A stretch of DNA of 64,000 nucleotides, from the NCBI RefSeq assembly GCF_017968885.1, contig NZ_CP072913.1, positions 4,386,001 to 4,450,000 on the forward strand, read 5' to 3'. Every line of letters starts with the position of its first letter. The stretch's first letter is position 1. The translations under genes were made by a program, and so were the position numbers. This DNA is from Pseudomonas sp. Tri1 (GTDB taxonomy: Bacteria; Pseudomonadota; Gammaproteobacteria; Pseudomonadales; Pseudomonadaceae). Shown piece by piece: positions 1 through 64,000 of this stretch. Under the pieces are notes generated by a model. The model made no database searches and was not told where the DNA came from. It saw only the letters and a program-made list of their open reading frames with translations.

Positions 1-154
1 CGAATCGTCTATAAAGTTCCGCCGGCAATCCGGATTTCTGACCAACAGTTACCTTACGCCTCGTTGGATTGTTGACTCGTTGTTGCAAGCCGAGCAAAAT
101 GATTTCAATTTGCCATCCAAGCCCTTAGCTTCAGCTTATTTCATGGAAGAAAGC

Positions 155-556
155 ATGAAAACGGTTATATCGATCGCCGTACTTTTCGTAGCATGCTACG
201 CCACAGCGGACGTTCAGAAAATCCAATATAACTACGACGATTCGGCGGCGGAATACGCCATCGTCTCGTTTGCTGAATATGGTCCTGCCATCCACGCCAC
301 CATACGAAGAACGGGGACGTACTTCACCAGCTATACAAAATTGGAGCTTGATTGCGCCAACCGCAATGTCCGCCATATGGGCATGTACAGCAGCGTCGAG
401 GCCTTGGAAAACGTTCAGTTTGACGAGATGCAGGGGCGAATCGTCGAGGGCACCGTGGCTGATGAAGTAGGGAAAGTACTCTGCAGCGGTTCCACCTTGA
501 CCGCCTCGCAGTCCGCTGAACTGCCTGCCAAAGCGCAACCAGACGACAAGATTTGA
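155..556 (+). CDS. Small exported protein of unknown function
   Basis: Encodes 133 residues. I chose the internal ATG because a GGAAGA ribosome site lies just upstream and the protein then begins with a clean signal peptide (MKTVISIAVLFVACYATA, cleavage near ADVQ). The longer in-frame start would bury this signal. The mature part is polar, with two cysteines that could form a periplasmic disulfide. It matches no family I recognise. A 7-bp GC-rich inverted repeat follows the stop and may terminate the transcript. Function unknown; export is inferred from the signal peptide. Confidence 0.6.
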   Translation: MKTVISIAVLFVACYATADVQKIQYNYDDSAAEYAIVSFAEYGPAIHATIRRTGTYFTSYTKLELDCANRNVRHMGMYSSVEALENVQFDEMQGRIVEGTVADEVGKVLCSGSTLTASQSAELPAKAQPDDKI

Positions 557-561
557 TCCCT

Positions 562-581
562 ACGCCGCTAGCCTGCGGCGT
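562..581 (+). terminator. GC-rich hairpin after the small exported protein
   Basis: ACGCCGC and GCGGCGT form a perfect 7-bp stem around a 6-base loop, six bases after the stop codon. Only a short T run follows (in TTGCCTTTCG), so termination strength is uncertain. A second perfect hairpin, GTCAGAGCA/TGCTCTGAC with a 3-base loop, lies at 604-624. Confidence 0.4.
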
Positions 582-770
582 TGCCTTTCGCACCCGAGCG
601 AAAGTCAGAGCAAAATGCTCTGACATGGATGTCTTCGTATTGGATGGCGAGACCTTGCGACGGCTCGCCAGTGACTACTGCAAGACTCTTTATTTGTGCA
701 TAGACAGAAAAAGGCAACCTGACCCGATGACCTGAAGTACCTACCTACTCTTGGCGGGTGGGGAAGATTC

Positions 771-977
771 ATGCACGCAAAAAAGATATTCGAGTTCCTG
801 ATGTCGCTGTTGGCCTACGCTCTTGTCTCACTGCTCTGGTTGGCGTACGCCGTTCCAAGCATGATCGAGCAAGACTCAGACCTCTCATTGATCGTGGCCG
901 CCACCGGGTCGATCATTTGGATGTGTGCCACGGGCTGTATCGTTTTGTACATGATCCAGAAGTCCCGAGCGAGCTGA
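771..977 (+). CDS. Small two-helix membrane protein
   Basis: Encodes 68 residues. A GGGGAAG ribosome site precedes the ATG. Two hydrophobic stretches, about residues 9-29 and 40-61, would make a hairpin in the inner membrane, joined by an acidic loop (EQDSDLS). There is no recognisable domain. It stands alone between an orphan gene and the convergent GlxA-type regulator. Coding status rests on the ribosome site and the membrane-helix pattern; function unknown. Confidence 0.5.
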   Translation: MHAKKIFEFLMSLLAYALVSLLWLAYAVPSMIEQDSDLSLIVAATGSIIWMCATGCIVLYMIQKSRAS

Positions 978-1028
978 TCGAGAGATCGAACCCACTCGGC
1001 TACGCAAAAAGCGCGTTACATCGAGGCC

Positions 1029-2072
1029 TTAGCGCAACGCTTGTTTTCGCTCAAGCCTGGAACGATAACTGCCCGGTGGAACGCCGAAAAAATCCCGGAA
1101 ACGCCGTTGGAAGTGCGGCGAACTGACAAAGCCCGTCGCCACGGCGATTTCTGTCACAGACCGATTGGTTTGCTGGATGAGTTGGCGCGCGCGCGTCAGG
1201 CGCAGTTCCAGGTAATAGCGCGTTGGAGTCGCCCCGAGAAAACTGCAGAAGCGTCGTTCCAACTGCCGCTTGGAAATCTTGACGCACGCCGCCAGCTCAT
1301 CGATGGTCAAGGGCTCCTCTACGTTTTGCCACATCAGCTCCAACGCCAGCTTGAGACTTTCCGGCAGCGTCGGGTCCGTTTCGACAAAGACCGGCGGTAA
1401 ATCCGAAGCATCATCGCCGGATTCATCACAGCGAAGAATCTCCTCGATCGCCCCCACCAGCGCCTGCCCTCCCGTCTTGCTGATCAACTGGAGCATCATG
1501 CGCAGCGAGCTGTTCGCGCCGGCGCAACTGACCCGCTCCCGGTCAACCACGTAGGCGCGGCTGGAAACCTTCACGTGGGGAAACATCTCCGTCATCATGG
1601 CGCGGCTTTCCGGATGCACGGCGCATTCGAAACCATCGAGCAGGTTGGCATCGGCAACAAAAAACACGCCGTTCCACAACCCGCCCAGTATCGCCCCGGA
1701 CGTTGCATTGGCGCGCAGCTTGCGACGCAGCAATGGATGGCCCTGCAACTTCACACGAAAGCCACCGGCGACGATCAGCACGTCCTGGTTCTCCGGCATC
1801 TGCGCCAGCTCGATGTCAGTCGAGATGACGATTCCCAGGTCGCTCGTCACCTGCGCCCCGGAAACCCCCACCGTCAATACCTCGTAGAGCGGCATGTCGC
1901 TCATCAGGTTGGCGGTCACCAGCGCGTCCACCGCCCCGGTGAAGGACATCATCGAGAAGTTATCCATCAACACAAACGCGACACGGATCGGCGCCTGGTT
2001 GGCAGGTGCCGACCCGAGCGGTCGATAAGCCATGTTCTTGTTTTTAAGTACGCTTTCGAATGCGCTTGGCAT
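1029..2072 (-). CDS. GlxA-family transcriptional regulator (DJ-1/PfpI + AraC HTH)
   Basis: Encodes 347 residues: an N-terminal DJ-1/PfpI amidase-like domain (about residues 25-205) and a C-terminal AraC double helix-turn-helix (about 240-340, containing SKRQLERRF and ATGFVSSPHFQRRFRDFFG). The start was set at the ATG preceded by GAGG; an upstream ATG has no ribosome site. This is the architecture of GbdR, CdhR and SouR, which control glycine betaine, carnitine and sarcosine catabolism in Pseudomonas, so a quaternary-amine ligand is plausible given the island that follows. It diverges from the chemoreceptor gene and may control it. The actual target is not shown by the sequence. Confidence 0.85.
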   Translation of the reverse strand: MPSAFESVLKNKNMAYRPLGSAPANQAPIRVAFVLMDNFSMMSFTGAVDALVTANLMSDMPLYEVLTVGVSGAQVTSDLGIVISTDIELAQMPENQDVLIVAGGFRVKLQGHPLLRRKLRANATSGAILGGLWNGVFFVADANLLDGFECAVHPESRAMMTEMFPHVKVSSRAYVVDRERVSCAGANSSLRMMLQLISKTGGQALVGAIEEILRCDESGDDASDLPPVFVETDPTLPESLKLALELMWQNVEEPLTIDELAACVKISKRQLERRFCSFLGATPTRYYLELRLTRARQLIQQTNRSVTEIAVATGFVSSPHFQRRFRDFFGVPPGSYRSRLERKQALR

Positions 2073-2361
2073 AGGACCTCGTTGATACATGAAGACGACC
2101 AGTACTTACCTGACGCCGACACCTTTAGAAAAGGCCAATGGGATGCAGTGCCGCCGGCACTATCTTCCAGATTAGCGAGGTTGTCTGCAATCGCCTCGCG
2201 GCAGCCTGATCGATCTCCGGTGGCAACCCATCGGCCTAAAGTACATGGGACTTTGGTCGATATGCTATGGGTAGGCATGGGCGCTTCCCTTCCAGAATTC
2301 GTAACGCTCACCGCTAATGTTTCCGCCGCTCCAACACCTAAAATATTCCGCGGGAGAAGTC

Positions 2362-4305
2362 ATGAATATCAAACAGAAGCTGACATGGGCGTTCGCGGCC
2401 ATTGCCTGCCTCCCGGTTGTCCTGGTGGCAGTGCTCGTGGTGTTGAACCTGCGCGACGCCGCAAAAGCCAACTTCCTGGATAGCAGCGGCCGTGAAATCC
2501 GCCAGATCGACAATGGCATGAAACAGTTCTTCGACGGCATCAGCCAGAACGTCGAATACATCGCCAAGGATCCACGGGTCATCGCGGCCAAAGGCCTGAA
2601 AAACTACTCCCTTGCCGACGCGGCACAAACGCCCCTTCCTGAAATCAACCAACAGCTTCTGGAGATCTTCGACAGATTTGCCAAGAGCCATCCAACCACC
2701 GCCTACCTTTCCGTGGGGCAAAGCGACGGTGGTTATGCCAGTTGGCCTGATGATCCCAAAATGACCAACTACGATCCGCGCGTGCGCCCCTGGTACAAGG
2801 CTGCGATAGCCAAACCGGGCACTACCGTGCGTACAGATGCCTATTATTGGGCGCCGGACGATGTGTCGCTGATCGGCACCGTGCACACCGTCGCCGACGC
2901 CAGTGGCAACCTGGTGGGCGTGGTTGGCCTGGACGTGTCGCTCAAGCAACTGACCGAGCTGGTCAAGAACATCAAGCTGGGCGAAAGCGGCTACCTGATG
3001 CTGGTCGAAGCCAACGGCAATGTCCTGGTCGATCCGGCCGATGCCAAGCACAACTTCAAGCCGTTGGCCGACCTTGGCCCCAACTACGCCGAGCTGGCTA
3101 AAAGCAGCGATGGCGTGACCCAGATCGAGATTGACGGTGTGCCTTACATGGCCAACGTCGTCAGTTCCAAGGGCCTGGGCTGGCGCTTCATCGGCCTGAT
3201 CAAGCGCGATGAAGTGATGGCCGAGGCTTCGAGCCTGACCTGGTTGATCGCCGTCATTGCCGCTGCGCTGGCGGCGGTCTTCGCAGTCGTCGGTGCCAGT
3301 TTCGCCAGCGTCATCGTGCGTCCGATTCGTGGTGTTGCCAACGGCCTGCAGGAAATCGCCGAAGGTGAAGGCGACCTCACTCGTAAACTCTCAGTGCAAG
3401 GCAAGGACGAAACGGCCACTCTGGCGGGCTGGTTCAACCAGTTCCTGGGCATGATCGCGCAACTGATGCAGCGTATCGGCAGTGCCTCTTCCGACCTGCA
3501 AACGGCCGCGGCCGATACCAGCCACGTGGCTCAAAACATGAACGACGCTGCCGGGCGCCAGCGCCAGGCCGTGGAGCTGGTCAGCACCGCGTTCAACGAA
3601 ATGGTCGCCACCGCCAACGAAGTCGCCCGCTCCTGCAGCCAGGCCGCCTCCAGTGCGGACGAAGGCTACCGCGACGTGCACGACGGGCAGCAGCACATCG
3701 GCGAAGCCACCGGCAGTGTGCTGAGGCTGAGCGAGGACCTGCAAAAGTCGACCCAGACCATGCAGGCGCTGGAACAGGACAGCAAGAACATCAACACCAT
3801 CCTCGACACCATTCGCTCGATTGCCGAACAGACCAACCTGCTGGCCCTCAACGCCGCCATCGAGGCAGCACGCGCCGGTGATCAAGGTCGCGGCTTTGCC
3901 GTGGTGGCCGACGAAGTCCGCGCCCTGGCCCGACGTACCGCCGACTCCACCGGTGAGATCGACAGCCTGCTGGGCAACCTCGCCCGACGTACCCAGGAAG
4001 TCACCCTGCAAATGCAGGGCAGCCTCCAGGTGTCGCAAACCAGCGTGGAACGCATCCAACAGGCCCGCGACAGTTTCGACAAGATCCGCACCTCAGTGGA
4101 TTCGATCCGCGACCAGAACACCCAGATCGCCACGGCCGCAGAGGAACAGCACCAAGTGGCCGAAGACATCAACCGGCACATCGCGCAGATCCATGCCGAT
4201 GCACAGCTGGTCGAGGAATTCGCCCACTCGGCGCAGACCGGCTCGGGGCGCTTGACCGATATTTCCGGGCAGCTCAAAGGACTGGTGGGGCGGTTCAAGT
4301 TCTAG
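2362..4305 (+). CDS. Methyl-accepting chemotaxis protein with dCache sensor
   Basis: Encodes 647 residues. It has an N-terminal membrane helix (about 8-30), a periplasmic double-Cache domain, a second membrane helix (about 295-315), a HAMP domain, and a cytoplasmic signalling tip with the [19 protein letters not shown] core. The distal Cache pocket carries YDPRVRPWY (residues 137-145), the motif of amino-acid and amine receptors such as PctA and PctD. The start was chosen at the ATG after GGGAGAAG. It relays ligand binding to CheA/CheW. Amine or amino-acid ligands are likely from the motif; onium ligands are a guess from context. Confidence 0.9.
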
Positions 4306-4341
4306 ATGATTTGAGGTGATGAGCCAGGGACGGCTCGCTAC

Positions 4342-4990
4342 TCAGGACGCTACGAACGAAAAGCCGCAATGAGCCGCACTGCGCTCATACTCCAGAAGAC
4401 ATTCATAGTCCGCCTCACTGGCCGGCAGCACTTCCTTGATCGCCAGGTCACGAGATATCTCAGGAAGTTGGCTCAAGGCTTCATTCATTGCCTTCCTGAT
4501 TGAATCCACGTCCGCAGGCGTTCGCCGAATCGAGGTTATATAGGGCAGGCAGGGACTGCGCACACTTCGCGCCAGGATCCTCAGACCCTCGATCTCGTCG
4601 CTGTTATCCCTCGCAAGATAGTCGTAGGTGACGCTGTCCACAGAAGCCAGATCACCGTCGCCATCTTTGAGCATTCGCATGCTCTCCCTGTGCGATCCGG
4701 TCAAGGTTAGTCTTGAGAAAAAACCACGGGCGCTGATCCCGGCAAGCGTATGACGCAATAGATTCATTCCTGAATTGGAATCCTGAGCGTTGATCAGTCC
4801 ATGGCTGCCCTGGAAACCCGCCAGATCAGTCACGGCCGAATCAACTCTACAGAGCAGCAAACTGCAATGGTCACCGCCCGAGCTATGGGCAAGCTCATAG
4901 CTCGGGCGCCCGATCAGCCTCACCCTTCCCCGCAGCGAAGTGACTAACGGATAGCCACAGGTCTGGGACAGTGAATAAACTCGAACAGGA
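4342..4990 (-). pseudogene. 5'-truncated PhnD-like phosphate/phosphonate-binding protein
   Basis: The reading frame is open from the stop up to about 5001, but the recognisable family sequence starts only at LSQTCGYPLVTSLRGRV, which in full-length Pseudomonas relatives lies some 50-60 residues into the protein. Upstream of it the frame runs straight into the 3' end of the transporter gene and meets a stop at 5002-5004, with no proper start or ribosome site. A GTG at 4923 could give 193 residues but would discard conserved sequence. The remainder (SNSGMN, DLASVDSVTY) is typical of PhnD-like periplasmic binding proteins. I read it as a decayed gene cut by a rearrangement at about 4975-4990. Confidence 0.7.
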
Positions 4991-4993
4991 TGT

Positions 4994-5881
4994 CTACCCT
5001 TTCACCTTGATCGCATACAGGCCTCCGGCAATCACCATGCACGCCCCCACTACTGTCCATGTGTCAGGAAGCTCGCCAAACACGAACAGACCTATCAACG
5101 TGGCAAACACCAGAAGCGTGTAGTTGAAGGGCTGGAGCGTGGCCGCCGTCGCGTATCTAAGCGCTTGGATAAGTAAAAGCTGGGCCACTACGCCTGTTAT
5201 CGAAAGGACCCCGATCAGTACCCATTGCTTCGGGCTTGGAGAAACCCAGCCCGGAAGACCCAGCAAGGTGATGGCTACCGCACCGAAGAACCCCATGTAG
5301 AGCATGTTCGTAGCAAACGAATCACCTTGGCTGATTCGTCGGGTCAGCACACTGAAAACAGCGAACCCCAAGGCCGACAGCAGTGGGATAAGCGCTGCCA
5401 GTTCAAAAACACCGGTGCCTGGTCGAAGGATCACCACCGTGCCCGTGAAACCGATAGCGGCGGCAATCCATCGGCGAATGCCAACGTACTCCCCCAAAAA
5501 TGCACCTGCCAAAGCCAGGGTCATCAGGGGAAACACGGCGTACAGGGCATGCATTTCAGCCAACCCCAGGTAGCGCAGCCCTAATCCAAACAAAGCGATT
5601 TCACCGACCCCGATCAACGCACGAATGATCTGGAGAAAAGGGTGCTGGCTTCGACATGCGGTTCGCAAGCTTCCTTGATAAACGCTGTAACCGACAGCAA
5701 AGGCCAGGAATACCCAATAGCGCACCATGACGAGTTGCGCGATGGGTAGATCCTTGACAAGCACCTTGGTGATGCCGTCCTGGCTTGCAAAGATCAACAT
5801 CGACAGCAGACACAAGATGATTCCAAGTTGAGGCCTGGGAACATCGTAATGACGCACGGCGTTTTCCAGCTGACTGCTCAT
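4994..5881 (-). CDS. EamA/DMT-superfamily inner-membrane transporter
   Basis: Encodes 295 residues with about ten hydrophobic helices in two EamA repeats (about residues 18-145 and 155-290). The start was placed at the ATG preceded by AGGGGA; an ATG eight codons upstream has no good ribosome site. Family members export or import small metabolites, and the substrate cannot be read from sequence. It is the last gene of a leftward group with the FAD oxidase, DapA-like lyase and aldehyde dehydrogenase, and the 36-base gap suggests one transcript. Its 3' end coincides with the broken PhnD-like gene. Confidence 0.85.
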   Translation of the reverse strand: MSSQLENAVRHYDVPRPQLGIILCLLSMLIFASQDGITKVLVKDLPIAQLVMVRYWVFLAFAVGYSVYQGSLRTACRSQHPFLQIIRALIGVGEIALFGLGLRYLGLAEMHALYAVFPLMTLALAGAFLGEYVGIRRWIAAAIGFTGTVVILRPGTGVFELAALIPLLSALGFAVFSVLTRRISQGDSFATNMLYMGFFGAVAITLLGLPGWVSPSPKQWVLIGVLSITGVVAQLLLIQALRYATAATLQPFNYTLLVFATLIGLFVFGELPDTWTVVGACMVIAGGLYAIKVKG

Positions 5882-5917
5882 ACATTCCCCTGGGCGGTTT
5901 TGCACTTCACGATGACA

Positions 5918-7243
5918 TCATTCACGCCCGGCACGCCATTCACGCAAACGTAAGTCGGCTTTGGCGCCAATGCTCAGAAATGGCTGGGGCGGAAGGTTTT
6001 TGGGCGAGTCATAATTGGAAAAAATTTCAACCAACTGCGATTTCAGCCCCACGGCGGCCTCAGCCGCTGCAATCCCGGCAGCCGTAGATTTCGAAGCTCC
6101 CAGGCCATTGCATGCACAAGCGGCGAATAAACCTGGCTCGATCTCGCCAAAAATCGGCACGCCGTTCCAGGTCAGCGCCATCGGACCGCCCCATCGATAT
6201 TGCATCTTCACGCCTGCCAGGCCGGGGAAGCGATCAACGAACTTGCCATCATGTACCCGTCCCGCGCTACGTACATGGCCCTCATTGATTTCCAGCCCGG
6301 CGTGATAGGAATAACGCGAACGGATCAGGATGCGATCACCCTCAGCGCCACTGACCCGGCGCACGGTCGTGCCCATGGGCAGCGCCGGCGTGGCCGCCCA
6401 ATCTCGCTTCCCGCTCAGGCGTCGTGGGTCAAAAGGCTCCGACATCGACGCATAGGTAAAGACATGCAGCAGTTGCCCGGGAAACAGACCAAAACTCTGG
6501 GCATGGCCGTTGTTGGCCAAAATGATGCGTTTGGCCGTAACGGTGCCCTTGGACGTTTTAAGTGACCAGCCTCCCGACTGCTTGTCGAAGGACAGGACCG
6601 CAGAGTTTTCATACAGCGTTACCGGATTGCGCAGACTGTCTGCAACCGCTCGAATGTAGGCTGCTGGCTGCACCATCACCGTACCAGGCATGTAGAGCCC
6701 GGAAGTGTAGAGCTGGCTGCCAGTCACCCCATGAATGCCTTTGGCATCCAGGATTTCATGGGCCTCATTAAGCCCTTGCAGTTGTCGGGCATACGCCTTG
6801 ATGTGGGCATCACCTTTCTGGCTGATTGCCACGCTGTAACGACCGCACGGGTCAATGATATCGCGCCCCCAGCCGTACTCCTGCGCCATGTCGGTGGCCA
6901 AGCCGATCGCCGTCCGGTAAAGCGTGATGTCCCGTCGGGCCCGGTCGGTTGATGAGCCCCCGAAATCTTCCGAGCTGACCTCATGGGGCAAATCAATAAT
7001 GAAGCCTGAATTGCGCCCGGTGGCGCCCTCTGCGACAACGCCGGCTTCCAGTATCGCAACCCGCAGCGTCGGATCGAGCAGGGACAACCGACGCGCGGCC
7101 GAGAGGCCGGCAAAGCCGGCACCGATGATCGCAACGTCAGCGGTCACTGCGCCCTCCAGCGGGAGGGTCGGTACGCGGGCGGGAAGCAGGGCCACCCAGG
7201 CGGAAAGACTGCTGTTTTTTGGAAATTTAGTGGCCACGTACAT
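5918..7243 (-). CDS. FAD-dependent amine/amino-acid oxidoreductase (DAO family), copy 1
   Basis: Encodes 441 residues. The N-terminus has the Rossmann dinucleotide site IIGAGFAGLSAARRL (about residues 40-54), followed by GATGRNSGF, as in the PuuB/OrdL branch of D-amino-acid-oxidase-like enzymes. The C-terminal CNGLGASKSTAAG closes the FAD site. Such enzymes oxidise amines or N-alkyl amino acids to imines. A GGGAGC ribosome site precedes the ATG. It is directly downstream of a DapA-like lyase and an aldehyde dehydrogenase; oxidase + DHDPS-family enzyme + aldehyde dehydrogenase is the enzyme set used for hydroxyproline breakdown. A paralogous pair recurs at 18.7-21.0 kb. The substrate is unknown. 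Confidence 0.85.
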   Translation of the reverse strand: MYVATKFPKNSSLSAWVALLPARVPTLPLEGAVTADVAIIGAGFAGLSAARRLSLLDPTLRVAILEAGVVAEGATGRNSGFIIDLPHEVSSEDFGGSSTDRARRDITLYRTAIGLATDMAQEYGWGRDIIDPCGRYSVAISQKGDAHIKAYARQLQGLNEAHEILDAKGIHGVTGSQLYTSGLYMPGTVMVQPAAYIRAVADSLRNPVTLYENSAVLSFDKQSGGWSLKTSKGTVTAKRIILANNGHAQSFGLFPGQLLHVFTYASMSEPFDPRRLSGKRDWAATPALPMGTTVRRVSGAEGDRILIRSRYSYHAGLEINEGHVRSAGRVHDGKFVDRFPGLAGVKMQYRWGGPMALTWNGVPIFGEIEPGLFAACACNGLGASKSTAAGIAAAEAAVGLKSQLVEIFSNYDSPKNLPPQPFLSIGAKADLRLREWRAGRE

Positions 7244-7261
7244 GACTTGCTCCCAAGATCG

Positions 7262-8155
7262 TCAGGCGAGTTCGGACTCCAGAGCGATCAAAGGCTCAAG
7301 GGCTGTCTTTAGCACGGCGATCTTCTCGGCAGGCAGACGCGCCAACGGTCGGCGAGGGTTACCCGCGCCATAGCCGGTGATCTCGGCACCGGCATAGACC
7401 GATTGCACGTAATCACCCTTCCAGATCAACGACATCACCGGCTCGATCGACCGCCAGATCTCCCGGGCACGGGCCCAGTCCTGCTCCATGGCGGCCTTCA
7501 CTGCCGCCACACAAGAGCGCGGCGCCATGTTCGCCCCGCCCCAGATCAGGCCCGCCGCACCGGCAAAGAGCGCGTATGGCACCAGCGGGTCGGCGCCGTT
7601 CATGGTCGGCAGGCCCGTACGGATCAGTGACGCCTGCGCGGAGAGATCGCCACTGCTGTCCTTGACCGATACGAAGTTCGGGATTTCGCTCAGTTGGCGA
7701 AACAGATCCGGGGTGACTTCGACGCCCACCGCCTGAGGCACGTTGTAGCCGATGATGGGCAACCCGGCTTCAGCCACCGTGGAATAGAAGTCGACGATGC
7801 CCTGGTCATCGGTGGGGCCTTCGAAAAACGGCGGAAGCACCATGACGCCGTGCGCGCCGCACTCGGCGGCATGCCGGGTACGCTCCACCACCTCGTCAGC
7901 CAGCAAGGCAGAGGTTTGAACGATGATGCGGGCACGCCCGTCAATGACGTTCGCGCCAAAGGCAACCAACTGTCTGGACTCTTCTTGGCTCAGGTAGACA
8001 TGCATGCCCGTCCCGGAACTCAGGACAAAGCCATGCACGCCGGCGGCGAGATAGCGCTCGAGCAAGGTCTCAAAGCGCGGATAGTCGATCTTGCCCTGGG
8101 CATCAAAAGGGGTGGTGACAGCGAGATTGAGCCCGGAAAAAGCGAATGCAGTCAT
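7262..8155 (-). CDS. DapA-like (DHDPS/NAL superfamily) lyase or dehydratase, copy 1
   Basis: Encodes 297 residues forming one TIM barrel. The Schiff-base lysine (K165 in VSVKDSSGD) and the conserved tyrosine (Y137 in IIGYNVP) are present. The usual GTTGE pyruvate-binding loop is replaced by SSGTGMHVY, so it is unlikely to be the housekeeping dihydrodipicolinate synthase. DHDPS-family enzymes next to FAD oxidases and aldehyde dehydrogenases include the 4-hydroxy-pyrroline-2-carboxylate deaminase of hydroxyproline catabolism, which makes 2-oxoglutarate semialdehyde. The 18-base gap to the oxidase and the close spacing to the aldehyde dehydrogenase indicate one operon. The substrate is inferred only. 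Confidence 0.85.
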   Translation of the reverse strand: MTAFAFSGLNLAVTTPFDAQGKIDYPRFETLLERYLAAGVHGFVLSSGTGMHVYLSQEESRQLVAFGANVIDGRARIIVQTSALLADEVVERTRHAAECGAHGVMVLPPFFEGPTDDQGIVDFYSTVAEAGLPIIGYNVPQAVGVEVTPDLFRQLSEIPNFVSVKDSSGDLSAQASLIRTGLPTMNGADPLVPYALFAGAAGLIWGGANMAPRSCVAAVKAAMEQDWARAREIWRSIEPVMSLIWKGDYVQSVYAGAEITGYGAGNPRRPLARLPAEKIAVLKTALEPLIALESELA

Positions 8156-8159
8156 GGGA

Positions 8160-9653
8160 TCAAATCTCTTCTTCGCTGGAGAGATCCAGCCAGATGGTTT
8201 TCAGTTGGGTGTACTGATCGTGGGCATGCAACGAGTTGTCGCGGCCACCGAAACCTGACTGTTTGTAACCACCAAATGGCGTGGTGATGTCACCTTCTCC
8301 AAATGAGTTGACGGTCACCGTCCCGGCCTTGAGCGCGCGGGCAATACGCATGGCGCGCTTGCCGTTGTCCGTGAACACCGAAGCAGCGAGTCCGTAGTCC
8401 GTGTCGTTGGCCACTGCCACCGCTTCCTGGAGGCTGCTGACGGTGATCACGGTGAGGATCGGGCCGAAGATTTCTTCGCGCGCAGGTCTTGCGTCATTGC
8501 TCGAAGCTTCGATGATGGTCGGGTGTACGTACCGCCCCTGGCTGGTCTGCCCGCCAAAAAGCACCGGCTCACCCTGGCCCAGGTAGGAACTGACCTTGCT
8601 GAAATGTTCGGTGGACACCAACGGGCCAACGCGGTTGGCCGGGTCGAGCGGATCCCCCACATGCCAGTCGTTGGCGAAATGTTTGATGCGCTCGAGCAGG
8701 GCCTGCTTGATGTCCTCATGCACGATCAGTCGGGAGATCGCGGAACAGTTCTCCCCCATGTTCCAGAACGCACCGTTCACGATGTGCGAGGCTACACTGT
8801 CCAGGTCACTGACATCGTCCAGGACGATGCAAGGGTTCTTGCCCCCCATCTCCAGCACCACTTCCTTGAGATTGGTCTCGGCGGAGTATTTCAGGAAGCG
8901 GCGCCCGGTATCTGTCGAGCCAGTAAAAGAGATGACGTCGATATCAGGGTGACGGCCAATGGGCTCACCGACCTCAGCCCCGCCCCCGGTCACAACGTTG
9001 AAGACCCCGGCGGGGATGCCGGCCTCCAAGGCCAACTGAGCAACGCGCAGGGTCGTCAACGACGTTTCTTCCGCCGGCTTGACCACCAGGGAGCAACCTG
9101 CGGCCAGCGACGGGCCGATTTTCCAGGCCAGCATCAACAGCGGGAAGTTCCAAGGCAAGACCAGGCCAACCACACCGATCGCCTCACGGACAACCAACGC
9201 GAGATGACCGTCGGACGCAGGTGACACCTGGTCATAGATCTTGTCGATGGCTTCGGCGTGCCAGCGCAGGCAGTTGATGGTTTCCGGCACATCGACTGTC
9301 TGGCAGTCGAAAATGGTCTTGCCGCTGTCCAGGCTTTCCATCACCGCGAGTTCCACTGCGTTCTCTTCGATCAACGCTGCCAGACGCAAGATTGCCTGCT
9401 TACGCGCACTGGGGTGAAGCTTTGACCAACGACCATCATTGAAAGCGGCCCGCGCTGCTGTGACGGCCGCGTCCACATCAACTGACGAACAAGCAGCCAC
9501 ATCGGCCAGGTGCTCACCATTGGCGGGATTAACCGTGCTAAACGTTGCGCCGGAAAGTGCCGAACGTATTTCACCATCGATCACAGCCTTGTTTGGCAAG
9601 GTCAGTTGCCGAGCAATCGACTGGTATTCTTCTGTTGTTTTCAACTGAGTCAT
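8160..9653 (-). CDS. NAD(P)-dependent aldehyde dehydrogenase (PuuC/betaine-aldehyde type)
   Basis: Encodes 497 residues, full length for the family. It has the catalytic cysteine C303 (in GENCSAISR), the general base E268 (in LEMGGKN) and the cofactor loop FTGSTDTGRRF. The start was chosen at the ATG with GGGAAG six bases upstream rather than six codons earlier. It oxidises an aldehyde to an acid. Sitting upstream of the DapA-like lyase and FAD oxidase, it could take a semialdehyde made by the lyase; oxidation of betaine-type or aminoaldehydes is an alternative. First gene of the leftward operon, with its promoter in the gap upstream. Confidence 0.9.
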   Translation of the reverse strand: MTQLKTTEEYQSIARQLTLPNKAVIDGEIRSALSGATFSTVNPANGEHLADVAACSSVDVDAAVTAARAAFNDGRWSKLHPSARKQAILRLAALIEENAVELAVMESLDSGKTIFDCQTVDVPETINCLRWHAEAIDKIYDQVSPASDGHLALVVREAIGVVGLVLPWNFPLLMLAWKIGPSLAAGCSLVVKPAEETSLTTLRVAQLALEAGIPAGVFNVVTGGGAEVGEPIGRHPDIDVISFTGSTDTGRRFLKYSAETNLKEVVLEMGGKNPCIVLDDVSDLDSVASHIVNGAFWNMGENCSAISRLIVHEDIKQALLERIKHFANDWHVGDPLDPANRVGPLVSTEHFSKVSSYLGQGEPVLFGGQTSQGRYVHPTIIEASSNDARPAREEIFGPILTVITVSSLQEAVAVANDTDYGLAASVFTDNGKRAMRIARALKAGTVTVNSFGEGDITTPFGGYKQSGFGGRDNSLHAHDQYTQLKTIWLDLSSEEEI

Positions 9654-9982
9654 TTTGATCTTCCCGCACACTTGTTTTGAGCGATAGCGTTCCCGGCAAC
9701 GTCAGTTACCGAATCGGCACAGAGGGGCAGTAGTTGCTAATTCGAATGCTGGTTAGATTCGACACCGAACAACCGGCGCCCAGCGGAAACTGAATTCCTG
9801 GCAGGCGAATACGACACGAACCGCGCCGATATCAACCAGCACTCGCATTTGTTCGTTCAGGGAATAGTGGTCATTCCTTCACCTTGAGACATGCGTTATG
9901 TCTGGGCTCTCAAGGTGAAAGAATAAAGACAGGCGGGAACAGCACACAGCGACTTTTATGTGGATCAACTGATGATCTGCGG
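9654..9982. other. 329-base non-coding gap with a perfect inverted repeat
   Basis: Between the aldehyde dehydrogenase start and the end of the LysR-type gene I see no credible reading frame. It must hold the promoter of the leftward aldehyde dehydrogenase operon. TTCACCTTGAGA at 9878-9889 pairs perfectly with TCTCAAGGTGAA at 9908-9919 around an 18-base spacer. It lies about 60 bases beyond the LysR stop, so it may be that gene's terminator; an operator is the other reading. Confidence 0.55.
9878..9919 (-). terminator. 12-bp inverted repeat, probable LysR terminator
   Basis: Perfect 12-bp arms (TTCACCTTGAGA / TCTCAAGGTGAA) enclose a spacer that itself contains ACAT...ATGT. The distance to the LysR stop suits a terminator, but there is no strong T tract on either side, so an operator for the leftward operon cannot be excluded. 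Confidence 0.4.
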
Positions 9983-10972
9983 TTATGTACGGGCTACTTC
10001 AGGCTCCTCGAACGCCTCCCTATCGAACTGTGCCAGGAGCCAGTCGCGCAGCTTGCAGCAGCTTGGATCGCGCGCCTTGTCTTCATTGAAATTCAGATAG
10101 TGAAGGGTTTCCTTGTGCACCAGCTTTTCCTCGACCGGGCGCACCAACAGCCCCTTCTCAATCAGCGGCGCTACCAGATGATCCCAGCCCAACGCGACGC
10201 CCTGATTGCCCAGCACAAGCTGGATCAGGAGGCTGTAGTCGTTGGCGTTGAAAAAGTGAGACGCCTTGCTGGAGCGCGCCTTAAGGTCGATATCATAGTG
10301 GGCGAGCCACCCATACCAGTCCAAATGCTCTGCCACCTGCGAGCGCCCGAAGGGGCTGAGGTTCAGCAACGCGCTGTCGCGAAGATCATGGATGGATTGC
10401 AGTTCCGGGTGTTGCTCCAGATAGAGCGGTGTGCACACAGGGTAGATGACGTCGCACATGAGCGGCTCGCTGTGGTAGCCGTCGTGGCTCTTCATCATCT
10501 TGCAGATGATGATATCCGGATGCACCCCCGTCTCCATTGACAGGAAGTTCTGGGTCACCACCAGGTTGAGGTCAATCTCAGGATGGGCTTCGAAAAAAGC
10601 CGGCAGTCGCGGCCCGAGCCAGAAGTTGGTAAAGGCCGGCGAACAGCACAGCGTGACCACCTGCTTGGAGACAGATTTGCTGCGCATACGCTCAGCGGCC
10701 TGAGCGATGCTGCTGAATGACAACTGCACCACATCATAGAAGTTGGAGCCAGCGTCGGTCAGCTTGACTGCACGCCCTGCCCGATCGAAAAGCTCGGTCC
10801 CGAGATGCTCTTCCAAATCCCGTATATGGCGACTGATGGCGGCCTGCGTGACGCAGAGCGCTTCAGCGGCCCGGGTAAAGTTCTGATACCTGGCTGCGGC
10901 CAGGAAGGCCTTGACTGCCCGCAGCGAGGGCATCTTGATCAGCGCCTGATCGGGTTCGGTCTGCTTAACCAT
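9983..10972 (-). CDS. LysR-family transcriptional regulator (GcvA-like)
   Basis: Encodes 329 residues. The winged helix-turn-helix is at about residues 14-72 (FTRAAEALCVTQAAISRHIRDLE), followed by a LysR substrate-binding domain. GcvA-like members often control oxidative amine catabolism. It diverges from the Rieske oxygenase gene across a 220-base gap, the usual layout for a LysR regulator and its target. It is separated from the aldehyde dehydrogenase operon by an inverted repeat. The inducer is unknown. Confidence 0.88.
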   Translation of the reverse strand: MVKQTEPDQALIKMPSLRAVKAFLAAARYQNFTRAAEALCVTQAAISRHIRDLEEHLGTELFDRAGRAVKLTDAGSNFYDVVQLSFSSIAQAAERMRSKSVSKQVVTLCCSPAFTNFWLGPRLPAFFEAHPEIDLNLVVTQNFLSMETGVHPDIIICKMMKSHDGYHSEPLMCDVIYPVCTPLYLEQHPELQSIHDLRDSALLNLSPFGRSQVAEHLDWYGWLAHYDIDLKARSSKASHFFNANDYSLLIQLVLGNQGVALGWDHLVAPLIEKGLLVRPVEEKLVHKETLHYLNFNEDKARDPSCCKLRDWLLAQFDREAFEEPEVART

Positions 10973-11100
10973 GACAGTAGATCATCATTACCCCATAAAA
11001 AATGTCGATTCTTCAGGCCTGTGGCCTCGTCCTAGACTGTTTGCAAGCAGTAGCGACCGAAATCCAGGCGCATCCATGCCGTAAGGCTAGCTGAATTGGA

Positions 11101-11128
11101 CGCAGCGTTGAAGCAAGTTCGCAGCGTT
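11101..11128. promoter_or_regulatory. Direct repeat in the LysR/Rieske divergent promoter
   Basis: CGCAGCGTT occurs at 11101-11109 and again at 11120-11128, nineteen bases apart (close to two helical turns), between the divergent LysR and Rieske genes. Direct repeats on one face of the helix are a common activator site. Only position and spacing support this. Confidence 0.3.
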
Positions 11129-11192
11129 ACCAAGTCAGCGATTCATCTGCGCGAGCAGAAACGCTGCACTAAGCCCCGATAATAAGGAGTGC

Positions 11193-12431
11193 ATGAAAGA
11201 AATGCCTAAGTACACCGACGTATTAGACCTGATCAAGCAGCGCAAACCGCAGCATGCTCTTCCTGGCGCTGCTTATTCTGATGCCGATCTGTATCGCCAG
11301 GATCTGGAGCAGATTTGGCATCGGGAGTGGATTTTTGCGGGGCACACTTTTGAGCTAGAGAAGCCAGGCCAATACCTGACCTTGCAGATCGGTGATTACC
11401 CGGTAGTCGTAGTACGCGGAAAAGACGGTAACGTCCGGGCGTTCCACAACGCTTGTCGTCATCGTGGCTCGAAAGTCTGCACCGAGGAAAAAGGCAAGGT
11501 CGCGAAACTGGTCTGCCCCTACCACAAGTGGACGTTCGAACTCGACGGCAAGCTTCTCTACGCCGGCAACATGGGCCCGGACTTCAACGCAGCCGACCAT
11601 GGACTTATACCAGCGCATTGTGAAGTGGTGCACAGCTACATTTATGTCTGCGTCGCCAAGGTCGCACCGGATTTCGAGAAGTTTCGCAGCGCCGTTTCGC
11701 CGTTCATCGGCCCGCACAATCTGGAAGACTGCAAAGTTGCTTTCGAAGCTCACCTGGTCGAGAAAGGTAATTGGAAACTCGTCTTCGAGAATAATCGCGA
11801 GTGCTATCACTGTGACGGGACCCACCCTGAATTGCTGAAGTCGTTTGTAGAAAACGTATCCGTCCAGGGCATCGGCGGTGACGAAGATCCGGAGCTTGCC
11901 GCCCATTGGAGCACCTGCGAGGCAGCGGGTTTGGCCAGCCGGATCAATATGGATCCGGCAGGTCAATATCGAATGACCCGGATTCCGCTCAGTGATGGCG
12001 CCAGCAGCTACACCATGGACGGCAAACCCGCCGTCAGCGGGCGCCTGGATCGTAGTGGCGTCGAGAATATCGGTGCGCTGCTCTACTTCAATTACCCATC
12101 GACCTGGAATCACTTTCTTGGCGACCACGCACTGAGCTTCCGCGTACTGCCTCAAGGTCCGGGCCAGACCGTCGTAACCACCCGCTGGTTGGTGCACAAG
12201 GATGCACAGGAAGGGGTGGACTACGATATCGAGCGCCTGACCAAGGTCTGGATGGCGACCAACGACCAGGACCGACGCCTGGTGGAGGGCGCGCAGGTCG
12301 GCGTCACCTCGCCCGCTTATCAACCGGGCCCGTACTCACCGCTGGTAGAGAATGGCGTCAACCAGTTTGTCGACTGGTACTGCGAGGTCATGACCCGTCG
12401 CCTGACGGAAGCGGCTTCAAGAATTCGATAA
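11193..12431 (+). CDS. Rieske oxygenase alpha subunit, GbcA-like N-demethylase candidate
   Basis: Encodes 412 residues. The Rieske [2Fe-2S] ligands are C88/H90 (CRHRG) and C108/H111 (CPYHKW). The mononuclear iron site has H206 and H211 in ECYHCDGTHPEL plus an Asp in NDQD (358-360). Overall it resembles GbcA, the glycine betaine monooxygenase that removes a methyl as formaldehyde, and related stachydrine/carnitine enzymes, but diverges enough to be a paralogue. No reductase lies beside it, so it may borrow the one at 32.8 kb. The betaine-type ABC transporter follows at once, pointing to a quaternary amine substrate. Exact substrate unknown. Confidence 0.88.
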   Translation: MKEMPKYTDVLDLIKQRKPQHALPGAAYSDADLYRQDLEQIWHREWIFAGHTFELEKPGQYLTLQIGDYPVVVVRGKDGNVRAFHNACRHRGSKVCTEEKGKVAKLVCPYHKWTFELDGKLLYAGNMGPDFNAADHGLIPAHCEVVHSYIYVCVAKVAPDFEKFRSAVSPFIGPHNLEDCKVAFEAHLVEKGNWKLVFENNRECYHCDGTHPELLKSFVENVSVQGIGGDEDPELAAHWSTCEAAGLASRINMDPAGQYRMTRIPLSDGASSYTMDGKPAVSGRLDRSGVENIGALLYFNYPSTWNHFLGDHALSFRVLPQGPGQTVVTTRWLVHKDAQEGVDYDIERLTKVWMATNDQDRRLVEGAQVGVTSPAYQPGPYSPLVENGVNQFVDWYCEVMTRRLTEAASRIR

Positions 12432-12698
12432 GAAGCGCACACCGACCCAAACCGTCCATTTGATTTAAATGCTTCTATCCATAAATAAGAACATGGCATC
12501 GGACGCCCCATGAGGTGATCAATGCCATACAGGGTGCGCTTAAGCCAGGGATGACTAAAAGTTCAAGGCAGAACTATGACGCACCGCAATGACTCACGTT
12601 CGGCATTCGAACGGACTGCCAATATGCGCTTGCCCGTCTGCTGTAATAGCGACTGAGACAAGTTAAATATTTGGTCATAAAGATAAGAAGAGGGTCGT

Positions 12699-13871
12699 AT
12701 GAGCCATGACGATGAAATTCTTTCGGTAAAAAACATTTTCAAGGTCTTTGGTTCTAATCCAGACATCGCCATGAAGATGTTGCGCAATGGCGCCGACAAG
12801 AACGAGATTTTTGATAAAACCGGCCATGTGGTCGGTGTATTTGACGCAAGTTTCTCGGTCAAGCGAGGCGAAATTTTCGTGATCATGGGGCTGTCAGGTT
12901 CTGGCAAATCGACCATGGTGCGCCTGTTCAATCGCTTGATCGAACCCACCTCGGGAAGCATTCACCTCAACGGCCGCGAAATTACCGGCCTCTCCGACAA
13001 AGCCCTGCTCGACGTACGGCGCAAGGAAATGGGCATGGTGTTCCAATCCTTTGCGCTGATGCCCCACATGAGCGTGCTGGAAAATACCGCCTTTGGCCTG
13101 GAAATCGCCGGCGTGCCAGAGAAAGAACGCCACCTGCGCGCCCGGGAAGCCTTGAGCCAGGTTGGCTTGGCGGGCCAGGAACACAGCTACCCTCATCAAC
13201 TGTCTGGCGGAATGCAACAACGTGTCGGGCTGGCCAGAGCATTGGCCAACGACCCGACGATCCTGCTGATGGACGAGGCATTTTCGGCCCTCGACCCATT
13301 GATCCGCAGCGAGATGCAGGGCGAGCTGATCCGCCTGCAGGCTGAACAACAGCGCACCATCATCTTCATCTCCCACGACATCGAGGAAGCCATTCGCATC
13401 GGCCATCGCATCGCGATCATGGAGGGCGGCCGGGTCGTGCAGATCGGTACTCCGCAGGAGCTGATCAACCAGCCGGCGACGGACTATGTGCGCAACTTCT
13501 TCAAGGGCTTTGACAGTTCAAGGGTCCTGACCGCAGGGGATGTGGCTCAACTGGATCCGGAAATGATCTGCCGGGTGAACGGTAAAGCGCCCAGTTTCAA
13601 AGCCGGCACACCCTATGGCTACCTGATCGACGAGCAAGACCAATTGCTGGGTGTCGTCGATACCGATGGCCACGGCGGCGTAGCGCAGGACCTGGCAGGT
13701 CAACGCCACAGCCTGCATGAGCAACGCCCCGTATACCTCGATACACCGCTGCATGACGTACTGGATATCGCCGCGACGCTGCCTTATCCAGTGCCGGTGC
13801 TTGACCGCGCAGGCGCCCTCAAGGGGACGCTTTCCAAGAGTCAGCTACTTCAAACCCTGAGTCGCCATTAA
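12699..13871 (+). CDS. proV: Quaternary-amine ABC transporter ATPase (ProV/OpuAA family)
   Basis: Encodes 390 residues. Walker A is GLSGSGKST (residues 64-72), the signature is LSGGMQQR (168-175) and Walker B is LLMDEAFSALD (around 189-199). The ProV-specific N-terminal extension (VKNIFKVFGSNPDIAMKML) is present, with a C-terminal regulatory region where CBS domains occur. A GAGGG ribosome site precedes the ATG. It energises uptake of glycine-betaine-like onium compounds, including DMSP in some bacteria. It forms an operon with permease and binding protein, with short gaps. Confidence 0.92.
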   Translation: MSHDDEILSVKNIFKVFGSNPDIAMKMLRNGADKNEIFDKTGHVVGVFDASFSVKRGEIFVIMGLSGSGKSTMVRLFNRLIEPTSGSIHLNGREITGLSDKALLDVRRKEMGMVFQSFALMPHMSVLENTAFGLEIAGVPEKERHLRAREALSQVGLAGQEHSYPHQLSGGMQQRVGLARALANDPTILLMDEAFSALDPLIRSEMQGELIRLQAEQQRTIIFISHDIEEAIRIGHRIAIMEGGRVVQIGTPQELINQPATDYVRNFFKGFDSSRVLTAGDVAQLDPEMICRVNGKAPSFKAGTPYGYLIDEQDQLLGVVDTDGHGGVAQDLAGQRHSLHEQRPVYLDTPLHDVLDIAATLPYPVPVLDRAGALKGTLSKSQLLQTLSRH

Positions 13872-13903
13872 GTGTCGGTGCAAATAGAAAAGAGGTAGCC
13901 ACC

Positions 13904-14857
13904 ATGTCGGATTTCAGTTTTTTAGACCCCTTCCAAACGGCGATCATCCCGTTGGGCGAATGGGTGCAAAACGCGCTCAACTATCTCGTCCACAACTTCC
14001 GGGACGTGTTCAGGGCGGTGCGCTGGCCAATCGATCAAGTGCTCAACGGCATTGAGTTCATCCTGCAAAGCATCCCGCCGACTATCGGGATCCTGCTGTC
14101 GTCGCTCTTGGGTTGGCAACTGGCAGGCAAACGCATGGCGCTGCTTTGCCTGGTGACCTTGACCCTGCTCGGCATGATCGGGGTGTGGTCCGAGTCCATG
14201 ACCACGCTGTCCCTCGTCCTCACCTCGGTGTTCTTCTGTGCGTTGTTCGGGGTGCCGTTGGGCATTCTCAGCGCCAGGAACGACCACCTGGAACGGGCCA
14301 TAAGACCGGCCCTGGACGCCATGCAAACGCTACCAGCCTTCGTCTATCTGGTACCGGTGGTGATGTTGTTCGGCATCGGCAACGTCCCCGGTGTTCTGGT
14401 AACCATCGTCTTTGCCCTTCCGCCACTGGTGCGCCTGACCAACCTGGGTATCCGCCAAGTACCGGAAGACAAGATCGAGGCGGCCCGCGCTTTCGGCTGC
14501 ACGCCTCGGCAGATGCTCATGCGCGTGCAACTGCCACTGGCCACGTCAACCATCATGGCGGGCCTGAACCAAACCCTGATGCTCTCCCTGTCGATGGTGG
14601 TCATCGCTTCGATGATCTCCGTCGGCGGACTGGGGCAGATGGTCCTGCGTGGTATCGGCCGCTTGGACATGGGCTTGGCCACCGTAGGGGGAGTCGGACT
14701 GGTATTGCTCGCCATCTTCCTCGATCGCCTCACACAGGCCATGGGCGAACGCAGCAAGGCCGACCCAAGTTTGCGCTGGTACCACACCGGCCCGGTCGGG
14801 CTGGTCATGCGCCTCTTCGGCTCACGCCAGCCTTCAGCGCGGCGCAAGACCGCTTGA
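13904..14857 (+). CDS. proW: Quaternary-amine ABC transporter permease (ProW family)
   Basis: Encodes 317 residues with about six membrane helices. The EAA-type coupling loop is at about residues 190-210 (EAARAFGCTPRQMLMRVQLP), and the N-terminal half carries the ProW motif PFQTAIIPLGEWVQ. It is preceded by GAGGTAG and lies 32 bases after the ATPase gene. It forms the inner-membrane channel of the importer with ProV and receives ligand from ProX. C-terminal residues after about 285 are polar and probably cytoplasmic. Confidence 0.92.
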   Translation: MSDFSFLDPFQTAIIPLGEWVQNALNYLVHNFRDVFRAVRWPIDQVLNGIEFILQSIPPTIGILLSSLLGWQLAGKRMALLCLVTLTLLGMIGVWSESMTTLSLVLTSVFFCALFGVPLGILSARNDHLERAIRPALDAMQTLPAFVYLVPVVMLFGIGNVPGVLVTIVFALPPLVRLTNLGIRQVPEDKIEAARAFGCTPRQMLMRVQLPLATSTIMAGLNQTLMLSLSMVVIASMISVGGLGQMVLRGIGRLDMGLATVGGVGLVLLAIFLDRLTQAMGERSKADPSLRWYHTGPVGLVMRLFGSRQPSARRKTA

Positions 14858-14913
14858 CACTTCGAACTTAGAACTGCCGCACTCAACTAAAAAAACGAAG
14901 AAAGGTATGTGAA

Positions 14914-15939
14914 ATGCGCGAATTGAAACTCTCCCGCAACATCCGGCGGTGCCTCTCGGCTGTCGCCCTGACCGTCTTGTCATTCCATGCCATGGCCTCG
15001 GCAGAGAAGCCCGGCGATGGTGTCTCGGTAACACCGATCTTTCCTTCCATCGCCGAAGAGCGCTTTCGGGGTGAAATCGCCATGGAGGGTCTGCGTGAAC
15101 TTGGCTACAAGATCAAGGAGCCGAAGGAAACCGAGTACTCCGTCATGTTGGTGGCCTTGGGCAGCGGCGACGCGGATTTCACCGTGCACTTGTGGGACAA
15201 GCTCCACGACACCTTCTACCAGAAAGCGGGCGGTGACGAGGACATGATCAAGGCAGGCGATATCATGCCTGGGGTATTGCAGGGCTATCTGATCGATAAA
15301 AAGACGGCCGACGCCTACAACATCAAATACCTGACGGACCTCAAGAAGCCAGAGATCGCGAAGCTGTTCGATGTCGACGGTGACGGAAAAGCGGACCTGA
15401 CCGGCTGCAACCCCGGCTGGGGCTGTGAGCTGACCATCGACCATCACCTCAAGGCCTATGGTCTCGAGAAAACGGTCAGCCATAATCGTGGTTCCTATTT
15501 CGCACTGATGGCCGACACCATCACCCGCTACAAACAGGGTCAGCCGATCCTCTATTACACCTGGGTGCCTCAATGGATCGCCGGCGTGTTGGTCGAGGGT
15601 AAAGACGTGGTATGGCTCGAAGTGCCGTACACCGACCTGCCAGGCGGCAACAACAAAGTCGACACCTCCTACAAAGGCAAGAATCTCGGTTTCGCCGTAG
15701 ACAAGATAGAAGCGGTACTCAACCGGGACTTTGCCAACAAGAATCCAGCGGCCCTGAAGTTTCTTTCGCAAATGCAGATCAGCACTGACGACGAAAGTGC
15801 GCAGAACCTGAGAATGCAAAAAGGTGAGAACAAGCCAGCGGATATCACCCGGCATGCCAAGGAGTGGATTGCCGCTCACCGTCAGCAATTCGACGCCTGG
15901 CTCCAGGCTTCACGGGATGCCGCCCAAGCCAGCAAGTAA
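14914..15939 (+). CDS. proX: Periplasmic quaternary-amine-binding protein (ProX family)
   Basis: Encodes 341 residues. A signal peptide ends near residue 30 (SFHAMASA). The mature part is an OpuAC/ProX-type type II binding fold with the motifs DADFTVHLWDKLHD and LYYTWVPQWIAGVL, rich in tryptophans as expected for an aromatic cage around a trimethylammonium or dimethylsulfonium group. Two cysteines in GCNPGWGCE probably form a disulfide, as in E. coli ProX. AAAGG lies upstream of the ATG. Final gene of the transporter operon, followed by the DddP-like gene after 228 bases. Confidence 0.92.
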   Translation: MRELKLSRNIRRCLSAVALTVLSFHAMASAEKPGDGVSVTPIFPSIAEERFRGEIAMEGLRELGYKIKEPKETEYSVMLVALGSGDADFTVHLWDKLHDTFYQKAGGDEDMIKAGDIMPGVLQGYLIDKKTADAYNIKYLTDLKKPEIAKLFDVDGDGKADLTGCNPGWGCELTIDHHLKAYGLEKTVSHNRGSYFALMADTITRYKQGQPILYYTWVPQWIAGVLVEGKDVVWLEVPYTDLPGGNNKVDTSYKGKNLGFAVDKIEAVLNRDFANKNPAALKFLSQMQISTDDESAQNLRMQKGENKPADITRHAKEWIAAHRQQFDAWLQASRDAAQASK

Positions 15940-16167
15940 CGGCCCTCCCCCTTCGCAGGCGCGCTTGTCGCCTGGCCACCAAACCTGGCCTTGAATGACG
16001 CGCTGTGTCCGATGGTTATCCAGCCATCGACAAAGCAGCTCCTCGTGGCTGGGTGAAGTGGCGGTGTATCCCGGCACGTTGACTGCGATATCCACGATGG
16101 TTTTGAACCGCTACTCGACTATCACTCGCTCGAGCAGCCCCTTCTGTAATGAATCAGGATGGGATTT

Positions 16168-17529
16168 ATGACGACTTCACCTTTTTCAATTCCCGCCAGC
16201 GCTCGCCGCATCGATCCAGCCCGGCAACGCGCAGCTGCGCTGAAAGCCGACGGCTCCGTCGACGACAACGATCGCGTCGAGATAGGCCCTACACCGCTGG
16301 CTTTCGCGGAGTGGGCCCAATTGGGCTTGCAAGCACCTCATCTACCGACCATGCGCCAATACCGACTGCAGCGGATCGTCGACCAATTGGTAGCGCGAGA
16401 CCTGGGCGGCATCCTGCTGTTTGACCCGTTGAATATCCGCTATGCCACCGACACCACGAACATGCAATTGTGGACGACCCATAATCCCGCGCGAGCGTGT
16501 TTCGTCGCGGCCAGCGGCCACGTAGTGCTGTGGGATTTCCATGGCTGTGATCACCTCTCCGCCCACTTGCCGTTGATTACCGAGTTACGCAGTGGCGCGT
16601 CGTTCTTTTACTTCGAGACCGGTGAACACACCGATCGCCATGCCAGGCATTTCGCAGGCCAGATCGACGAGCTGCTGCGTCAACACGCCGGAGCCAACCG
16701 ACGCTTGGCGGTAGACCGGATTGAAGTGGCAGGCGTGCGCGCGTTGGATGCACTCGCGGTGGAGATTTGCAGCGGCCAGGAAGTGACCGAGTTTGCGCGG
16801 ATGATCAAAGGCCCCGATGAAATCAAGGCGATGCGCTGCGCAGTGGCTTCATGCGAAGCGTCCATCACCGAGATGCATCAGGCACTGCGGGCAGGCGCAA
16901 CGGAAAACGATGTCTGGGCCGCCCTGCACGCCGGCAACATCCGCCGGGGCGGTGAGTGGATCGAAACGCGAATACTCAGTTCCGGCCCACGCACCAACCC
17001 GTGGTTCCAGGAGTCCGGCCCACGGGTATTGAACGATGGCGACTTGTTGTCGTTCGACACGGACCTGATCGGCACCTACGGTATGTGCGTGGACATGTCC
17101 CGCAGTTGGATCTGTGGGGGGCTGGAGCCAACAGCCGAACAGAAGCGCCTCTATCGAATCGCCCATGACCATATCATCCATAACACCGAGTTGATCAAGC
17201 CAGGTGTACGCTTTACCGAGCTGACCGCCAAGGCACACCGGTTGCCCGAACCCTGCCGGGCTCAGCGCTATGGCGTGCTTTACCACGGTGTAGGGCTGTG
17301 TGATGAGTACCCCAGCATTCGCTATCCGGAAGACTTGGACTCCTACGGATACGAAGGTGAGTTGCAGCCAGGCATGGCCCTTTGTGTCGAGGCGTATGTG
17401 GGTGAAGTGGGTGGGCAGGACGGGATCAAATTGGAGAACCAACTGTTGGTCACGGGAACCGGTTATGAACTGCTCACCCACTACCCCTTCGACGAAAGTT
17501 TTCTGCTGGATACGAAGCCCAACTCATGA
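16168..17529 (+). CDS. dddP: DddP-family DMSP lyase (M24 metallopeptidase fold)
   Basis: Encodes 453 residues. The sequence follows DddP along its length: VEIGPTPLAF near the N-terminus, then FDPLNIRYATDTTNMQLW, RRGGEWIETR and SGPRTNPWFQE. The dimetal ligands of characterised DddP map to D297, D299, D309, H373, E408 and E423, and the catalytic base to D379 in HGVGLCDE. All are present with one constant two-residue offset, as I recall the published numbering. DddP splits dimethylsulfoniopropionate into dimethyl sulfide and acrylate in the cytoplasm. The start is the ATG after AGGA. It follows the onium transporter and overlaps the next regulator by four bases (ATGA). DMSP is the predicted substrate; a close analogue remains possible. 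Confidence 0.85.
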   Translation: MTTSPFSIPASARRIDPARQRAAALKADGSVDDNDRVEIGPTPLAFAEWAQLGLQAPHLPTMRQYRLQRIVDQLVARDLGGILLFDPLNIRYATDTTNMQLWTTHNPARACFVAASGHVVLWDFHGCDHLSAHLPLITELRSGASFFYFETGEHTDRHARHFAGQIDELLRQHAGANRRLAVDRIEVAGVRALDALAVEICSGQEVTEFARMIKGPDEIKAMRCAVASCEASITEMHQALRAGATENDVWAALHAGNIRRGGEWIETRILSSGPRTNPWFQESGPRVLNDGDLLSFDTDLIGTYGMCVDMSRSWICGGLEPTAEQKRLYRIAHDHIIHNTELIKPGVRFTELTAKAHRLPEPCRAQRYGVLYHGVGLCDEYPSIRYPEDLDSYGYEGELQPGMALCVEAYVGEVGGQDGIKLENQLLVTGTGYELLTHYPFDESFLLDTKPNS

Positions 17530-18482
17530 GCCAATCGATCGAGGCCCGCAAAGCATCGAGCATAGGGTTCCTCCTGCTTGATAGCTTCTCCCTGACTTGC
17601 TTCACGCAATGCCTGGACGTGCTGATGACCGCTAACTTCATCCAGCCTGGCTCGATAAAAGTCCATACCTTCAGTCGCAACGATTGCGAAGTCATCAGCG
17701 ACCTGGCAATACCCATCAGACCCGATACGCCCCTGACCGATATCAGAATCGCGGCATTGGATCTGATGGTTGTCTGCGGCGGGCTACGCACGCCCAGAGT
17801 AGTCCCTGAAGGGCTGATAAAACTGCTGAACAAACTCGCAAGCATGCCCATTGCGCTCGGTGGGTTATGGAATGGCGCCTGGTACCTGGGCAAAGCCGGA
17901 CTGCTCGATGGCTACCGATGCGCCATCCATGCAGAACAACGCATTGCCTTATCGGAGTTTTCACCTAACACGACGGTGACCTTGGACACCGTGGTGTTCG
18001 ATCGTGACCGACTCACAGCGTCCAACCCCGCTGGCGCCTTTCAAGTCATGATGAAATGGCTTTACGCCGCTCTCGACCACAAAGTCGCAGACGCCGTGTT
18101 CGATCTATTGGATTATGACCAGTCTCGGCTCCGGACCTCGGTCAAGGTCCAAGGTCGTAACGTGAGCGCACCGCTGCAAGAAATAATCAAGCTGATGGAG
18201 TGCAACCTTGAAGAGCCGTTAGGCCTGGATTTGCTCGCAGAATGCGTTCGACTTTCCAAGCGCCAGATCCAACGCCTGTTTCGAGAGCAAATCAACACAT
18301 CCCCACAGCGCTACTATCTGGAGCTGCGACTTAGAGAAGCGCGTCGCCTGATACAAAATTCCAAACTGTCAGTCACTGATGTGGCCATTGCCTGCGGTTT
18401 CGTCTCGACCCCTCATTTCAGCAAATGCTATAGCACTTTCTTCAACTGCCCCCCGTCGAAAGAAAATCGCTACGAGATATAG
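17526..18482 (+). CDS. GlxA-family transcriptional regulator coupled to dddP
   Basis: Encodes 318 residues: DJ-1/PfpI-like domain (about 10-190) and C-terminal AraC helix-turn-helix pair (about 215-315; SKRQIQRLFREQ and ACGFVSTPHFSKCY). Its ATG overlaps the dddP stop in an ATGA, so the two are translationally coupled, implying that it senses the lyase substrate or product. Family relatives sense betaine, carnitine and sarcosine. The C-terminus is slightly short (ends soon after NCPPS), yet the second HTH is complete. Confidence 0.88.
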   Translation: MSQSIEARKASSIGFLLLDSFSLTCFTQCLDVLMTANFIQPGSIKVHTFSRNDCEVISDLAIPIRPDTPLTDIRIAALDLMVVCGGLRTPRVVPEGLIKLLNKLASMPIALGGLWNGAWYLGKAGLLDGYRCAIHAEQRIALSEFSPNTTVTLDTVVFDRDRLTASNPAGAFQVMMKWLYAALDHKVADAVFDLLDYDQSRLRTSVKVQGRNVSAPLQEIIKLMECNLEEPLGLDLLAECVRLSKRQIQRLFREQINTSPQRYYLELRLREARRLIQNSKLSVTDVAIACGFVSTPHFSKCYSTFFNCPPSKENRYEI

Positions 18483-18738
18483 CATTGGCCGACAGATTAT
18501 TCGGCTGTGCCGACGGACGTTCGTATGACTACGGGCGGCCGCGACCCAGCCTGCCTGAACGTTGGCAATGAGTGGCGATGAGTGACCAGTCCGCAGCCGC
18601 GACCCCTATAGGTCCGGCGTCAACTTATAACGCAGGGTCATGTATTGCTGTTAATAAATGTTAGTTGTTGCGCCAGGGTTTGCCCCCGTAATCTGCATAC
18701 AAACCAAAACCGCAACTATTTTAATAACAGGGCACTGT

Positions 18739-19629
18739 ATGAACTTTGATGGCGTGTGGACTCCCGTTGTAACTCCCTTTAATACTTCGGGCGCCGTGGA
18801 CTTCAGGTCGCTGGAAAACATCATTGACTCACTTATCGAACAAGGTGTGCATGGCCTGATCGTCGGTGGTACGACGGGCGAATACTATGCCTTGTCCCAT
18901 GATGAACGATTGGCGCTGTTCGATTTCATCGCCGACTATGCCAAATCGCGTATTCCCTTGATGGCGGGCATCAATGCCACTACCACCCAGGAAAGCCTCA
19001 CGCTGGGCCTGCATGCAAAAAAAGTGGGCTTCAATGCCATTCTTCTTGCCGCTCCCTACTACTGCCAACCGACCCAACAAGAACTGCTGGTCCATGCCTT
19101 GAGCGTCGATGACGCGCTCGACATGCCCATCATGCTCTACAACTTTCCGGCGCGTACCGGGACCGAAATGTCCTGGGAATTCATCAACGGACTCAAGGGC
19201 CGTCCCAACTTCCAGGCGATCAAGGAAAGCACCGGCTCAATTGAACGCATGCACGGCCTGCTCAACGAACACACCGATCAGTTGCAAGTGAGCTGCGGCA
19301 TGGACGACCAGGTGCTGGAATTTTTCACCTGGGGCGCCCGCAGCTGGGTCGCTGGCGCATCCAACTTCCTTGCGCCGGAACATGTCGCACTGTACCAGGC
19401 GTGTGTCGTGGAAAAGGACATGATCAAAGGTCGTGAACTGGCGACCCGTTTGTTGCCGATGCTCAACCTGCTCGAACAAGGCGGCAAGTTCTGCCAGTAC
19501 ATCAAACACGGCTGCGAATTGGCCGGCCAGCCGGTGGGTGTGACCCGTCTGCCTTTGCAACCGCTCAGCGAAGCAGAGAAAAGCGCATTCAAGACTGTCT
19601 ATGAACAGCTGACGGCTCATCGCGCCTGA
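18739..19629 (+). CDS. DapA-like (DHDPS/NAL superfamily) lyase, copy 2
   Basis: Encodes 296 residues. It keeps the canonical GGTTGE loop (about residues 42-47), Y134 (MLYNFPARTG) and Schiff-base K162 (AIKEST), so the aldolase/dehydratase chemistry is intact. I chose the internal ATG with CAGGG upstream; 27 upstream codons look non-coding. It is followed 23 bases later by an FAD oxidase, giving the same pairing as at 5.9-8.2 kb but in the opposite gene order. It is far more canonical than copy 1, so the two pairs probably serve different substrates. The substrate is not known. Confidence 0.87.
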   Translation: MNFDGVWTPVVTPFNTSGAVDFRSLENIIDSLIEQGVHGLIVGGTTGEYYALSHDERLALFDFIADYAKSRIPLMAGINATTTQESLTLGLHAKKVGFNAILLAAPYYCQPTQQELLVHALSVDDALDMPIMLYNFPARTGTEMSWEFINGLKGRPNFQAIKESTGSIERMHGLLNEHTDQLQVSCGMDDQVLEFFTWGARSWVAGASNFLAPEHVALYQACVVEKDMIKGRELATRLLPMLNLLEQGGKFCQYIKHGCELAGQPVGVTRLPLQPLSEAEKSAFKTVYEQLTAHRA

Positions 19630-19652
19630 CACATACGGCGGAGGCGCTTGCC

Positions 19653-20981
19653 ATGCAGCTTCAGTGTAATTTTCTACCTCAAAACGATGGCCAACCCGGT
19701 TGGTACGAAACGCTGCCACCACCGGCACCCAGCACCCCGCTCAAAGGCGCCGTCAGGGCCGACTGGGCGGTTCTCGGTGCCGGCCTGGCGGGGTTGGCTG
19801 CCGCCCGGAGACTGGCCGAACTCTTACCCGAGGCGTCGATTGCATTGATCGACGCCAAGCGGGTAGGTTTCGGTGCGGCCGGACGCAACTCCGGCTTCAT
19901 GGTGGACTTGCCCCATGACCTGACGTCCCACAGCTACACCTCCGACCGTACCGCCGACCAGCGCATCATTCGGTTGAGTCGTGGCGGCATCGATTTCATG
20001 CGCCAGATCGTCCAGCGCGAAGGCATCGAGTGCGATTGGCGCGAGCAGGGCAAGTTGCATGGCGCCGTCAACCCACAAGGCATCGCCGCGCTTGAGTCCT
20101 TTGCCAAAGGGCTGAGCGGATTGGGGGAGCCCTACACGATGCTGGATGCCGCACGGATGAAAGCGATCACCGGTACCGACTTCTACAAATCGGGACTGCA
20201 TGCCCCCGGTTGCGTACTCGTTCAACCCGCCGCGTTGTGCCGGGGCCTGGCGCAATCGTTGCCAGCGAACGTCACGTTGTATGAAGACAGCCCGGTATTG
20301 AACATTGAACTCGGCAAACCTCATGAGCTGACTACCGCCCAAGGCGTGCTTTCGGCGCCACGCATGGTGATGGCCAACAATGCCTACGCGGCACCGTTCG
20401 GTCAGCTTGGACTCAAGGGTCGGTTACTGCCCGTCTACACGTACGCCAGCCTGACCCGAGAGTTGACTGCCCAAGAGCAGGCCCGCCTGGGTGGGGAGCA
20501 AAGCTGGGGGCTCATTCCCGCCGACCCGCTGGGCACCACCGTGCGCAGGCTCGCCAATGGCCGGATTTGCATTCGCAACTCCTTCACCTACAACCCGCGC
20601 CTGGCAGCGAGTCCCCGTACGCTTGAGCGTGTACGCCGCGCTCACCGCCACTCCTTCGAGGCACGCTTTCCAATGTTGTCAGGCGTGCCGTTCGAATACA
20701 CCTGGGGCGGCGCGCTGTGCATTTCGCGCAACTCCGGCTCTGTCTTTGGCGAGATCGCGCCGGACGTGTTCAGCGCCGTGTGCTGCAACGGCTTGGGCCT
20801 GACCCGCAGCACCGTGGCGGGCAAACTGATCGCCGAATACGCCGTGGGAATGGGCAGTGAACTGCTGGACATCATGCTCGATCAACCTGACCCCTGCTGG
20901 AATCCCCCGGAACCGTTCCTGGGCTTGGGGCTGCGTTCTTCCATTGCTTGGAAGGAGTGGCAGGCAGGCGCGGAACTCTGA
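19653..20981 (+). CDS. FAD-dependent amine/amino-acid oxidoreductase (DAO family), copy 2
   Basis: Encodes 442 residues, the same length as copy 1 and alignable with it throughout: VLGAGLAGLAAARRLAELLP for FAD, FGAAGRNSGFMVDLPHD, PGCVLVQPAALCRGLA and C-terminal CNGLGLTRSTVAGKL. A CGGAGG ribosome site precedes the ATG. It should oxidise a C-N bond with FAD, delivering an imine or its hydrolysis product to the preceding DapA-like enzyme or the reverse. A perfect 10-bp hairpin beyond the stop separates it from the convergent oxygenase gene. Confidence 0.87.
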   Translation: MQLQCNFLPQNDGQPGWYETLPPPAPSTPLKGAVRADWAVLGAGLAGLAAARRLAELLPEASIALIDAKRVGFGAAGRNSGFMVDLPHDLTSHSYTSDRTADQRIIRLSRGGIDFMRQIVQREGIECDWREQGKLHGAVNPQGIAALESFAKGLSGLGEPYTMLDAARMKAITGTDFYKSGLHAPGCVLVQPAALCRGLAQSLPANVTLYEDSPVLNIELGKPHELTTAQGVLSAPRMVMANNAYAAPFGQLGLKGRLLPVYTYASLTRELTAQEQARLGGEQSWGLIPADPLGTTVRRLANGRICIRNSFTYNPRLAASPRTLERVRRAHRHSFEARFPMLSGVPFEYTWGGALCISRNSGSVFGEIAPDVFSAVCCNGLGLTRSTVAGKLIAEYAVGMGSELLDIMLDQPDPCWNPPEPFLGLGLRSSIAWKEWQAGAEL

Positions 20982-21168
20982 AGAACCCATCTCTCAGATC
21001 TCAAGAGGAGCGCCGCACCGTGCCCACTTCGCAGGGCCCTGCACCACGATCCGCCGGATTCCTTTTGTTGGATGGCTTTGGTTCATCTGCGGAGTATTTC
21101 GGTGTGATACCTCGTGATGAACGCACTTCGTCGAATAGCTATGGGTAACTCCAACGCCTCCCAGGACG

Positions 21169-21194
21169 GTCACCGTCTCCACGCAGACGGTGAC
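21169..21194. terminator. Hairpin between convergent oxidase and oxygenase genes
   Basis: GTCACCGTCT and AGACGGTGAC form a perfect 10-bp stem with a 6-base loop. On the plus strand GGATTTTGTG follows. It sits between two genes that converge, so it probably serves both. Confidence 0.6.
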
Positions 21195-21249
21195 TGGATT
21201 TTGTGATGGGGCCCGAATGCATCGAGCCTTCATCCACCAAGGGTTGGCC

Positions 21250-22239
21250 TTAGACGGCTTCGACAGCCTGCAAGTGGGCGTAGCTGGCGACAAAGCGACT
21301 GTATTTGTGTTGGCCACAGGTGTAGGGCGCATATTTGGCAGGGTTACTGAGGCTGATGCACGTTGGCACAGTCTCGACAGTCGCGTCGAAGTCCAAGTCG
21401 ATGAAGAATGGAATGGAGTACCGTTCGACACCGCTGGTATTGATGACGCGGTGCATAGTCGAGGTGTAGCGGTCATTCGTCAGGGTTTGCACCAGATCAC
21501 CGATGTTGACGATGAACGTATCTTCCACCGGTGGGGCGCTGACCCATTCACCCGCACGATTGCGCACTTGCAAGCCACCGACCTTGTCTTGGAAAAGGAT
21601 CGTCAGAAAGCCATAGTCCGTATGCGCTCCGATCCCGATTTCCTTTTGTGAAATTTCGCCACTCTGCGGGGGATAGTGCAGCAAGCGCTGGATGGTGATC
21701 GGTTTGCGTTGCAGTTTTTCAAAGTAGTCCGCTGGCAGATCGAGGCTCAGTGCAATGGCGCTGATGAGCTTGCGCGCCAGGTCAAGCATTGCACGATGGT
21801 AGGCGTCACAGACATCCGAAAAATCCGTGAGCTCAACCGGCATCAGGTTTGCCCCGAAGAAAGGAGACACTTCGTCATAGTGGGCGCCATAGTCGAAGCA
21901 TTCCTTGAAATCGCGGGTATTTTCCGGATCGACGTTTTCCGCGTACATGGGTATGTAGCCGCGAAGCGTGGGACCTGAATTGACCACGTTCAACTTATTC
22001 TTCTTATCAAAAGGCATGGCAAAGAAGCCTTTCGTCTGGGCATACATCGCGTCGATCAATGCGCGCGGCACTCCATGGTTTTTAATATAGAAAAAACCAA
22101 CTTTCTCGCAAGTTTCTCCCATCTGGCGCGCAACTTTTCGCGGGTCGCTCCCATCGAGTAACGGTGCGACATCAATGAAGGGAATCTCTTCGAATGTCGT
22201 CTGCTTGCTTGTAAGTCTGGTATCGGTCATCTGAACCAT
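21250..22239 (-). CDS. 2-oxoglutarate/Fe(II) oxygenase (isopenicillin-N-synthase-like)
   Basis: Encodes 329 residues: an N-terminal DIOX_N region (IPFIDVAPLL, GFFYIKNHG) and a C-terminal double-stranded beta-helix. The iron triad is H206, D208 (HTDYG) and H263 (TMHRV), and the oxoglutarate-binding R273-x-S275 follows. The start was chosen with GAGG eight bases upstream. Such enzymes hydroxylate or demethylate small molecules or make ethylene. Position inside the onium island suggests hydroxylation of a betaine, proline or related compound. No partner is needed. The reaction cannot be fixed from sequence. Confidence 0.85.
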   Translation of the reverse strand: MVQMTDTRLTSKQTTFEEIPFIDVAPLLDGSDPRKVARQMGETCEKVGFFYIKNHGVPRALIDAMYAQTKGFFAMPFDKKNKLNVVNSGPTLRGYIPMYAENVDPENTRDFKECFDYGAHYDEVSPFFGANLMPVELTDFSDVCDAYHRAMLDLARKLISAIALSLDLPADYFEKLQRKPITIQRLLHYPPQSGEISQKEIGIGAHTDYGFLTILFQDKVGGLQVRNRAGEWVSAPPVEDTFIVNIGDLVQTLTNDRYTSTMHRVINTSGVERYSIPFFIDLDFDATVETVPTCISLSNPAKYAPYTCGQHKYSRFVASYAHLQAVEAV

Positions 22240-22527
22240 CGGTCGATCCTCAACGAAAGCGCCGTGCTTTAATTATCCTGAAGTGAGTTGTAGCTCCTGG
22301 GACCAAGCATATTCACCTTGACCTTGTAAGCTGAACTCATTGTTCAGAACTGAATGGGCACGAACAAACCATTTTTCATTCAATACTCATGAGAAAAAAT
22401 CAAGTATGAGAATACGACCGCGCCTGTATCTTTCGATGTCATACAGGCATGGCCTTTCATGGTTTGCTTAGATCAAATTTCGTCAATTATCATTCGGCCT
22501 GGCAGCTCCGGGCAGACAACTCCGCCA

Positions 22528-22776
22528 TCAAGTCAAGCCATCGCTACTGCAATCTTTGCAAAGCCGTCGTGCGATGCTGTGACGCCTCGTATCTTTTTCC
22601 AAAAGTTCGACGGCTATTAGCTCTTCGATGCCGGCACCGGCTTCAACCTTTTCAATAAAATTCAGAATTGCCTTTTTCATGAACCAATGAGAGGTGCGAT
22701 CCAACCTGGCCGACGCTGACTTCAGCCTGGCCCGCGTTTCTTCATCCAACTTGATGCCCTGCGTGGTCACCGCCAT
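22528..22776 (-). CDS. Stand-alone PutA-type ribbon-helix-helix DNA-binding protein
   Basis: Encodes 82 residues. The first 47 (TTQGIKLDEETRARLKSA, RTSHWFMKKAILNFIEKVE) closely resemble the N-terminal DNA-binding domain that begins proline utilisation protein PutA. No proline dehydrogenase domain follows; residues after about 60 are a short basic, cysteine-bearing tail. AGAGGA precedes the ATG, so it is likely translated. It may be a dedicated repressor of proline-type genes in this island or the relic of a lost putA. RHH proteins act as dimers on short repeats. Confidence 0.65.
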   Translation of the reverse strand: MAVTTQGIKLDEETRARLKSASARLDRTSHWFMKKAILNFIEKVEAGAGIEELIAVELLEKDTRRHSIARRLCKDCSSDGLT

Positions 22777-22828
22777 ATTTCATCCTCTCAATCGCTACCC
22801 GAATTCATTCACTTTTTATAACGAAGCA

Positions 22829-23449
22829 TTAATGCATCAAGCCCCACAGTGCCAAAAGTGGAACACCCATCGACTTCATCGCATGGACACAGGATGGGGG
22901 GTTGAAGACTAAACCTCCTGGTCCAGGACTCCACCAGCCCACGTCCTCCCGGTACCAGTCACCCGGTGACAGCACGAGATAGAACTCGGCAGGCGGGTGT
23001 TGGTGATAGGGGTAACAAGTCTCAGGCATCATGAGCGCCAACCCCAAGGTCAAGGTGGAACATTCAAATAGCCCTCCAGGTCCTGCGATCATCCCGTGGC
23101 GATGTCGCTCCACGAAAGCACTGTCTTGGCCAGCCTTGGCTTGACGGTTTATCCAGGTGACATGGGGCAAGAGCTTGCCTAGCGCATCCAGTATCGACAC
23201 CAGAGACTCATTGGCTCTAGGTGCAGCATCAAGCGCCTCGGATAAATGGCGCTCCAGAAAGCCTGGTAACGCATTTGAAATTTCCGCAGTCTGCCTGATA
23301 CTCCATTGGGCCGTATTTAGAGACACAATATGTGCTTGCGCCTTATCGCAACCGCTGCCCGACAGGACGTTCTGAAGCGAACGCCTGAGCAAGTCGCCGT
23401 TGCTGATGATGTCCCGATCCCACGATGGCTCTTCAGTGCTGTTTATCAT
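22829..23449 (-). CDS. Cupin DMSP lyase candidate (DddQ/DddK/DddW/DddL superfamily)
   Basis: Encodes 206 residues from the chosen ATG; a GTG 21 codons upstream is the alternative. The C-terminal cupin has H149-x-H151-x3-E155-x-Y157 (YHQHPPAEFY) and H189 exactly 32 residues after the tyrosine, the spacing recalled for DddQ (Y131/H163) and DddK (Y64/H96). In those enzymes these residues bind the metal and the tyrosine is the base that splits DMSP to dimethyl sulfide and acrylate. SPGPGGLVFNPP is the second cupin strand. It precedes an onium-binding protein's 3' side on the same strand and lies under 6 kb from dddP. Many family members have weak or other activities, so function needs proof. Confidence 0.78.
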   Translation of the reverse strand: MINSTEEPSWDRDIISNGDLLRRSLQNVLSGSGCDKAQAHIVSLNTAQWSIRQTAEISNALPGFLERHLSEALDAAPRANESLVSILDALGKLLPHVTWINRQAKAGQDSAFVERHRHGMIAGPGGLFECSTLTLGLALMMPETCYPYHQHPPAEFYLVLSPGDWYREDVGWWSPGPGGLVFNPPSCVHAMKSMGVPLLALWGLMH

Positions 23450-23563
23450 CGTCTTCAGTCCCATTTCCCGAGCAGTGTATCGAACTCGTTCGATGTATCC
23501 GCCGCCCTTCACGTTCGGTCAAGGTCAGCGGATTGCAACGCAACTATCGGACAGCAACCGCCA

Positions 23564-24463
23564 TTACTGGACCGGTGTCGCGGAAGCGGTCCGGCTGCCA
23601 AACATCGCTTCGAAACGAGGCTTGTTGGCGGCGTAGTACTCTGCAACGACCTTGTCGGCCGAGCTATCGCGTGCGGCGGCCATCAACGTCTCAAGGTCAG
23701 TTTTAGGAATCTTGAAGTTGGCGAAGAACCGGGCGACGTCTGGATGTTCGGCGCTGAAACTTTTGCGTGCAATCGCGTGAATTTGCTCAGCGCCACCGAA
23801 AATCTGCTTTGGATCATCCAGGTAGCGCAGCGGCCACTTGGCGAACATCCAGTGTGGGCTCCAGGCATTGATCAACGACCATTTGTCACGCTTGAGGTTG
23901 CGATCCAACTCGCTCAGCATTCCAGACTCTGAAGAAGCGACCATCTTGTAACCATCGAGTTTATATTCCTTGATGGCCTGCTCCGTGAGTTTGTATTGGC
24001 CGTTACCTACTTCCGAAGTTAAGATCTTGCCACCGAGTTTCTCCCGCACTTCTGGCTTATTAAGATCTTCGACACTGGCAATCTCGCTGGTCGGAATAGA
24101 AGTGGGCACCGCCATGCCGATCCGACCCTCATACAGCACACCGAGGTCTTCGAGTTTGTCTTTGTACTTGTCATAGAAAGATTTGTGAGTACTCGGCAGC
24201 CAGACCATCGGGATCAGGTCGATATTGCCGTTGGCCAGGGCCTGGAACTGAATGCCGATGTCGGCAAGCACCAATTTGACCGGTTGCTTGAGATGGTCGC
24301 GCAATGCCGTGTCTGCCAGCTTTACAGCGATTTCCGTATCCGACCAATTCACCCATCCGATACGGATGGGCATGGGCTCCTCGGCTTGAGCCATCAGGCT
24401 ACTGGAGGCCATCGCCAGGCCTGCAAGCCAGCCGATACACGTTTTACTGGATAACGTAACCAT
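23564..24463 (-). CDS. Orphan ProX/OpuAC-type quaternary-amine-binding protein
   Basis: Encodes 299 residues. A signal peptide ends around residue 27 (SSLMAQAEE). The mature protein starts MPIRIGWVNWSDTE and has the OpuAC core with WLPSTHKSFYDKY and NAWSPHWMFAKW, again tryptophan-rich. No ATPase or permease is adjacent. In Pseudomonas several CbcX/CaiX-like binding proteins feed one ProVW-type core, so it may widen the range of the transporter at 12.7-15.9 kb. It lies directly upstream of the cupin lyase on the same strand, probably in one transcript. Confidence 0.88.
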   Translation of the reverse strand: MVTLSSKTCIGWLAGLAMASSSLMAQAEEPMPIRIGWVNWSDTEIAVKLADTALRDHLKQPVKLVLADIGIQFQALANGNIDLIPMVWLPSTHKSFYDKYKDKLEDLGVLYEGRIGMAVPTSIPTSEIASVEDLNKPEVREKLGGKILTSEVGNGQYKLTEQAIKEYKLDGYKMVASSESGMLSELDRNLKRDKWSLINAWSPHWMFAKWPLRYLDDPKQIFGGAEQIHAIARKSFSAEHPDVARFFANFKIPKTDLETLMAAARDSSADKVVAEYYAANKPRFEAMFGSRTASATPVQ

Positions 24464-24738
24464 GGTGCATCTCCGCGTACTGTATTAATAGTTATTGGCA
24501 GGGCAGCAGAAGAATTAACTTCCCTCATAAAAGCAAAATACATCGTGCTCTCAAGGGCTTTTGTATGAGGCATGGACAACTTTTAGTCATGCGATGTTTT
24601 CAGGTCGTCCGGCCCTCCTCCGCCGTTTCGGCGAAGCGTTATGTGTCCATGGATCGATGCCTGGAATGACCGACCACACGAACCCGATCCCCCCTGTTTC
24701 GGCTGGATGTTAATCCTGGTTTTTCCACCACGCAAGAA

Positions 24739-24779
24739 AAATGTACACCTGTGTCTCAATCGTTGACACACATGAACAT
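24739..24779. promoter_or_regulatory. Imperfect palindrome upstream of the DgcA-like gene
   Basis: ATGTACACCTGTGTC at 24741-24755 matches the reverse complement of GACACACATGAACAT at 24765-24779 in 12 of 15 positions, around nine bases. The first part, AAATGTACACC at 24739-24749, recurs exactly at 31186-31196 inside the palindrome between the TetR gene and the second Rieske gene. A shared regulator is likely. Confidence 0.5.
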
Positions 24780-24836
24780 TCAACATACCGTTATGTCAAA
24801 ACCAAGCCTGATGTTCTGTTCCCGGAGCGCAACACC

Positions 24837-26873
24837 ATGTCCAGCGATCCTCTGCTGCAGCCCTATAAGATCAAACACCTGACCCTCAAAAACCGGATCA
24901 TGACCACCTCCCATGAGCCCGCGTATCCCGTCGACGGCATGCCGAAGGATCTGTACCGGGCTTATCACGTTGAACGGGCGAAAGCCGGCGTGGCCCTGAC
25001 CATGACGGCGGGCTCCGCCGCTGTTTCCCGTGACAGCCCGCCAGTGTTCAACAACGTGCTGGCGTACAAGGATGAAGTGGTCAAATGGATGAAAGACCTG
25101 ACCGACGAATGCCACGAACACGGCGCCGCGGTGATGATTCAACTGACCCACCTGGGACGCCGTACGCGCTGGGACAAGGCCGACTGGCTCCCGGTCGTAT
25201 CGCCTTCTCATCGCCGTGAAGCGTCCCACCGGGCCTTCCCGAAAAAGATGGAAGAGTGGGATATCGACCGGATCATCAAGGACTACGTGGATGCCGCCGA
25301 ACGCATGAAGGCTGCCGGTCTTGATGGTTTGGAATTGCAGGCTTACGGGCACCTCATGGATCAGTTCTGGTCGCCACTGACCAACGACCTCGACGGTCCC
25401 TATGGCGGCTCGCTGGAAAACCGCCTGCGCTTCACCTTTGATGTGTTGCGTGGCATCCGCCAGCGCTGTGGCGAAGACTTCCTGCTCGGGGTTCGTTACA
25501 CCGGTGACGAGGACCTGCCGGGCGGCTTCGGTGCCAAAGACGGCATCCAGATTTCCCACATGCTCAAGGACAGCGGGCTGGTGGATTTTCTCAACGTCGT
25601 TCGCGGTCACATCGATACTGATGCGGGCCTCACCGATGTGATTCCGATCCAAGGCATGCGTAACTCGCCACACCTGGATTTTGCTGGCGAGATCCGCTCG
25701 GCCACCGGCTTCCCGACGTTCCATGCGGCCAAGATCCCGGACGTGGCCACGGCACGGCACGCCATAGCCTCCGGCAAGGTGGACATGATCGGCATGACCC
25801 GGGCACATATGACCGATCCGCACATCGTGCGCAAGATCATCGAAAAACGAGAGGAAGACATCCGCCCCTGCGTCGGCGCCAACTATTGCCTGGACCGTAT
25901 CTACCAGGGCGGCGCGGCGTATTGCATCCACAACGCCGCCACTGGCCGCGAAACCACCATGCCCCACGAAATCCCCAATGCGCCGGTCAAGCGCAAGGTG
26001 GTGGTGATCGGCACCGGCCCGGCGGGCCTGGAGGCGGCACGGGTCGCCGGTGAACGCGGCCACGACGTCACGGTGTTCGAAGTCGCCGACCAGCCCGGCG
26101 GCCAGATCCGCTTGACCGCCCTGAGCGAGCGTCGTCGCGAGATGATCAGCATCATCGATTGGCGCATGGCGCAATGCGAACGGCTGGGGGTGAAGTTCCA
26201 CTTCAACACCTGGGCCGAAGCCGAGACCGTCATGGCCGAAGAACCCGACGTGGTCATCGTCGCCACCGGCGGCTTGCCTCACACCGAGGTGCTCAAGCAG
26301 GGCAATGAACTGGTGGTGTCGACCTGGGACATCATTTCCGGCGACGTCAAGCCCGGCCAGAACGTACTGATCTTCGATGACGCCGGCGACCACGCAGCGC
26401 TACAAGCGGCCGAGGTCATTGCCAACAGCGGCGCAAAACTGGAGATCGTCACGCCGGACCGCTCGTTTGCGCCGGAGGTAATGGCGATGAACCTGGTGCC
26501 TTACATGCGCAGCCTGCAAGACCTGAACGTCACCTTCACGGTCACCTATCGGGTCGACTCCGTAGAGAAGCGTGACGACCAGTTGGTGGCCAGCTTCGGC
26601 AGCGATTATGGGCAGGTGCACAATCAGCGCGTGGTCGATCAGGTGGTGGTCAACCACGGCACCCTGCCCCTGGACGATCTGTACTTCGACCTGCGCCCGC
26701 ATTCAACCAACAACGGCGCGGTTGAACAGCACGATCTGATCGCCGGAAAACCCCAAAATATCGTGACCACCCCTGAAGGCCGCTTCCAGCTGTTCCGGAT
26801 CGGCGACGCGGTGTCGGCACGTAATACCCACGCAGCCATCTACGATGCGCTGCGGCTGGTGAAAGACATCTGA
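24837..26873 (+). CDS. DgcA-like FMN/FAD oxidoreductase (dimethylamine-type demethylase)
   Basis: Encodes 678 residues in two parts: an old-yellow-enzyme TIM barrel (about 1-370) and a Rossmann NAD/FAD region (about 385-678, VVVIGTGPAGLEAARV). It aligns along its length with DgcA, which with DgcB demethylates dimethylglycine, and with trimethylamine dehydrogenase. Cluster cysteines are C345, C351 and C363; position 348, the second cysteine in trimethylamine dehydrogenase, is alanine, as I recall also for DgcA. I chose the ATG after GGAG. A terminator follows. It fits the step after a Rieske demethylase. No dgcB partner is in the window. Confidence 0.85.
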   Translation: MSSDPLLQPYKIKHLTLKNRIMTTSHEPAYPVDGMPKDLYRAYHVERAKAGVALTMTAGSAAVSRDSPPVFNNVLAYKDEVVKWMKDLTDECHEHGAAVMIQLTHLGRRTRWDKADWLPVVSPSHRREASHRAFPKKMEEWDIDRIIKDYVDAAERMKAAGLDGLELQAYGHLMDQFWSPLTNDLDGPYGGSLENRLRFTFDVLRGIRQRCGEDFLLGVRYTGDEDLPGGFGAKDGIQISHMLKDSGLVDFLNVVRGHIDTDAGLTDVIPIQGMRNSPHLDFAGEIRSATGFPTFHAAKIPDVATARHAIASGKVDMIGMTRAHMTDPHIVRKIIEKREEDIRPCVGANYCLDRIYQGGAAYCIHNAATGRETTMPHEIPNAPVKRKVVVIGTGPAGLEAARVAGERGHDVTVFEVADQPGGQIRLTALSERRREMISIIDWRMAQCERLGVKFHFNTWAEAETVMAEEPDVVIVATGGLPHTEVLKQGNELVVSTWDIISGDVKPGQNVLIFDDAGDHAALQAAEVIANSGAKLEIVTPDRSFAPEVMAMNLVPYMRSLQDLNVTFTVTYRVDSVEKRDDQLVASFGSDYGQVHNQRVVDQVVVNHGTLPLDDLYFDLRPHSTNNGAVEQHDLIAGKPQNIVTTPEGRFQLFRIGDAVSARNTHAAIYDALRLVKDI

Positions 26874-26878
26874 GGTCA

Positions 26879-26913
26879 TGCCCCTGACCCCATGAATCAG
26901 GGGCACTTTCATA
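26879..26913 (+). terminator. Terminator after the DgcA-like gene
   Basis: TGCCCCTGA and TCAGGGGCA make a perfect 9-bp stem with a 9-base loop, followed by CTTTCATATTT. It begins six bases after the stop codon. Confidence 0.75.
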
Positions 26914-26932
26914 TTTCACACGAGGCTCTTCC

Positions 26933-27045
26933 ATGCCAGCACAGACCTTGAAGTCCAGGGCTGCGGTCGCGTTCGCGCCCAATGAACCTATGCTCGGGAT
27001 CTGGACGGAAACAAGCTGGCGGTGTATTGCTTCAAGGCTGAATAA
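26933..27045 (+). pseudogene. Fused remnants of a formaldehyde dehydrogenase gene and a VOC gene
   Basis: A good ribosome site (GAGG) and ATG start LKSRAAVAFAPNEP, the N-terminus typical of class III alcohol dehydrogenase (S-hydroxymethylglutathione dehydrogenase, frmA/adhC). After about 19 codons homology stops. In another frame, from about 26995 to the TAA at 27043, it reads RDLDGNKLAVYCFKAE, the usual C-terminal strand of a VOC/glyoxalase-fold protein. I read this as the scar of a deletion joining the start of one gene to the end of another, junction near 26990-26995. A spurious 74-codon frame runs across it. Confidence 0.7.
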
Positions 27046-27214
27046 GCGTACCAGTCTGACGCCTGAACAACGAAGGCCCGTCAAAAGGCCTCCGTTGCTT
27101 ATCTCTTGGGTTACATGCCGCTGGGTCGATGAGCTCGACCCTAATGTAGTGAATTGAATGCCCGACTCGAGGCCTCTCGGAATGGGCCTGACCTCCAATG
27201 GCAGCGCTCGGCTT

Positions 27215-27505
27215 TTACGCCACGCCCTCTACGACAAACCCTCTGTACGAGGCACCTGCATGCCTGTGTTTAGCCGCCAATTGGTACGCTTCGCTGTAGT
27301 ACCAATTCCTGGCATCCTCAATGGTCGGAAAAGAGAAGAGAACAACGCCTTCTGGCGTTTCGCCCTCGAATACTTCCAGGTGCCCATAAGCAGAAAGCAA
27401 TTGGACAGGAACACTGGGGAACGTGGCCGGAACCTTTTCGGCGTAGATATCCATTTCGCGTTGATCCAGTGTCTTCTCTCTAATAAAGATAACGTACGCG
27501 GTCAT
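27215..27505 (-). CDS. DUF1330 family protein
   Basis: Encodes 96 residues, one ferredoxin-like alpha/beta barrel domain of the DUF1330 type (AYVIFIREKTLDQREMDIYA; FPTIEDARNWYYSEAYQ). Its length is normal for the family. GGAG lies upstream of the ATG. Members are dimeric and of unknown biochemical role, often beside oxidoreductases. Here it is 43 bases downstream of an alcohol-dehydrogenase-like gene on the same strand, so the two are probably co-transcribed. Confidence 0.85.
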   Translation of the reverse strand: MTAYVIFIREKTLDQREMDIYAEKVPATFPSVPVQLLSAYGHLEVFEGETPEGVVLFSFPTIEDARNWYYSEAYQLAAKHRHAGASYRGFVVEGVA

Positions 27506-27548
27506 GACGACTCCTTAAACAGTGAGTACTGGTTGCAGGCCTTTAGTG

Positions 27549-28565
27549 TCAGTGATTGATCACTAGCTTTCCGAAGACGTTGCGAGTCATCAACCTCTCA
27601 AATGCGGCCTGCGCATCCACGAATGGGAAGCGGCTGTCGATGACCGGACGGATCTTGTGTTCGGCAATAAATCGCACCAAGGCTTCAAGATCCTGGCGGC
27701 TGCCCAGCGCGATACTCTGGTAGCGCGCCTGGCTCATGAACATGGGCAGAACTTCGACCGCTCCTTGCAATCCCGCCACCGCCCCTACCATCGATACCTG
27801 TCCACCTACAGCAATGGCCTTGATCGATTGCGCAAATGTTCCTGCACCTCCGACTTCAACGATGCGAGAAACACCGTTTCCGCCAGTCAGCTCACGCACT
27901 TGCTGGGACCATTCCGGCTGTTCTTTGTAGTTGATCGTTTCGTCCGCCCCCAAGGCTTTGAGTTGCTGGGCCTTCGTGTCGCTGGAAGTGGTGGCGATGA
28001 CCTTGGCCCCCATCGCTTTCGCCAGTTGGACGGCAAACAACGACACACCGCCAGTGCCAAGAGTGAGAACGATGTCGCCCGCTTTCACGCCTTTGACGGC
28101 AGACCATGCGGTGATACCGGCGCACGGCAGCGTAGCCGCTTCGTCATACTCCAGGCTGTCTGGAATCGAGATCAACGCGTCAGCGGCCACCGCTCGATAG
28201 TCAGTGAGCCAACCGTCTATATCACCAGAGTATTGTGAGTACTTTCCGGTAAAAGGGCCGTCGATCCATTCAGGGAAGAACGAGTTCGTCACCCGATCGC
28301 CTACCTTGAACCGGGTGACACCCTGCCCCACGGCTACCACCTCACCAGCGCCGTCCGAAAGCGGAATACGGCCTTCCAGGTCGGGCATGGGATAATTGCC
28401 TTCCAGGATAATCACGTCCCGATAGTTCAACGATGACGCTCGCACATGCACGAGTACTTCGCCTGGCGCTGGCGTAGGAACAGGAGCTGTACGAACGGAT
28501 AGGCCGGCTATGCCGACGGTTTTATCGATGATAAAAGCGCGGGATTGTTTGGTAGCGGTGATCAT
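27549..28565 (-). CDS. MDR-family NAD(P)H-dependent oxidoreductase (quinone-reductase-like)
   Basis: Encodes 338 residues: an N-terminal GroES-like domain and a C-terminal Rossmann domain with LTLGTGGVSLFAVQLAKAMGAKVIATTSS (split here about 165-193). The catalytic zinc cysteine motif is absent, placing it with quinone-oxidoreductase/enoyl-reductase-like members. I chose the ATG with GAGGAA upstream; 51 codons before it look non-coding. It diverges from a LysR gene and leads the DUF1330 gene. It does not look like the acrylate reductase AcuI, though reduction of an unsaturated product of the lyases cannot be excluded. Confidence 0.82.
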   Translation of the reverse strand: MITATKQSRAFIIDKTVGIAGLSVRTAPVPTPAPGEVLVHVRASSLNYRDVIILEGNYPMPDLEGRIPLSDGAGEVVAVGQGVTRFKVGDRVTNSFFPEWIDGPFTGKYSQYSGDIDGWLTDYRAVAADALISIPDSLEYDEAATLPCAGITAWSAVKGVKAGDIVLTLGTGGVSLFAVQLAKAMGAKVIATTSSDTKAQQLKALGADETINYKEQPEWSQQVRELTGGNGVSRIVEVGGAGTFAQSIKAIAVGGQVSMVGAVAGLQGAVEVLPMFMSQARYQSIALGSRQDLEALVRFIAEHKIRPVIDSRFPFVDAQAAFERLMTRNVFGKLVINH

Positions 28566-28649
28566 GAGCGTTCCTCGAAGGTTGAGGCCTCCATCTTTCC
28601 CCATTGAATTACGCTTGAGAATCCGTCTCCAACTGCTCAAACTGTGTAG

Positions 28650-29555
28650 ATGAACTACACAATTGGTCGAGGCGATCTGGACGGCATAGTGGTATTCCTG
28701 GCGGTTGCTGAGGAGCACGGCTTCCGCGCGGCAGCCAGGCGCCTGGGCATTACCCCATCCGCCGTTAGTCAGGCAATCCGCGCTTTTGAAGCTCGTATCG
28801 GGGTGACGCTGCTGGCGCGTACGACGCGAAGCGTCGGGCTGACCGAAGCCGGGGAAAGGCTGCTACTGCAAGTTCGACCGGCAGCACAGCAATTGCTCCA
28901 TGGAATCGAGTCCGCTCGCAGCCTGGGACACTCGGTCACCGGGCTGTTGCGCATCAGCGTTCCCAAGGCGAGCGTTCCGTTACTGACCGAGCGTTTTGTC
29001 GCGGGATTTCTTGTTGCGCATCCCCACTTGCAACTGGAGTTCGTCGGCGACGACCGCTTGGTGGATATTGTGGCTGAGGGGTGTGACGCTGGCGTACGAC
29101 CCCGGTCATTCGTACATGCGGACATGGTGGCGGTGCCGCTCACCAGTGAGGAGCCACAAGTAGTGGTTGCCTCCCCCGCACTGCTGGCGCGCTATGGACA
29201 GCCCGCGCTACCGGAAGACATCCAGAACATTCCGTGCATCACGTTTCGGCAGGCCGGCATCGTACTCGACGAATGGGAATTCAGCATCAGTGGCGAGCGG
29301 CACAGCATCCACGTACGCGGGCCCTTGATACTCGACGACGCTGGCGCGTGTGTCCACGCTGCGGAACAAGGCGTGGGGCTGTTCAGGCTCCCACGCTCCA
29401 TCGTTGCTCGCCAGATTCATGCAGGAACGCTGGAGGTCATTCTCAGCAGCTACTCCACGAACTTTCCTGGATTGGCGCTCTACTACCCCAGTCGGAGTAC
29501 GGTTCTTCCGAAGCTGCGCGCTTTCGTGGATTACGTGTTAGCCCATAAAAACTGA
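28650..29555 (+). CDS. LysR-family transcriptional regulator
   Basis: Encodes 301 residues. The helix-turn-helix is at about 10-68 (HGFRAAARRLGITPSAVSQAIRAFE) and the effector domain follows from about 95. It is divergent from the MDR oxidoreductase across 84 bases, which is the classic LysR arrangement, so that oxidoreductase and the DUF1330 gene are probable targets. It belongs to the CrgA-like group that often controls oxidoreductases. The inducer is unknown. Confidence 0.87.
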   Translation: MNYTIGRGDLDGIVVFLAVAEEHGFRAAARRLGITPSAVSQAIRAFEARIGVTLLARTTRSVGLTEAGERLLLQVRPAAQQLLHGIESARSLGHSVTGLLRISVPKASVPLLTERFVAGFLVAHPHLQLEFVGDDRLVDIVAEGCDAGVRPRSFVHADMVAVPLTSEEPQVVVASPALLARYGQPALPEDIQNIPCITFRQAGIVLDEWEFSISGERHSIHVRGPLILDDAGACVHAAEQGVGLFRLPRSIVARQIHAGTLEVILSSYSTNFPGLALYYPSRSTVLPKLRAFVDYVLAHKN

Positions 29556-29649
29556 CAAGGCACTGGATGGGGGTCTGCCACCCGACGCACAGGTGAAGGC
29601 AGTGCTTGGCTCTACGGCACTATGATTTGCACACGAACCCGATCGTTTA

Positions 29650-30435
29650 TCAGGCTTGAAGTCCCTTGCGAGCAACCGCTGCACCTGCCTGCAACGCCCT
29701 TCCAATCTGCTCTTCGAAATCCCCCTGGATCATCACCTGCAAGGCGGCGGCCGTAACACCCCGGTAGGCCACCAAGGCGTCGATCATCTGTTGAGCATCG
29801 TGGCTGGCCAGCAGCTGACTGCTATTGACCACGACATTCTTCGCGGCGAGTTGCGCGATGTCGGGGGGAATGCCGGCAGCCATCGCCTGATTGGCCAGCG
29901 CCGTCAGCAACAAGGCAGGGAAAGCCGGGCCTGTACCCGAAAGCGTCGAGAGGTAATCGATGAAGTCTTCTTGCTGAACCTCTGCCGCCGTACCCACGCA
30001 TTCGAACAAACGCTGCACGAGGCTTTTCGTCGTCGCCGCTACCTCTGCAAAACAATACCAAGGCGTAAAGGACTGCCCGATCTCTACCGCCGCATTGGGC
30101 ATCGCCCGCACCACCGCCGAAGCCTGGGTCTGTGCGGCAATCGTCTGTGCGCTAATCCCGGCCATCAGGGAAATAACGGTTTTGCCTGTCGCGTTGATAT
30201 TCAGGCTGGCGAAATGCTCGGGACGAACCGCAATGATGACCGGGTCACTGCGATTCACCAGGTCCTGGTTATCCGTCACTAGGCAGGCACCGTGTTGTGC
30301 CAAGGGATGACTGCCCGAGCGGTTGGAAATGACCAGGTTGCCTGCTGGCAGCAACGCCTTCGCCAACACCGCCTTGGCGATCGCACCGCCCAGCCAGCCG
30401 GTTCCGCCAATGATCCCCAGGGTTTCATGAGTCAT
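29650..30435 (-). CDS. Pyrroline-5-carboxylate reductase-like protein (ProC family)
   Basis: Encodes 261 residues from the ATG at 30435; five more codons are possible. The N-terminal Rossmann site is a variant GGTGWLGGA, and the C-terminal dimerisation helix domain has STLSGTGPAF, a family hallmark. ProC reduces cyclic imines with NAD(P)H; this copy is divergent and is probably not the housekeeping enzyme. Its start overlaps the end of the TetR gene by about 11 bases, so it is translationally coupled to it. Reduction of a pyrroline formed by the FAD oxidases is a plausible role. Confidence 0.82.
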   Translation of the reverse strand: MTHETLGIIGGTGWLGGAIAKAVLAKALLPAGNLVISNRSGSHPLAQHGACLVTDNQDLVNRSDPVIIAVRPEHFASLNINATGKTVISLMAGISAQTIAAQTQASAVVRAMPNAAVEIGQSFTPWYCFAEVAATTKSLVQRLFECVGTAAEVQQEDFIDYLSTLSGTGPAFPALLLTALANQAMAAGIPPDIAQLAAKNVVVNSSQLLASHDAQQMIDALVAYRGVTAAALQVMIQGDFEEQIGRALQAGAAVARKGLQA

Positions 30436-31132
30436 CGGCGGTGCCTTCATCGAACGTGTCCGTCAAGGGAACGAAAACCCCGGGCTCTTTTTCGGCGTAG
30501 CCGAACTTCCCATAGAAACGATCCAGTTCGCGCTGCTTCGGGACTTTGCCGGTGAAAATACTCACGTAATGCGGAATGCGCTGGAAACGCACGGTGATCA
30601 GCTCACTCGTATTCATGGTGATATAGCCGATCTGCGTCAGATAAATCGTTCTGGCCCGGGTATCAGCGGCTTGGCTGTCATAGCCAAAGCGCTTGAACAT
30701 ACTCGCCAGAGCGTTCATTCGCTGCTCGTCTACCGCAGCGACCTCTTGAGCCACTTCAGCGGACTGAAGCGCCCAACTGCGCACGGCAAACTCGAACTGC
30801 GAATCGAACAACTGCGGGTTAAGCCAGCACTCGAACACATTCAGGATCGCCTCGGAGATGCTTTCGGCATAGCTTTCACTTTGCCGGATCAAGCCTCCTG
30901 TATTGGTCTCCCGCCAACGAGACAGCAAAGCAGCCAGCAACTGCTCGCGATCCTCGAAAAACCAGTAGAAGCTGGTGCGTGACAACCCTAGGCGCTTGGC
31001 CAGCGGCATGACCCGAACCGCATCGATGCCCGACTCCTTCAGCGCCTCGTAGGCCGCTTCCAGCCACCCCTCCGGCGAGCCCCGCCAGCCTGCGTCCTGA
31101 GCCTTGCCACGTGCCTTCCCTACCTGGGACAT
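30425..31132 (-). CDS. TetR/AcrR-family transcriptional regulator
   Basis: Encodes 235 residues. The N-terminal helix-turn-helix is around residues 20-65 (VMPLAKRLGLSRTSFYWFFEDREQLL), followed by an all-helical ligand domain. I chose the ATG with AAGG upstream instead of a start 21 codons earlier. It diverges from the Rieske/reductase pair; an exact palindrome lies between them. It overlaps the ProC-like gene downstream. It is therefore a likely repressor of the demethylase genes. Confidence 0.87.
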   Translation of the reverse strand: MSQVGKARGKAQDAGWRGSPEGWLEAAYEALKESGIDAVRVMPLAKRLGLSRTSFYWFFEDREQLLAALLSRWRETNTGGLIRQSESYAESISEAILNVFECWLNPQLFDSQFEFAVRSWALQSAEVAQEVAAVDEQRMNALASMFKRFGYDSQAADTRARTIYLTQIGYITMNTSELITVRFQRIPHYVSIFTGKVPKQRELDRFYGKFGYAEKEPGVFVPLTDTFDEGTADDS

Positions 31133-31523
31133 CGTGCTTACCTTCTTTAAATAATGCGTAACGCGAATGTACCCGGATGACCGCCAAATGTACACCGAAG
31201 TACATTTTATTGACTCCCCTCCATTTCGATACCCTTGAGACCCATAGTCATTAATGACAAAAACTCATGGTCCGTTGACTTAAAATGGTTTGTCGGCGAA
31301 GTGCACCTGGATAAATATCTCCCACAGGCAAAGGACTCCAAACCAAACAACAACGAGCCGCCCTTATGAATCTTGCAGTGCACGCTGTTACTCATCCCCT
31401 GCCCAAACTTCGATAACTGCCCACGCGAACACCTCGCACACTCGGGCACAACCTGTCACCCCCCGTTCCCTTTGAATCGATGCTACCGCCACTGACCGAT
31501 GTTGAGTTTGAGCGAGCCCCATC
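31133..31523. other. 391-base divergent promoter region
   Basis: Lies between the TetR gene and the second Rieske gene. Apart from the operator-like palindrome at 31186-31207 and a related GAATGTACCC near 31165, I see no coding frame or RNA. The long leader (over 300 bases) before the Rieske start shows no obvious riboswitch. Confidence 0.5.
31186..31207. promoter_or_regulatory. Operator-like palindrome for the TetR regulator
   Basis: AAATGTAC and GTACATTT form perfect 8-bp arms about a 6-base centre, a typical size for a TetR-family site. It sits about 54 bases upstream of the TetR start, between divergent genes. The left 11 bases also occur upstream of the DgcA-like gene. Confidence 0.6.
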
Positions 31524-32780
31524 ATGAATATAAATACTGTGAAAACCCATCGTGAACTTCTCGCCGACCGCACGCCCGGCCATGGCATGCCTGGCGGTTT
31601 GTTTGGTCGCCAAGACATTTTTGAAACCGACGTGGATGTCTTTTTTACCAAGCATTGGATTCTGGTAGGTGTCACCAGTGACATCTCCGAACCCGGTGAT
31701 GTCTCGACCATCGATATTGGCAAATCATCCATCATCCTGGTGCGCGACGATGACGAACATGTACAAGCGTTTCGCAATGTCTGCCGTCACCGCGGGGCTC
31801 GTTTGAAACAGGCCGGCAAATCGACGGTGGGCATGCTGGTCTGCCCCTATCACCAGTGGAGCTACGACCTCGATGGCAGCCTCAAACATGCGGCGCACAT
31901 GGGCCAAAGTTTCGACCCCAAATGCAAAAGCCTGATCCCTGTTCATACTCGGGTCATCGGCACCCATGTTTTCGTCTGCCTGGGCGACGAACCGCCAGAA
32001 GACATCGTGCATCTTGACCAGGTCATGACACCGCGTTTCGCTCAATACGACATCACCCGCTCAAAGATCGCCTACGAATCGGAAATCATCGAGAACGGCA
32101 ATTGGAAACTGGTTATCGAGAATAACCGCGAGTGTTATCACTGCGCCGCCACCCACCCGGAATTGACCGCGTCTTTCCTGCCCGAAGATTTCGGTTTCTG
32201 CACCGATGGGCTTGGAGAGGATTCACTTCAAGCGCTGGACGAGTATCACCGCCGCAATGCCGACACCAAGAACAACTGGGAGAGCGAAGGTTATATCTGC
32301 GACGCCGTCGAACACTTGGGTGAAGACGCAGTCACTCAGTTTCGCTCCCAACGCTTGGTCATTGCCGGCAACGGCGAATCCCAGACCCTGGATACCCGTG
32401 TGGCCTGCACCCGGCTGTTTGGCGAGCTCACCCGCCGCGACCTGGGCGACGTGCATCTTTGGACGCACAACTCGTGGACCCATGTCATGAGCGACCATGC
32501 CGTGGTGTCCTACATCATCCCGCTGGCGCCCGATAAAACCTTGGTGCGAACCAAATGGCTGGTACACGCCGATGCCATCGAGGGCGTCGACTACCAAGTG
32601 GATAAACTGACTGAAGTCTGGGCGGCGACAAACCTGCAGGACGCCAGCCTCGTCGGCATTACCCATAGCGGCACCCAGGATCCTGCCTACACGCCCGGGC
32701 CGTTCTCAGCTTTTACCGAAACCTATGTCGACCAGTTCTCTCGCTGGTACGCGGCGCGTCTGGCCGCCCATGGCGTGTGA
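31524..32780 (+). CDS. Rieske oxygenase alpha subunit, GbcA-like, copy 2
   Basis: Encodes 418 residues. Rieske ligands are C87/H89 (CRHRG) and C107/H110 (CPYHQW). The iron site has H206 and H211 in ECYHCAATHPEL. The C-terminal PAYTPGPFSAF matches GbcA-type demethylases. It is followed after nine bases by its own flavin/ferredoxin reductase, making a complete two-component monooxygenase that should remove an N-methyl from a quaternary amine as formaldehyde. It is clearly a paralogue of the one at 11.2 kb but with different spacing in the substrate domain, suggesting a different substrate. Confidence 0.88.
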   Translation: MNINTVKTHRELLADRTPGHGMPGGLFGRQDIFETDVDVFFTKHWILVGVTSDISEPGDVSTIDIGKSSIILVRDDDEHVQAFRNVCRHRGARLKQAGKSTVGMLVCPYHQWSYDLDGSLKHAAHMGQSFDPKCKSLIPVHTRVIGTHVFVCLGDEPPEDIVHLDQVMTPRFAQYDITRSKIAYESEIIENGNWKLVIENNRECYHCAATHPELTASFLPEDFGFCTDGLGEDSLQALDEYHRRNADTKNNWESEGYICDAVEHLGEDAVTQFRSQRLVIAGNGESQTLDTRVACTRLFGELTRRDLGDVHLWTHNSWTHVMSDHAVVSYIIPLAPDKTLVRTKWLVHADAIEGVDYQVDKLTEVWAATNLQDASLVGITHSGTQDPAYTPGPFSAFTETYVDQFSRWYAARLAAHGV

Positions 32781-32789
32781 GGAATGAAC

Positions 32790-33926
32790 ATGACCACTTA
32801 TGAACATCTGACGCGTCCGCAAAGCATCCGGGCCGTTCAATGTTTCACCGACCCAACGACCTGGAACGCGTTCGGTTCGCAATGGAACAGCGGCGAACAG
32901 AAAACCTTGCAATGTTGCGCGGTTCGACAAGAAACCCACGATGTGAAGACGTTCATCTTCCGTTGCACGGACTTCAGCGCACTGAGTTACGAACCTGGTC
33001 AGTTCATCACGATCTCGCCAGTCATTGACGGGCAGACCGTCGCCCGCTGCTACACCCTGTCGTCCTCCCCCACCCGACCCTTTGCGTTTTCCATTACCGT
33101 CAAGCGAGTGCCGGGGGGAGCGGTGTCGAACTGGCTGCATAACAACCTCAAGCCGGGAGACAGCCTGAAAGCTTCCGGCCCGGCGGGCAGCTTTACACCG
33201 GTCGGCCATCCTGCAACCAAGTTGTTGTACCTGTCCGCCGGCTCGGGCGTGACGCCCTTGATGTCGATGACCCGGGCCGCCTGCGACATGGCCGGCAACC
33301 TCGACATCGTTTTTGTGCACAGCGCGCGTACGCCCACAGACATCATCTTCCACGCGGAGTTGACGCGCATGCAGTCCGCCATGCCGGGATTGCGGGTCAT
33401 CAGTGTTTGCGAAGGGCTCGGCGACACCGCTCAATGGCAACAACCGATAGGCCGGCTCGACTTGGCGTTGTTGAGCCAGCACGTGCCGGACTTCCAGGAG
33501 CGGGAGATCTTCACCTGCGGGCCCCAGGGGTACATGGACGCAGTCAAATCGCTGCTCAGGGAAGCGGCGTTCGATTTCAGCCACTACCATCAGGAAAGCT
33601 TCGACATTGCGGCACTGAATGAAGAGTCGCTGACCGAACAAGCCACTCCGCTCGATCAGCAGGACGTGTTCACGGTGACCCTGTCGCGCTCAGGCAAGAC
33701 CTTCAGCATGCCAAGCAACCAGACCGTGCTGAGCGCCGCCAAAAAGGCCGGCGCAATCGTACCTTCTTCTTGCAGCCAAGGCGTTTGCGGCACCTGCAAG
33801 ACCGCCCTGTTGCAGGGTACGGTGAACATGAGCCACAACGGCGGAATCCGGCAACGGGAAGTCGACAAAGGCCTGCGTCTACTGTGCTGCAGCAAGCCCA
33901 CGTCTGACCTGGTCCTTGATCTTTAG
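32790..33926 (+). CDS. GbcB-like ferredoxin-flavin reductase
   Basis: Encodes 378 residues. FAD is held by RCYTLSSSP, NAD(P)H by SAGSGVTPLMSM, and a C-terminal plant-type [2Fe-2S] domain has C328, C333, C336 and C366 or C367. It passes electrons from NAD(P)H to the Rieske oxygenase just upstream, and possibly to the orphan one at 11.2 kb. The second ATG is preferred because GAGGA is then at the right distance. The genes are nearly contiguous, so one transcript. Confidence 0.87.
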   Translation: MTTYEHLTRPQSIRAVQCFTDPTTWNAFGSQWNSGEQKTLQCCAVRQETHDVKTFIFRCTDFSALSYEPGQFITISPVIDGQTVARCYTLSSSPTRPFAFSITVKRVPGGAVSNWLHNNLKPGDSLKASGPAGSFTPVGHPATKLLYLSAGSGVTPLMSMTRAACDMAGNLDIVFVHSARTPTDIIFHAELTRMQSAMPGLRVISVCEGLGDTAQWQQPIGRLDLALLSQHVPDFQEREIFTCGPQGYMDAVKSLLREAAFDFSHYHQESFDIAALNEESLTEQATPLDQQDVFTVTLSRSGKTFSMPSNQTVLSAAKKAGAIVPSSCSQGVCGTCKTALLQGTVNMSHNGGIRQREVDKGLRLLCCSKPTSDLVLDL

Positions 33927-34014
33927 CCTGGCATCGCTAATAAGGTAGTCACTGCACACTGGCGTCTGCACAATCTCCGTGCGCTTAACCCTTATAAGAC
34001 AGTGGCCCAGCCTG

Positions 34015-34929
34015 ATGAAACTGCAACCCTTGCCGCCCCTCAACAGCCTGGTGGCGTTCGAGGCCGCCGCCCGCCACTTGAGCTTCACCGTGGCGGCGCG
34101 CGAACTGAACGTCACCCAAGGCGCCATCAGTCGCCAGATACGCTTGCTCGAAGACTATCTGGGAACGGCGCTGTTCACCCGTACGACCCGTGAAATCAAC
34201 CTCACCGCCTCGGGCAGCCAGTATTACGAGAGTATCCGCGATACGTTGCAGCAAATCGCCCATGCCACAGCGGGAATGCGCCATTGGCAAGGCGCGCAGC
34301 AGGTCACCGTCGTCACCAGCACGGCGATGGCCTCACTGTGGCTGCTGCCACTAGTATCGGAATTCCAGCGCCAGAACGAAGAGATTGACTTGCGCATCAT
34401 CGCGACGGATCAAGTCAGTGACTTTTCCCGACTGGACTGTGACCTGGCGCTTTACTACTGCAGCACCCCGCCAAAAAACATGAAAGTCACGCCGTTGTTC
34501 AACGAAGAGATTTTCCCGGTATGCAGCCCCGCCTATCTGGCCCAGCACCCAGGAATCGAAATGCTGGAACAGTTGGGTGGATGCACTTGGTTGTGGCTGG
34601 AAGACCAGCACCGGGACTGGATTGGCTGGAAAGAATGGTTCCAACGCCTTGGCTACCCCGCGCCAGAGCCCCGGCGGCGTATTAATATCAACAGCTACTC
34701 CATGTTGATTCAGTCCGCGCTGGCCGGCCAGGGGATCGCCTTGGCCTGGTCTGGCCTGCTGAGCAACCACTTGCAGACCGGCAACCTCGTGCGGCCGACG
34801 CAAACCATCCTGCGCACCGACGCACAGTTCTGCCTGCTGGAACCTCAAGGCCGCGCCCCAAACAGACAAAGCGTCAACCGCTTCCGCCAGTGGCTGATGG
34901 CACATCTGGCAGCAACGGTTGACGCTTGA
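34015..34929 (+). CDS. LysR-family transcriptional regulator (GcvA-like)
   Basis: Encodes 304 residues. The helix-turn-helix (LSFTVAARELNVTQGAISRQIRLLE) is at about 18-70, followed by a LysR effector domain. It starts like GcvA (PLPPLNSLVAFEAAARH). The chosen ATG has only a weak ribosome site; a GTG twelve codons upstream is the alternative. It follows the Rieske/reductase genes on the same strand after about 90 bases and may control them along with the TetR protein. Confidence 0.85.
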   Translation: MKLQPLPPLNSLVAFEAAARHLSFTVAARELNVTQGAISRQIRLLEDYLGTALFTRTTREINLTASGSQYYESIRDTLQQIAHATAGMRHWQGAQQVTVVTSTAMASLWLLPLVSEFQRQNEEIDLRIIATDQVSDFSRLDCDLALYYCSTPPKNMKVTPLFNEEIFPVCSPAYLAQHPGIEMLEQLGGCTWLWLEDQHRDWIGWKEWFQRLGYPAPEPRRRININSYSMLIQSALAGQGIALAWSGLLSNHLQTGNLVRPTQTILRTDAQFCLLEPQGRAPNRQSVNRFRQWLMAHLAATVDA

Positions 34930-34942
34930 TGGACCAATCGAG

Positions 34943-35383
34943 CTAGCCGACTTTCACGTTCATGGTGATGCGCGCCGTGAAGACCTTCACGCCGCCCTCA
35001 TCGAAGATATCGACCGGGACAACCTTGTCGCCCGAGGTCGCCCAGTCGATTTCGCTGCCATCAGCAATCGCATGAATGGAGGTCTTGGCTTTGGCCAGGT
35101 ATTCAACGGTCATGCCCTTCGGAATCCAGCGAGCGCCGCTGGGGATGGACACCTCAGTCATCATGCCGCCTGCGAGTTCCGCCGCGTTGCACAGCGCGAT
35201 CGCATGTACGGAGGCCAGGTGATTGGTGATTTCCTTGCGAAACGGCACCTTCACTTCACCCCGACCGGGGGTCAACACAGAAATTTCCGGGTTGATGGTG
35301 CCGAAGTACGGTGCCATCTGGCAGGCCATATTGCTGAAAGCAGAAGCGCCAACGCTTTGGTACATGCTGAGAGTCTGGCTCAT
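34943..35383 (-). CDS. Hotdog-fold DUF4442 thioesterase-like protein
   Basis: Encodes 146 residues, a single hotdog domain of the DUF4442/PaaI-like kind (INPEISVLTPGRGEVKVPF; NHLASVHAIALCNAAELAGGM). It probably acts on a thioester such as an acyl-CoA or acyl carrier protein. It diverges from a TetR gene across a promoter with an exceptionally long perfect palindrome, so it is probably the main target of that regulator. No pathway link to the neighbours is visible. Confidence 0.82.
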   Translation of the reverse strand: MSQTLSMYQSVGASAFSNMACQMAPYFGTINPEISVLTPGRGEVKVPFRKEITNHLASVHAIALCNAAELAGGMMTEVSIPSGARWIPKGMTVEYLAKAKTSIHAIADGSEIDWATSGDKVVPVDIFDEGGVKVFTARITMNVKVG

Positions 35384-35428
35384 GGGGTATCTCTGGTCAG
35401 GTGGGTGAAAGTCATGAACAGAACATTA

Positions 35429-35475
35429 CCAATTACAGAATATTGCTCTGTTACAGAACATTATTCTGTAATTGG
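35429..35475. promoter_or_regulatory. 47-base operator with 14-bp perfect arms
   Basis: CCAATTACAGAATA at 35429-35442 is the exact reverse complement of TATTCTGTAATTGG at 35462-35475. Between them lies a second small palindrome, TCTGTTACAGA. It also repeats the ACAGAA unit several times, as expected for cooperative binding of TetR dimers between the divergent DUF4442 and TetR genes. Confidence 0.75.
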
Positions 35476-35545
35476 CCAACCTGTCAATCTCTCGTGTCGA
35501 GCCTTCGTTTCAATTACCATGGCCCCTTTTTGCCTGGGCCGAAAA

Positions 35546-36166
35546 ATGGAACCTGTCGATCTCCTCGAGCGCTGCTACCCAGGGCGTCGTGCCGAGTCCA
35601 AGCGGCACATCCTCCGATGCGCCCTGGCGTTGTTTAACCAGCAGGGCATTGAAGCGACCACTATCGAGATCATCCGCGCCGAAAGCGAGATGAGCGTGGG
35701 GGCGATCTATCACCATTTCGAAAACAAGGAAGGACTGGTCGCTGCGTTGTACATGACCGCCCTGGATGATCAAGGGCGGCTTAGAGATAGCTACCTCAGC
35801 GAAGTCACGTCGACCAAGGACTGGGTTCATGCTTTGGTCTATAGCTATGTCGACTGGGTCGTCAGCCAACCGGACTGGGCACGCTTCCAGTACCAGGCTC
35901 GCTTTGCCGTCGCGAAAAGCAGCCTGGGTGATCGGCTTGCAGAGGCCAACCTCGTGAGAAACGCCCAGTTGAAGGAATGGTTCAGCGACCCTGCTCACCG
36001 CCAGGATCTACAAGACCTGCCTTTTGAGCTTATGCCTTCGCTCATCATCGGTTCGGCAGAGAGCTACTGCCGAGCGTGGCTCTCCGCCAGAGTCAAACGT
36101 AGCCCGGAGCTCTACAGGCAGCAGCTTGCTGAGGCCGCTTGGCGCAGCGTTGGACGTACGGACTGA
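35546..36166 (+). CDS. TetR/AcrR-family transcriptional regulator
   Basis: Encodes 206 residues. The DNA-binding domain is at about 15-65 (ILRCALALFNQQGIEATTIEIIRAESEMSVGAIYHHFENKE, given here as two helices split by GIEAT), followed by a helical effector domain. The start is uncertain: an ATG nine codons upstream is equally poor in ribosome site, and much earlier in-frame ATGs overlap the divergent gene. Probable repressor of its own gene and of the DUF4442 gene via the palindrome upstream. Confidence 0.83.
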   Translation: MEPVDLLERCYPGRRAESKRHILRCALALFNQQGIEATTIEIIRAESEMSVGAIYHHFENKEGLVAALYMTALDDQGRLRDSYLSEVTSTKDWVHALVYSYVDWVVSQPDWARFQYQARFAVAKSSLGDRLAEANLVRNAQLKEWFSDPAHRQDLQDLPFELMPSLIIGSAESYCRAWLSARVKRSPELYRQQLAEAAWRSVGRTD

Positions 36167-36370
36167 CCTCCCCGGCCCAACTGACAGGAACCGATGACAC
36201 CTGAGCGGCAAGTAACGACTGAAGAGCCGCACAGCCCTACTGTCTTTCGCACGCTGGCACTCCCAGTCAACTCTGGCCGCTGTGCACAAGCATCGCCCAC
36301 ATCCCGGACTTAAAGTCGAAGTGCCAGGGGAAGTTCCCCCGCTCACAATTCCAAGAATAGAGCCACTTCA

Positions 36371-37363
36371 ATGAGCCTGACCAAATCCCTGCCAGCGTGC
36401 CTGGCACTCAGCTTCGCCTCATTTGCCGCCCATGCCGCCGATGGCCCGCCTCCACCTTCGGTGAGTCAGCCCAGCGGTATCAACCTGGGCGGCACCAGTT
36501 TCTACGATGGCTTTGCAGGGCCGCCCGGGCTGACTCATCAGACCTATTTGAAGTTCAGCACCGCCAGCAGCATCAGGACCAACGGGGGCAAGAAAAACAG
36601 CGCCTTTGATGATCCGAAGATCAACGTCATCACGATGGTCAATCAATTGAGTTACTACTCACCCGACACCTTCGCGGGCGGGGCGCACCTGGGCTGGAGT
36701 CTACTGGTGCCCGTCGTTTCCCTGGACGGCGATTTCGGTGACAACGGTGCCAAGCTCAAGGATAACGCCGCAGGCCTTGGCGATGTTACGGTCGGGCCCC
36801 AGGTCCAGTTCGATCCGATCGTCGACGCTTCCGGCAGGCCGGTTTTCGTGCAGCGCATGGCCTTCGACACCATCCTGCCAACGGGCAAATACGACAAACA
36901 CAAAGACCTGAACCCAGGCTCCAACTACTTCTCCCTGAACCCCTACTGGGCGGCGACCTGGATGCCGGCGCCACGCTGGGAGGTGAGCTGGAGACTGAAT
37001 TACCTGTACAACTTCAAGAACGACGATCCGGCGAGCAGTTCGGCGCAGTTCTTCGAAGGGCAATCCGTACGCGACACCCAGTCGGGACAGTCAGCATGGG
37101 CGAACTTCACCGTCTCGTATGAGGTGCTTCCAAAGGTCTCGGTGGGCATCAACGGTTACTACTTCAGGCAGATCTCGGATGACAAGGTCAACGGCAACAC
37201 CATGACCGACTCCCGGGAAAAAGTATTGGGCATTGGCCCGGGGCTGTTCTGGAAGATCACCGAAGACAAAGCCTTTTGGCTTAACATCTATAAGGAAACC
37301 GGCGTGGAGAATCGCTCCCGAGCGGATTACCAGGTGCAGGTTCGTTACGTTCACAAGTTCTGA
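36371..37363 (+). CDS. SphA/phenol-MetA-type outer-membrane protein
   Basis: Encodes 330 residues. A signal peptide ends at about residue 22 (FAAHAADG). The rest alternates polar and hydrophobic residues as in a beta-barrel and ends in phenylalanine (VRYVHKF), the outer-membrane insertion signal. The family (Phenol_MetA_deg/SphA) is found in aromatic and sphingolipid-linked clusters and is thought to admit hydrophobic substrates. First gene of the group with an MFS carrier and a carotenoid-oxygenase-type enzyme, so it probably lets the aromatic substrate in. Confidence 0.82.
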   Translation: MSLTKSLPACLALSFASFAAHAADGPPPPSVSQPSGINLGGTSFYDGFAGPPGLTHQTYLKFSTASSIRTNGGKKNSAFDDPKINVITMVNQLSYYSPDTFAGGAHLGWSLLVPVVSLDGDFGDNGAKLKDNAAGLGDVTVGPQVQFDPIVDASGRPVFVQRMAFDTILPTGKYDKHKDLNPGSNYFSLNPYWAATWMPAPRWEVSWRLNYLYNFKNDDPASSSAQFFEGQSVRDTQSGQSAWANFTVSYEVLPKVSVGINGYYFRQISDDKVNGNTMTDSREKVLGIGPGLFWKITEDKAFWLNIYKETGVENRSRADYQVQVRYVHKF

Positions 37364-37374
37364 CTGACGTGTAC

Positions 37375-37396
37375 GCCTGCTCATGCATGAGCAGGC
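37375..37396 (+). terminator. 22-base perfect palindrome after the outer-membrane protein
   Basis: GCCTGCTCATG pairs perfectly with CATGAGCAGGC (11-bp arms, no extra loop). It starts 12 bases after the stop and is followed by CCTTTACC. A partial terminator or transcript-stabilising hairpin between the porin and carrier genes. Confidence 0.55.
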
Positions 37397-37418
37397 CCTT
37401 TACCCGAGGTGATGCTTC

Positions 37419-38600
37419 ATGAATGCGCTCGACTCCATCGACAGCAAAAAATCATTGGGGGCCATCTGCCTGATGATGGTCATTTCCCTGGGGACACTGC
37501 AGATCCAGCCGATCCTGGGCGGTGCCTTGATCGACCAGCTCGGCCTGCCGCTCAATGCGATAGGCGCCATTTTCGCAGCCGAACTCATGGCGATGGCCAT
37601 CGCCTGCGGCGTCTGCGCCCTGTTCATGGCCCGCGTCGACCGGCGCCGCTTCGCCCTGGTGGCCTTGTTGATCCTGGCAGTGGGTAACCTGGTCAGCACA
37701 CAACTGCACAGCCAGGCTGGGCTGGTCATTTCCAGGATGGTCTGTGGCGCAAGCGGCGGCGCGGTCATGGCGGTGGTCTATGCCACCGCAGCACTGCGCA
37801 CATCCAAGGATGCGACCTTCGCTGTCATCAACATCGGTAACCTGCTGTGGGGCATGCTACTGGTGACCACCATGCCCCTGATCCTTCAAACATTTGGCGT
37901 GAATGGGGCGTTTTCCCTATTGGCGATCACCAGCGTGCTTGCGGCGTTGGGGTGCTGGAGAGTGCCCAAGCATTACCCTGAAGCCCATCGCGCGGCCAAT
38001 GGCTCTATCCAGCCATTTGGTCTCACCGCTGTGCTGTTGATCCTGCTGTTTGCCCTGCTGTTTTTCGGGCACTCGGCCCTGTGGGTCTACCAGGAGCGTA
38101 TCGGCAAGAGTATTGGCCTGGAGCCGCAGCAGATCGGCGGGATTCTCGGCGGCAGCATCCTTGCCGGCGCCCTGGGGGCAGGCCTGGCCGGGCTGATTGG
38201 GCGACGCCTGGGCCTGCTGTTTCCGCAACTGCTGAGCTTCGGCACGGCATTACTGGCGACGCTGATCATGGTCTATGGCACCAGCCCCGCGGCCTTTGTC
38301 ACCACGGCCTGCCTGATCCACATGGTCTGGTTTTTCAGCCTGCCGTACCTGCTTTCCATGGCCGCCGAACTGGACCCTTCCGGTCGATTGGCGGGCCTGG
38401 GTAACGCGGCGATTTTCGTCGGCCAGGGACTGGGGCCGTTTGGCGCCGCACTGGTCGTTGGTGAGGGCCACTTCCGGGCGGTCGGATGGCTCGCCGCCTC
38501 GGCCTATTTACTAGCCTTGGTGATCTCGTGCCTGGTGGTTGCACGCTATCGCCGCGGCGTGAAGTCTTCCGGCCCGGCCCTGTCTCCACAATCGGTCTGA
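37419..38600 (+). CDS. MFS transporter
   Basis: Encodes 393 residues with about twelve membrane helices in two halves, typical for the major facilitator superfamily. GAGGTG lies upstream of the ATG. Charged loop ARVDRRRFAL between helices 2 and 3 is the usual MFS signature position. It sits between an outer-membrane protein and an aromatic dioxygenase gene, so uptake of a phenylpropanoid or stilbene-like compound is likely. The substrate is inferred only from context. Confidence 0.86.
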   Translation: MNALDSIDSKKSLGAICLMMVISLGTLQIQPILGGALIDQLGLPLNAIGAIFAAELMAMAIACGVCALFMARVDRRRFALVALLILAVGNLVSTQLHSQAGLVISRMVCGASGGAVMAVVYATAALRTSKDATFAVINIGNLLWGMLLVTTMPLILQTFGVNGAFSLLAITSVLAALGCWRVPKHYPEAHRAANGSIQPFGLTAVLLILLFALLFFGHSALWVYQERIGKSIGLEPQQIGGILGGSILAGALGAGLAGLIGRRLGLLFPQLLSFGTALLATLIMVYGTSPAAFVTTACLIHMVWFFSLPYLLSMAAELDPSGRLAGLGNAAIFVGQGLGPFGAALVVGEGHFRAVGWLAASAYLLALVISCLVVARYRRGVKSSGPALSPQSV

Positions 38601-38635
38601 ACCTGAATGAAACTGTACATTGATGAGATTGCCCG

Positions 38636-40084
38636 ATGACTATTACATTCCCGCAAACCCCTGAGTTTTCCGGTGCTCTCTACACGCCCAGCCGTGTGGA
38701 AGCAGAGGTGTTCGACCTCGAGATCGAAGGCGTCCTGCCCGCTTCGATCAACGGGACTTTTTATCAGGTGGCGCCAGATCCGCAGTACCCACCCATGCTG
38801 GGCAACGATATCTTTTTCAACGGCGACGGTGTGGTCAGCCGCTTCAACTTTGCCAATGGCAAGGTCTCGATGCGACGCCGCTACGTGAAGACCGATCGCC
38901 TGCTGGCCCAGCGCCGTGAAGGGCGTTCGCTCAACGGTGTCTATCGAAACGTCTACACCAATGACCGCCTTGCGGCGAAAAACAACACCACCGCCAATAC
39001 CACCGTTGTCCCGCACAACGGCGTCCTGCTGGCGCTCAAGGAAGATGCCCTGCCCTGGGCGATGGATCTCGAAACCCTGGAGACCCTCGGCGAATGGACA
39101 TTTGACGGTCAGATCAAATCCGCGACGTTCACCGCTCATCCCAAGCTCGACCCGGTGACAGGTAACCTGCTGGCCTGCAGTTATGAAGCCAAAGGCGACG
39201 GCACGCCCGACCTGGCCTATTTCGAGATCTCGCCGGACGGCAAACTGCTGCATGAAATCTGGTTCCAGGCACCTTATGCGGCCATGGTGCATGATTTCGC
39301 GGTGACTGAACGCTACGTCGTGTTCCCACTGATTCCACTGACGGTGGACGTCGAACGCATGAAAAACGGCGGGCCGCATTTCCAATGGCAACCTGACCTG
39401 CCCCAGCTGTTCGCCGTCGTGCCGCGCCACGGGCAGGCGCGGGATGTGCGCTGGTTCAAGGGCCCCAAGGACGGCTTTCAGGGGCATACGCTCAATGCGT
39501 TCGATGAGAACGACACGGTCTACGTAGACATGCCGGTCACAGGCGGGAATATCTTCTACTTCTTCCCACAGGCCGACGGTTACGTCCCGCCGCCGGAAAC
39601 CCTGGCGGCCAGCCTGATGCGCTGGACCTTTGACCTGAACAGCCCCCGGGACGAGGTCGAACCGCAACCACTGACCGAGTACCCCTGCGAGTTCCCAAGG
39701 TGTGACGACCGCTACATCGGTCGAAAGTACCAGCATGGTTTCCTGCTCGCCTTCGATCCTGAGCGCCCTTACAACCCGGCGAATGGACCGATACCCTTTC
39801 AGTTCTTCAACCTGCTGGTCCATTTGAACCTGAAGACAGGCATCACCGACGCCTGGTTTCCTGGTGACAGCGGCTGCTTCCAGGAGCCCATTTTCATTCC
39901 GCGCTCTGCTGATGCGGAGGAAGGCGATGGCTACGTCGTTGCCCTGCTCAACCTCATCGCCGAGGGGCGCAGTGAGCTGGTCGTGCTGGACTCCCGTGAC
40001 ATGGCCAGTGGGCCCATAGCTCGAATCAGGATTCCCTTCCGGATGCGCATGTCGCTGCATGGGTGCTGGGCACCGAGCGACTGA
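38636..40084 (+). CDS. Carotenoid-oxygenase-family dioxygenase (isoeugenol/lignostilbene cleaving type)
   Basis: Encodes 482 residues, a seven-bladed propeller. The four iron histidines are H168 (TAHPK), H219 (MVHDF), H284 (QGHTL) and H475 (SLHGCW). Size and opening motif (EAEVFDLEIEGVLPASINGTF, first part) resemble Pseudomonas isoeugenol monooxygenase and lignostilbene dioxygenase, which split an aryl-alkene double bond to give an aromatic aldehyde. The neighbouring aldehyde dehydrogenase, FAD hydroxylase and ring-cleavage genes would take that aldehyde further. Activity on carotenoids is unlikely here. The precise alkene is unknown. Confidence 0.85.
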   Translation: MTITFPQTPEFSGALYTPSRVEAEVFDLEIEGVLPASINGTFYQVAPDPQYPPMLGNDIFFNGDGVVSRFNFANGKVSMRRRYVKTDRLLAQRREGRSLNGVYRNVYTNDRLAAKNNTTANTTVVPHNGVLLALKEDALPWAMDLETLETLGEWTFDGQIKSATFTAHPKLDPVTGNLLACSYEAKGDGTPDLAYFEISPDGKLLHEIWFQAPYAAMVHDFAVTERYVVFPLIPLTVDVERMKNGGPHFQWQPDLPQLFAVVPRHGQARDVRWFKGPKDGFQGHTLNAFDENDTVYVDMPVTGGNIFYFFPQADGYVPPPETLAASLMRWTFDLNSPRDEVEPQPLTEYPCEFPRCDDRYIGRKYQHGFLLAFDPERPYNPANGPIPFQFFNLLVHLNLKTGITDAWFPGDSGCFQEPIFIPRSADAEEGDGYVVALLNLIAEGRSELVVLDSRDMASGPIARIRIPFRMRMSLHGCWAPSD

Positions 40085-40422
40085 TTGGCATCGGCCCTGA
40101 TGCCCGTCAAATCCCTGTGGGAGCGAGCTTGCTCGCGATGGCGGCGGTTCAGTTACATGAATATTGAGCTGGCTGGCCTCATCGCGAGCAAGCTCGCTCC
40201 CACAGGTTTAAATCCCTTTCCGACCCCTCTCACAACACCCCTGCCATCTGCGGTTGGCTGCCTGCCGCCTCCCCTTCGCTCCCCAAGTCCGCCAAAGGTA
40301 GAGCCTCGCCAAATACACAGAAATTCCATATTTTAGGATTTTTGTATAAATCCCACTTTACAGGACTTTATAGCAAGATTAGATTAACCCTCATTGCACC
40401 CTCCCTCTCCCCAGGAGCCTCC
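40085..40422. other. 338-base gap with a REP pair
   Basis: No gene. The first half is the inverted REP pair described separately. The second half is pyrimidine-rich and contains TTTGTATAAAT near 40340, which may be a promoter element for the FAH-family operon (starts 40423). Confidence 0.55.
40114..40206. repeat. REP/REPIN element 1
   Basis: CTGTGGGAGCGAGCTTGCTC and its reverse complement flank about 40 bases, forming a typical inverted pair of REP sequences of the P. fluorescens group. Related elements occur at 56.2 and 63.4 kb. Such pairs are spread by a RAYT transposase that is not in this window. Confidence 0.9.
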
Positions 40423-41274
40423 ATGAAACTCGCAAGCTTTATTGTCCAAGGCCGTAGCAGCTACGGTGTGGTCGAAGGTGATCAAATCATCGACCTGGAA
40501 ACGCTCAAGCCCACCTTCGGCGGCGATCTCAAGCAAGCCATCGCCCACAACCGCCTGGGCGAGCTGACCCGCGAGACCCTGGCAGGCCAGCCGCGCATCC
40601 CTTTGGCTGAGGTGACGTTCCTGCCGGTGATCCCGAACCCGGGCAAAGTGCTGTGCATCGGCATCAACTACGCCACTCACGTGCGCGAAACCGGTCGGGA
40701 GATGCCGACCTATCCGATGATCTTTACCCGCTTCGCCGACAGCCAGACCGCCCACCTGCAACCCATCGTTCGCCCCAAGGCCTCCCACAAGCTTGATTTC
40801 GAAGGCGAGCTGGCTGTGGTGATCGGTAAGACGGCGCGGCACATCAAGCAAGCCGACGCCCTGGACTATGTCGCCGGTTACGCCTGCTACAACGACGGCA
40901 GCGTCCGCGATTGGCAGAAGCACACCATTCAGTTCGTACCGGGCAAGAACTTCCCGAATACCGGTGGTTTCGGCCCTTGGCTGGTGACCAGCGACGAGAT
41001 CGGCGACCCACAGGACCTGGAATTGACCACCCGCCTGAACGGCCAAGTGATGCAGCACACCCGCACCAGCGACATGATTTTCAATGTGCGCCATCTGATC
41101 GAGTACTGCTCCACCTTCACCGAACTGGCGCCTGGGGACGTCATTGTGACCGGTACCACTGGCGGTGTTGGCGCATTCCGCGAGCCACCGGTGTGGATGA
41201 AACCAGGCGATGAAGTCGAGATCGAGATTGCTCGAATCGGCACTCTGCGCAACAGCATCGTGGACGAGCAATAA
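40423..41274 (+). CDS. Fumarylacetoacetate-hydrolase-family protein
   Basis: Encodes 283 residues. The FAH fold is seen from about 70: GKVLCIGINYATHVRE, the metal-binding glutamates in DFEGELAVVIG, and YNDGSVRDWQ with the metal aspartate. I chose the ATG behind AGGAG. The family hydrolyses or isomerises beta-diketo acids made by ring cleavage, the last stage of the pathway here. It forms the start of an operon with an IclR regulator, monooxygenase, extradiol dioxygenase and aldehyde dehydrogenase, with gaps of 3-75 bases. Confidence 0.87.
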   Translation: MKLASFIVQGRSSYGVVEGDQIIDLETLKPTFGGDLKQAIAHNRLGELTRETLAGQPRIPLAEVTFLPVIPNPGKVLCIGINYATHVRETGREMPTYPMIFTRFADSQTAHLQPIVRPKASHKLDFEGELAVVIGKTARHIKQADALDYVAGYACYNDGSVRDWQKHTIQFVPGKNFPNTGGFGPWLVTSDEIGDPQDLELTTRLNGQVMQHTRTSDMIFNVRHLIEYCSTFTELAPGDVIVTGTTGGVGAFREPPVWMKPGDEVEIEIARIGTLRNSIVDEQ

Positions 41275-41277
41275 ACC

Positions 41278-42099
41278 ATGGATCACCCACACACCGCTGA
41301 ACAACTGCCAGAACAGGAAGCCGACAGCAAAGGCTCGAGCCTGGAACGCATGTTGCGGGTGCTCGACCTGTTCACCGAAGAAAACCCGATCTGGGCGGTC
41401 GACGACATGGGCGCTGCCTTGGGTTTCACCCGTTCGACGATCTACCGCTACGTGCGTGAACTGGCCGAGGCCAACCTGTTGTTTCAGGTCGAAGCCGGAC
41501 GTTATGCGCTGGGCGCCCGGATCATCACCTGGGATCGCCAATTGCGCCTGAGCGACCCGCTGGTACGCGCAGCGCAATCACTGGAGCCCAGCTTTCCGCA
41601 GTGGAACGAGCAACAAGTCTGGCTGATCTGCCGACTGTTCAAGGACCAGGTCGTGTGCATTCATCAGCACGGTGATCTGTTCAGTGAAGTCAGCTATTCG
41701 CGCGGTTCACCCAGGCCATTGTTCCTGGGGGCGACGTCCAAGGCGATCCTGGCCAACATGACCCCGCGGCAACATAACCAGCTGTTTCTGGACAACCCCG
41801 ATGAGGTACGTGCCAGCCACCTGGGCCAGACCTGGGACCAGTTTCGCCGCACGCTGCAACAACTGCGTCGCCAGGGCTATGTGGCCAGTGCAGGCGAAGT
41901 CGATCCTGGCGTCTATGGCCTCGCCGCACCGATCTTCGACGGTGATGGCAAGGTCGTCGGCAGCATCAGTTGCGTGCGCCCGATCCAAGCCCGTGACGAC
42001 GCCCAGGAAGCGGCACAAGGGCAGCAGATCCTGGCCCTGGCCCAGGACCTGTCGCAGCGCATGGCGGCGCTCGCCAACCGTCCCAAGTCACTGGGCTGA
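41278..42099 (+). CDS. IclR-family transcriptional regulator
   Basis: Encodes 273 residues. The N-terminal winged helix (about 20-75; DDMGAALGFTRSTIYRYVREL) is followed by a GAF-like effector domain (about 95-265). It is three bases after the hydrolase gene and inside the aromatic operon, so it most likely controls that operon in response to an aromatic acid. IclR members such as PobR and PcaR do so in related clusters. Activator or repressor cannot be told. Confidence 0.88.
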   Translation: MDHPHTAEQLPEQEADSKGSSLERMLRVLDLFTEENPIWAVDDMGAALGFTRSTIYRYVRELAEANLLFQVEAGRYALGARIITWDRQLRLSDPLVRAAQSLEPSFPQWNEQQVWLICRLFKDQVVCIHQHGDLFSEVSYSRGSPRPLFLGATSKAILANMTPRQHNQLFLDNPDEVRASHLGQTWDQFRRTLQQLRRQGYVASAGEVDPGVYGLAAPIFDGDGKVVGSISCVRPIQARDDAQEAAQGQQILALAQDLSQRMAALANRPKSLG

Positions 42100-42121
42100 G
42101 CCATCCGCAAAGGGAATAACA

Positions 42122-43768
42122 ATGACAACCCTCAAACGTATCAACACCCAGGTACTGGTCATCGGCGCCGGCCCTACCGGACTGACCCTGGCCAACCTGC
42201 TCGGCCAGGCCGATGTCGACACCTTGATCATCGATCGCAAGCCCGGCACCGTGACCGAGCCACGGGCGGTTTCAATCGATGATGAATCCTTGCGCACCAT
42301 GCAGGCCATCGGCCTGGACCAGGCCGTGCTCAAGGACGTGGTTCCCGGCTACGGCGTGCATTATTTCACCCGGCCCGGGGGCCGTTGCTTCGGTAAGGTC
42401 GAGCCGACCGGCAAGCTGTACGGCTTCCCCAAGCGCAACGCCTTTCGCCAACCGCTGTTCGAGGCCACGCTGAAGGCAGGCCTCGAACGCTTTGCCAGCC
42501 TCAAGGCATGCTTCAACCACGAACTGCTGGAATTTCATCAAGACCCTCACGGCGTGCGTGCGCTGATTCGTGACGCCGATGGCGAGCTGCTGGAAATCCA
42601 AGCAGCCTACCTGGTGGCCTGCGACGGTGGCCGCAGTCCGGTGCGCAAGCAGCTCGGGATCGAGATGGTCGGCTCGAGCTTCTCCTCGCGCTGGCTGGTG
42701 GTCGACACCGACCAGGATGACGACCCGTTCTGGCAAACCCGCGTGTATTGCGATGCCCGGCGCCCGGTGGTTGAAGTACCCGGCCCTCACCGTACGCGCC
42801 GCTTCGAGTTTCTGCTCAAAGCGGACGAAACCGATGAGCAAGTGCTCGGCGAGACCCGCCTGCAGGCGCTGCTACGCCCGTTCAAGGGTGACACGCCGGT
42901 TTCCATCGTGCGCAAGACGGTCTACACCTTCCACGCGCGGGTCGCCGAGCGCTGGCAGGTGGAGCGCGTGTTTCTCGCCGGCGACGCTGCGCACCTGACC
43001 CCGCCCTATGCCGGCCAAGGCATGAACAGCGGCGTGCGCGATGCCCACAACCTGGGCTGGAAGCTGATCGGTGTACTGAAAGGAAAAATGGCGGAAACCG
43101 CCCTGCAGTCTTACGAAAGCGAGCGGCGCGATCATGCCTGGGCATTGATCAAGCTGGCCTTGAACCTCGGTGTGGTCATGGCTCCGGCCACCGTCCTTCG
43201 CGCTCGCTTGATCAGTTCTGCGTTTGCCCTGATCGGCCTGTTGCCACCGTTGCGCGATTACTTCCTGCAGATGCGTTTCAAGCCCAAACCCCGGTTCACC
43301 AAAGGCCTGGTACTGACCGAGGGCGCCGCCGGAAAGCTGTCTTGCGGGCAGATGTTCCCGCAACCGATGCTCACCGATGCCCAGGGCCATGAATGCCTGC
43401 TCGACGAAGCCATCGGTGCCGGTTTCGCCTTGGTTCAATACGGCGCCCCTACCCGCCAACGGATCGACGAACTCAAGCATGGTTTCTGGAACCATCTGGA
43501 AGCCAAACGCATCCTGATCCTCCCCGAGCCCATCGATGCCATGCCGGCGATTCCAGGCTGCACGGTGCTCCAGGACCGGGAAGGATCGCTCAAGGCAATA
43601 CTGGGCGATGCACACAGTTTCTTGCTGCTGCGCCCGGATCGCTATATCGCCGCCATTTTCGACAAGGCCACCGAAACGAAAGCTGCCGAATCGTTGCAGT
43701 CGCTGTTCGGCATCGCCGCGCCGAGAAGCAGCGAAATCGAGTCGGGCATCGCCCCCGTCTTTCACTGA
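42122..43768 (+). CDS. MhpA-like FAD-dependent aromatic monooxygenase
   Basis: Encodes 548 residues. FAD is bound by VIGAGPTGLTLANLLG near the N-terminus, the DG motif is CDGGRSPVRK, and the second FAD motif is GDAAHLTPPYAGQGMNSG. The C-terminal thioredoxin-like region of MhpA/PheA-type enzymes is present. It should add a hydroxyl to a phenolic acid using NAD(P)H, making a catechol-like ring for the next gene product. AGGGAA precedes the ATG; a longer frame begins inside the IclR gene and is spurious. Confidence 0.88.
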   Translation: MTTLKRINTQVLVIGAGPTGLTLANLLGQADVDTLIIDRKPGTVTEPRAVSIDDESLRTMQAIGLDQAVLKDVVPGYGVHYFTRPGGRCFGKVEPTGKLYGFPKRNAFRQPLFEATLKAGLERFASLKACFNHELLEFHQDPHGVRALIRDADGELLEIQAAYLVACDGGRSPVRKQLGIEMVGSSFSSRWLVVDTDQDDDPFWQTRVYCDARRPVVEVPGPHRTRRFEFLLKADETDEQVLGETRLQALLRPFKGDTPVSIVRKTVYTFHARVAERWQVERVFLAGDAAHLTPPYAGQGMNSGVRDAHNLGWKLIGVLKGKMAETALQSYESERRDHAWALIKLALNLGVVMAPATVLRARLISSAFALIGLLPPLRDYFLQMRFKPKPRFTKGLVLTEGAAGKLSCGQMFPQPMLTDAQGHECLLDEAIGAGFALVQYGAPTRQRIDELKHGFWNHLEAKRILILPEPIDAMPAIPGCTVLQDREGSLKAILGDAHSFLLLRPDRYIAAIFDKATETKAAESLQSLFGIAAPRSSEIESGIAPVFH

Positions 43769-43792
43769 ACCTTCCAAGCCCCCGAGGTGTTT

Positions 43793-44641
43793 ATGCAAAC
43801 ACTCCAGACTTCCACACCGGCACGCTTGTGCTACCTGCACCTGGCGAGCAAAGAGCCACAACGGCAAATCGATTTCTATCGGCGGTTGCTGGACATGGAT
43901 AGCCTGGCGCAGGCCGACGGCAGCTGGCTACTCAGTGGCCCGCAACGCGCCATGCTCGTGTCGCCCGCCGACCACTGCGGCCTGCTGGCGGCCGCTTTTG
44001 ACCTGGCAGACCAGGCTCGCCTGAGGCAATTGCGTGTTCGCCTGATCAAGAACGGTTGTGCTGTCGAAGAACTCGACTCCCCGTTGCTCGAACCGGGAGC
44101 CTTCCTGATCCGTGACCCTCAGGGCCGACAAACGATATTCGGCGTCTCGCGCGCCAATGCCCAGGCCCATCGGCCAGGCATGCCGGGGCGTTTGCAACAC
44201 GTGGTGTTCCAGACCACTGAGCTGGAAGCCATGATCGATTTCTACGTCAACACGGTAGGGTTTACCGTCTCGGACAATGTCGTGGATGAGCAGACTGGCC
44301 AGCTCACGACGTGCTTCCTGCGCTCGGACGATGAGCATCACACGCTGGCGTTTTTCCGTGGTTCGAAAAACGAGTGGGATCATCACTGCTACGAAACCAA
44401 CGAATGGAACGACATTCGCGACTGGGGTGATCGCTTCGCCAAGGAGCGCATCACCCTCTTCTTCGGCCCTGGCCGGCATGGGCCGGGCAACAACCTGTTC
44501 TTCATGGTGGTCGATGCCGATCGCAATCGCCTGGAGTTCTCGGCCGAGCTGGAAGTCACCGATGCCTCGCGCCAACCCGGCGTCTGGCCGCAGGAGGAAT
44601 ACACACTCAATTCCTGGGGACGTGCCTGGATCCGCAGCTGA
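43793..44641 (+). CDS. VOC-family extradiol ring-cleavage dioxygenase
   Basis: Encodes 282 residues in two VOC modules; the catalytic one is C-terminal. Probable iron ligands are H136 (LQHVVF), H197 or H198 (EWDHHCYE) and E248 (NRLEFSAE). It resembles catechol-2,3-dioxygenase-type enzymes and should open the hydroxylated ring made by the monooxygenase upstream. The start was set at the ATG after GAGG, not the GTG two codons before. The product would suit the FAH-family hydrolase of the same operon. Confidence 0.86.
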   Translation: MQTLQTSTPARLCYLHLASKEPQRQIDFYRRLLDMDSLAQADGSWLLSGPQRAMLVSPADHCGLLAAAFDLADQARLRQLRVRLIKNGCAVEELDSPLLEPGAFLIRDPQGRQTIFGVSRANAQAHRPGMPGRLQHVVFQTTELEAMIDFYVNTVGFTVSDNVVDEQTGQLTTCFLRSDDEHHTLAFFRGSKNEWDHHCYETNEWNDIRDWGDRFAKERITLFFGPGRHGPGNNLFFMVVDADRNRLEFSAELEVTDASRQPGVWPQEEYTLNSWGRAWIRS

Positions 44642-44714
44642 GCACTTTTCGCCCACAACGTTGGCCCCCTCAACCTCTTGAACGACGCAATCACCTGCCG
44701 CCAAAGGTAAGAAT

Positions 44715-46193
44715 ATGACCACTCAACAGCTGGCCCCCTACGCCATCAATGGCGATCAATACATCAACGGCACCTGGCGTACCGGTCGCTCCGCACGACG
44801 CCTGGACGACCGCAACCCGTTCAACGGCGAACAACTGCTGGAAATGCCACTGGCCTCGATCGACGATCTCGATGACGCCTATCAGGCGGCCCATCGAGCA
44901 CAAACGGCGTGGGCCCAACTGCACCCGACACAACGTAGCGCATACCTTGAAAAACTCGCCCAGGTCATCCAGGACCGTCGTGACGAAATCATCGACTGGC
45001 TGATTGGTGAATCGGGCAGCACCCGAATCAAGGCGAGCATGGAATGGCAGTTCACGCTCAACCTTGTGCGCGAGTGCACAAGCATGCCGATGCAGGTCGA
45101 GGGACGCATCCTCACCAGCTACAAGCCCGGCGAACAGAGCTTTGTGTTTCGCGAGCCACTGGGCGTGGTGGGCGTGATCAGCCCATGGAATTTCCCGTTG
45201 TACCTGAGCATGCGTTCGGTGGTGCCGGCGCTGGCGCTGGGTAACACCATCGTGCTCAAGCCTGCCAGCGACACGGCGGTGACCGGCGGCCTGCTGATTG
45301 CCCACCTGTTCGAAGAAGCCGGCTTCCCCGAGGGCTCGCTCAACGTCGTGGTCGGTGCCGGTTCGGAGATTGGCGACGCCTTTGTCGCGCACCCGGTACC
45401 GAGCCTGATTTCCTTCACCGGCTCGACGGATGTGGGTCGCAATGTCGGCCGTATTGCCACCGGCGGCAAACACATCAAGCGTGTCGCCCTCGAGCTGGGC
45501 GGCAACGCACCACTGGTGGTGCTGGACGACGCGGATGTTGAAATAGCCGCCCACGCTGCCGTGGTCGGACGCTTCCTGCACCAAGGGCAAATCTGCATGA
45601 GCGTCAACCGGGTGATCGTAGACCGCTCGCGGTATGCCGACTTCGCCGCGCTGGTGGTGGAACGCGTGCGCAACCTCAAGACCGGCGACCCGGCCAAGGC
45701 CGACACGGTGATCGGGCCGGTGGTCAATCAGAGCCAGCTCGATGGCCTGTTGCGTAAAATCGATGGAGCCCAGAGCGCCGGCCTCAAGCAGCTTTGTGGT
45801 GGCCCGGCATCCGGGCTGGTGCTGCCTGCCCATGTCTTCGGTGAAGTGGGGGCCGATCAGGAACTGGCCCGCGATGAAACGTTCGGGCCTTTGCTGCCGC
45901 TGCTGATCGCCGAGAACGAAGCTCACGCCCTGGCGTTGGCGAACGCCAGCGAATATGGCCTGTCCAGCGCGGTGTTCACCCGGGACATGGCCCGTGGCTT
46001 GAACTTCTCCCGCGGCATCGTGGCCGGGATGACCCATATCAACGACATCACGGTCGATGACCAACCCAACGCGCCCTTCGGCGGGGAAAAGAACTCCGGG
46101 CTCGGCCGCTTCAACGGTCACTATGCCCTGGACGAATTCACCCGTGCCCATTGGGTCACCTGGCAGCCCGGAAGCCATCAATATCCCTTTTGA
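44715..46193 (+). CDS. NAD(P)-dependent aromatic aldehyde dehydrogenase
   Basis: Encodes 492 residues, full length. The catalytic cysteine is C294 (GQICMSVNR) and the general base E260 (ELGGNAP); the cofactor loop is [12 protein letters not shown]. It belongs with benzaldehyde/vanillin dehydrogenases and would oxidise an aromatic aldehyde, such as one released by the carotenoid-oxygenase-type enzyme, to its acid before hydroxylation. Final gene of the operon; an 11-bp terminator hairpin follows. Confidence 0.88.
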
Positions 46194-46234
46194 TCAATAA
46201 CCTTTTGGATCACTAACCCGCATGGACGCAGCCA

Positions 46235-46266
46235 GGATTGGGCAAGTTGACCTCTTTGCCCAATCC
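46235..46266 (+). terminator. Strong hairpin after the aromatic operon
   Basis: GGATTGGGCAA and TTGCCCAATCC form a perfect 11-bp stem with a 10-base loop, 42 bases after the aldehyde dehydrogenase stop. An A-rich run (ACAAAAAAATAAG) follows, so on the plus strand it lacks the T tract, and it overlaps the leader of the AraC gene. Confidence 0.6.
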
Positions 46267-46295
46267 ACAAAAAAATAAGAACCAGAGGCGCCAAA

Positions 46296-47294
46296 ATGAC
46301 CCATTTAGCCTGTGTGTCCACTGATCAGGTTGTGCGTTCCGATCGGCTGATGAAGTGGAAAGAATTCATGAGCGACCACCTGGGACGCACGCCGGACTAT
46401 ATAAAACGCCTGGAGTCGACCTTCATAGACCCCTTGCATGACAGCAACTTCCAGGGCCGGCTGGAGTATGGCGACCTGGGTCAGCTGCGGTTCTGTCGAA
46501 TGACCGCCAGCGCCCATCGTTACTCACGCCACTTGAGCAAGGCCATCGACTCGCTCGACACACCGCGCATGTTGATCATGCAGATTGCGGGGGTCAGCCA
46601 TTTCGAGCAGGGGCAACAACGCAGCGTACTGGCGCCTGACGAAATGCTCCTGGTGGACTGCGGCAAACCTTTCGACGTGACCAGCACCCAAGGCTGCGAG
46701 CACTTCATCCTGCTGTTCCAGGGCTCCCCCGGACAGCTGGCGCAAACCGGCGACATGCACCTAAACGGTCGCAACGGCCTGGGCCGGATGCTGATGCACC
46801 TGATCAGCGATGCCTACAACCAATACCCCTTGCTCAACAACCACTCGGCCGGGCTGATCGGCGACAGCATCACGGGGCTGCTGGATAACGCACTGAAGAA
46901 CAAACAGGAAGAAAAGCAACTCGAACACGACTTCCGCTTCTTCAAGCAGAACCGCCTCAAGGCGTATATCGAACGTCACCTGGCCGACCGCGATCTGACC
47001 ATCGAGCGCATCGCCAACGCCGAACAGTGTTCGGTACGCAGCCTGCACCGGGCGTTCCAGGATGAGCTGGGGTGCAGCGTCAGCGAGTACATCTGGCAGC
47101 GGCGCCTGGCCCGCTGTGCCGAAGACCTGCGCAGCCGGGAACATGCCCATCGCTCGCTCACCGAGATCGCCTATGCCTGGGGCTATGGCAGCAGCTCCCA
47201 CTTCAGCCGGCATTTCAAATCGACGTTCGGCATGTCGCCTCGGCTGTTCCGGGAAACCGCGAGCGACAGCCGGGTGAAATCGACGGCGGCCTGA
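46296..47294 (+). CDS. AraC-family transcriptional regulator (with AraC-binding-like domain)
   Basis: Encodes 332 residues: an N-terminal effector domain (about 40-200) of the AraC_binding_2 type and a C-terminal double helix-turn-helix (about 225-325; IANAEQCSVRSLHRAFQDELG; YAWGYGSSSHFSRHFKSTFG). It closes the aromatic catabolic cluster and probably activates it. No GlxA-type domain is present, unlike the island regulators. The inducer is unknown. Confidence 0.88.
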   Translation: MTHLACVSTDQVVRSDRLMKWKEFMSDHLGRTPDYIKRLESTFIDPLHDSNFQGRLEYGDLGQLRFCRMTASAHRYSRHLSKAIDSLDTPRMLIMQIAGVSHFEQGQQRSVLAPDEMLLVDCGKPFDVTSTQGCEHFILLFQGSPGQLAQTGDMHLNGRNGLGRMLMHLISDAYNQYPLLNNHSAGLIGDSITGLLDNALKNKQEEKQLEHDFRFFKQNRLKAYIERHLADRDLTIERIANAEQCSVRSLHRAFQDELGCSVSEYIWQRRLARCAEDLRSREHAHRSLTEIAYAWGYGSSSHFSRHFKSTFGMSPRLFRETASDSRVKSTAA

Positions 47295-47461
47295 GTCAGC
47301 TTCTGCGCTCAAAGCCTCCAGAAGAGAGGGGGAATGAAACCGCTGCCAACCAGGGCGCCAAGGTTGACCGTTGGTCGAGAGCAAAATAGGGTAACAGGCC
47401 GCCCACCAGCATCGTGACCTAGTATCAACCCAGGTTCGGCTGGACAACGCAGGAGATCGAC

Positions 47462-48133
47462 ATGCCCGCCTCCGAATCCAGCCTCCTCCAGAGCTGGCAG
47501 CACAACGCCCAATCGTGGATCGAGGCGATCCGCACCGGCACCCTCGAGAGCCGCGTCAAAGTCACCGACCAAGCCATCCTGTTGGCGGTACTGAGCCGTC
47601 AACCCGAGCGTGTGCTCGACCTGGGGTGCGGCGAGGGCTGGCTGTTGCGGGCCTTGGCCGAACGGGGCATCGAGGCGGTCGGCGTGGACGGCGATGCAAC
47701 GCTGGTCGAGGCTGCGCGGGCCGCCGGCTCTTCGCCGGTGCATCTGGCAAGCTACGAAGCTCTGGCGCAGGCCACGGTGGACATCGGTCGCAACTACGAC
47801 CTGATCTGCGCCAACTTCGCCCTGCTGCACCAGGACATCATCCCGCTGCTCACCGCCATGAACGCCCTGCTCGCCCCTGGCGGCACGCTGGTGATCCAGA
47901 CACTGCATCCGTGGGCCGCAGCGGCGGGCAACTACCAGGACGGTTGGCGAGAAGAAACCTTCGCCGGCTTCCAGGGGCAATGGCAGCCCATGCCCTGGTA
48001 CTTTCGCACCTTGTCCAGTTGGCTCAATGCCCTGGATATGGCCGGCTTTCGACTGGCCGGCCTGCAGGAGCCGCAACACCCGCAAAGCACGGCACCGCAG
48101 TCGTTGCTGCTGGTGGCCGAGCCGCAAGGTTGA
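47462..48133 (+). CDS. Class I SAM-dependent methyltransferase
   Basis: Encodes 223 residues. The SAM site is VLDLGCGEGWLLRAL (about residues 47-61), with the acidic residue GVDGD after strand 2 (about 69-73) and FALLHQDI as post-motif. It belongs to the UbiE/COQ5-like or Methyltransf_12 class. It stands alone, ending close to the convergent efflux operon, with a hairpin between. The substrate is unknown. Confidence 0.85.
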   Translation: MPASESSLLQSWQHNAQSWIEAIRTGTLESRVKVTDQAILLAVLSRQPERVLDLGCGEGWLLRALAERGIEAVGVDGDATLVEAARAAGSSPVHLASYEALAQATVDIGRNYDLICANFALLHQDIIPLLTAMNALLAPGGTLVIQTLHPWAAAAGNYQDGWREETFAGFQGQWQPMPWYFRTLSSWLNALDMAGFRLAGLQEPQHPQSTAPQSLLLVAEPQG

Positions 48134-48151
48134 ACGCCACGGCGAACTGCT

Positions 48152-48178
48152 CTTCAGGGGCGCTCGACGCCTCTGAAG
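48152..48178. terminator. Shared terminator hairpin of convergent genes
   Basis: CTTCAGGGGCG and CGCCTCTGAAG form an 11-bp stem with one mismatch and a 5-base loop, placed exactly between the convergent methyltransferase and outer-membrane factor stops. Confidence 0.65.
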
Positions 48179-48184
48179 GTCGGC

Positions 48185-49582
48185 TCAGTTCCAGCCGCCC
48201 CCCATTACCTTGTACAGCGTCACGCGGTTGCTCTGTTCGGTCAGGCGCAAGCTGATCAAGTCCTGCTGCGCGCTGTACAGCGAGCGCTGGGCATCCAGGG
48301 CTTCGAGATAGCTCTGGGAACCACCCCGGTATAAGGCGTCGGACAGTTCGAAGCTCTTGCGGCTGGCGTCGGTCAACGCCTGCTGGGCCTCGATGCGCCT
48401 ATCCAGGGTGCTGCGTACCGCCAGGGCATCGGCCACTTCCTTGAACGCGCTTTGCAGCGTCTGCTGGTAAGTCTGTACCTGAATCTCGCGCTCGGTCTTG
48501 GCCGCGTCCAGCGTCGCACGATTGCTGCCGCCGTCGAAGATCGGCAGGCTGACGCTCGGAGCAAACGACCAGGCGCCACTGCCGGACTTGAACAGGCTGG
48601 ACAAGGCCGAACTGGAAGAACCGGCACTGGCCGTCAGGCTGATGCTTGGGAAGAACGCCGCACGGGCCGCGCCGATGTCGATATTGGCCGACTTGAGGGT
48701 GTGTTCGGCGGCCAATACATCCGGACGCCGTTGCAGCAGGCTGGAAGGCAGCTCGGCCGGTACCTGGACCAGCGCCGCAGCCGATTCCAGGGTCGAGCCT
48801 GGCAGCAGTTCTTCGGGAACATCACTGCCCACCAGCAGGCGCAGGGCATTGCGATCCTGGAGAATCTGGCTTTCATACTCCGCCGCGTCGGCCCGGGCTG
48901 ACTCCACGGTGGTTTGCGCCTGGGCCACGGACAGACCGGAGGAACCACCCAGCGCGTGGCTGCGCTGGGTCAATTCGTAGGTCGCCAGCTGGCTGCGCAA
49001 GGTCTCCTGGGCCAGGTGCAGCCGCTCGTTGTCCGCCGCCAGGGTCAACCAGGCCGTGGCCACTTCGGCCACCAGGCTGATCTGCGTGCTACGCCGGGTT
49101 TCGGTCAGGGCCAGATAGTCTTCCAGGGCTTCGTCCTGAAGGTTTTGCACCCGACCGAACAGATCCACTTCATAACTGCTCAGCCCCAGTTGCGCGCTGT
49201 AGTCATGGGTGGTGGTCGCCGAGCCACTGTTGGACAACGAACCAGGCGTACGGCTGTGAGTGCCACTGACACTGGCATCGATCGACGGTAACGACTCAGC
49301 GCGCTGGATGCGGTATTGCGCCTGGGCCTTTTCGACGTTCAAGGCGGCCAGGCGCAGGTCGCGATTGTTGCTCAGCGCCAGGGTTTGCAAGCGCGCCAGA
49401 CGGCTGTCAGTGAAAAACTGTTGCCACTCGATATCGGCGGCCACCTGCCCCTTGGGTGTGCTGGCGGGCGCCAGCCATTGCTCGGCGACCGGCGCCTCCG
49501 GGCGCTCATACTGCGGCGCCAGATTGATGCAGCCACCGAGCAGCGCGAGAACGGCCAGCAAAGGCCAGCGAAACTTGATCAT
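48185..49582 (-). CDS. RND efflux outer-membrane lipoprotein (OprM/NodT family)
   Basis: Encodes 465 residues. The lipobox LLGGC gives a lipid-modified cysteine at position 18, followed by [10 protein letters not shown], the usual beginning of OprM-type channel proteins. Two tandem OEP domains with long helical repeats follow. It completes the tripartite pump with the adaptor and permease encoded just upstream; its start overlaps the permease stop by four bases. It exports drugs or metabolites across the outer membrane as a trimer. Confidence 0.9.
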
Positions 49583-52500
49583 GCGTCACCTGCCTGGGTG
49601 GTTGGAACAGAAGTCGAAGCCGTGGAAACCCGGGAAAAACGCCGGCGAATCTGCACGAAAAACAAGGGTACGAAGAAGATCCCCAACAGCGTGGCGGACA
49701 ACATGCCACCCAGCACACCGGTACCAATGGCCTGGCGTCCGGCGGAACCTGCGCCGCTACTCAGGGCCAGGGGCAATACGCCGAACATGAAGGCCAGGGA
49801 CGTCATGAGAATCGGCCGCAGGCGTTGGCGCACCGCGATCAACGTCGCCTCGCGCAAGCTGTTGCCCTGCTCTTGCAGGTGCTTGGCGAACTCGACGATC
49901 AGAATCGCGTTCTTGGCCGCCAACCCCACGGTGGTCAATAGCCCGACCTGGAAGTAGACGTCGTTGCTCAAGCCACTGACTCGGGTGGCCAGCACCGCGC
50001 CCACCACGCCCAACGGCACCACCAGCATCACCGAGAAAGGCACCGACCAACTCTCATAGAGCGCGGCCAGGCACAGGAACACAAACAGCACCGATATCCC
50101 GTACAGCAACGGTGCCTGCGAACCGGAAAGGCGCAGTTGATAGGACTGCCCGGTCCACTCGTAACCGATGCCTTGCGGCAATTGCTTGATAATCGCTTCC
50201 ACCGCGTCCATGGCGTCCCCGGAACTGACCCCGGGCGCCGGGTCGCCGACCACCTCCAACGACGCGTTGCCGTTGTAGCGCTCCAGCAACGGCGAGCCGT
50301 AGCTCCAGGCACTGCTGGCGAACGAGGAAAAAGGCACCATCTCGTTGTTGCTGTTGCGCACGAACCAATGCTCCAGGTCGGCCGCCTGCATCCGTGCGGC
50401 AGCCTCGCCCTGGACGTAGACCTTCTTCACCCGGCCCTGGTTGAGGAAATCATTGACGTAAGTGCCGCCCAACGCCGTGGACAGCGTGGTGTTGATGTCG
50501 CTGGTGCTCAGGCTCAACGCCCCGGCCTTGCGATCATCGATGCTGACCTTGAGCTGTGGGGCGTCGTCCAGGCCATTGCTGCGTACGCCGAGCAAGCGAG
50601 GGTCCTGGTTGGCCAGCTCGATAAGTTTTTCCCGCGCCGCCACCAGCGTGTCGTGCCCCAGGCCGGCGAGGTCCTTGAGTTGCAGGTCGAAGCCGGATGT
50701 CTGTCCCATCCCACGCACGGCCGGCGGTTGCATGACGAACACATTGGCATCGCCGATGCTCGACAGCGCCATGGTCGCGCGCTGGGCAATGGACGCCGCA
50801 TCCTGCCCTGCCCCCGTGCGCTCGCTCCAGTCCTTGAGCCGGATAAACGCGCGGGCGCTGTTCTGGCTGTTGCCGTTCATGCCCAGGCCGGAAATGCTGA
50901 TCAGCGCTTCGACTTCCGGTTGTTCGAGCAGGTAGCTTTCGAATTGCTTGACCACCGCTTGAGTGCGGCTGTCCGTGGCCCCTACTGGCAACTGCACCTG
51001 AGCCATGAGAATGCCCTGGTCTTCATCAGGCAGGAACGAGGTCGGCAGGCTCAGATAACCGGCGACCATCACCAGCACCACCAGCCCATACACCAGCCAG
51101 CTGAGGCGCCCGCGCTGCAAAATCCCACCCACCTGGCGTTTATAGGCCTCGGCAGTGCGCTCGAACGTGCGGTTGAACCAGCCGAAAAAGCCGCCTTGGG
51201 CGCCATGGTCCTGGCCATCGGACGGCTTGAGCAGGGTCGCGCACAATGCCGGCGTCAGCGTCATCGCGACCAGCACCGAGAGCACCATGGCCGAGACGAT
51301 GGTGACCGAAAACTGCCGGTAGATGACCCCGGTAGAGCCGCCAAAAAATGCCATGGGAATGAACACTGCGCTGAGCACCAGGGCGATGCCGACCAGGGCG
51401 CTGGTGATTTCATCCATCGACTGGCGCGTGGCATCCAGGGCCGACAGGCCCTTCTCGCCCATCACCCGCTCGACGTTCTCCACCACCACAATCGCGTCGT
51501 CCACCAACAGGCCGATGGCCAGGACCATGGCGAACATGGTCAGGGTGTTGATCGAGTAACCGAACAGCGCCAGCACGCCAAACGTACCAAGCAGCACCAC
51601 CGGCACGGTGATCGCCGGGATCAGCGTGGCCCGCAGGTTCTGCAAGAAAAGGAACATGATCAGCACGACCAGGACAATGGCCTCGCCCAAGGACTTGACC
51701 ACCTCTTCGATGGACAGGCTGACAAAGGGCGTGGTGTCGTAGGCGATAACGTTCTTAAGCTGCATTTCCGTGGGGTAGAACGGCTCCAGCTCCTTGAGCT
51801 TGGCCTTCACCGCCTCGCCCACATTCAGGGCATTGGCCCCGGCAGCGAGCTGTACGCCCATGGCAGCGGCGGGTTTACCGTTAAGGGCGGAGGTTACGTC
51901 GTAGCTTTCACTGCCCAATTCAACCCGTGCCACATCCCCAAGCAACACCACCGCACCGTTACTGGTGGACTTGACCACGACATTGCGAAACTCTTCGACG
52001 GTTTGCAGCTTGCTGCGGGCGCTGATAGTGGCGTTCAACTGCTGGCCCTTCACCGCCGGCATGGCGCCGAGCTGACCGGCGGAGACCTCAGTGTTCTGCG
52101 CCTCCAGGGCGCTGCTGATATCCGAGGGCATCAGCGCGTACTTTTCCAGCTGGGCCGGGTCCAGCCAGATGCGCATGGCATAGCCCGAACCCAAGGTCTG
52201 CACATCACCAACACCGTCGATGCGGCTGATGGAATCGAGCAAGGTACTGGAGATATAGTCGCCAATCTGGGTGCCGGTGACGCTCGGGTTGTCGGACGCC
52301 AGGGCGGCAATCATCAGGAAGTCCGAACCGCCCTTGGTCACGGTCAACCCCTCGCTTTGCACCGACTGCGGCAACCTCGACTCGGCCTGTTGCAGCTTGT
52401 TCTGCACCTGCATCTGGGCCACGTCCGGGTTAGTGCCGGCGGTGAAGGTCAGGCTGATGCTGGCACTGCCGTCCGAACTGCTGGAGGCCGACATGTAGGT

Positions 52501-52731
52501 CAGGTTATCCAGGCCTTTCATCTGCTGTTCGATGACCTGGGTCACCGAGTCTTCCACGGTCTTGGCCGAGGCGCCGGTGTAGGTGGCGGAGATACGCACC
52601 GTCGGCGGCGCGATGTCCGGGTACTGCTCCAAGGGCAACTGGCTGATGGACAAGGCGCCGGCGAGCATGATGACAATGGCGATGACCCAGGCAAAGATCG
52701 GTCGGTCGATAAAGAAGCGCGCCATGGTCAA
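49579..52731 (-). CDS. RND efflux inner-membrane pump (HAE1 family)
   Basis: Encodes 1050 residues, standard for MexB/AcrB-like pumps. It starts [20 protein letters not shown] after a Met-Thr, has twelve membrane helices, the proton-relay aspartates in [18 protein letters not shown] and the relay lysine in [15 protein letters not shown]. Two large periplasmic loops hold the drug-binding pockets. It is proton-driven and works with the adjacent adaptor and outer-membrane factor. Four-base overlaps on both sides show translational coupling. The substrate range is not predictable. Confidence 0.93.
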
Positions 52732-53921
52732 CCCTCCTGCGCAATGGCAACAGGCGTGGCTTTCTGCGTACGGCTGCGGGTGCCGGCGTTCTGCGCCACG
52801 ACGGTGTCACCGACCCGGACTTTCTGCCCGCCCTCGACAATCACCTGGTCTCCCGCGTTCAGCCCTGCCGTGACCCACCATTGGTTATCCACGGCCCGAT
52901 CGATGGTCAGCAGCCGTTGCTCGACCTTGCCATTGACCACCACCAGCACCGAAGTCGCGCCGCTGGCGCTGCGAGTCACCGCCTTCTGTGGAATCAGGAT
53001 GGCCTTGTCATCCCGCGCCTGCTCCAGCACCGCCCGCACGTACATGCCCGGCAGCAACAGGCGCTCGGGGTTGGCGATTTGCGCCCGCAAGGTCACCGTA
53101 CCGGTGCCCTCATTGACGCTGACCCCGCTGAACTTCAAGCGCCCCTCATGGGCGTAGGTACTGCCGTCATCGAGCTTGAGACTGATCCGCGCCTCGCCTT
53201 CACCATTGCTCTGGAGCACACCGCTGGCCAGGTCGCGCTTGAGGCGCAGCAGCTCGGCGGTCGATTGGGTGACGTCGACATACATCGGGTCCAACTGCTG
53301 CACCGTGGTCAGTGCGCTGTCTTGGTTGGCAACCACCAGCGCGCCAGGGGTGACCGTCGAGGTTTCGATGCGGCCGCTGACGGGAGAACTGATGCGGGTA
53401 TACGCCAGGTTGATGCGTGCGGTGTCGACATCGGCCTGGGCCACTTGCAATTCCGCTTCGGCGGTCAGCAGGCTGGCCTGGGCATCCTCGTTGTCCTGCT
53501 GGCTGATGGCATCGATTTTCACCAGCTGTGCATCACGCTTGGCCTTAGCCTGGGCTGACTTCAGGGTGGCGCGTGCCTTGGCGAGGTTCGCCTGGGCTTC
53601 AGCCAACGCGGCCTTGTAAGAGGAAGCGTCCAGTTGATAAAGCGCCTGTCCGGCCTTGACCTCGGCCCCTTCGACAAACAGGCGCTGCTGGACGATACCG
53701 CCCACCTGCGGACGAATCTCGGCGACCATGAACGCCTGGGTGCGTCCGGCCAGTTCCGTGGTCAGGGCCTGGCTTTGTGGCTGCACGGTGATCACGGAAA
53801 CCTTGGACGGTTCCAGTGCGGGGGCGGATTCACCGGAGCACCCGCCCAACATGAACAGAACGATCAAGGCCACCAGGAAGGCGGCGGTCACCAGGGATTT
53901 GGCGAATAATTTGGTCGACAT
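52728..53921 (-). CDS. RND efflux periplasmic adaptor (membrane fusion lipoprotein)
   Basis: Encodes 397 residues. Lipobox LFMLGGC gives an inner-membrane lipid anchor near residue 28. A barrel-sandwich/lipoyl domain, long coiled-coil hairpin ([19 protein letters not shown]) and beta-barrel follow in MexA order. It links the pump to the outer-membrane channel. It is the first gene of the leftward pump operon and diverges from the BaeS-like kinase gene, which likely controls it. Confidence 0.92.
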
Positions 53922-54065
53922 AAATGCCTCTGCAAGACGGATGGTTCAAGCCAGGCGCCATACTGAGAGGCAAATGTGCAGGAAAATTGAAGATTGCCCG
54001 CTGCCCTTGAATCTTCATCGCACCAGGGCCTAAATGGACGGGCATTCATCGACCTGCCCGAGCCC

Positions 54066-55451
54066 ATGAAACTGAGCATCTCCACCAAGCTGTTTATTGC
54101 CGTACTGGCCAGCGTGCTATTCGTCATCCTGAGCATGGGGGTGGCCAACGGCTGGAGCTTTGGCAAAGGTTTCCTCGACTACCTCAACGAACAGGCGCTG
54201 TTGCGCATGACGCCGGTGCTACCGCGTCTGGCCAGCGCCTATGCGCGCGAAGGCGACTGGGAATTCCTGCGCAACCAGCCGGATCGCTGGTTCGAACTGC
54301 TGCGCCCGGAACCGGGGGAAAACGACAGCGACCCGCAGCGGCCGTCCATGCCGATGTCCGACCTGACCGGCGCGGTATTTCGCATCGCCCTGCTGGACCA
54401 GCAAAAACAGTTGGTCATGGGTTACTCGGCGATTGCCAACGACGCCCTCATGCGCCCGGTGGAGGTTGGCGGCAAAACCGTCGGCTGGCTGGCGGTGACG
54501 CCGTTCCAGAACGTGACGGAAGCCGGGGGCGAACGCTTTCGGCAGTACCTGGTGCGCACCAGCCTGGCCGTGGGCGTGTTCTCGTTGCTGCTGGCGATGC
54601 TGATCGCCTGGTGGATCGCCCGTGCCCTGCTCGATCCGGTCAAGCGAGTGGCCGCCGCCACGCACCGACTGGCCGCCGGGGAATACAGCAACCGGGTGTC
54701 GGTGTCCTCCAACGACGAAGTTGGTCAACTGGCCCGGGACTTCAATCAATTGGCGTATACCCTGGAGCGCAATGAAAAAATGCGCCGGGAGTTCATGGCC
54801 GACGTGTCTCATGAACTGCGTACCCCGCTGTCGGTATTGCGCGGTGAGCTGGAGGCCATCGAAGACGGTGTGCGCACCCTCGATCAGGCCTCGATGAAAT
54901 CGCTGCAAGGCGAAGTCGGCATGCTCAGCAAACTGGTGGACGATCTGTATGAACTGTCCCTGGCCGATGTCGGTGCGCTGACCTACCGCAAGAGCGAATG
55001 CGATCTCAACGACTTGCTGGACGGTTGCGTGGCGATGTTCCAGGAGCGCTGCAATGCCCGGCATCTGGGTTTGGAGCTGGAGCTGCCGACAACGCCGCTG
55101 CAGGTCGAAGCCGACCCCAAACGCCTGCAGCAACTGTTCGGCAATCTGCTGGAAAACGCAGTGCGCTATACAGATGAAGGCGGTGTGCTGCGTATTCGAG
55201 CCGCCAGCGAGGACGACGTCGTGCGCATCGACTTTCTCGACTCCGGCCCCGGGGTCGATGCGGATCAATTGCCGCGGCTGTTCGAGCGCTTTTACCGCGG
55301 CGAAAGCTCACGCAATCGCGCCAGTGGTGGCGCCGGTCTGGGGCTCGCCATCTGCCACAGCATCGCCCTGGCCCACGGCGGCAGCCTCAGCGCCGATCAC
55401 TCGCCGCTGGGCGGCCTTTGGCTGACCCTGCGCCTGCCACGGAACGCCTGA
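54066..55451 (+). CDS. baeS: BaeS-like sensor histidine kinase
   Basis: Encodes 461 residues. Membrane helices at about 8-30 and 165-190 enclose a periplasmic sensor; HAMP, HisKA with H249 ([10 protein letters not shown]) and HATPase_c ([16 protein letters not shown]) follow. The N-terminus ([16 protein letters not shown]) and the [11 protein letters not shown] sensor segment resemble BaeS, which senses envelope-damaging compounds. It diverges from the RND pump across 144 bases and is followed one base later by its response regulator. The chosen ATG has a weak ribosome site. Confidence 0.87.
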
Positions 55452-55452
55452 C

Positions 55453-56136
55453 ATGACCAATGACAGTCCGATCCTTATCGTCGAAGACGAACCCAAACTG
55501 GCTGCATTGATGCGCGACTACCTGATCGCCGCCGGCTACCCGACCCAGTGCCTGGACAATGGCCTTCAAGTGGTGCCAGCGGTACGTGCCAGCGAACCGC
55601 GGTTGATCCTGCTCGACCTGATGCTGCCCGGGTGCGACGGCCTGCAAGTGTGCCAGGAGCTGCGTCGCTTCAGCGCCGTGCCGATCATCATGATCACCGC
55701 CCGCGTCGAGGAAGTGGACCGCCTGCTCGGGCTGGACCTGGGGGCCGATGACTACATCTGTAAACCCTTCAGCCCGCGCGAGGTGGTGGCCCGGGTCAAG
55801 GCGATCCTGCGGCGTAGCCCGCAACTTCTGAGCTCTGGGCCAAAGCGTCTGCTGATTGACGAAAAACAGTACCTGGCGTCTTTCGACGGCATCGCACTGG
55901 ACCTCACACCGCTGGAGCTGCGCCTGCTCAGCACCTTCGCCCGCTCTCCCGGGCGGGTGTTTTCCCGGGATCAGTTGCTGGACAGGATCTATTCCGATCA
56001 CCGGGTAGTCACTGATCGCACCGTCGACAGCCATATCCGTAATCTGCGGCGCAAGCTCGAACAGGCCTGCCCGGGTGAACAGCCGATCGAGTCGTTGTAT
56101 GGGGTGGGTTATCGGTTTCAGCTTGCCGATGGCTGA
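55453..56136 (+). CDS. baeR: BaeR-like OmpR-family response regulator
   Basis: Encodes 227 residues. The receiver has D55 ([10 protein letters not shown]) as phosphoacceptor and the terminal KPFSPRE; the winged helix is at about 130-225 ([24 protein letters not shown]). It is adjacent to the BaeS-like kinase, sharing a transcript. It should bind direct repeats upstream of the divergent efflux operon. REP sequences follow the stop. Confidence 0.89.
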
Positions 56137-56179
56137 GGCGTTGCAGCAAAACGAGGCGGCCTCATAGCCGGCCTGATTG

Positions 56180-56272
56180 GGGCGAGCCCGCTCCCACAGG
56201 TTTTTGTGTTGTTTGCAGATACAGTGAACACCCGCAGCCCCATGTGGGAGCGAGCTTGCTCGCGATAGCGGT
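56180..56272. repeat. REP pair 2
   Basis: GGCGAGCCCGCTCCCACAGG and GTGGGAGCGAGCTTGCTCGC lie in opposite orientation with about 45 bases between. Same family as the other two REP elements, slightly degenerate on the left. Confidence 0.85.
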
Positions 56273-56382
56273 CGTTCAGCTACATAGGTGCTGGGGGTCT
56301 CCTGCTCTGCTTTGGCTGTTGATCTTGGCACCCCATTAAACAGACATTGCGCAGTAGGCACCCCGGCATCTCGAAGTCGAGC

Positions 56383-56832
56383 CTACTGATCAGCCGAATA
56401 GATAATAGTTTGCGCGCTATCGCCCATCGCAGGCCGACGAGTGAAGTAGGTGTCGCCTTCGTCTGTCTGGATCTCGTAGTCAGCCTTGCTGGCCACACGA
56501 CCCGATGCATCGGTGTGCTTGATGATTTTCAGCACCCGCTGGAACTTCACGCCTTGAGTACCGTTCTGGGCGGGGCCGGTGAGCACATTGACCTTCTGGA
56601 ACCAGCCTGCATGCTTTTTGTTCGACACCAGCGTGCCACTCAGCGCTTCAAAACGCTCCAGACGAGTAAAACCCCAAAGTGTCTGTTCCTCGACCACTTT
56701 GCCCGGGGTGGCGGAGCCAGTGAAGACAAACAGGTTGAGGCCCGGATTGTCCTCGCAGAAGAAGTCGTAGGGCACCAGGCCGTCGACCATTCTCTTGCCG
56801 GGGACGAAGCCCTTCTTATGAACCAGAAACAT
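56383..56832 (-). CDS. Small conserved-looking protein of unknown function
   Basis: Encodes 149 residues. I set the start at the ATG with GGAGGT upstream (MFLVHKKGF) rather than eleven codons earlier. No signal peptide, membrane helix or familiar domain is seen; the protein is mixed alpha/beta and reads TGSATPGKVVEEQTLWGFTRLERFE. It sits between the efflux regulators and the CpxA-like genes, alone on its strand. Coding is well supported by the ribosome site; function unknown. Confidence 0.65.
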   Translation of the reverse strand: MFLVHKKGFVPGKRMVDGLVPYDFFCEDNPGLNLFVFTGSATPGKVVEEQTLWGFTRLERFEALSGTLVSNKKHAGWFQKVNVLTGPAQNGTQGVKFQRVLKIIKHTDASGRVASKADYEIQTDEGDTYFTRRPAMGDSAQTIIYSADQ

Positions 56833-56921
56833 GAGCACCTCCACGCTGAATAAGTTTGAGCGCAAAGTCTACTGAGGCGGGGCGTACAGAGCCGTCAAGC
56901 CAATGTAATATCGTGTAAAGA

Positions 56922-58181
56922 TCATGCCTGATGGGGCAAGCTGATTTCCACGGTCAACCCACCGGCTGGCTCGTTGCGCGCCATGATCGTGCCGCCGTGT
57001 ATTTCCACGGCCCTCGAAGCGATTGCCAAACCCAGGCCGAAACCGGCACTGCTGTCGTTCAGGCCCCGCTCGAACGGATGGAAAATATCCTGCAAGCGGT
57101 CGTTTTCAACACCTGGTCCCTGATCGCTAATCCGCACCGTCAGGCAGCCTGCCTCGGTGGTGGTCTCAGCCACGACCACCACCGTGCTCCCCGGCCGGGT
57201 ATAGCGCACCGCATTTCGAATGACGTTCTCGAAACAGCGATACAACAGTTCGCCGCTGACCCGACTGACAAAGGCCGGGCACGCTTGCAAACTGACCTGG
57301 CAACCTTTCATTTGCGCCTCGAATCGAGCGTCCTCGACGATCACCGACAGCAACTCGACGATATCGATGGGCTCGCGCTCGATACTCTCAGGCCGCCCTT
57401 GCAGGCGCGCCAGGGTCAACAACGCCTCGATCAATATGTCCATGCGCACCGACTCACGGTCGATGCGCTCCACCATTTCCAGGCGAGCCGGATCTTGCTG
57501 CAACAGCCCGATAGCCGCCTGCATGCGCGTCAATGGCGAACGCAGTTCATGGGAGATGTCGTGCAACAGGTGTTGCTGGGCCTCCACCAGCAGTTTCAAC
57601 TGGTTGGCCATTCGGTCACAGTCCCCGGCCAGATCGACGATTTCATCCCGGCGCGCGCCCATCATTGGCTTGACCCGGGTTTCGAAGCGCCCTTGAGCAA
57701 CGTCACTCATGGCCCGCCGAAGATAGGCCAACGGCCATGCCAGGTAGAACGCCATATAGCCGCTGAACAGCGCACTCATGACCGTGCCGATGATCAACGG
57801 CGTCCAGGGGCTCGGTCCTTTGTCGCGCTCTTGAGCCAGGGGATGGGTAGACTTGAGCAACAGCGCGGCGCCGTCCTTGTCGACGACCGATCGCGTGTAG
57901 GCCGGTTGCGCAACCGGTGCCCCGGCCAGCAACTGACCGGTACTGTCATACACGCCAACGGCCTGGTCAGCCGGGTGTTCCCACACCGCCAGCAGCTGCC
58001 GGCCCGACTCGACACCAAACTGGCGCAGCAGCTGTTCCTCAGCGGCCAGGATGGTTTCCAGATGCGGATCCCCTGGCCTGGAACTGCCCATCACCAGAAA
58101 GCCCAACCCGACCAGGAATGTCAGGCCGGTGGCGAGCCAAAACGCCAGGAACAGTTTCCAGAACAGCCGGCTGGGTTTCAT
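56922..58181 (-). CDS. CpxA/RstB-like sensor histidine kinase
   Basis: Encodes 419 residues. Two membrane helices (about 8-28 and 130-155) flank a small periplasmic domain; HAMP, HisKA with H211 (HDISHELRSPLT) and HATPase_c (GFGLGLAIASRAV) follow. The start overlaps the response-regulator stop by four bases, so the pair is translationally coupled. This type senses envelope stress. A BamA paralogue is divergent from the pair, so outer-membrane biogenesis is a plausible target. Confidence 0.88.
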   Translation of the reverse strand: MKPSRLFWKLFLAFWLATGLTFLVGLGFLVMGSSRPGDPHLETILAAEEQLLRQFGVESGRQLLAVWEHPADQAVGVYDSTGQLLAGAPVAQPAYTRSVVDKDGAALLLKSTHPLAQERDKGPSPWTPLIIGTVMSALFSGYMAFYLAWPLAYLRRAMSDVAQGRFETRVKPMMGARRDEIVDLAGDCDRMANQLKLLVEAQQHLLHDISHELRSPLTRMQAAIGLLQQDPARLEMVERIDRESVRMDILIEALLTLARLQGRPESIEREPIDIVELLSVIVEDARFEAQMKGCQVSLQACPAFVSRVSGELLYRCFENVIRNAVRYTRPGSTVVVVAETTTEAGCLTVRISDQGPGVENDRLQDIFHPFERGLNDSSAGFGLGLAIASRAVEIHGGTIMARNEPAGGLTVEISLPHQA

Positions 58182-58864
58182 TGTTCGGCAATCATCAGGT
58201 AACCGAGGCCACGCACGCTCTGGATCCAGGCCTTGGTGTCGGGCCGCGGGCCGAGCTTGTGGCGAATGCTGCTGATGTGCACGTCGATACGCCGGTCGTA
58301 GCGGGTCAAGGGGCAGCCCAGGGCATTGAGGGACAGATCCTGTTTGCTCACCACCTGCCCGGCACAACGGGCCAGTTCTTCGAGCAGGCTGAACTCGGTG
58401 CTGGTTACCGCCAGCTCGCGTCCATGCCACTGGGCCTGGCGCTTGCCGGGCCACAAGACCAGCGGGCCGGTCCTGATCACTTCGCTGGTGGGCTGATCCA
58501 TCGGCTGCACCCGGCGCATGATCGCCCGTAGACGTGCCACCAGTTCCCCCGGCGAACTGGGCTTGGGCACATAGTCATCGGCCCCCAGTTCCAAGCCGGT
58601 GATCTTGTCGATGTTGTCGCCACGGGCCGTGAGCAGCACCACCGGCACCTGGTTCACCGCCCGAATGCGCCTGAGCACCTCAATGCCCGACAGTCCCGGC
58701 AGCATCACGTCCAGCACCACGATGCTATAGCGACCGGACAGCGCCTGAACCTCGCCCTCCTCGCCGGTATGCACGGCGGTTGCCTCAAAGCCTTCCCGCT
58801 CCAGGTATTGGCTGAGCATTCCAGTCAGTTCCTGGTCATCGTCGACAAGCAATACGCGGATCAT
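58178..58864 (-). CDS. CpxR-like OmpR-family response regulator
   Basis: Encodes 228 residues. Receiver with D52 (IVVLDVMLPG) and GADDYVPKPSSPGE; C-terminal winged helix (TSTEFSLLEELARCAGQVVSKQDL). I chose the ATG at IRVLLVDDD; upstream codons are not conserved. It is the first gene of a two-gene operon with its kinase and diverges from the BamA-like gene across about 225 bases, whose promoter it may control. Confidence 0.89.
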   Translation of the reverse strand: MIRVLLVDDDQELTGMLSQYLEREGFEATAVHTGEEGEVQALSGRYSIVVLDVMLPGLSGIEVLRRIRAVNQVPVVLLTARGDNIDKITGLELGADDYVPKPSSPGELVARLRAIMRRVQPMDQPTSEVIRTGPLVLWPGKRQAQWHGRELAVTSTEFSLLEELARCAGQVVSKQDLSLNALGCPLTRYDRRIDVHISSIRHKLGPRPDTKAWIQSVRGLGYLMIAEQ

Positions 58865-59088
58865 GGGACGCTCTTGAGTGGGGGGCGGTGCATTATCGCC
58901 CTTGCACGACACAGCGTCATCGTCGCGGGCCAACCTTTACCTAACTTGACACTTGGTTAACCGCACCGAACGCACCGAGCTTTTATGCTGCACTTCCACC
59001 AGCCTGCTCGCTGCGCGGTGACTTGTCTTGCTGTGAGATATCCGCGCCCGCCTACGCTGCTTGTCGATGTGTCCTGGATAAGATCTTG

Positions 59089-61455
59089 ATGAATTTTTCG
59101 CGCCTGCTCTGCTCGGCTGCACTGCTGCTCAATGCCACACTTGCACACGCTCAAGGCTTCAAAATTTCCGACATCCGTATCAACGGCCTTCAGCGCGTTT
59201 CCGCCGGCAGCGTGTTCGGTGCCTTGCCATTGAACGTGGGTGATCAAGCGGATGAGCGACGCCTGGTGGAGTCCACTCGCGCACTGTTCAAGACCGGTTT
59301 TTTCCAGGATATCCAACTGGGGCACGACGCCGATGTCCTGGTCATTACGGTAGTCGAACGCCCGTCGGTCGCCAGTATCGAGATCGAAGGCAACAAGGCG
59401 ATCTCCACTGAAGACCTGATGAAAGGCCTCAAGCAATCCGGCCTGGCCGAAGGCGAGATCTTCCAGCGCGCCACCCTCGAAGGTGTGCGTAACGAGCTGC
59501 AGCGCCAATACGTCGCCCAGGGTCGCTACTCAGCCACCGTCGATGCCGAAGTGATCGCGCAACCGCGTAACCGTGTGGGCTTGAAAATCAAGATAGACGA
59601 AGGCTCTGTCGCAGCGATCCAGCACATCAACGTGGTGGGCAATACCGTCTTCACCACGCAAGAACTGACCGATCAATTCACCCTCAAGACCAGCAACTGG
59701 CTGTCGTTCTTCAAGAACGACGACAAGTACGCCCGTGAAAAACTCTCCGGTGACCTGGAGCGCCTGCGCTCCTACTACCTGGACCGTGGCTACATCAACA
59801 TGGACATCGCTTCGACCCAGGTGTCCATCACCCCGGACAAGAAGCACGTCTACATCACCGTCAACGTCAACGAAGGCGAGAAATACACCGTTCGTGACGT
59901 CAAGCTCAGCGGCGACCTGAAAGTGCCGCAAGACCAGCTCCAGTCGCTGTTGCTGGTGCAGAAGGGCCAGGTGTTCTCGCGCAAGCTGATGACCACCACG
60001 TCCGAGCTGCTCACCCGTCGCCTGGGCAACGAGGGCTACACCTTCGCCAACGTCAACGGCGTGCCGACCCCACACAATGAAGACCATAGCGTCGACATCA
60101 CTTTCGCGGTGGACCCGGGCAAGCGTGCCTACGTCAACCGCATCAACTTCCGGGGCAACACCAAGACCGCGGACGAAGTGCTGCGCCGTGAAATGCGCCA
60201 GATGGAAGGTGGCTGGGCCTCGACCTACCTGATCGACCAGTCCAAGACCCGCCTGGAACGCCTGGGCTTCTTCAAGGAAGTCAATGTCGAGACACCGGCC
60301 GTACCGGGCGTCGATGACCAGGTGGATGTGAACTACAGCGTCGAAGAACAGGCTTCCGGTTCGATCACCGCCAGCGTCGGCTTCTCCCAGAGTGCTGGCC
60401 TGATCCTCGGTGGCTCGATCACCCAGAACAACTTCCTCGGCAGCGGCAACTACGCCAGCCTCGGCCTGACCCGTTCGTCTTACCAAAGCAAGTACAACAT
60501 CGGCTTCACCGACCCCTATTTCACGCCGGACGGCGTGAGCCTGGGCTATAACGCGTTCTACAGCGCCACCGACTATAACGAATATTACGATGACGATAAT
60601 TCGTACTATTCCATCAATAGCTATGGTGCCGGCACCACCCTCGGCTACCCGATCAATGAAACCTCACGGCTGAATTTCGGCGTGACGGTGCAGCATGACA
60701 GCATCGAGCCAGGGACCTACAGCGCCGATGAAATCTACGACTTCATCCAACGCGAAGGGAGCGAGTTCACCAACTTCAAGGCCAATCTCGGCTGGTCTGA
60801 ATCGACTCTGAACAAAGGCGTACTGGCCACCCGCGGGCATTCGCAAAACCTGAACCTGATGGTGACCGTGCCCGGCAGCGACCTGAGTTTCTACAAGCTC
60901 GACTACACCGGGCAGGCCTTCCTACCGGTCAGCGATGCCACCTCGCTGCGCTTGCATACCAAACTCGGCTACGGCAACAGCTATGGCTCGACCGACGGCC
61001 TGCCGTTCTACGAGAACTACACCGCCGGTGGCGAAGGCTCGGTGCGCGGCTTCGAAAGCGGCACCCTCGGCCCGCGCAACACGCCGGCCACCGGCACCTA
61101 TGCCAGTGAAGGACAGAAGTATTATTCCGACCGGGACACCGAATCACTGGGCGGCAACATCCTCATCACCGGCGGTGTGGAATACCTGTTCCCGATGCCC
61201 TTTATCAAAGACAACAAATCACTGCGCACCTCGGTGTTCTGGGACGTCGGCAGCGTCTACTCCGACAAGTGCTACCTGAGCACCACCCAGGGATGTGACG
61301 GGCTCGACCTCGGCCAGATGGCCAGTTCGGTAGGCGTCGGAGTGACTTGGTACAGCCCGTTGGGCCCATTGAGCGCCAACGTGGCCTTTCCGGTGCGAAC
61401 GCCGGATAACGCTGACACGCAGGTGTTCCAGTTTTCCTTGGGGCAGACGTTTTGA
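59089..61455 (+). CDS. bamA: BamA-family outer-membrane assembly factor, probable second copy
   Basis: Encodes 788 residues. A signal peptide ends near residue 22 (ATLAHAQG), then five POTRA repeats (about 24-420; FKISDIRINGLQRVSAGSVF begins the first) and a 16-strand barrel with the loop-6 motif VRGFESGTLGPR and a C-terminal QVFQFSLGQTF ending in phenylalanine. It inserts barrel proteins into the outer membrane with BamB-E. The usual neighbours (rseP, skp, lpxD) are absent, and it faces a CpxAR-like system, so this is probably an extra, stress-linked copy. I cannot see the main copy. Confidence 0.85.
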   Translation: MNFSRLLCSAALLLNATLAHAQGFKISDIRINGLQRVSAGSVFGALPLNVGDQADERRLVESTRALFKTGFFQDIQLGHDADVLVITVVERPSVASIEIEGNKAISTEDLMKGLKQSGLAEGEIFQRATLEGVRNELQRQYVAQGRYSATVDAEVIAQPRNRVGLKIKIDEGSVAAIQHINVVGNTVFTTQELTDQFTLKTSNWLSFFKNDDKYAREKLSGDLERLRSYYLDRGYINMDIASTQVSITPDKKHVYITVNVNEGEKYTVRDVKLSGDLKVPQDQLQSLLLVQKGQVFSRKLMTTTSELLTRRLGNEGYTFANVNGVPTPHNEDHSVDITFAVDPGKRAYVNRINFRGNTKTADEVLRREMRQMEGGWASTYLIDQSKTRLERLGFFKEVNVETPAVPGVDDQVDVNYSVEEQASGSITASVGFSQSAGLILGGSITQNNFLGSGNYASLGLTRSSYQSKYNIGFTDPYFTPDGVSLGYNAFYSATDYNEYYDDDNSYYSINSYGAGTTLGYPINETSRLNFGVTVQHDSIEPGTYSADEIYDFIQREGSEFTNFKANLGWSESTLNKGVLATRGHSQNLNLMVTVPGSDLSFYKLDYTGQAFLPVSDATSLRLHTKLGYGNSYGSTDGLPFYENYTAGGEGSVRGFESGTLGPRNTPATGTYASEGQKYYSDRDTESLGGNILITGGVEYLFPMPFIKDNKSLRTSVFWDVGSVYSDKCYLSTTQGCDGLDLGQMASSVGVGVTWYSPLGPLSANVAFPVRTPDNADTQVFQFSLGQTF

Positions 61456-61562
61456 CCTTGCCGGCCGGAACTGGTCGAAGGGCACAGACATGCTATCTTG
61501 AATACAAACCTGAGTAGTCGCGATCCCATACGTATTCAGGTTTGATCAATGGAGTGACTAAG

Positions 61563-62507
61563 TTGGAAGCAGTGGAACTGCTCGCTGTTGATGAACGGGA
61601 CACATCATCTCTACAGGGCAAGTGTGATGTGATCATCGTCAACTACAATGCTGGTGAACTTTTGGTAGCGTGTGTCGGGTCGGCATTTGCCGCCGGCGCT
61701 TGCAGCGTGATCGTGGTGGATAACAACTCCCACGACGGTAGTTTGTTACTGCTGGAGCGAATCCACGCTGCCGGCGACTCGCTTCAAATCGTACACAACA
61801 CCACCAACCTCGGCTTCGCCGTGGCGTGCAACCAAGGTGCCCGCCTGTCAACGGCCGCCAATTTATTTTTCTTGAACCCGGACAGCGTGCTGGCCGTCGA
61901 TGCCATAGACCGCTTGCTGCTGGCGCTACGCAGTTCGCCAGAGATCGGCATGGTCGGAGGGTTCCTGTGCAATCCGGACGGTAGCGAGCAAGCCGGTGGA
62001 CGCCGGGTGTTTCCGACGCCCAGACGCGCCTTCATGCGGGCTTTCGGACTTTCGCGGCTCTCAGCACTTTTCCCATCGCTGTTTTCCGACTTTTTACTGC
62101 ACAAGGAACCGCTACCCAGCGCCCCCATTGTCGTTGAAGCCATCTCCGGGGCTTGCATGCTGGTCAAGCGCGAAGCGATCGAGAGCGTCGGGTTGTGGGA
62201 CGAAAACTATTTCCTCCATTGCGAGGACCTGGACTGGTGCATGCGCTTCCATCGCAGCGGCTGGAGCGTCCTGTTCGTGCCGGATGCCCAGGTGATGCAT
62301 GTATTCGGTGCTTGCAGTCGTCATCGTCCCTATTTCGTCGAATGGCACAAACACCTGGGGATCCTGCGTTTCTATCGCAAGTTTTTCCGCCGTAAATACC
62401 CTGCGGCCCTATGGGTCAGCGTGGTTATCGCGGTCTGGTTTCGATTCAGTCTGATGGTCCTTCGCCACGCAACTACCCGGCTTAAAAATGCATGGAACCT
62501 ACGATAA
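61563..62507 (+). CDS. Family 2 glycosyltransferase
   Basis: Encodes about 314 residues. The GT-A core begins DVIIVNYNAGELLVACVGSA, with VVDNNSHDGS and later FFLNPDSVL, then CEDLDWCMRFHRSGW, as in rhamnosyl- or other sugar transferases of polysaccharide synthesis. The start is uncertain: TTG after GGAG is my choice, GTG at 61554 and TTG at 61542 are alternatives. A C-terminal hydrophobic helix (about 280-300) suggests membrane association. It overlaps the next gene by 20 bases. Confidence 0.82.
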   Translation: MEAVELLAVDERDTSSLQGKCDVIIVNYNAGELLVACVGSAFAAGACSVIVVDNNSHDGSLLLLERIHAAGDSLQIVHNTTNLGFAVACNQGARLSTAANLFFLNPDSVLAVDAIDRLLLALRSSPEIGMVGGFLCNPDGSEQAGGRRVFPTPRRAFMRAFGLSRLSALFPSLFSDFLLHKEPLPSAPIVVEAISGACMLVKREAIESVGLWDENYFLHCEDLDWCMRFHRSGWSVLFVPDAQVMHVFGACSRHRPYFVEWHKHLGILRFYRKFFRRKYPAALWVSVVIAVWFRFSLMVLRHATTRLKNAWNLR

Positions 62508-63369
62508 GAGACCTCAATTGCGAATAGGGATAATGGGCGGTTCCAGCCTCCTCGGCGAGCACGCCCTGCCATTGCTGGCACAAATCGGCCACTCGACAAG
62601 CGCCTTCACTCGAGGTCTCCCCAAGGAGTCCCGCCCTGGTGTGACATGGCGAAACGCTGACAACTGGAACGGACTAACGCTGGACACCTTCCTGTCATTT
62701 GCCCCCATCTGGGTGTTACCCGACTATCTGGAGCGCCTTGCCAGCACCCACGTCAAACGCATTGTCGCGCTGTCCTCCACAAGCCGTTTTGCCAAGCAAG
62801 CATCGCCCGACGCTCGGGAAAGGGAGGTGGCGCAACGCTTGATACGCGCAGAAGAACAGCTCGAGAAGTGGGCTATCGAACGGCAAATCGAATGGGTGAT
62901 CCTGCGACCGACCATGATCTATGGCTTTGGCCGCGACAAGAACATCTCGCAAATTGCCCGTTTCATTCAACGCTTTGGTTTTTTCCCGCTCATCGGCGGC
63001 GGAACCGGACTGCGCCAGCCGGTGCATGCTAATGACGTGATCCAGGCGTGCCTGTCCGCCATCAGCGCGCCTGGCCTGCCCAGCGGCAGCTACAACCTCT
63101 CAGGGGGGGAAGTGTTGCCTTATCACACAATGGTAAGGCGAATATTCCAGGCCATGGGATGCCCTGAACGAACACTACCCCTCCCCGCCAAGGCATTAAG
63201 TCGGGTCGTTTCGATCATGCGCTGCCTGCCTCGCTATCGACATCTTTCGAGCGCGCTGGTGGCACGCATGAACCAGGATCTGATATTCGACCATTCCGAC
63301 GCCAGTGACCGGCTTGGCTTTGCGCCCAGGACGTTTTACCTGATGGGCGAAGACTTGCCTGGGCGCTGA
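62488..63369 (+). CDS. NAD-dependent epimerase/dehydratase-family protein
   Basis: Encodes 293 residues. The N-terminal Rossmann region is IMGGSSLLGEHALPLL in place of the classic GxxGxxG. There is no YxxxK catalytic pair where short-chain epimerases have it, so it may be an atypical or reductase-like member. RPTMIYGFGRDKNISQ and PVHANDVIQA are typical of extended SDRs. It overlaps the glycosyltransferase gene, so sugar-nucleotide or lipid-linked sugar modification is likely. Confidence 0.8.
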   Translation: MHGTYDKRPQLRIGIMGGSSLLGEHALPLLAQIGHSTSAFTRGLPKESRPGVTWRNADNWNGLTLDTFLSFAPIWVLPDYLERLASTHVKRIVALSSTSRFAKQASPDAREREVAQRLIRAEEQLEKWAIERQIEWVILRPTMIYGFGRDKNISQIARFIQRFGFFPLIGGGTGLRQPVHANDVIQACLSAISAPGLPSGSYNLSGGEVLPYHTMVRRIFQAMGCPERTLPLPAKALSRVVSIMRCLPRYRHLSSALVARMNQDLIFDHSDASDRLGFAPRTFYLMGEDLPGR

Positions 63370-63408
63370 AATAGTCTTTGGCGAATGTTGGGTCTACTGA
63401 AGACTGAG

Positions 63409-63500
63409 TGTGGGAGCGAGCCTGCTCGCGATAGCGGTGGCTCAGTTTACGGTGATGTTGCATGTGCCGACGTCATCGCGAGCAAGCTCGCTCCCACAGG
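63409..63500. repeat. REP/REPIN element 3
   Basis: GTGTGGGAGCGAGCCTGCTC and its near reverse complement GAGCAAGCTCGCTCCCACAG face each other over about 40 bases, same family as elements 1 and 2. It lies between convergent genes. Confidence 0.9.
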
Positions 63501-63558
63501 GATCTGTGGGGTATATGAATTTTATGTCCACTGTAAACAGCCTCACGAGCATCGCGAT

Positions 63559-64000
63559 TTAGTCTTTCTCGCCCGTCTCCACGCCAGACTCGTCGCGATG
63601 AACGTGGGCTTGCCAAGTCCCCCATTTGCTTTCGAAGTACGCCTGGTTCTTGTCCCAGAGGGGCTGATACTCACCACTGGCAATCAGCTTCCTGAAAGAT
63701 GCCTGCCCGTAATGATGGATAAACACATCCTCGGCACAGACAGTCCGGTAGCCGGCCGCCTGCACACGACGGCTGTAGTCGTCGTCTTCGAACATCCCGA
63801 TACCGAATGCTTCATCCAGATACCCCACTTCTTCGAGAATGCCACGACGAAAGGCGACACAAAACATGGCGAGCATCGAGATATCGAACGACCGTCCCTT
63901 GTGGGCTTCGATGTAGCGGTCTGCGAAATCTTGCATCTGTTGAATGTCGGTGTAGGAAACTTCTATTTTCGCTTCGTTTCCTACTGCATTCGTGACCGGT
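63559..64000 (-). CDS. Glycosyltransferase family 2, C-terminal part, cut by window edge
   Basis: The frame is open to the end of the window, giving at least 146 residues of C-terminal sequence. PVTNAVGNEAKI at the edge, GYLDEAFGIGMFEDDDYSRR and FIHHYGQASF are typical of GT2 enzymes: the FEDDDYS motif supplies the acceptor-base region. The start and the nucleotide-sugar DxD part lie beyond the window. It probably belongs to a surface-polysaccharide locus together with the preceding glycosyltransferase and epimerase-like genes, though on the opposite strand. Confidence 0.85.
   Translation of the reverse strand, partial: PVTNAVGNEAKIEVSYTDIQQMQDFADRYIEAHKGRSFDISMLAMFCVAFRRGILEEVGYLDEAFGIGMFEDDDYSRRVQAAGYRTVCAEDVFIHHYGQASFRKLIASGEYQPLWDKNQAYFESKWGTWQAHVHRDESGVETGEKD

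Follow-up and report, generated by a model that had tools for sequence, protein, structure and literature searches.

Described lyases and betaine loci

The closest described counterparts of the two genes studied here are the DMSP lyases DddP, of the M24 fold (structures from R. lacuscaerulensis, 4rzy, and R. denitrificans, 4b28), and DddQ, a cupin (4la2, 4b29, 5cu1), together with the HpbA/StcD proline-betaine loci of Paracoccus, Sinorhizobium and Rhizobium. For Pseudomonas, dddP has already been published as a gene-list item of P. thivervalensis SC5; the available sections of that paper name only dddP and dmoA and mention neither a cupin nor a betaine neighbourhood (PMC8515041). As a species, P. 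thivervalensis carries the same dddP-cupin pair as the window, i.e., the whole 64,000-nucleotide stretch of Pseudomonas sp. Tri1 analysed here. No paper on a cupin-HpbA link was found in our literature search.

Database labels present both genes as DMSP lyases, and a sequence-only reading of the window had proposed two unrelated lyases for one substrate. We argue that the pair probably reflects two neighbouring pathways, not two tools for one job. Should the cupin truly belong to proline-betaine catabolism, tallies of terrestrial DMS producers are misled by cupins of rhizobia and pseudomonads that bear the "DMSP lyase" label. An active DddP would mean that root bacteria in this group can form DMS from DMSP of plant origin. 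The shared neighbourhood also offers a testable idea on the origin of DMSP lyases.

A DddP-type protein behind a betaine importer

The open reading frames of dddP and the cupin are both present and open in the window. The dddP gene (16159..17529, plus strand) codes for 456 aa, with a likely start at the internal ATG at 16168, at or near which most aligned relatives begin and which the sequence-only reading had also taken. The protein reaches 613.2 bits with the "DddP" model NF043017, passing the curated equivalog cut-off of 600, and its best PDB match is the DddP of R. lacuscaerulensis (RlDddP, 4rzy, E=1.5e-160). Pseudomonas DddPs lie at the low edge of this model (609-628 bits), with others reaching up to 881 and Loktanella DddP a clear case at 870 bits. 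In a tree built without fungal DddP rows, the window protein falls inside a supported DddP clade of 35 rows (SH-aLRT 99, quick search), together with RlDddP, whose structure is solved, and the DddPs of Loktanella, Paracoccus and Oceanisphaera; the Pseudomonas copies form a single clade (18 rows, support 100). The earlier assignment to DddP is thus borne out by both the equivalog cut-off and the clade.

In the alignment, RlDddP D295, D297, D307, H371, E406 and E421 correspond to D300, D302, D312, H376, E411 and E426 of the window protein, and Y366 and D377 to Y371 and D382, so that all eight metal and catalytic residues are kept (roles as given in the available part of PMC4108388). These residues were rejected as proof of DMSP lyase identity, because the sister families retain them: seven of the eight occur in 30/30 non-DddP M24 relatives and D377 in 25/30. 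All 14 marker positions of the DddP clade match as well, the window protein itself being among the rows that define them. At dN/dS 0.03-0.06, the gene looks to be under purifying selection. Compared with 4rzy and 4b28, the protein is alike in clade, length, N-terminal block, the six metal ligands and the Y366 and D377 equivalents; it differs from alphaproteobacterial DddP in being only ~53-55% identical, in occurring in Pseudomonas, and in its place behind ProVWX in a betaine island. From these sequence features, it is probably a DMSP/DMSOP lyase.

Upstream of dddP and co-directional with it lie the genes for a ProV, ProW and ProX betaine/proline importer (12699-13871, 13904-14857 and 14914-15939, plus strand). 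With NCBIfam, ProW (470.1 bits versus 439), ProX (465.5 versus 215) and the ProV family TIGR01186 (407.9 versus 326.6) exceed their cut-offs, and the ProV equivalog scores 439.8 bits, just below its cut-off of 444. The dddP stop is overlapped by the start of an AraC-type regulator resembling GbdR (17526..18482, plus strand; NF052371, 251.7 bits, under the cut-off of 480). Further upstream, the Rieske oxygenase at 11193-12431 (plus strand) appears by its score to be a relative of GbcA that does not pass as GbcA (NF058607, 504.4 bits versus 670). It is preceded on the minus strand by a LysR regulator (9983-10972, family match) and by a DAO-family oxidase, a DHDPS-family enzyme and an aldehyde dehydrogenase (5918..9671, family matches), a set reminiscent of 4-hydroxyproline catabolism; in the available part of PMC4113996, the DAAO/DHDPS/ALDH set is assigned to the use of trans-4-hydroxyproline (betaine). 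A second DHDPS-family gene (TIGR00674, 212.1 bits versus 206.15) and a second DAO-family gene (PF01266) follow at 18658..20981 (plus strand).

A cupin with a DddQ-like fold

The cupin gene (22829..23512, minus strand) codes for 227 aa; its start is more likely at 23464 or 23449, as close relatives begin at equivalent positions. The protein passes PF16867 ("DMSP_lyase", a broad cupin family) with 125.3 bits against a gathering cut-off of 27, and its best PDB sequence match is DddQ 4b29 (E=4.7e-9). A PDB fold search with the AlphaFold2 model (pLDDT 88.6) placed DddQ chains at ranks 1-6, over 188-196 columns, and DddY, DddK and generic cupins below them; the predicted fold has the DddQ-type helical N-terminus and barrel. 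RlDddQ Y120, H123, H125, E129, Y131 and H163 correspond to Y167, H170, H172, E176, Y178 and H210 in the window. The complete residue sets claimed beforehand are therefore present in both proteins.

Apart from the helical N-terminus, barrel, metal ligands and two tyrosines, the cupin is unlike the three DddQ structures: it is only 14-22% identical to them in fold alignments, is set apart by the conserved W193, W223 and N204, and has an HpbA neighbourhood. In a tree of only 115 columns, with DddQ rows that are structure fragments and no DddK, DddW or DddY rows, it sits outside the three structures on a separate branch (1.93 changes per column, SH-aLRT 94), and thus not in a clade of known DddQ-type lyases; a single DddL row has a long branch and a position that the tree does not resolve. 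The earlier assignment to the DddQ/DddK/DddW type stands for the DddQ-like fold and ligands, but not for the DddQ clade. The silence of NCBIfam on the cupin was rejected as evidence against DddQ, since the DddQ fragments themselves match no DddQ model.

One could suppose that the cupin is no longer an enzyme and serves HpbA as a scaffold or sensor, given the fast evolution of its N-terminal half (dN/dS 0.29-0.56) and the presence in rhizobial loci of a second cupin lacking the HxH...E ligands. We consider this very improbable: the barrel is strongly constrained (dN/dS 0.03-0.09), so the gene looks to be under purifying selection, and the Y, H, H, E, Y, H set (HxHxxxE, two Tyr and a His) is invariant across 43 aligned cupins, an alignment chosen without that second cupin.

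Two modules with apparently different histories

The cupin gene adjoins one for an OpuAC betaine/choline-type binding protein (23564..24463, minus strand; PF04069, 204 bits), which is near the cupin in relatives too. The onium-compound island described from the sequence, with two betaine-type binding proteins and a ProVW transporter, was accordingly confirmed (ProVWX, by family matches). Beyond OpuAC lies an HpbA/StcD-like N-methylproline demethylase, a flavin enzyme of the OYE type (24741..26873, plus strand). It is 74-78% identical to the four listed Paracoccus and Thioclava plasmid genes annotated "hpbA N-methyl-L-proline N-demethylase" and 77.7% identical to the S. meliloti pRmeGR4d enzyme, which adjoins a cupin there. 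An HpbA-labelled record matches only other OYE models in NCBIfam, under their cut-offs; the assignment is based on identity to annotated HpbA and on the neighbours (ProC-like, TetR, Rieske pair). The rest of the proline-betaine module comprises ProC-like and TetR genes (within 29650..33926, minus strand, profile matches), a Rieske oxygenase (31524-32780, plus strand) and a GbcB-like reductase (32784-33926, plus strand), and all four genes also accompany the cupin in dddP-free relatives (L074, L075, L078, L079).

With the HpbA/StcD loci of Paracoccus, Sinorhizobium and Rhizobium, the window has in common the N-methylproline demethylase, the ProC-like and TetR genes and a ProU-type importer, and a related cupin is also found in the proline-betaine loci of Sinorhizobium, Rhizobium and Paracoccus aminovorans HPD-2. 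The window differs in that HpbA and OpuAC have no ETF genes between them and that the DddP module lies alongside.

Relative to P. thivervalensis, the genes for HpbA, cupin and OpuAC have a dS of 0.43-0.58 and those for AraC, DddP and ProVWX one of 0.91-2.50; comparisons with P. zanjanensis, ICMP22404 and G125 point the same way. The DddP module is held in the stretch 5906..22828; in four dddP-free relatives (L074, L077, L078, L081), EamA (4994-5905 in the window) adjoins the cupin. The dS contrast and these relatives indicate, at the level of sequence, that the DddP and cupin modules have different histories. The Fe(II)/2-oxoglutarate oxygenase between them (21250..22239, minus strand; PF14226 and PF03171) recurs near HpbA in three loci (L243, L251, L252), and its divergence (dS 0.36-0.66) resembles that of the cupin module.

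Occurrence in Pseudomonas and the wider class

Among 298 Pseudomonas genomes, DddP is over the cut-off in 17 and PF16867 in 19. They occur together in 7, with 1.1 expected if independent (Fisher p 1.8e-5, which overstates the evidence as the genomes are related), and the search for the pair that had been suggested found it within 5.4 kb in 5. It could be, as first proposed, that DddP and the cupin are convergently evolved lyases drawing on one DMSP pool: their active sites are complete, their folds are right, and in mutants of R. pomeroyi and R. nubinhibens, DddP and DddQ each release DMS, according to the available part of PMC5395565. We see this as unlikely, and the weaker reading, since the recurring partner of the cupin is HpbA/StcD more than DddP. 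HpbA (>=77% identity) is present in 15/19 cupin genomes versus 57/298 overall (Fisher p 7e-9, relatedness ignored), but in only 7/17 DddP genomes (p 0.03), eight of which lack both cupin and HpbA. DddP over the cut-off is missing from 12 of the 19 cupin genomes. Speaking for a tie to DddP, the two still occur together where HpbA is absent, DddP being present in 2 of the 4 cupin genomes without HpbA (p 0.009). The cupin's position outside the DddQ structures and the unequal divergence of the modules also count against one DMSP pool.

At the genome level, the combination is not unusual. In the wider class, 5/9 further DddP genomes also have a PF16867 protein, on other contigs, compared with 8/368 genomes overall that have one (own genome left out), and the idea of a rarity was rejected. 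This co-occurrence, which by itself would favour the one-pool reading, left our assessment unchanged because two of the five cupins (L232, L233, both DddP-bearing gammaproteobacteria) are clearly DddQ-like, 46-56% identical to the RlDddQ and RnDddQII structures, which sharpens the contrast with the window cupin. One of the five (L229), however, has a window-type cupin, at 42%.

Of 79 cupin loci, 38 have an HpbA-like gene no more than 7 kb away, 47 have at least one gene for HpbA, Rieske, ProC or betaine ABC nearby, and 32 have none of these; HpbA adjoins the cupin in Rhizobium, Sinorhizobium and Paracoccus aminovorans too. The cupin is nevertheless dispensable for the proline-betaine pathway, since 42/57 HpbA-bearing Pseudomonas genomes have no PF16867 protein over the cut-off, an otherwise similar island in G153 (L242) lacks the cupin, and none is annotated beside hpbA in Paracoccus SMMA_5. 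On the DddP side, ProX is directly upstream (<=223 bp) in 8 of 18 Pseudomonas copies and 2.7-4.4 kb upstream in 5, and was not found in the stretch in the other 5.

Proposed functions

We modestly favour the explanation that two modules for plant onium osmolytes are neighbours here, in which DddP would cleave DMSP/DMSOP and the cupin would be an accessory enzyme of proline-betaine use. It builds on the observed gene families, DddP clade, module membership and divergence and on the predicted cupin fold and ligands; from these we infer substrates, reactions, uptake and regulation. In the first module, ProVWX would import the substrate for DddP, whose two-metal M24 site most likely binds the carboxylate of DMSP (or DMSOP); Asp382 would then take the alpha proton, with DMS (or DMSO) and acrylate leaving. 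The probable switch is the GbdR-like regulator encoded by the gene that overlaps dddP. In the second, uptake would go through OpuAC, the Rieske oxygenase and reductase would strip the first N-methyl group of proline betaine, and HpbA/StcD would remove the second to give proline, a pathway drawn from the available parts of PMC4113996 and PMC12239276, annotations and general background. The available part of a stachydrine review (PMC11337228) yielded nothing on bacterial catabolism. The cupin would be metal-dependent and take as its substrate an onium compound entering by this route, on which it would perform chemistry of the DMSP-lyase type, a beta-elimination at a carbon-heteroatom bond; DMSP cleavage would be at most a side activity. 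The alternative raised initially, lyase activity on another onium compound, hence suits the cupin better, and DMSP/DMSOP is preferred for DddP.

The separation of substrates may be less strict. ProVWX may carry proline betaine, because relatives (75-86% identity) are near HpbA in G138 and G060, and DddP too may serve betaine loci, because in Loktanella its gene has both a Rieske pair and an HpbA-like gene as neighbours. Taken further, neither protein would act on DMSP in the cell, both would serve proline-/hydroxyproline-betaine catabolism, and DMSP cleavage in assays would be promiscuity. Consistent with this, a Rieske-type oxygenase is annotated within 7.3 kb in 5/6 plasmid loci of sister M24 proteins (three directly Rieske-reductase-M24; the sixth locus has a trimethylamine-methyltransferase-family gene), a sister M24 stands beside HpbA in five Pseudomonas genomes (L237, L238, L261, L298, L299), and the Km of known lyases for DMSP is in the mM range, as the available part of PMC5395565 reports. 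We doubt it, as the window protein belongs to the DddP clade and not the sister families and carries the DddP N-terminal block, and no Rieske or HpbA match was found in thirteen class-level DddP stretches (L212-L224). Moreover, 36/42 sister M24 stretches in Pseudomonas, some ending at contig ends, are without such a match; with only 6/42 positive, the notion that sister M24 proteins are always in betaine loci was rejected. A BCCT match occurs in ten of the 42, in eight of them at >=77% to the BCCT of the MPC6 betaine cluster; the ten and the six have two stretches in common.

A more speculative thought, which we rate as quite unlikely, is that the two unrelated DMSP-lyase folds share a cradle in proline-betaine loci, with an overlooked betaine lyase step from which the DMSP lyases were recruited as offshoots, which would account for Km values in the mM range for DMSP. 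The available part of PMC12582016 describes C-N bond formation by the cupin DddK through aza-Michael addition, so chemistry at a beta C-N bond is within reach of this fold. The cradle idea takes it that M24/DddP relatives and PF16867 cupins alike recur near the Rieske/HpbA demethylases of rhizobia, pseudomonads and marine Loktanella. That cupin and M24 strictly alternate beside HpbA was rejected, as 16 HpbA stretches gave an M24 match in 2 and a cupin in 0.

As for acrylate, the alcohol dehydrogenase at 27549-28718 was discarded as a candidate gene, its best match being weak (179.1 of 296.8 bits). Elsewhere in the genome, an AcuI/YhdH-family gene scores over its cut-off (G000:C1:3270131, 429 bits); this family gives matches in 13/14 control genomes, over the cut-off in 2.

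Identity of the DddP and cupin proteins

Both genes are present where the sequence-only reading had placed them, as uninterrupted ORFs at window 16159-17529 (+) for dddP and 22829-23512 (-) for the cupin, and the starts it had chosen (16168 and 23449, respectively) are consistent with relatives. DddP scores 613.2 bits against NF043017 (curated cut-off, 600) and matches RlDddP in the PDB (4rzy, E=1.5e-160); the cupin scores 125.3 bits against PF16867 (cut-off, 27) and matches DddQ (4b29, E=4.7e-9).

In a 65-row tree, the DddP clade comprises 35 rows (SH-aLRT 99), namely RlDddP, Loktanella, Paracoccus, Oceanisphaera, class-level gammaproteobacterial copies and the Pseudomonas copies, the last forming a single clade of 18 rows (support 100). 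The window protein falls within the DddP clade and above the NF043017 cut-off, which upholds its assignment. The complete residue set noted for it is present but non-diagnostic, since 34/34 DddP-clade rows and 30/30 other rows share all six metal ligands as well as Y366, and D377 is found in 34/34 and 25/30, so that a "complete active site" cannot separate DddP from its sister families. What sets DddP apart is its N-terminal block, along with positions including G282 and H333, and the window protein, itself among the alignment rows, matches 14/14 DddP-marking positions. Four comparisons between DddP copies gave dN/dS values of 0.034-0.060, indicating purifying selection. Excerpts of published work report that purified DddP enzymes cleave DMSOP besides DMSP (PMC10686828) and already list dddP in P. 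thivervalensis SC5 (PMC8515041). The window protein is a probable DMSP/DMSOP lyase.

For the cupin, the six top-ranking PDB fold matches of an AlphaFold2 model (43 sequences, pLDDT 88.6) are all DddQ chains (188-196 columns), the generic cupins listed aligning mostly over ~110 columns, and DddQ's ligand and tyrosine set is kept. Of its designation as a cupin of the DddQ/DddK/DddW type, a DddQ-like predicted fold and ligand set are supported, but the protein branches apart from the DddQ structures. In a tree of 91 rows and 115 columns, limited by these few columns and by long branches, a branch of 1.93 separates the DddQ structures from the rest; the window cupin lies within a Pseudomonas clade, and rhizobial HpbA-adjacent cupins fall in a second clade. 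The HpbA-adjacent label requires 4 changes on this tree versus 28.5 in shuffles. Over five comparisons, the N-terminal half is fast-evolving (dN/dS 0.29-0.56) and the barrel constrained (0.03-0.09).

Co-occurrence in Pseudomonas and the wider class

Across 298 Pseudomonas genomes, related to one another, DddP was found above cut-off in 17 (18 copies, two of them in G149) and PF16867 in 19 (21 at E 0.001). Seven carry both (the window's own genome G000, G124, G125, G149, G173, G210 and G245), versus 1.1 expected if independent, a comparison to be read in view of that relatedness. The two genes are within 5.4 kb in five of the seven, and ~31 kb and ~94 kb apart in G149 and G245. The close pair thus recurs (5/298); a genome-contig scan gave as carriers P. 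thivervalensis DSM 13194, P. corrugata DSM 7228, P. zanjanensis SWRI12, Pseudomonas sp. Q11 and Pseudomonas sp. ICMP22404.

In a class-level control of 369 genomes, DddP was above cut-off in 10 and PF16867 in 9. With the window's genome left out, PF16867 is also present in 5/9 DddP genomes against 0.2 expected, in every case on a different contig from DddP; a genome holding DddP plus a second, cupin-type lyase is thus no rarity. Among these class cupins, those of loci L232 and L233 are DddQ-like (46-56% to RlDddQ and RnDddQII), so that real DddQ looks unlike the window cupin; L234 is DddQ-like at 33%, L230 is weak to all references and L229 has 42% identity to the window cupin.

Two modules with different histories

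In the dddP-less relatives L074, L077, L078 and L081, EamA (window 4994-5905) adjoins the cupin, the window having the DddP module in between. Against P. thivervalensis, dS is 0.43 for HpbA (window 24741-26873, +), 0.51 for the cupin and 0.58 for OpuAC (23564-24463, -), versus 0.91 for AraC, 1.18 for DddP and 1.39-2.50 for ProVWX (12699-15939, +), values above ~1 being rough. Against Q11, where AraC gave only a partial match, the order is reversed (ProVWX, DddP, DHDPSb and DAOb 0.19-0.29; HpbA, cupin and OpuAC 0.37-0.53). These contrasts, together with the EamA-cupin adjacency, indicate different histories for the two modules, which either insertion or replacement could have produced. The 2-oxoglutarate oxygenase groups with the cupin module (dS 0.36-0.66); this Fe(II)-dependent type of gene (window 21250-22239) recurs near HpbA in other Pseudomonas.

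Within the DddP module, 8/18 Pseudomonas copies of dddP have ProX upstream on the same strand at a distance of no more than 223 bp, and 5/18 have it 2.7-4.4 kb upstream (gaps between match ends); in the other 5/18 ProX was not found near dddP. GC reaches its minimum among 2-kb steps around the cupin (51.7%, window 22001-24000), no tRNA genes were found in the window, and the oxygenase-cupin gap holds a possible short gene (22400-22815, -; one guessed frame has five stops).

The cupin and proline-betaine catabolism

Among the best 40 of 338 matches, the product of window 24741-26873 has 74-78% identity to four plasmid genes annotated HpbA, N-methyl-L-proline N-demethylase. It also has 77.7% identity to the cupin-neighbouring enzyme of S. 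meliloti plasmid pRmeGR4d, which we infer to be StcD, described in an excerpt of PMC12239276 as an N-methylproline demethylase encoded on pSymB. On Rhizobium plasmids, the cupin is flanked by an HpbA-like gene and ETF genes, followed by formaldehyde-detoxification and hydroxyproline-type genes. From 170 relatives, 80 cupin loci were kept, with a cupin ORF in 79; an HpbA-like gene (at least 45% identity, within 7 kb) accompanies 38/79, a betaine ABC gene 44/79, and any of HpbA, Rieske, ProC or ABC 47/79, none of the four being found near the cupin in 32/79. HpbA at >=77% identity occurs in 57/298 Pseudomonas genomes (the G221 copy is a fragment), with 15/19 cupin genomes having it versus 7/17 DddP genomes.

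Several results count against assigning the cupin to proline betaine and DddP to a separate pathway. PF16867 above cut-off is absent from 42/57 HpbA Pseudomonas genomes; the island is present in G153, where the cupin was not found, and the Paracoccus SMMA_5 hpbA locus has no annotated cupin. On a plasmid of the marine Loktanella salsilacus (L211:7977-15133), a clear DddP has an HpbA-like gene (66%) and a Rieske pair in its vicinity, two genomes have relatives of ProVWX close to HpbA, and co-occurrence persists among HpbA-negative genomes (DddP in 2/4 cupin genomes). Our verdict is that the cupin has a predicted DddQ-like fold and a putative accessory role in proline-betaine catabolism of the HpbA type. 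Among the matches listed from the open-licence literature, no paper on a cupin of DMSP-lyase type at proline-betaine loci was found. Two Rhizobium proline-betaine loci (L088:17383-18078, L087:17383-18081) hold a second PF16867-like cupin without the HxH...E metal ligands.

Sister M24 proteins and further neighbourhood

Among six plasmid loci of sister M24 proteins, a Rieske-type gene lies no further than 7.3 kb away in five, three of them with the order Rieske-reductase-M24, and the sixth has a trimethylamine-methyltransferase-family gene. In Pseudomonas, sister M24 stretches include Rieske in 3/42, HpbA in 3/42 and BCCT in 10/42 (eight at >=77%), counts that depend on stretch length; none of the three was found in five arbitrary control stretches. 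An M24 "Xaa-Pro peptidase" related to DddP turns up repeatedly in rhizobia, Burkholderiaceae and pseudomonads, either close to genes for a Rieske oxygenase and reductase or next to HpbA (L089:15109-16221, L255-L258, L261, L298 and L299). Finally, window 36371-42099, encoding an outer-membrane phenol-degradation-type protein, an MFS transporter, a lignostilbene dioxygenase-like protein, an FAA hydrolase and an IclR regulator, is a possible aromatic catabolic cluster adjoining the island.
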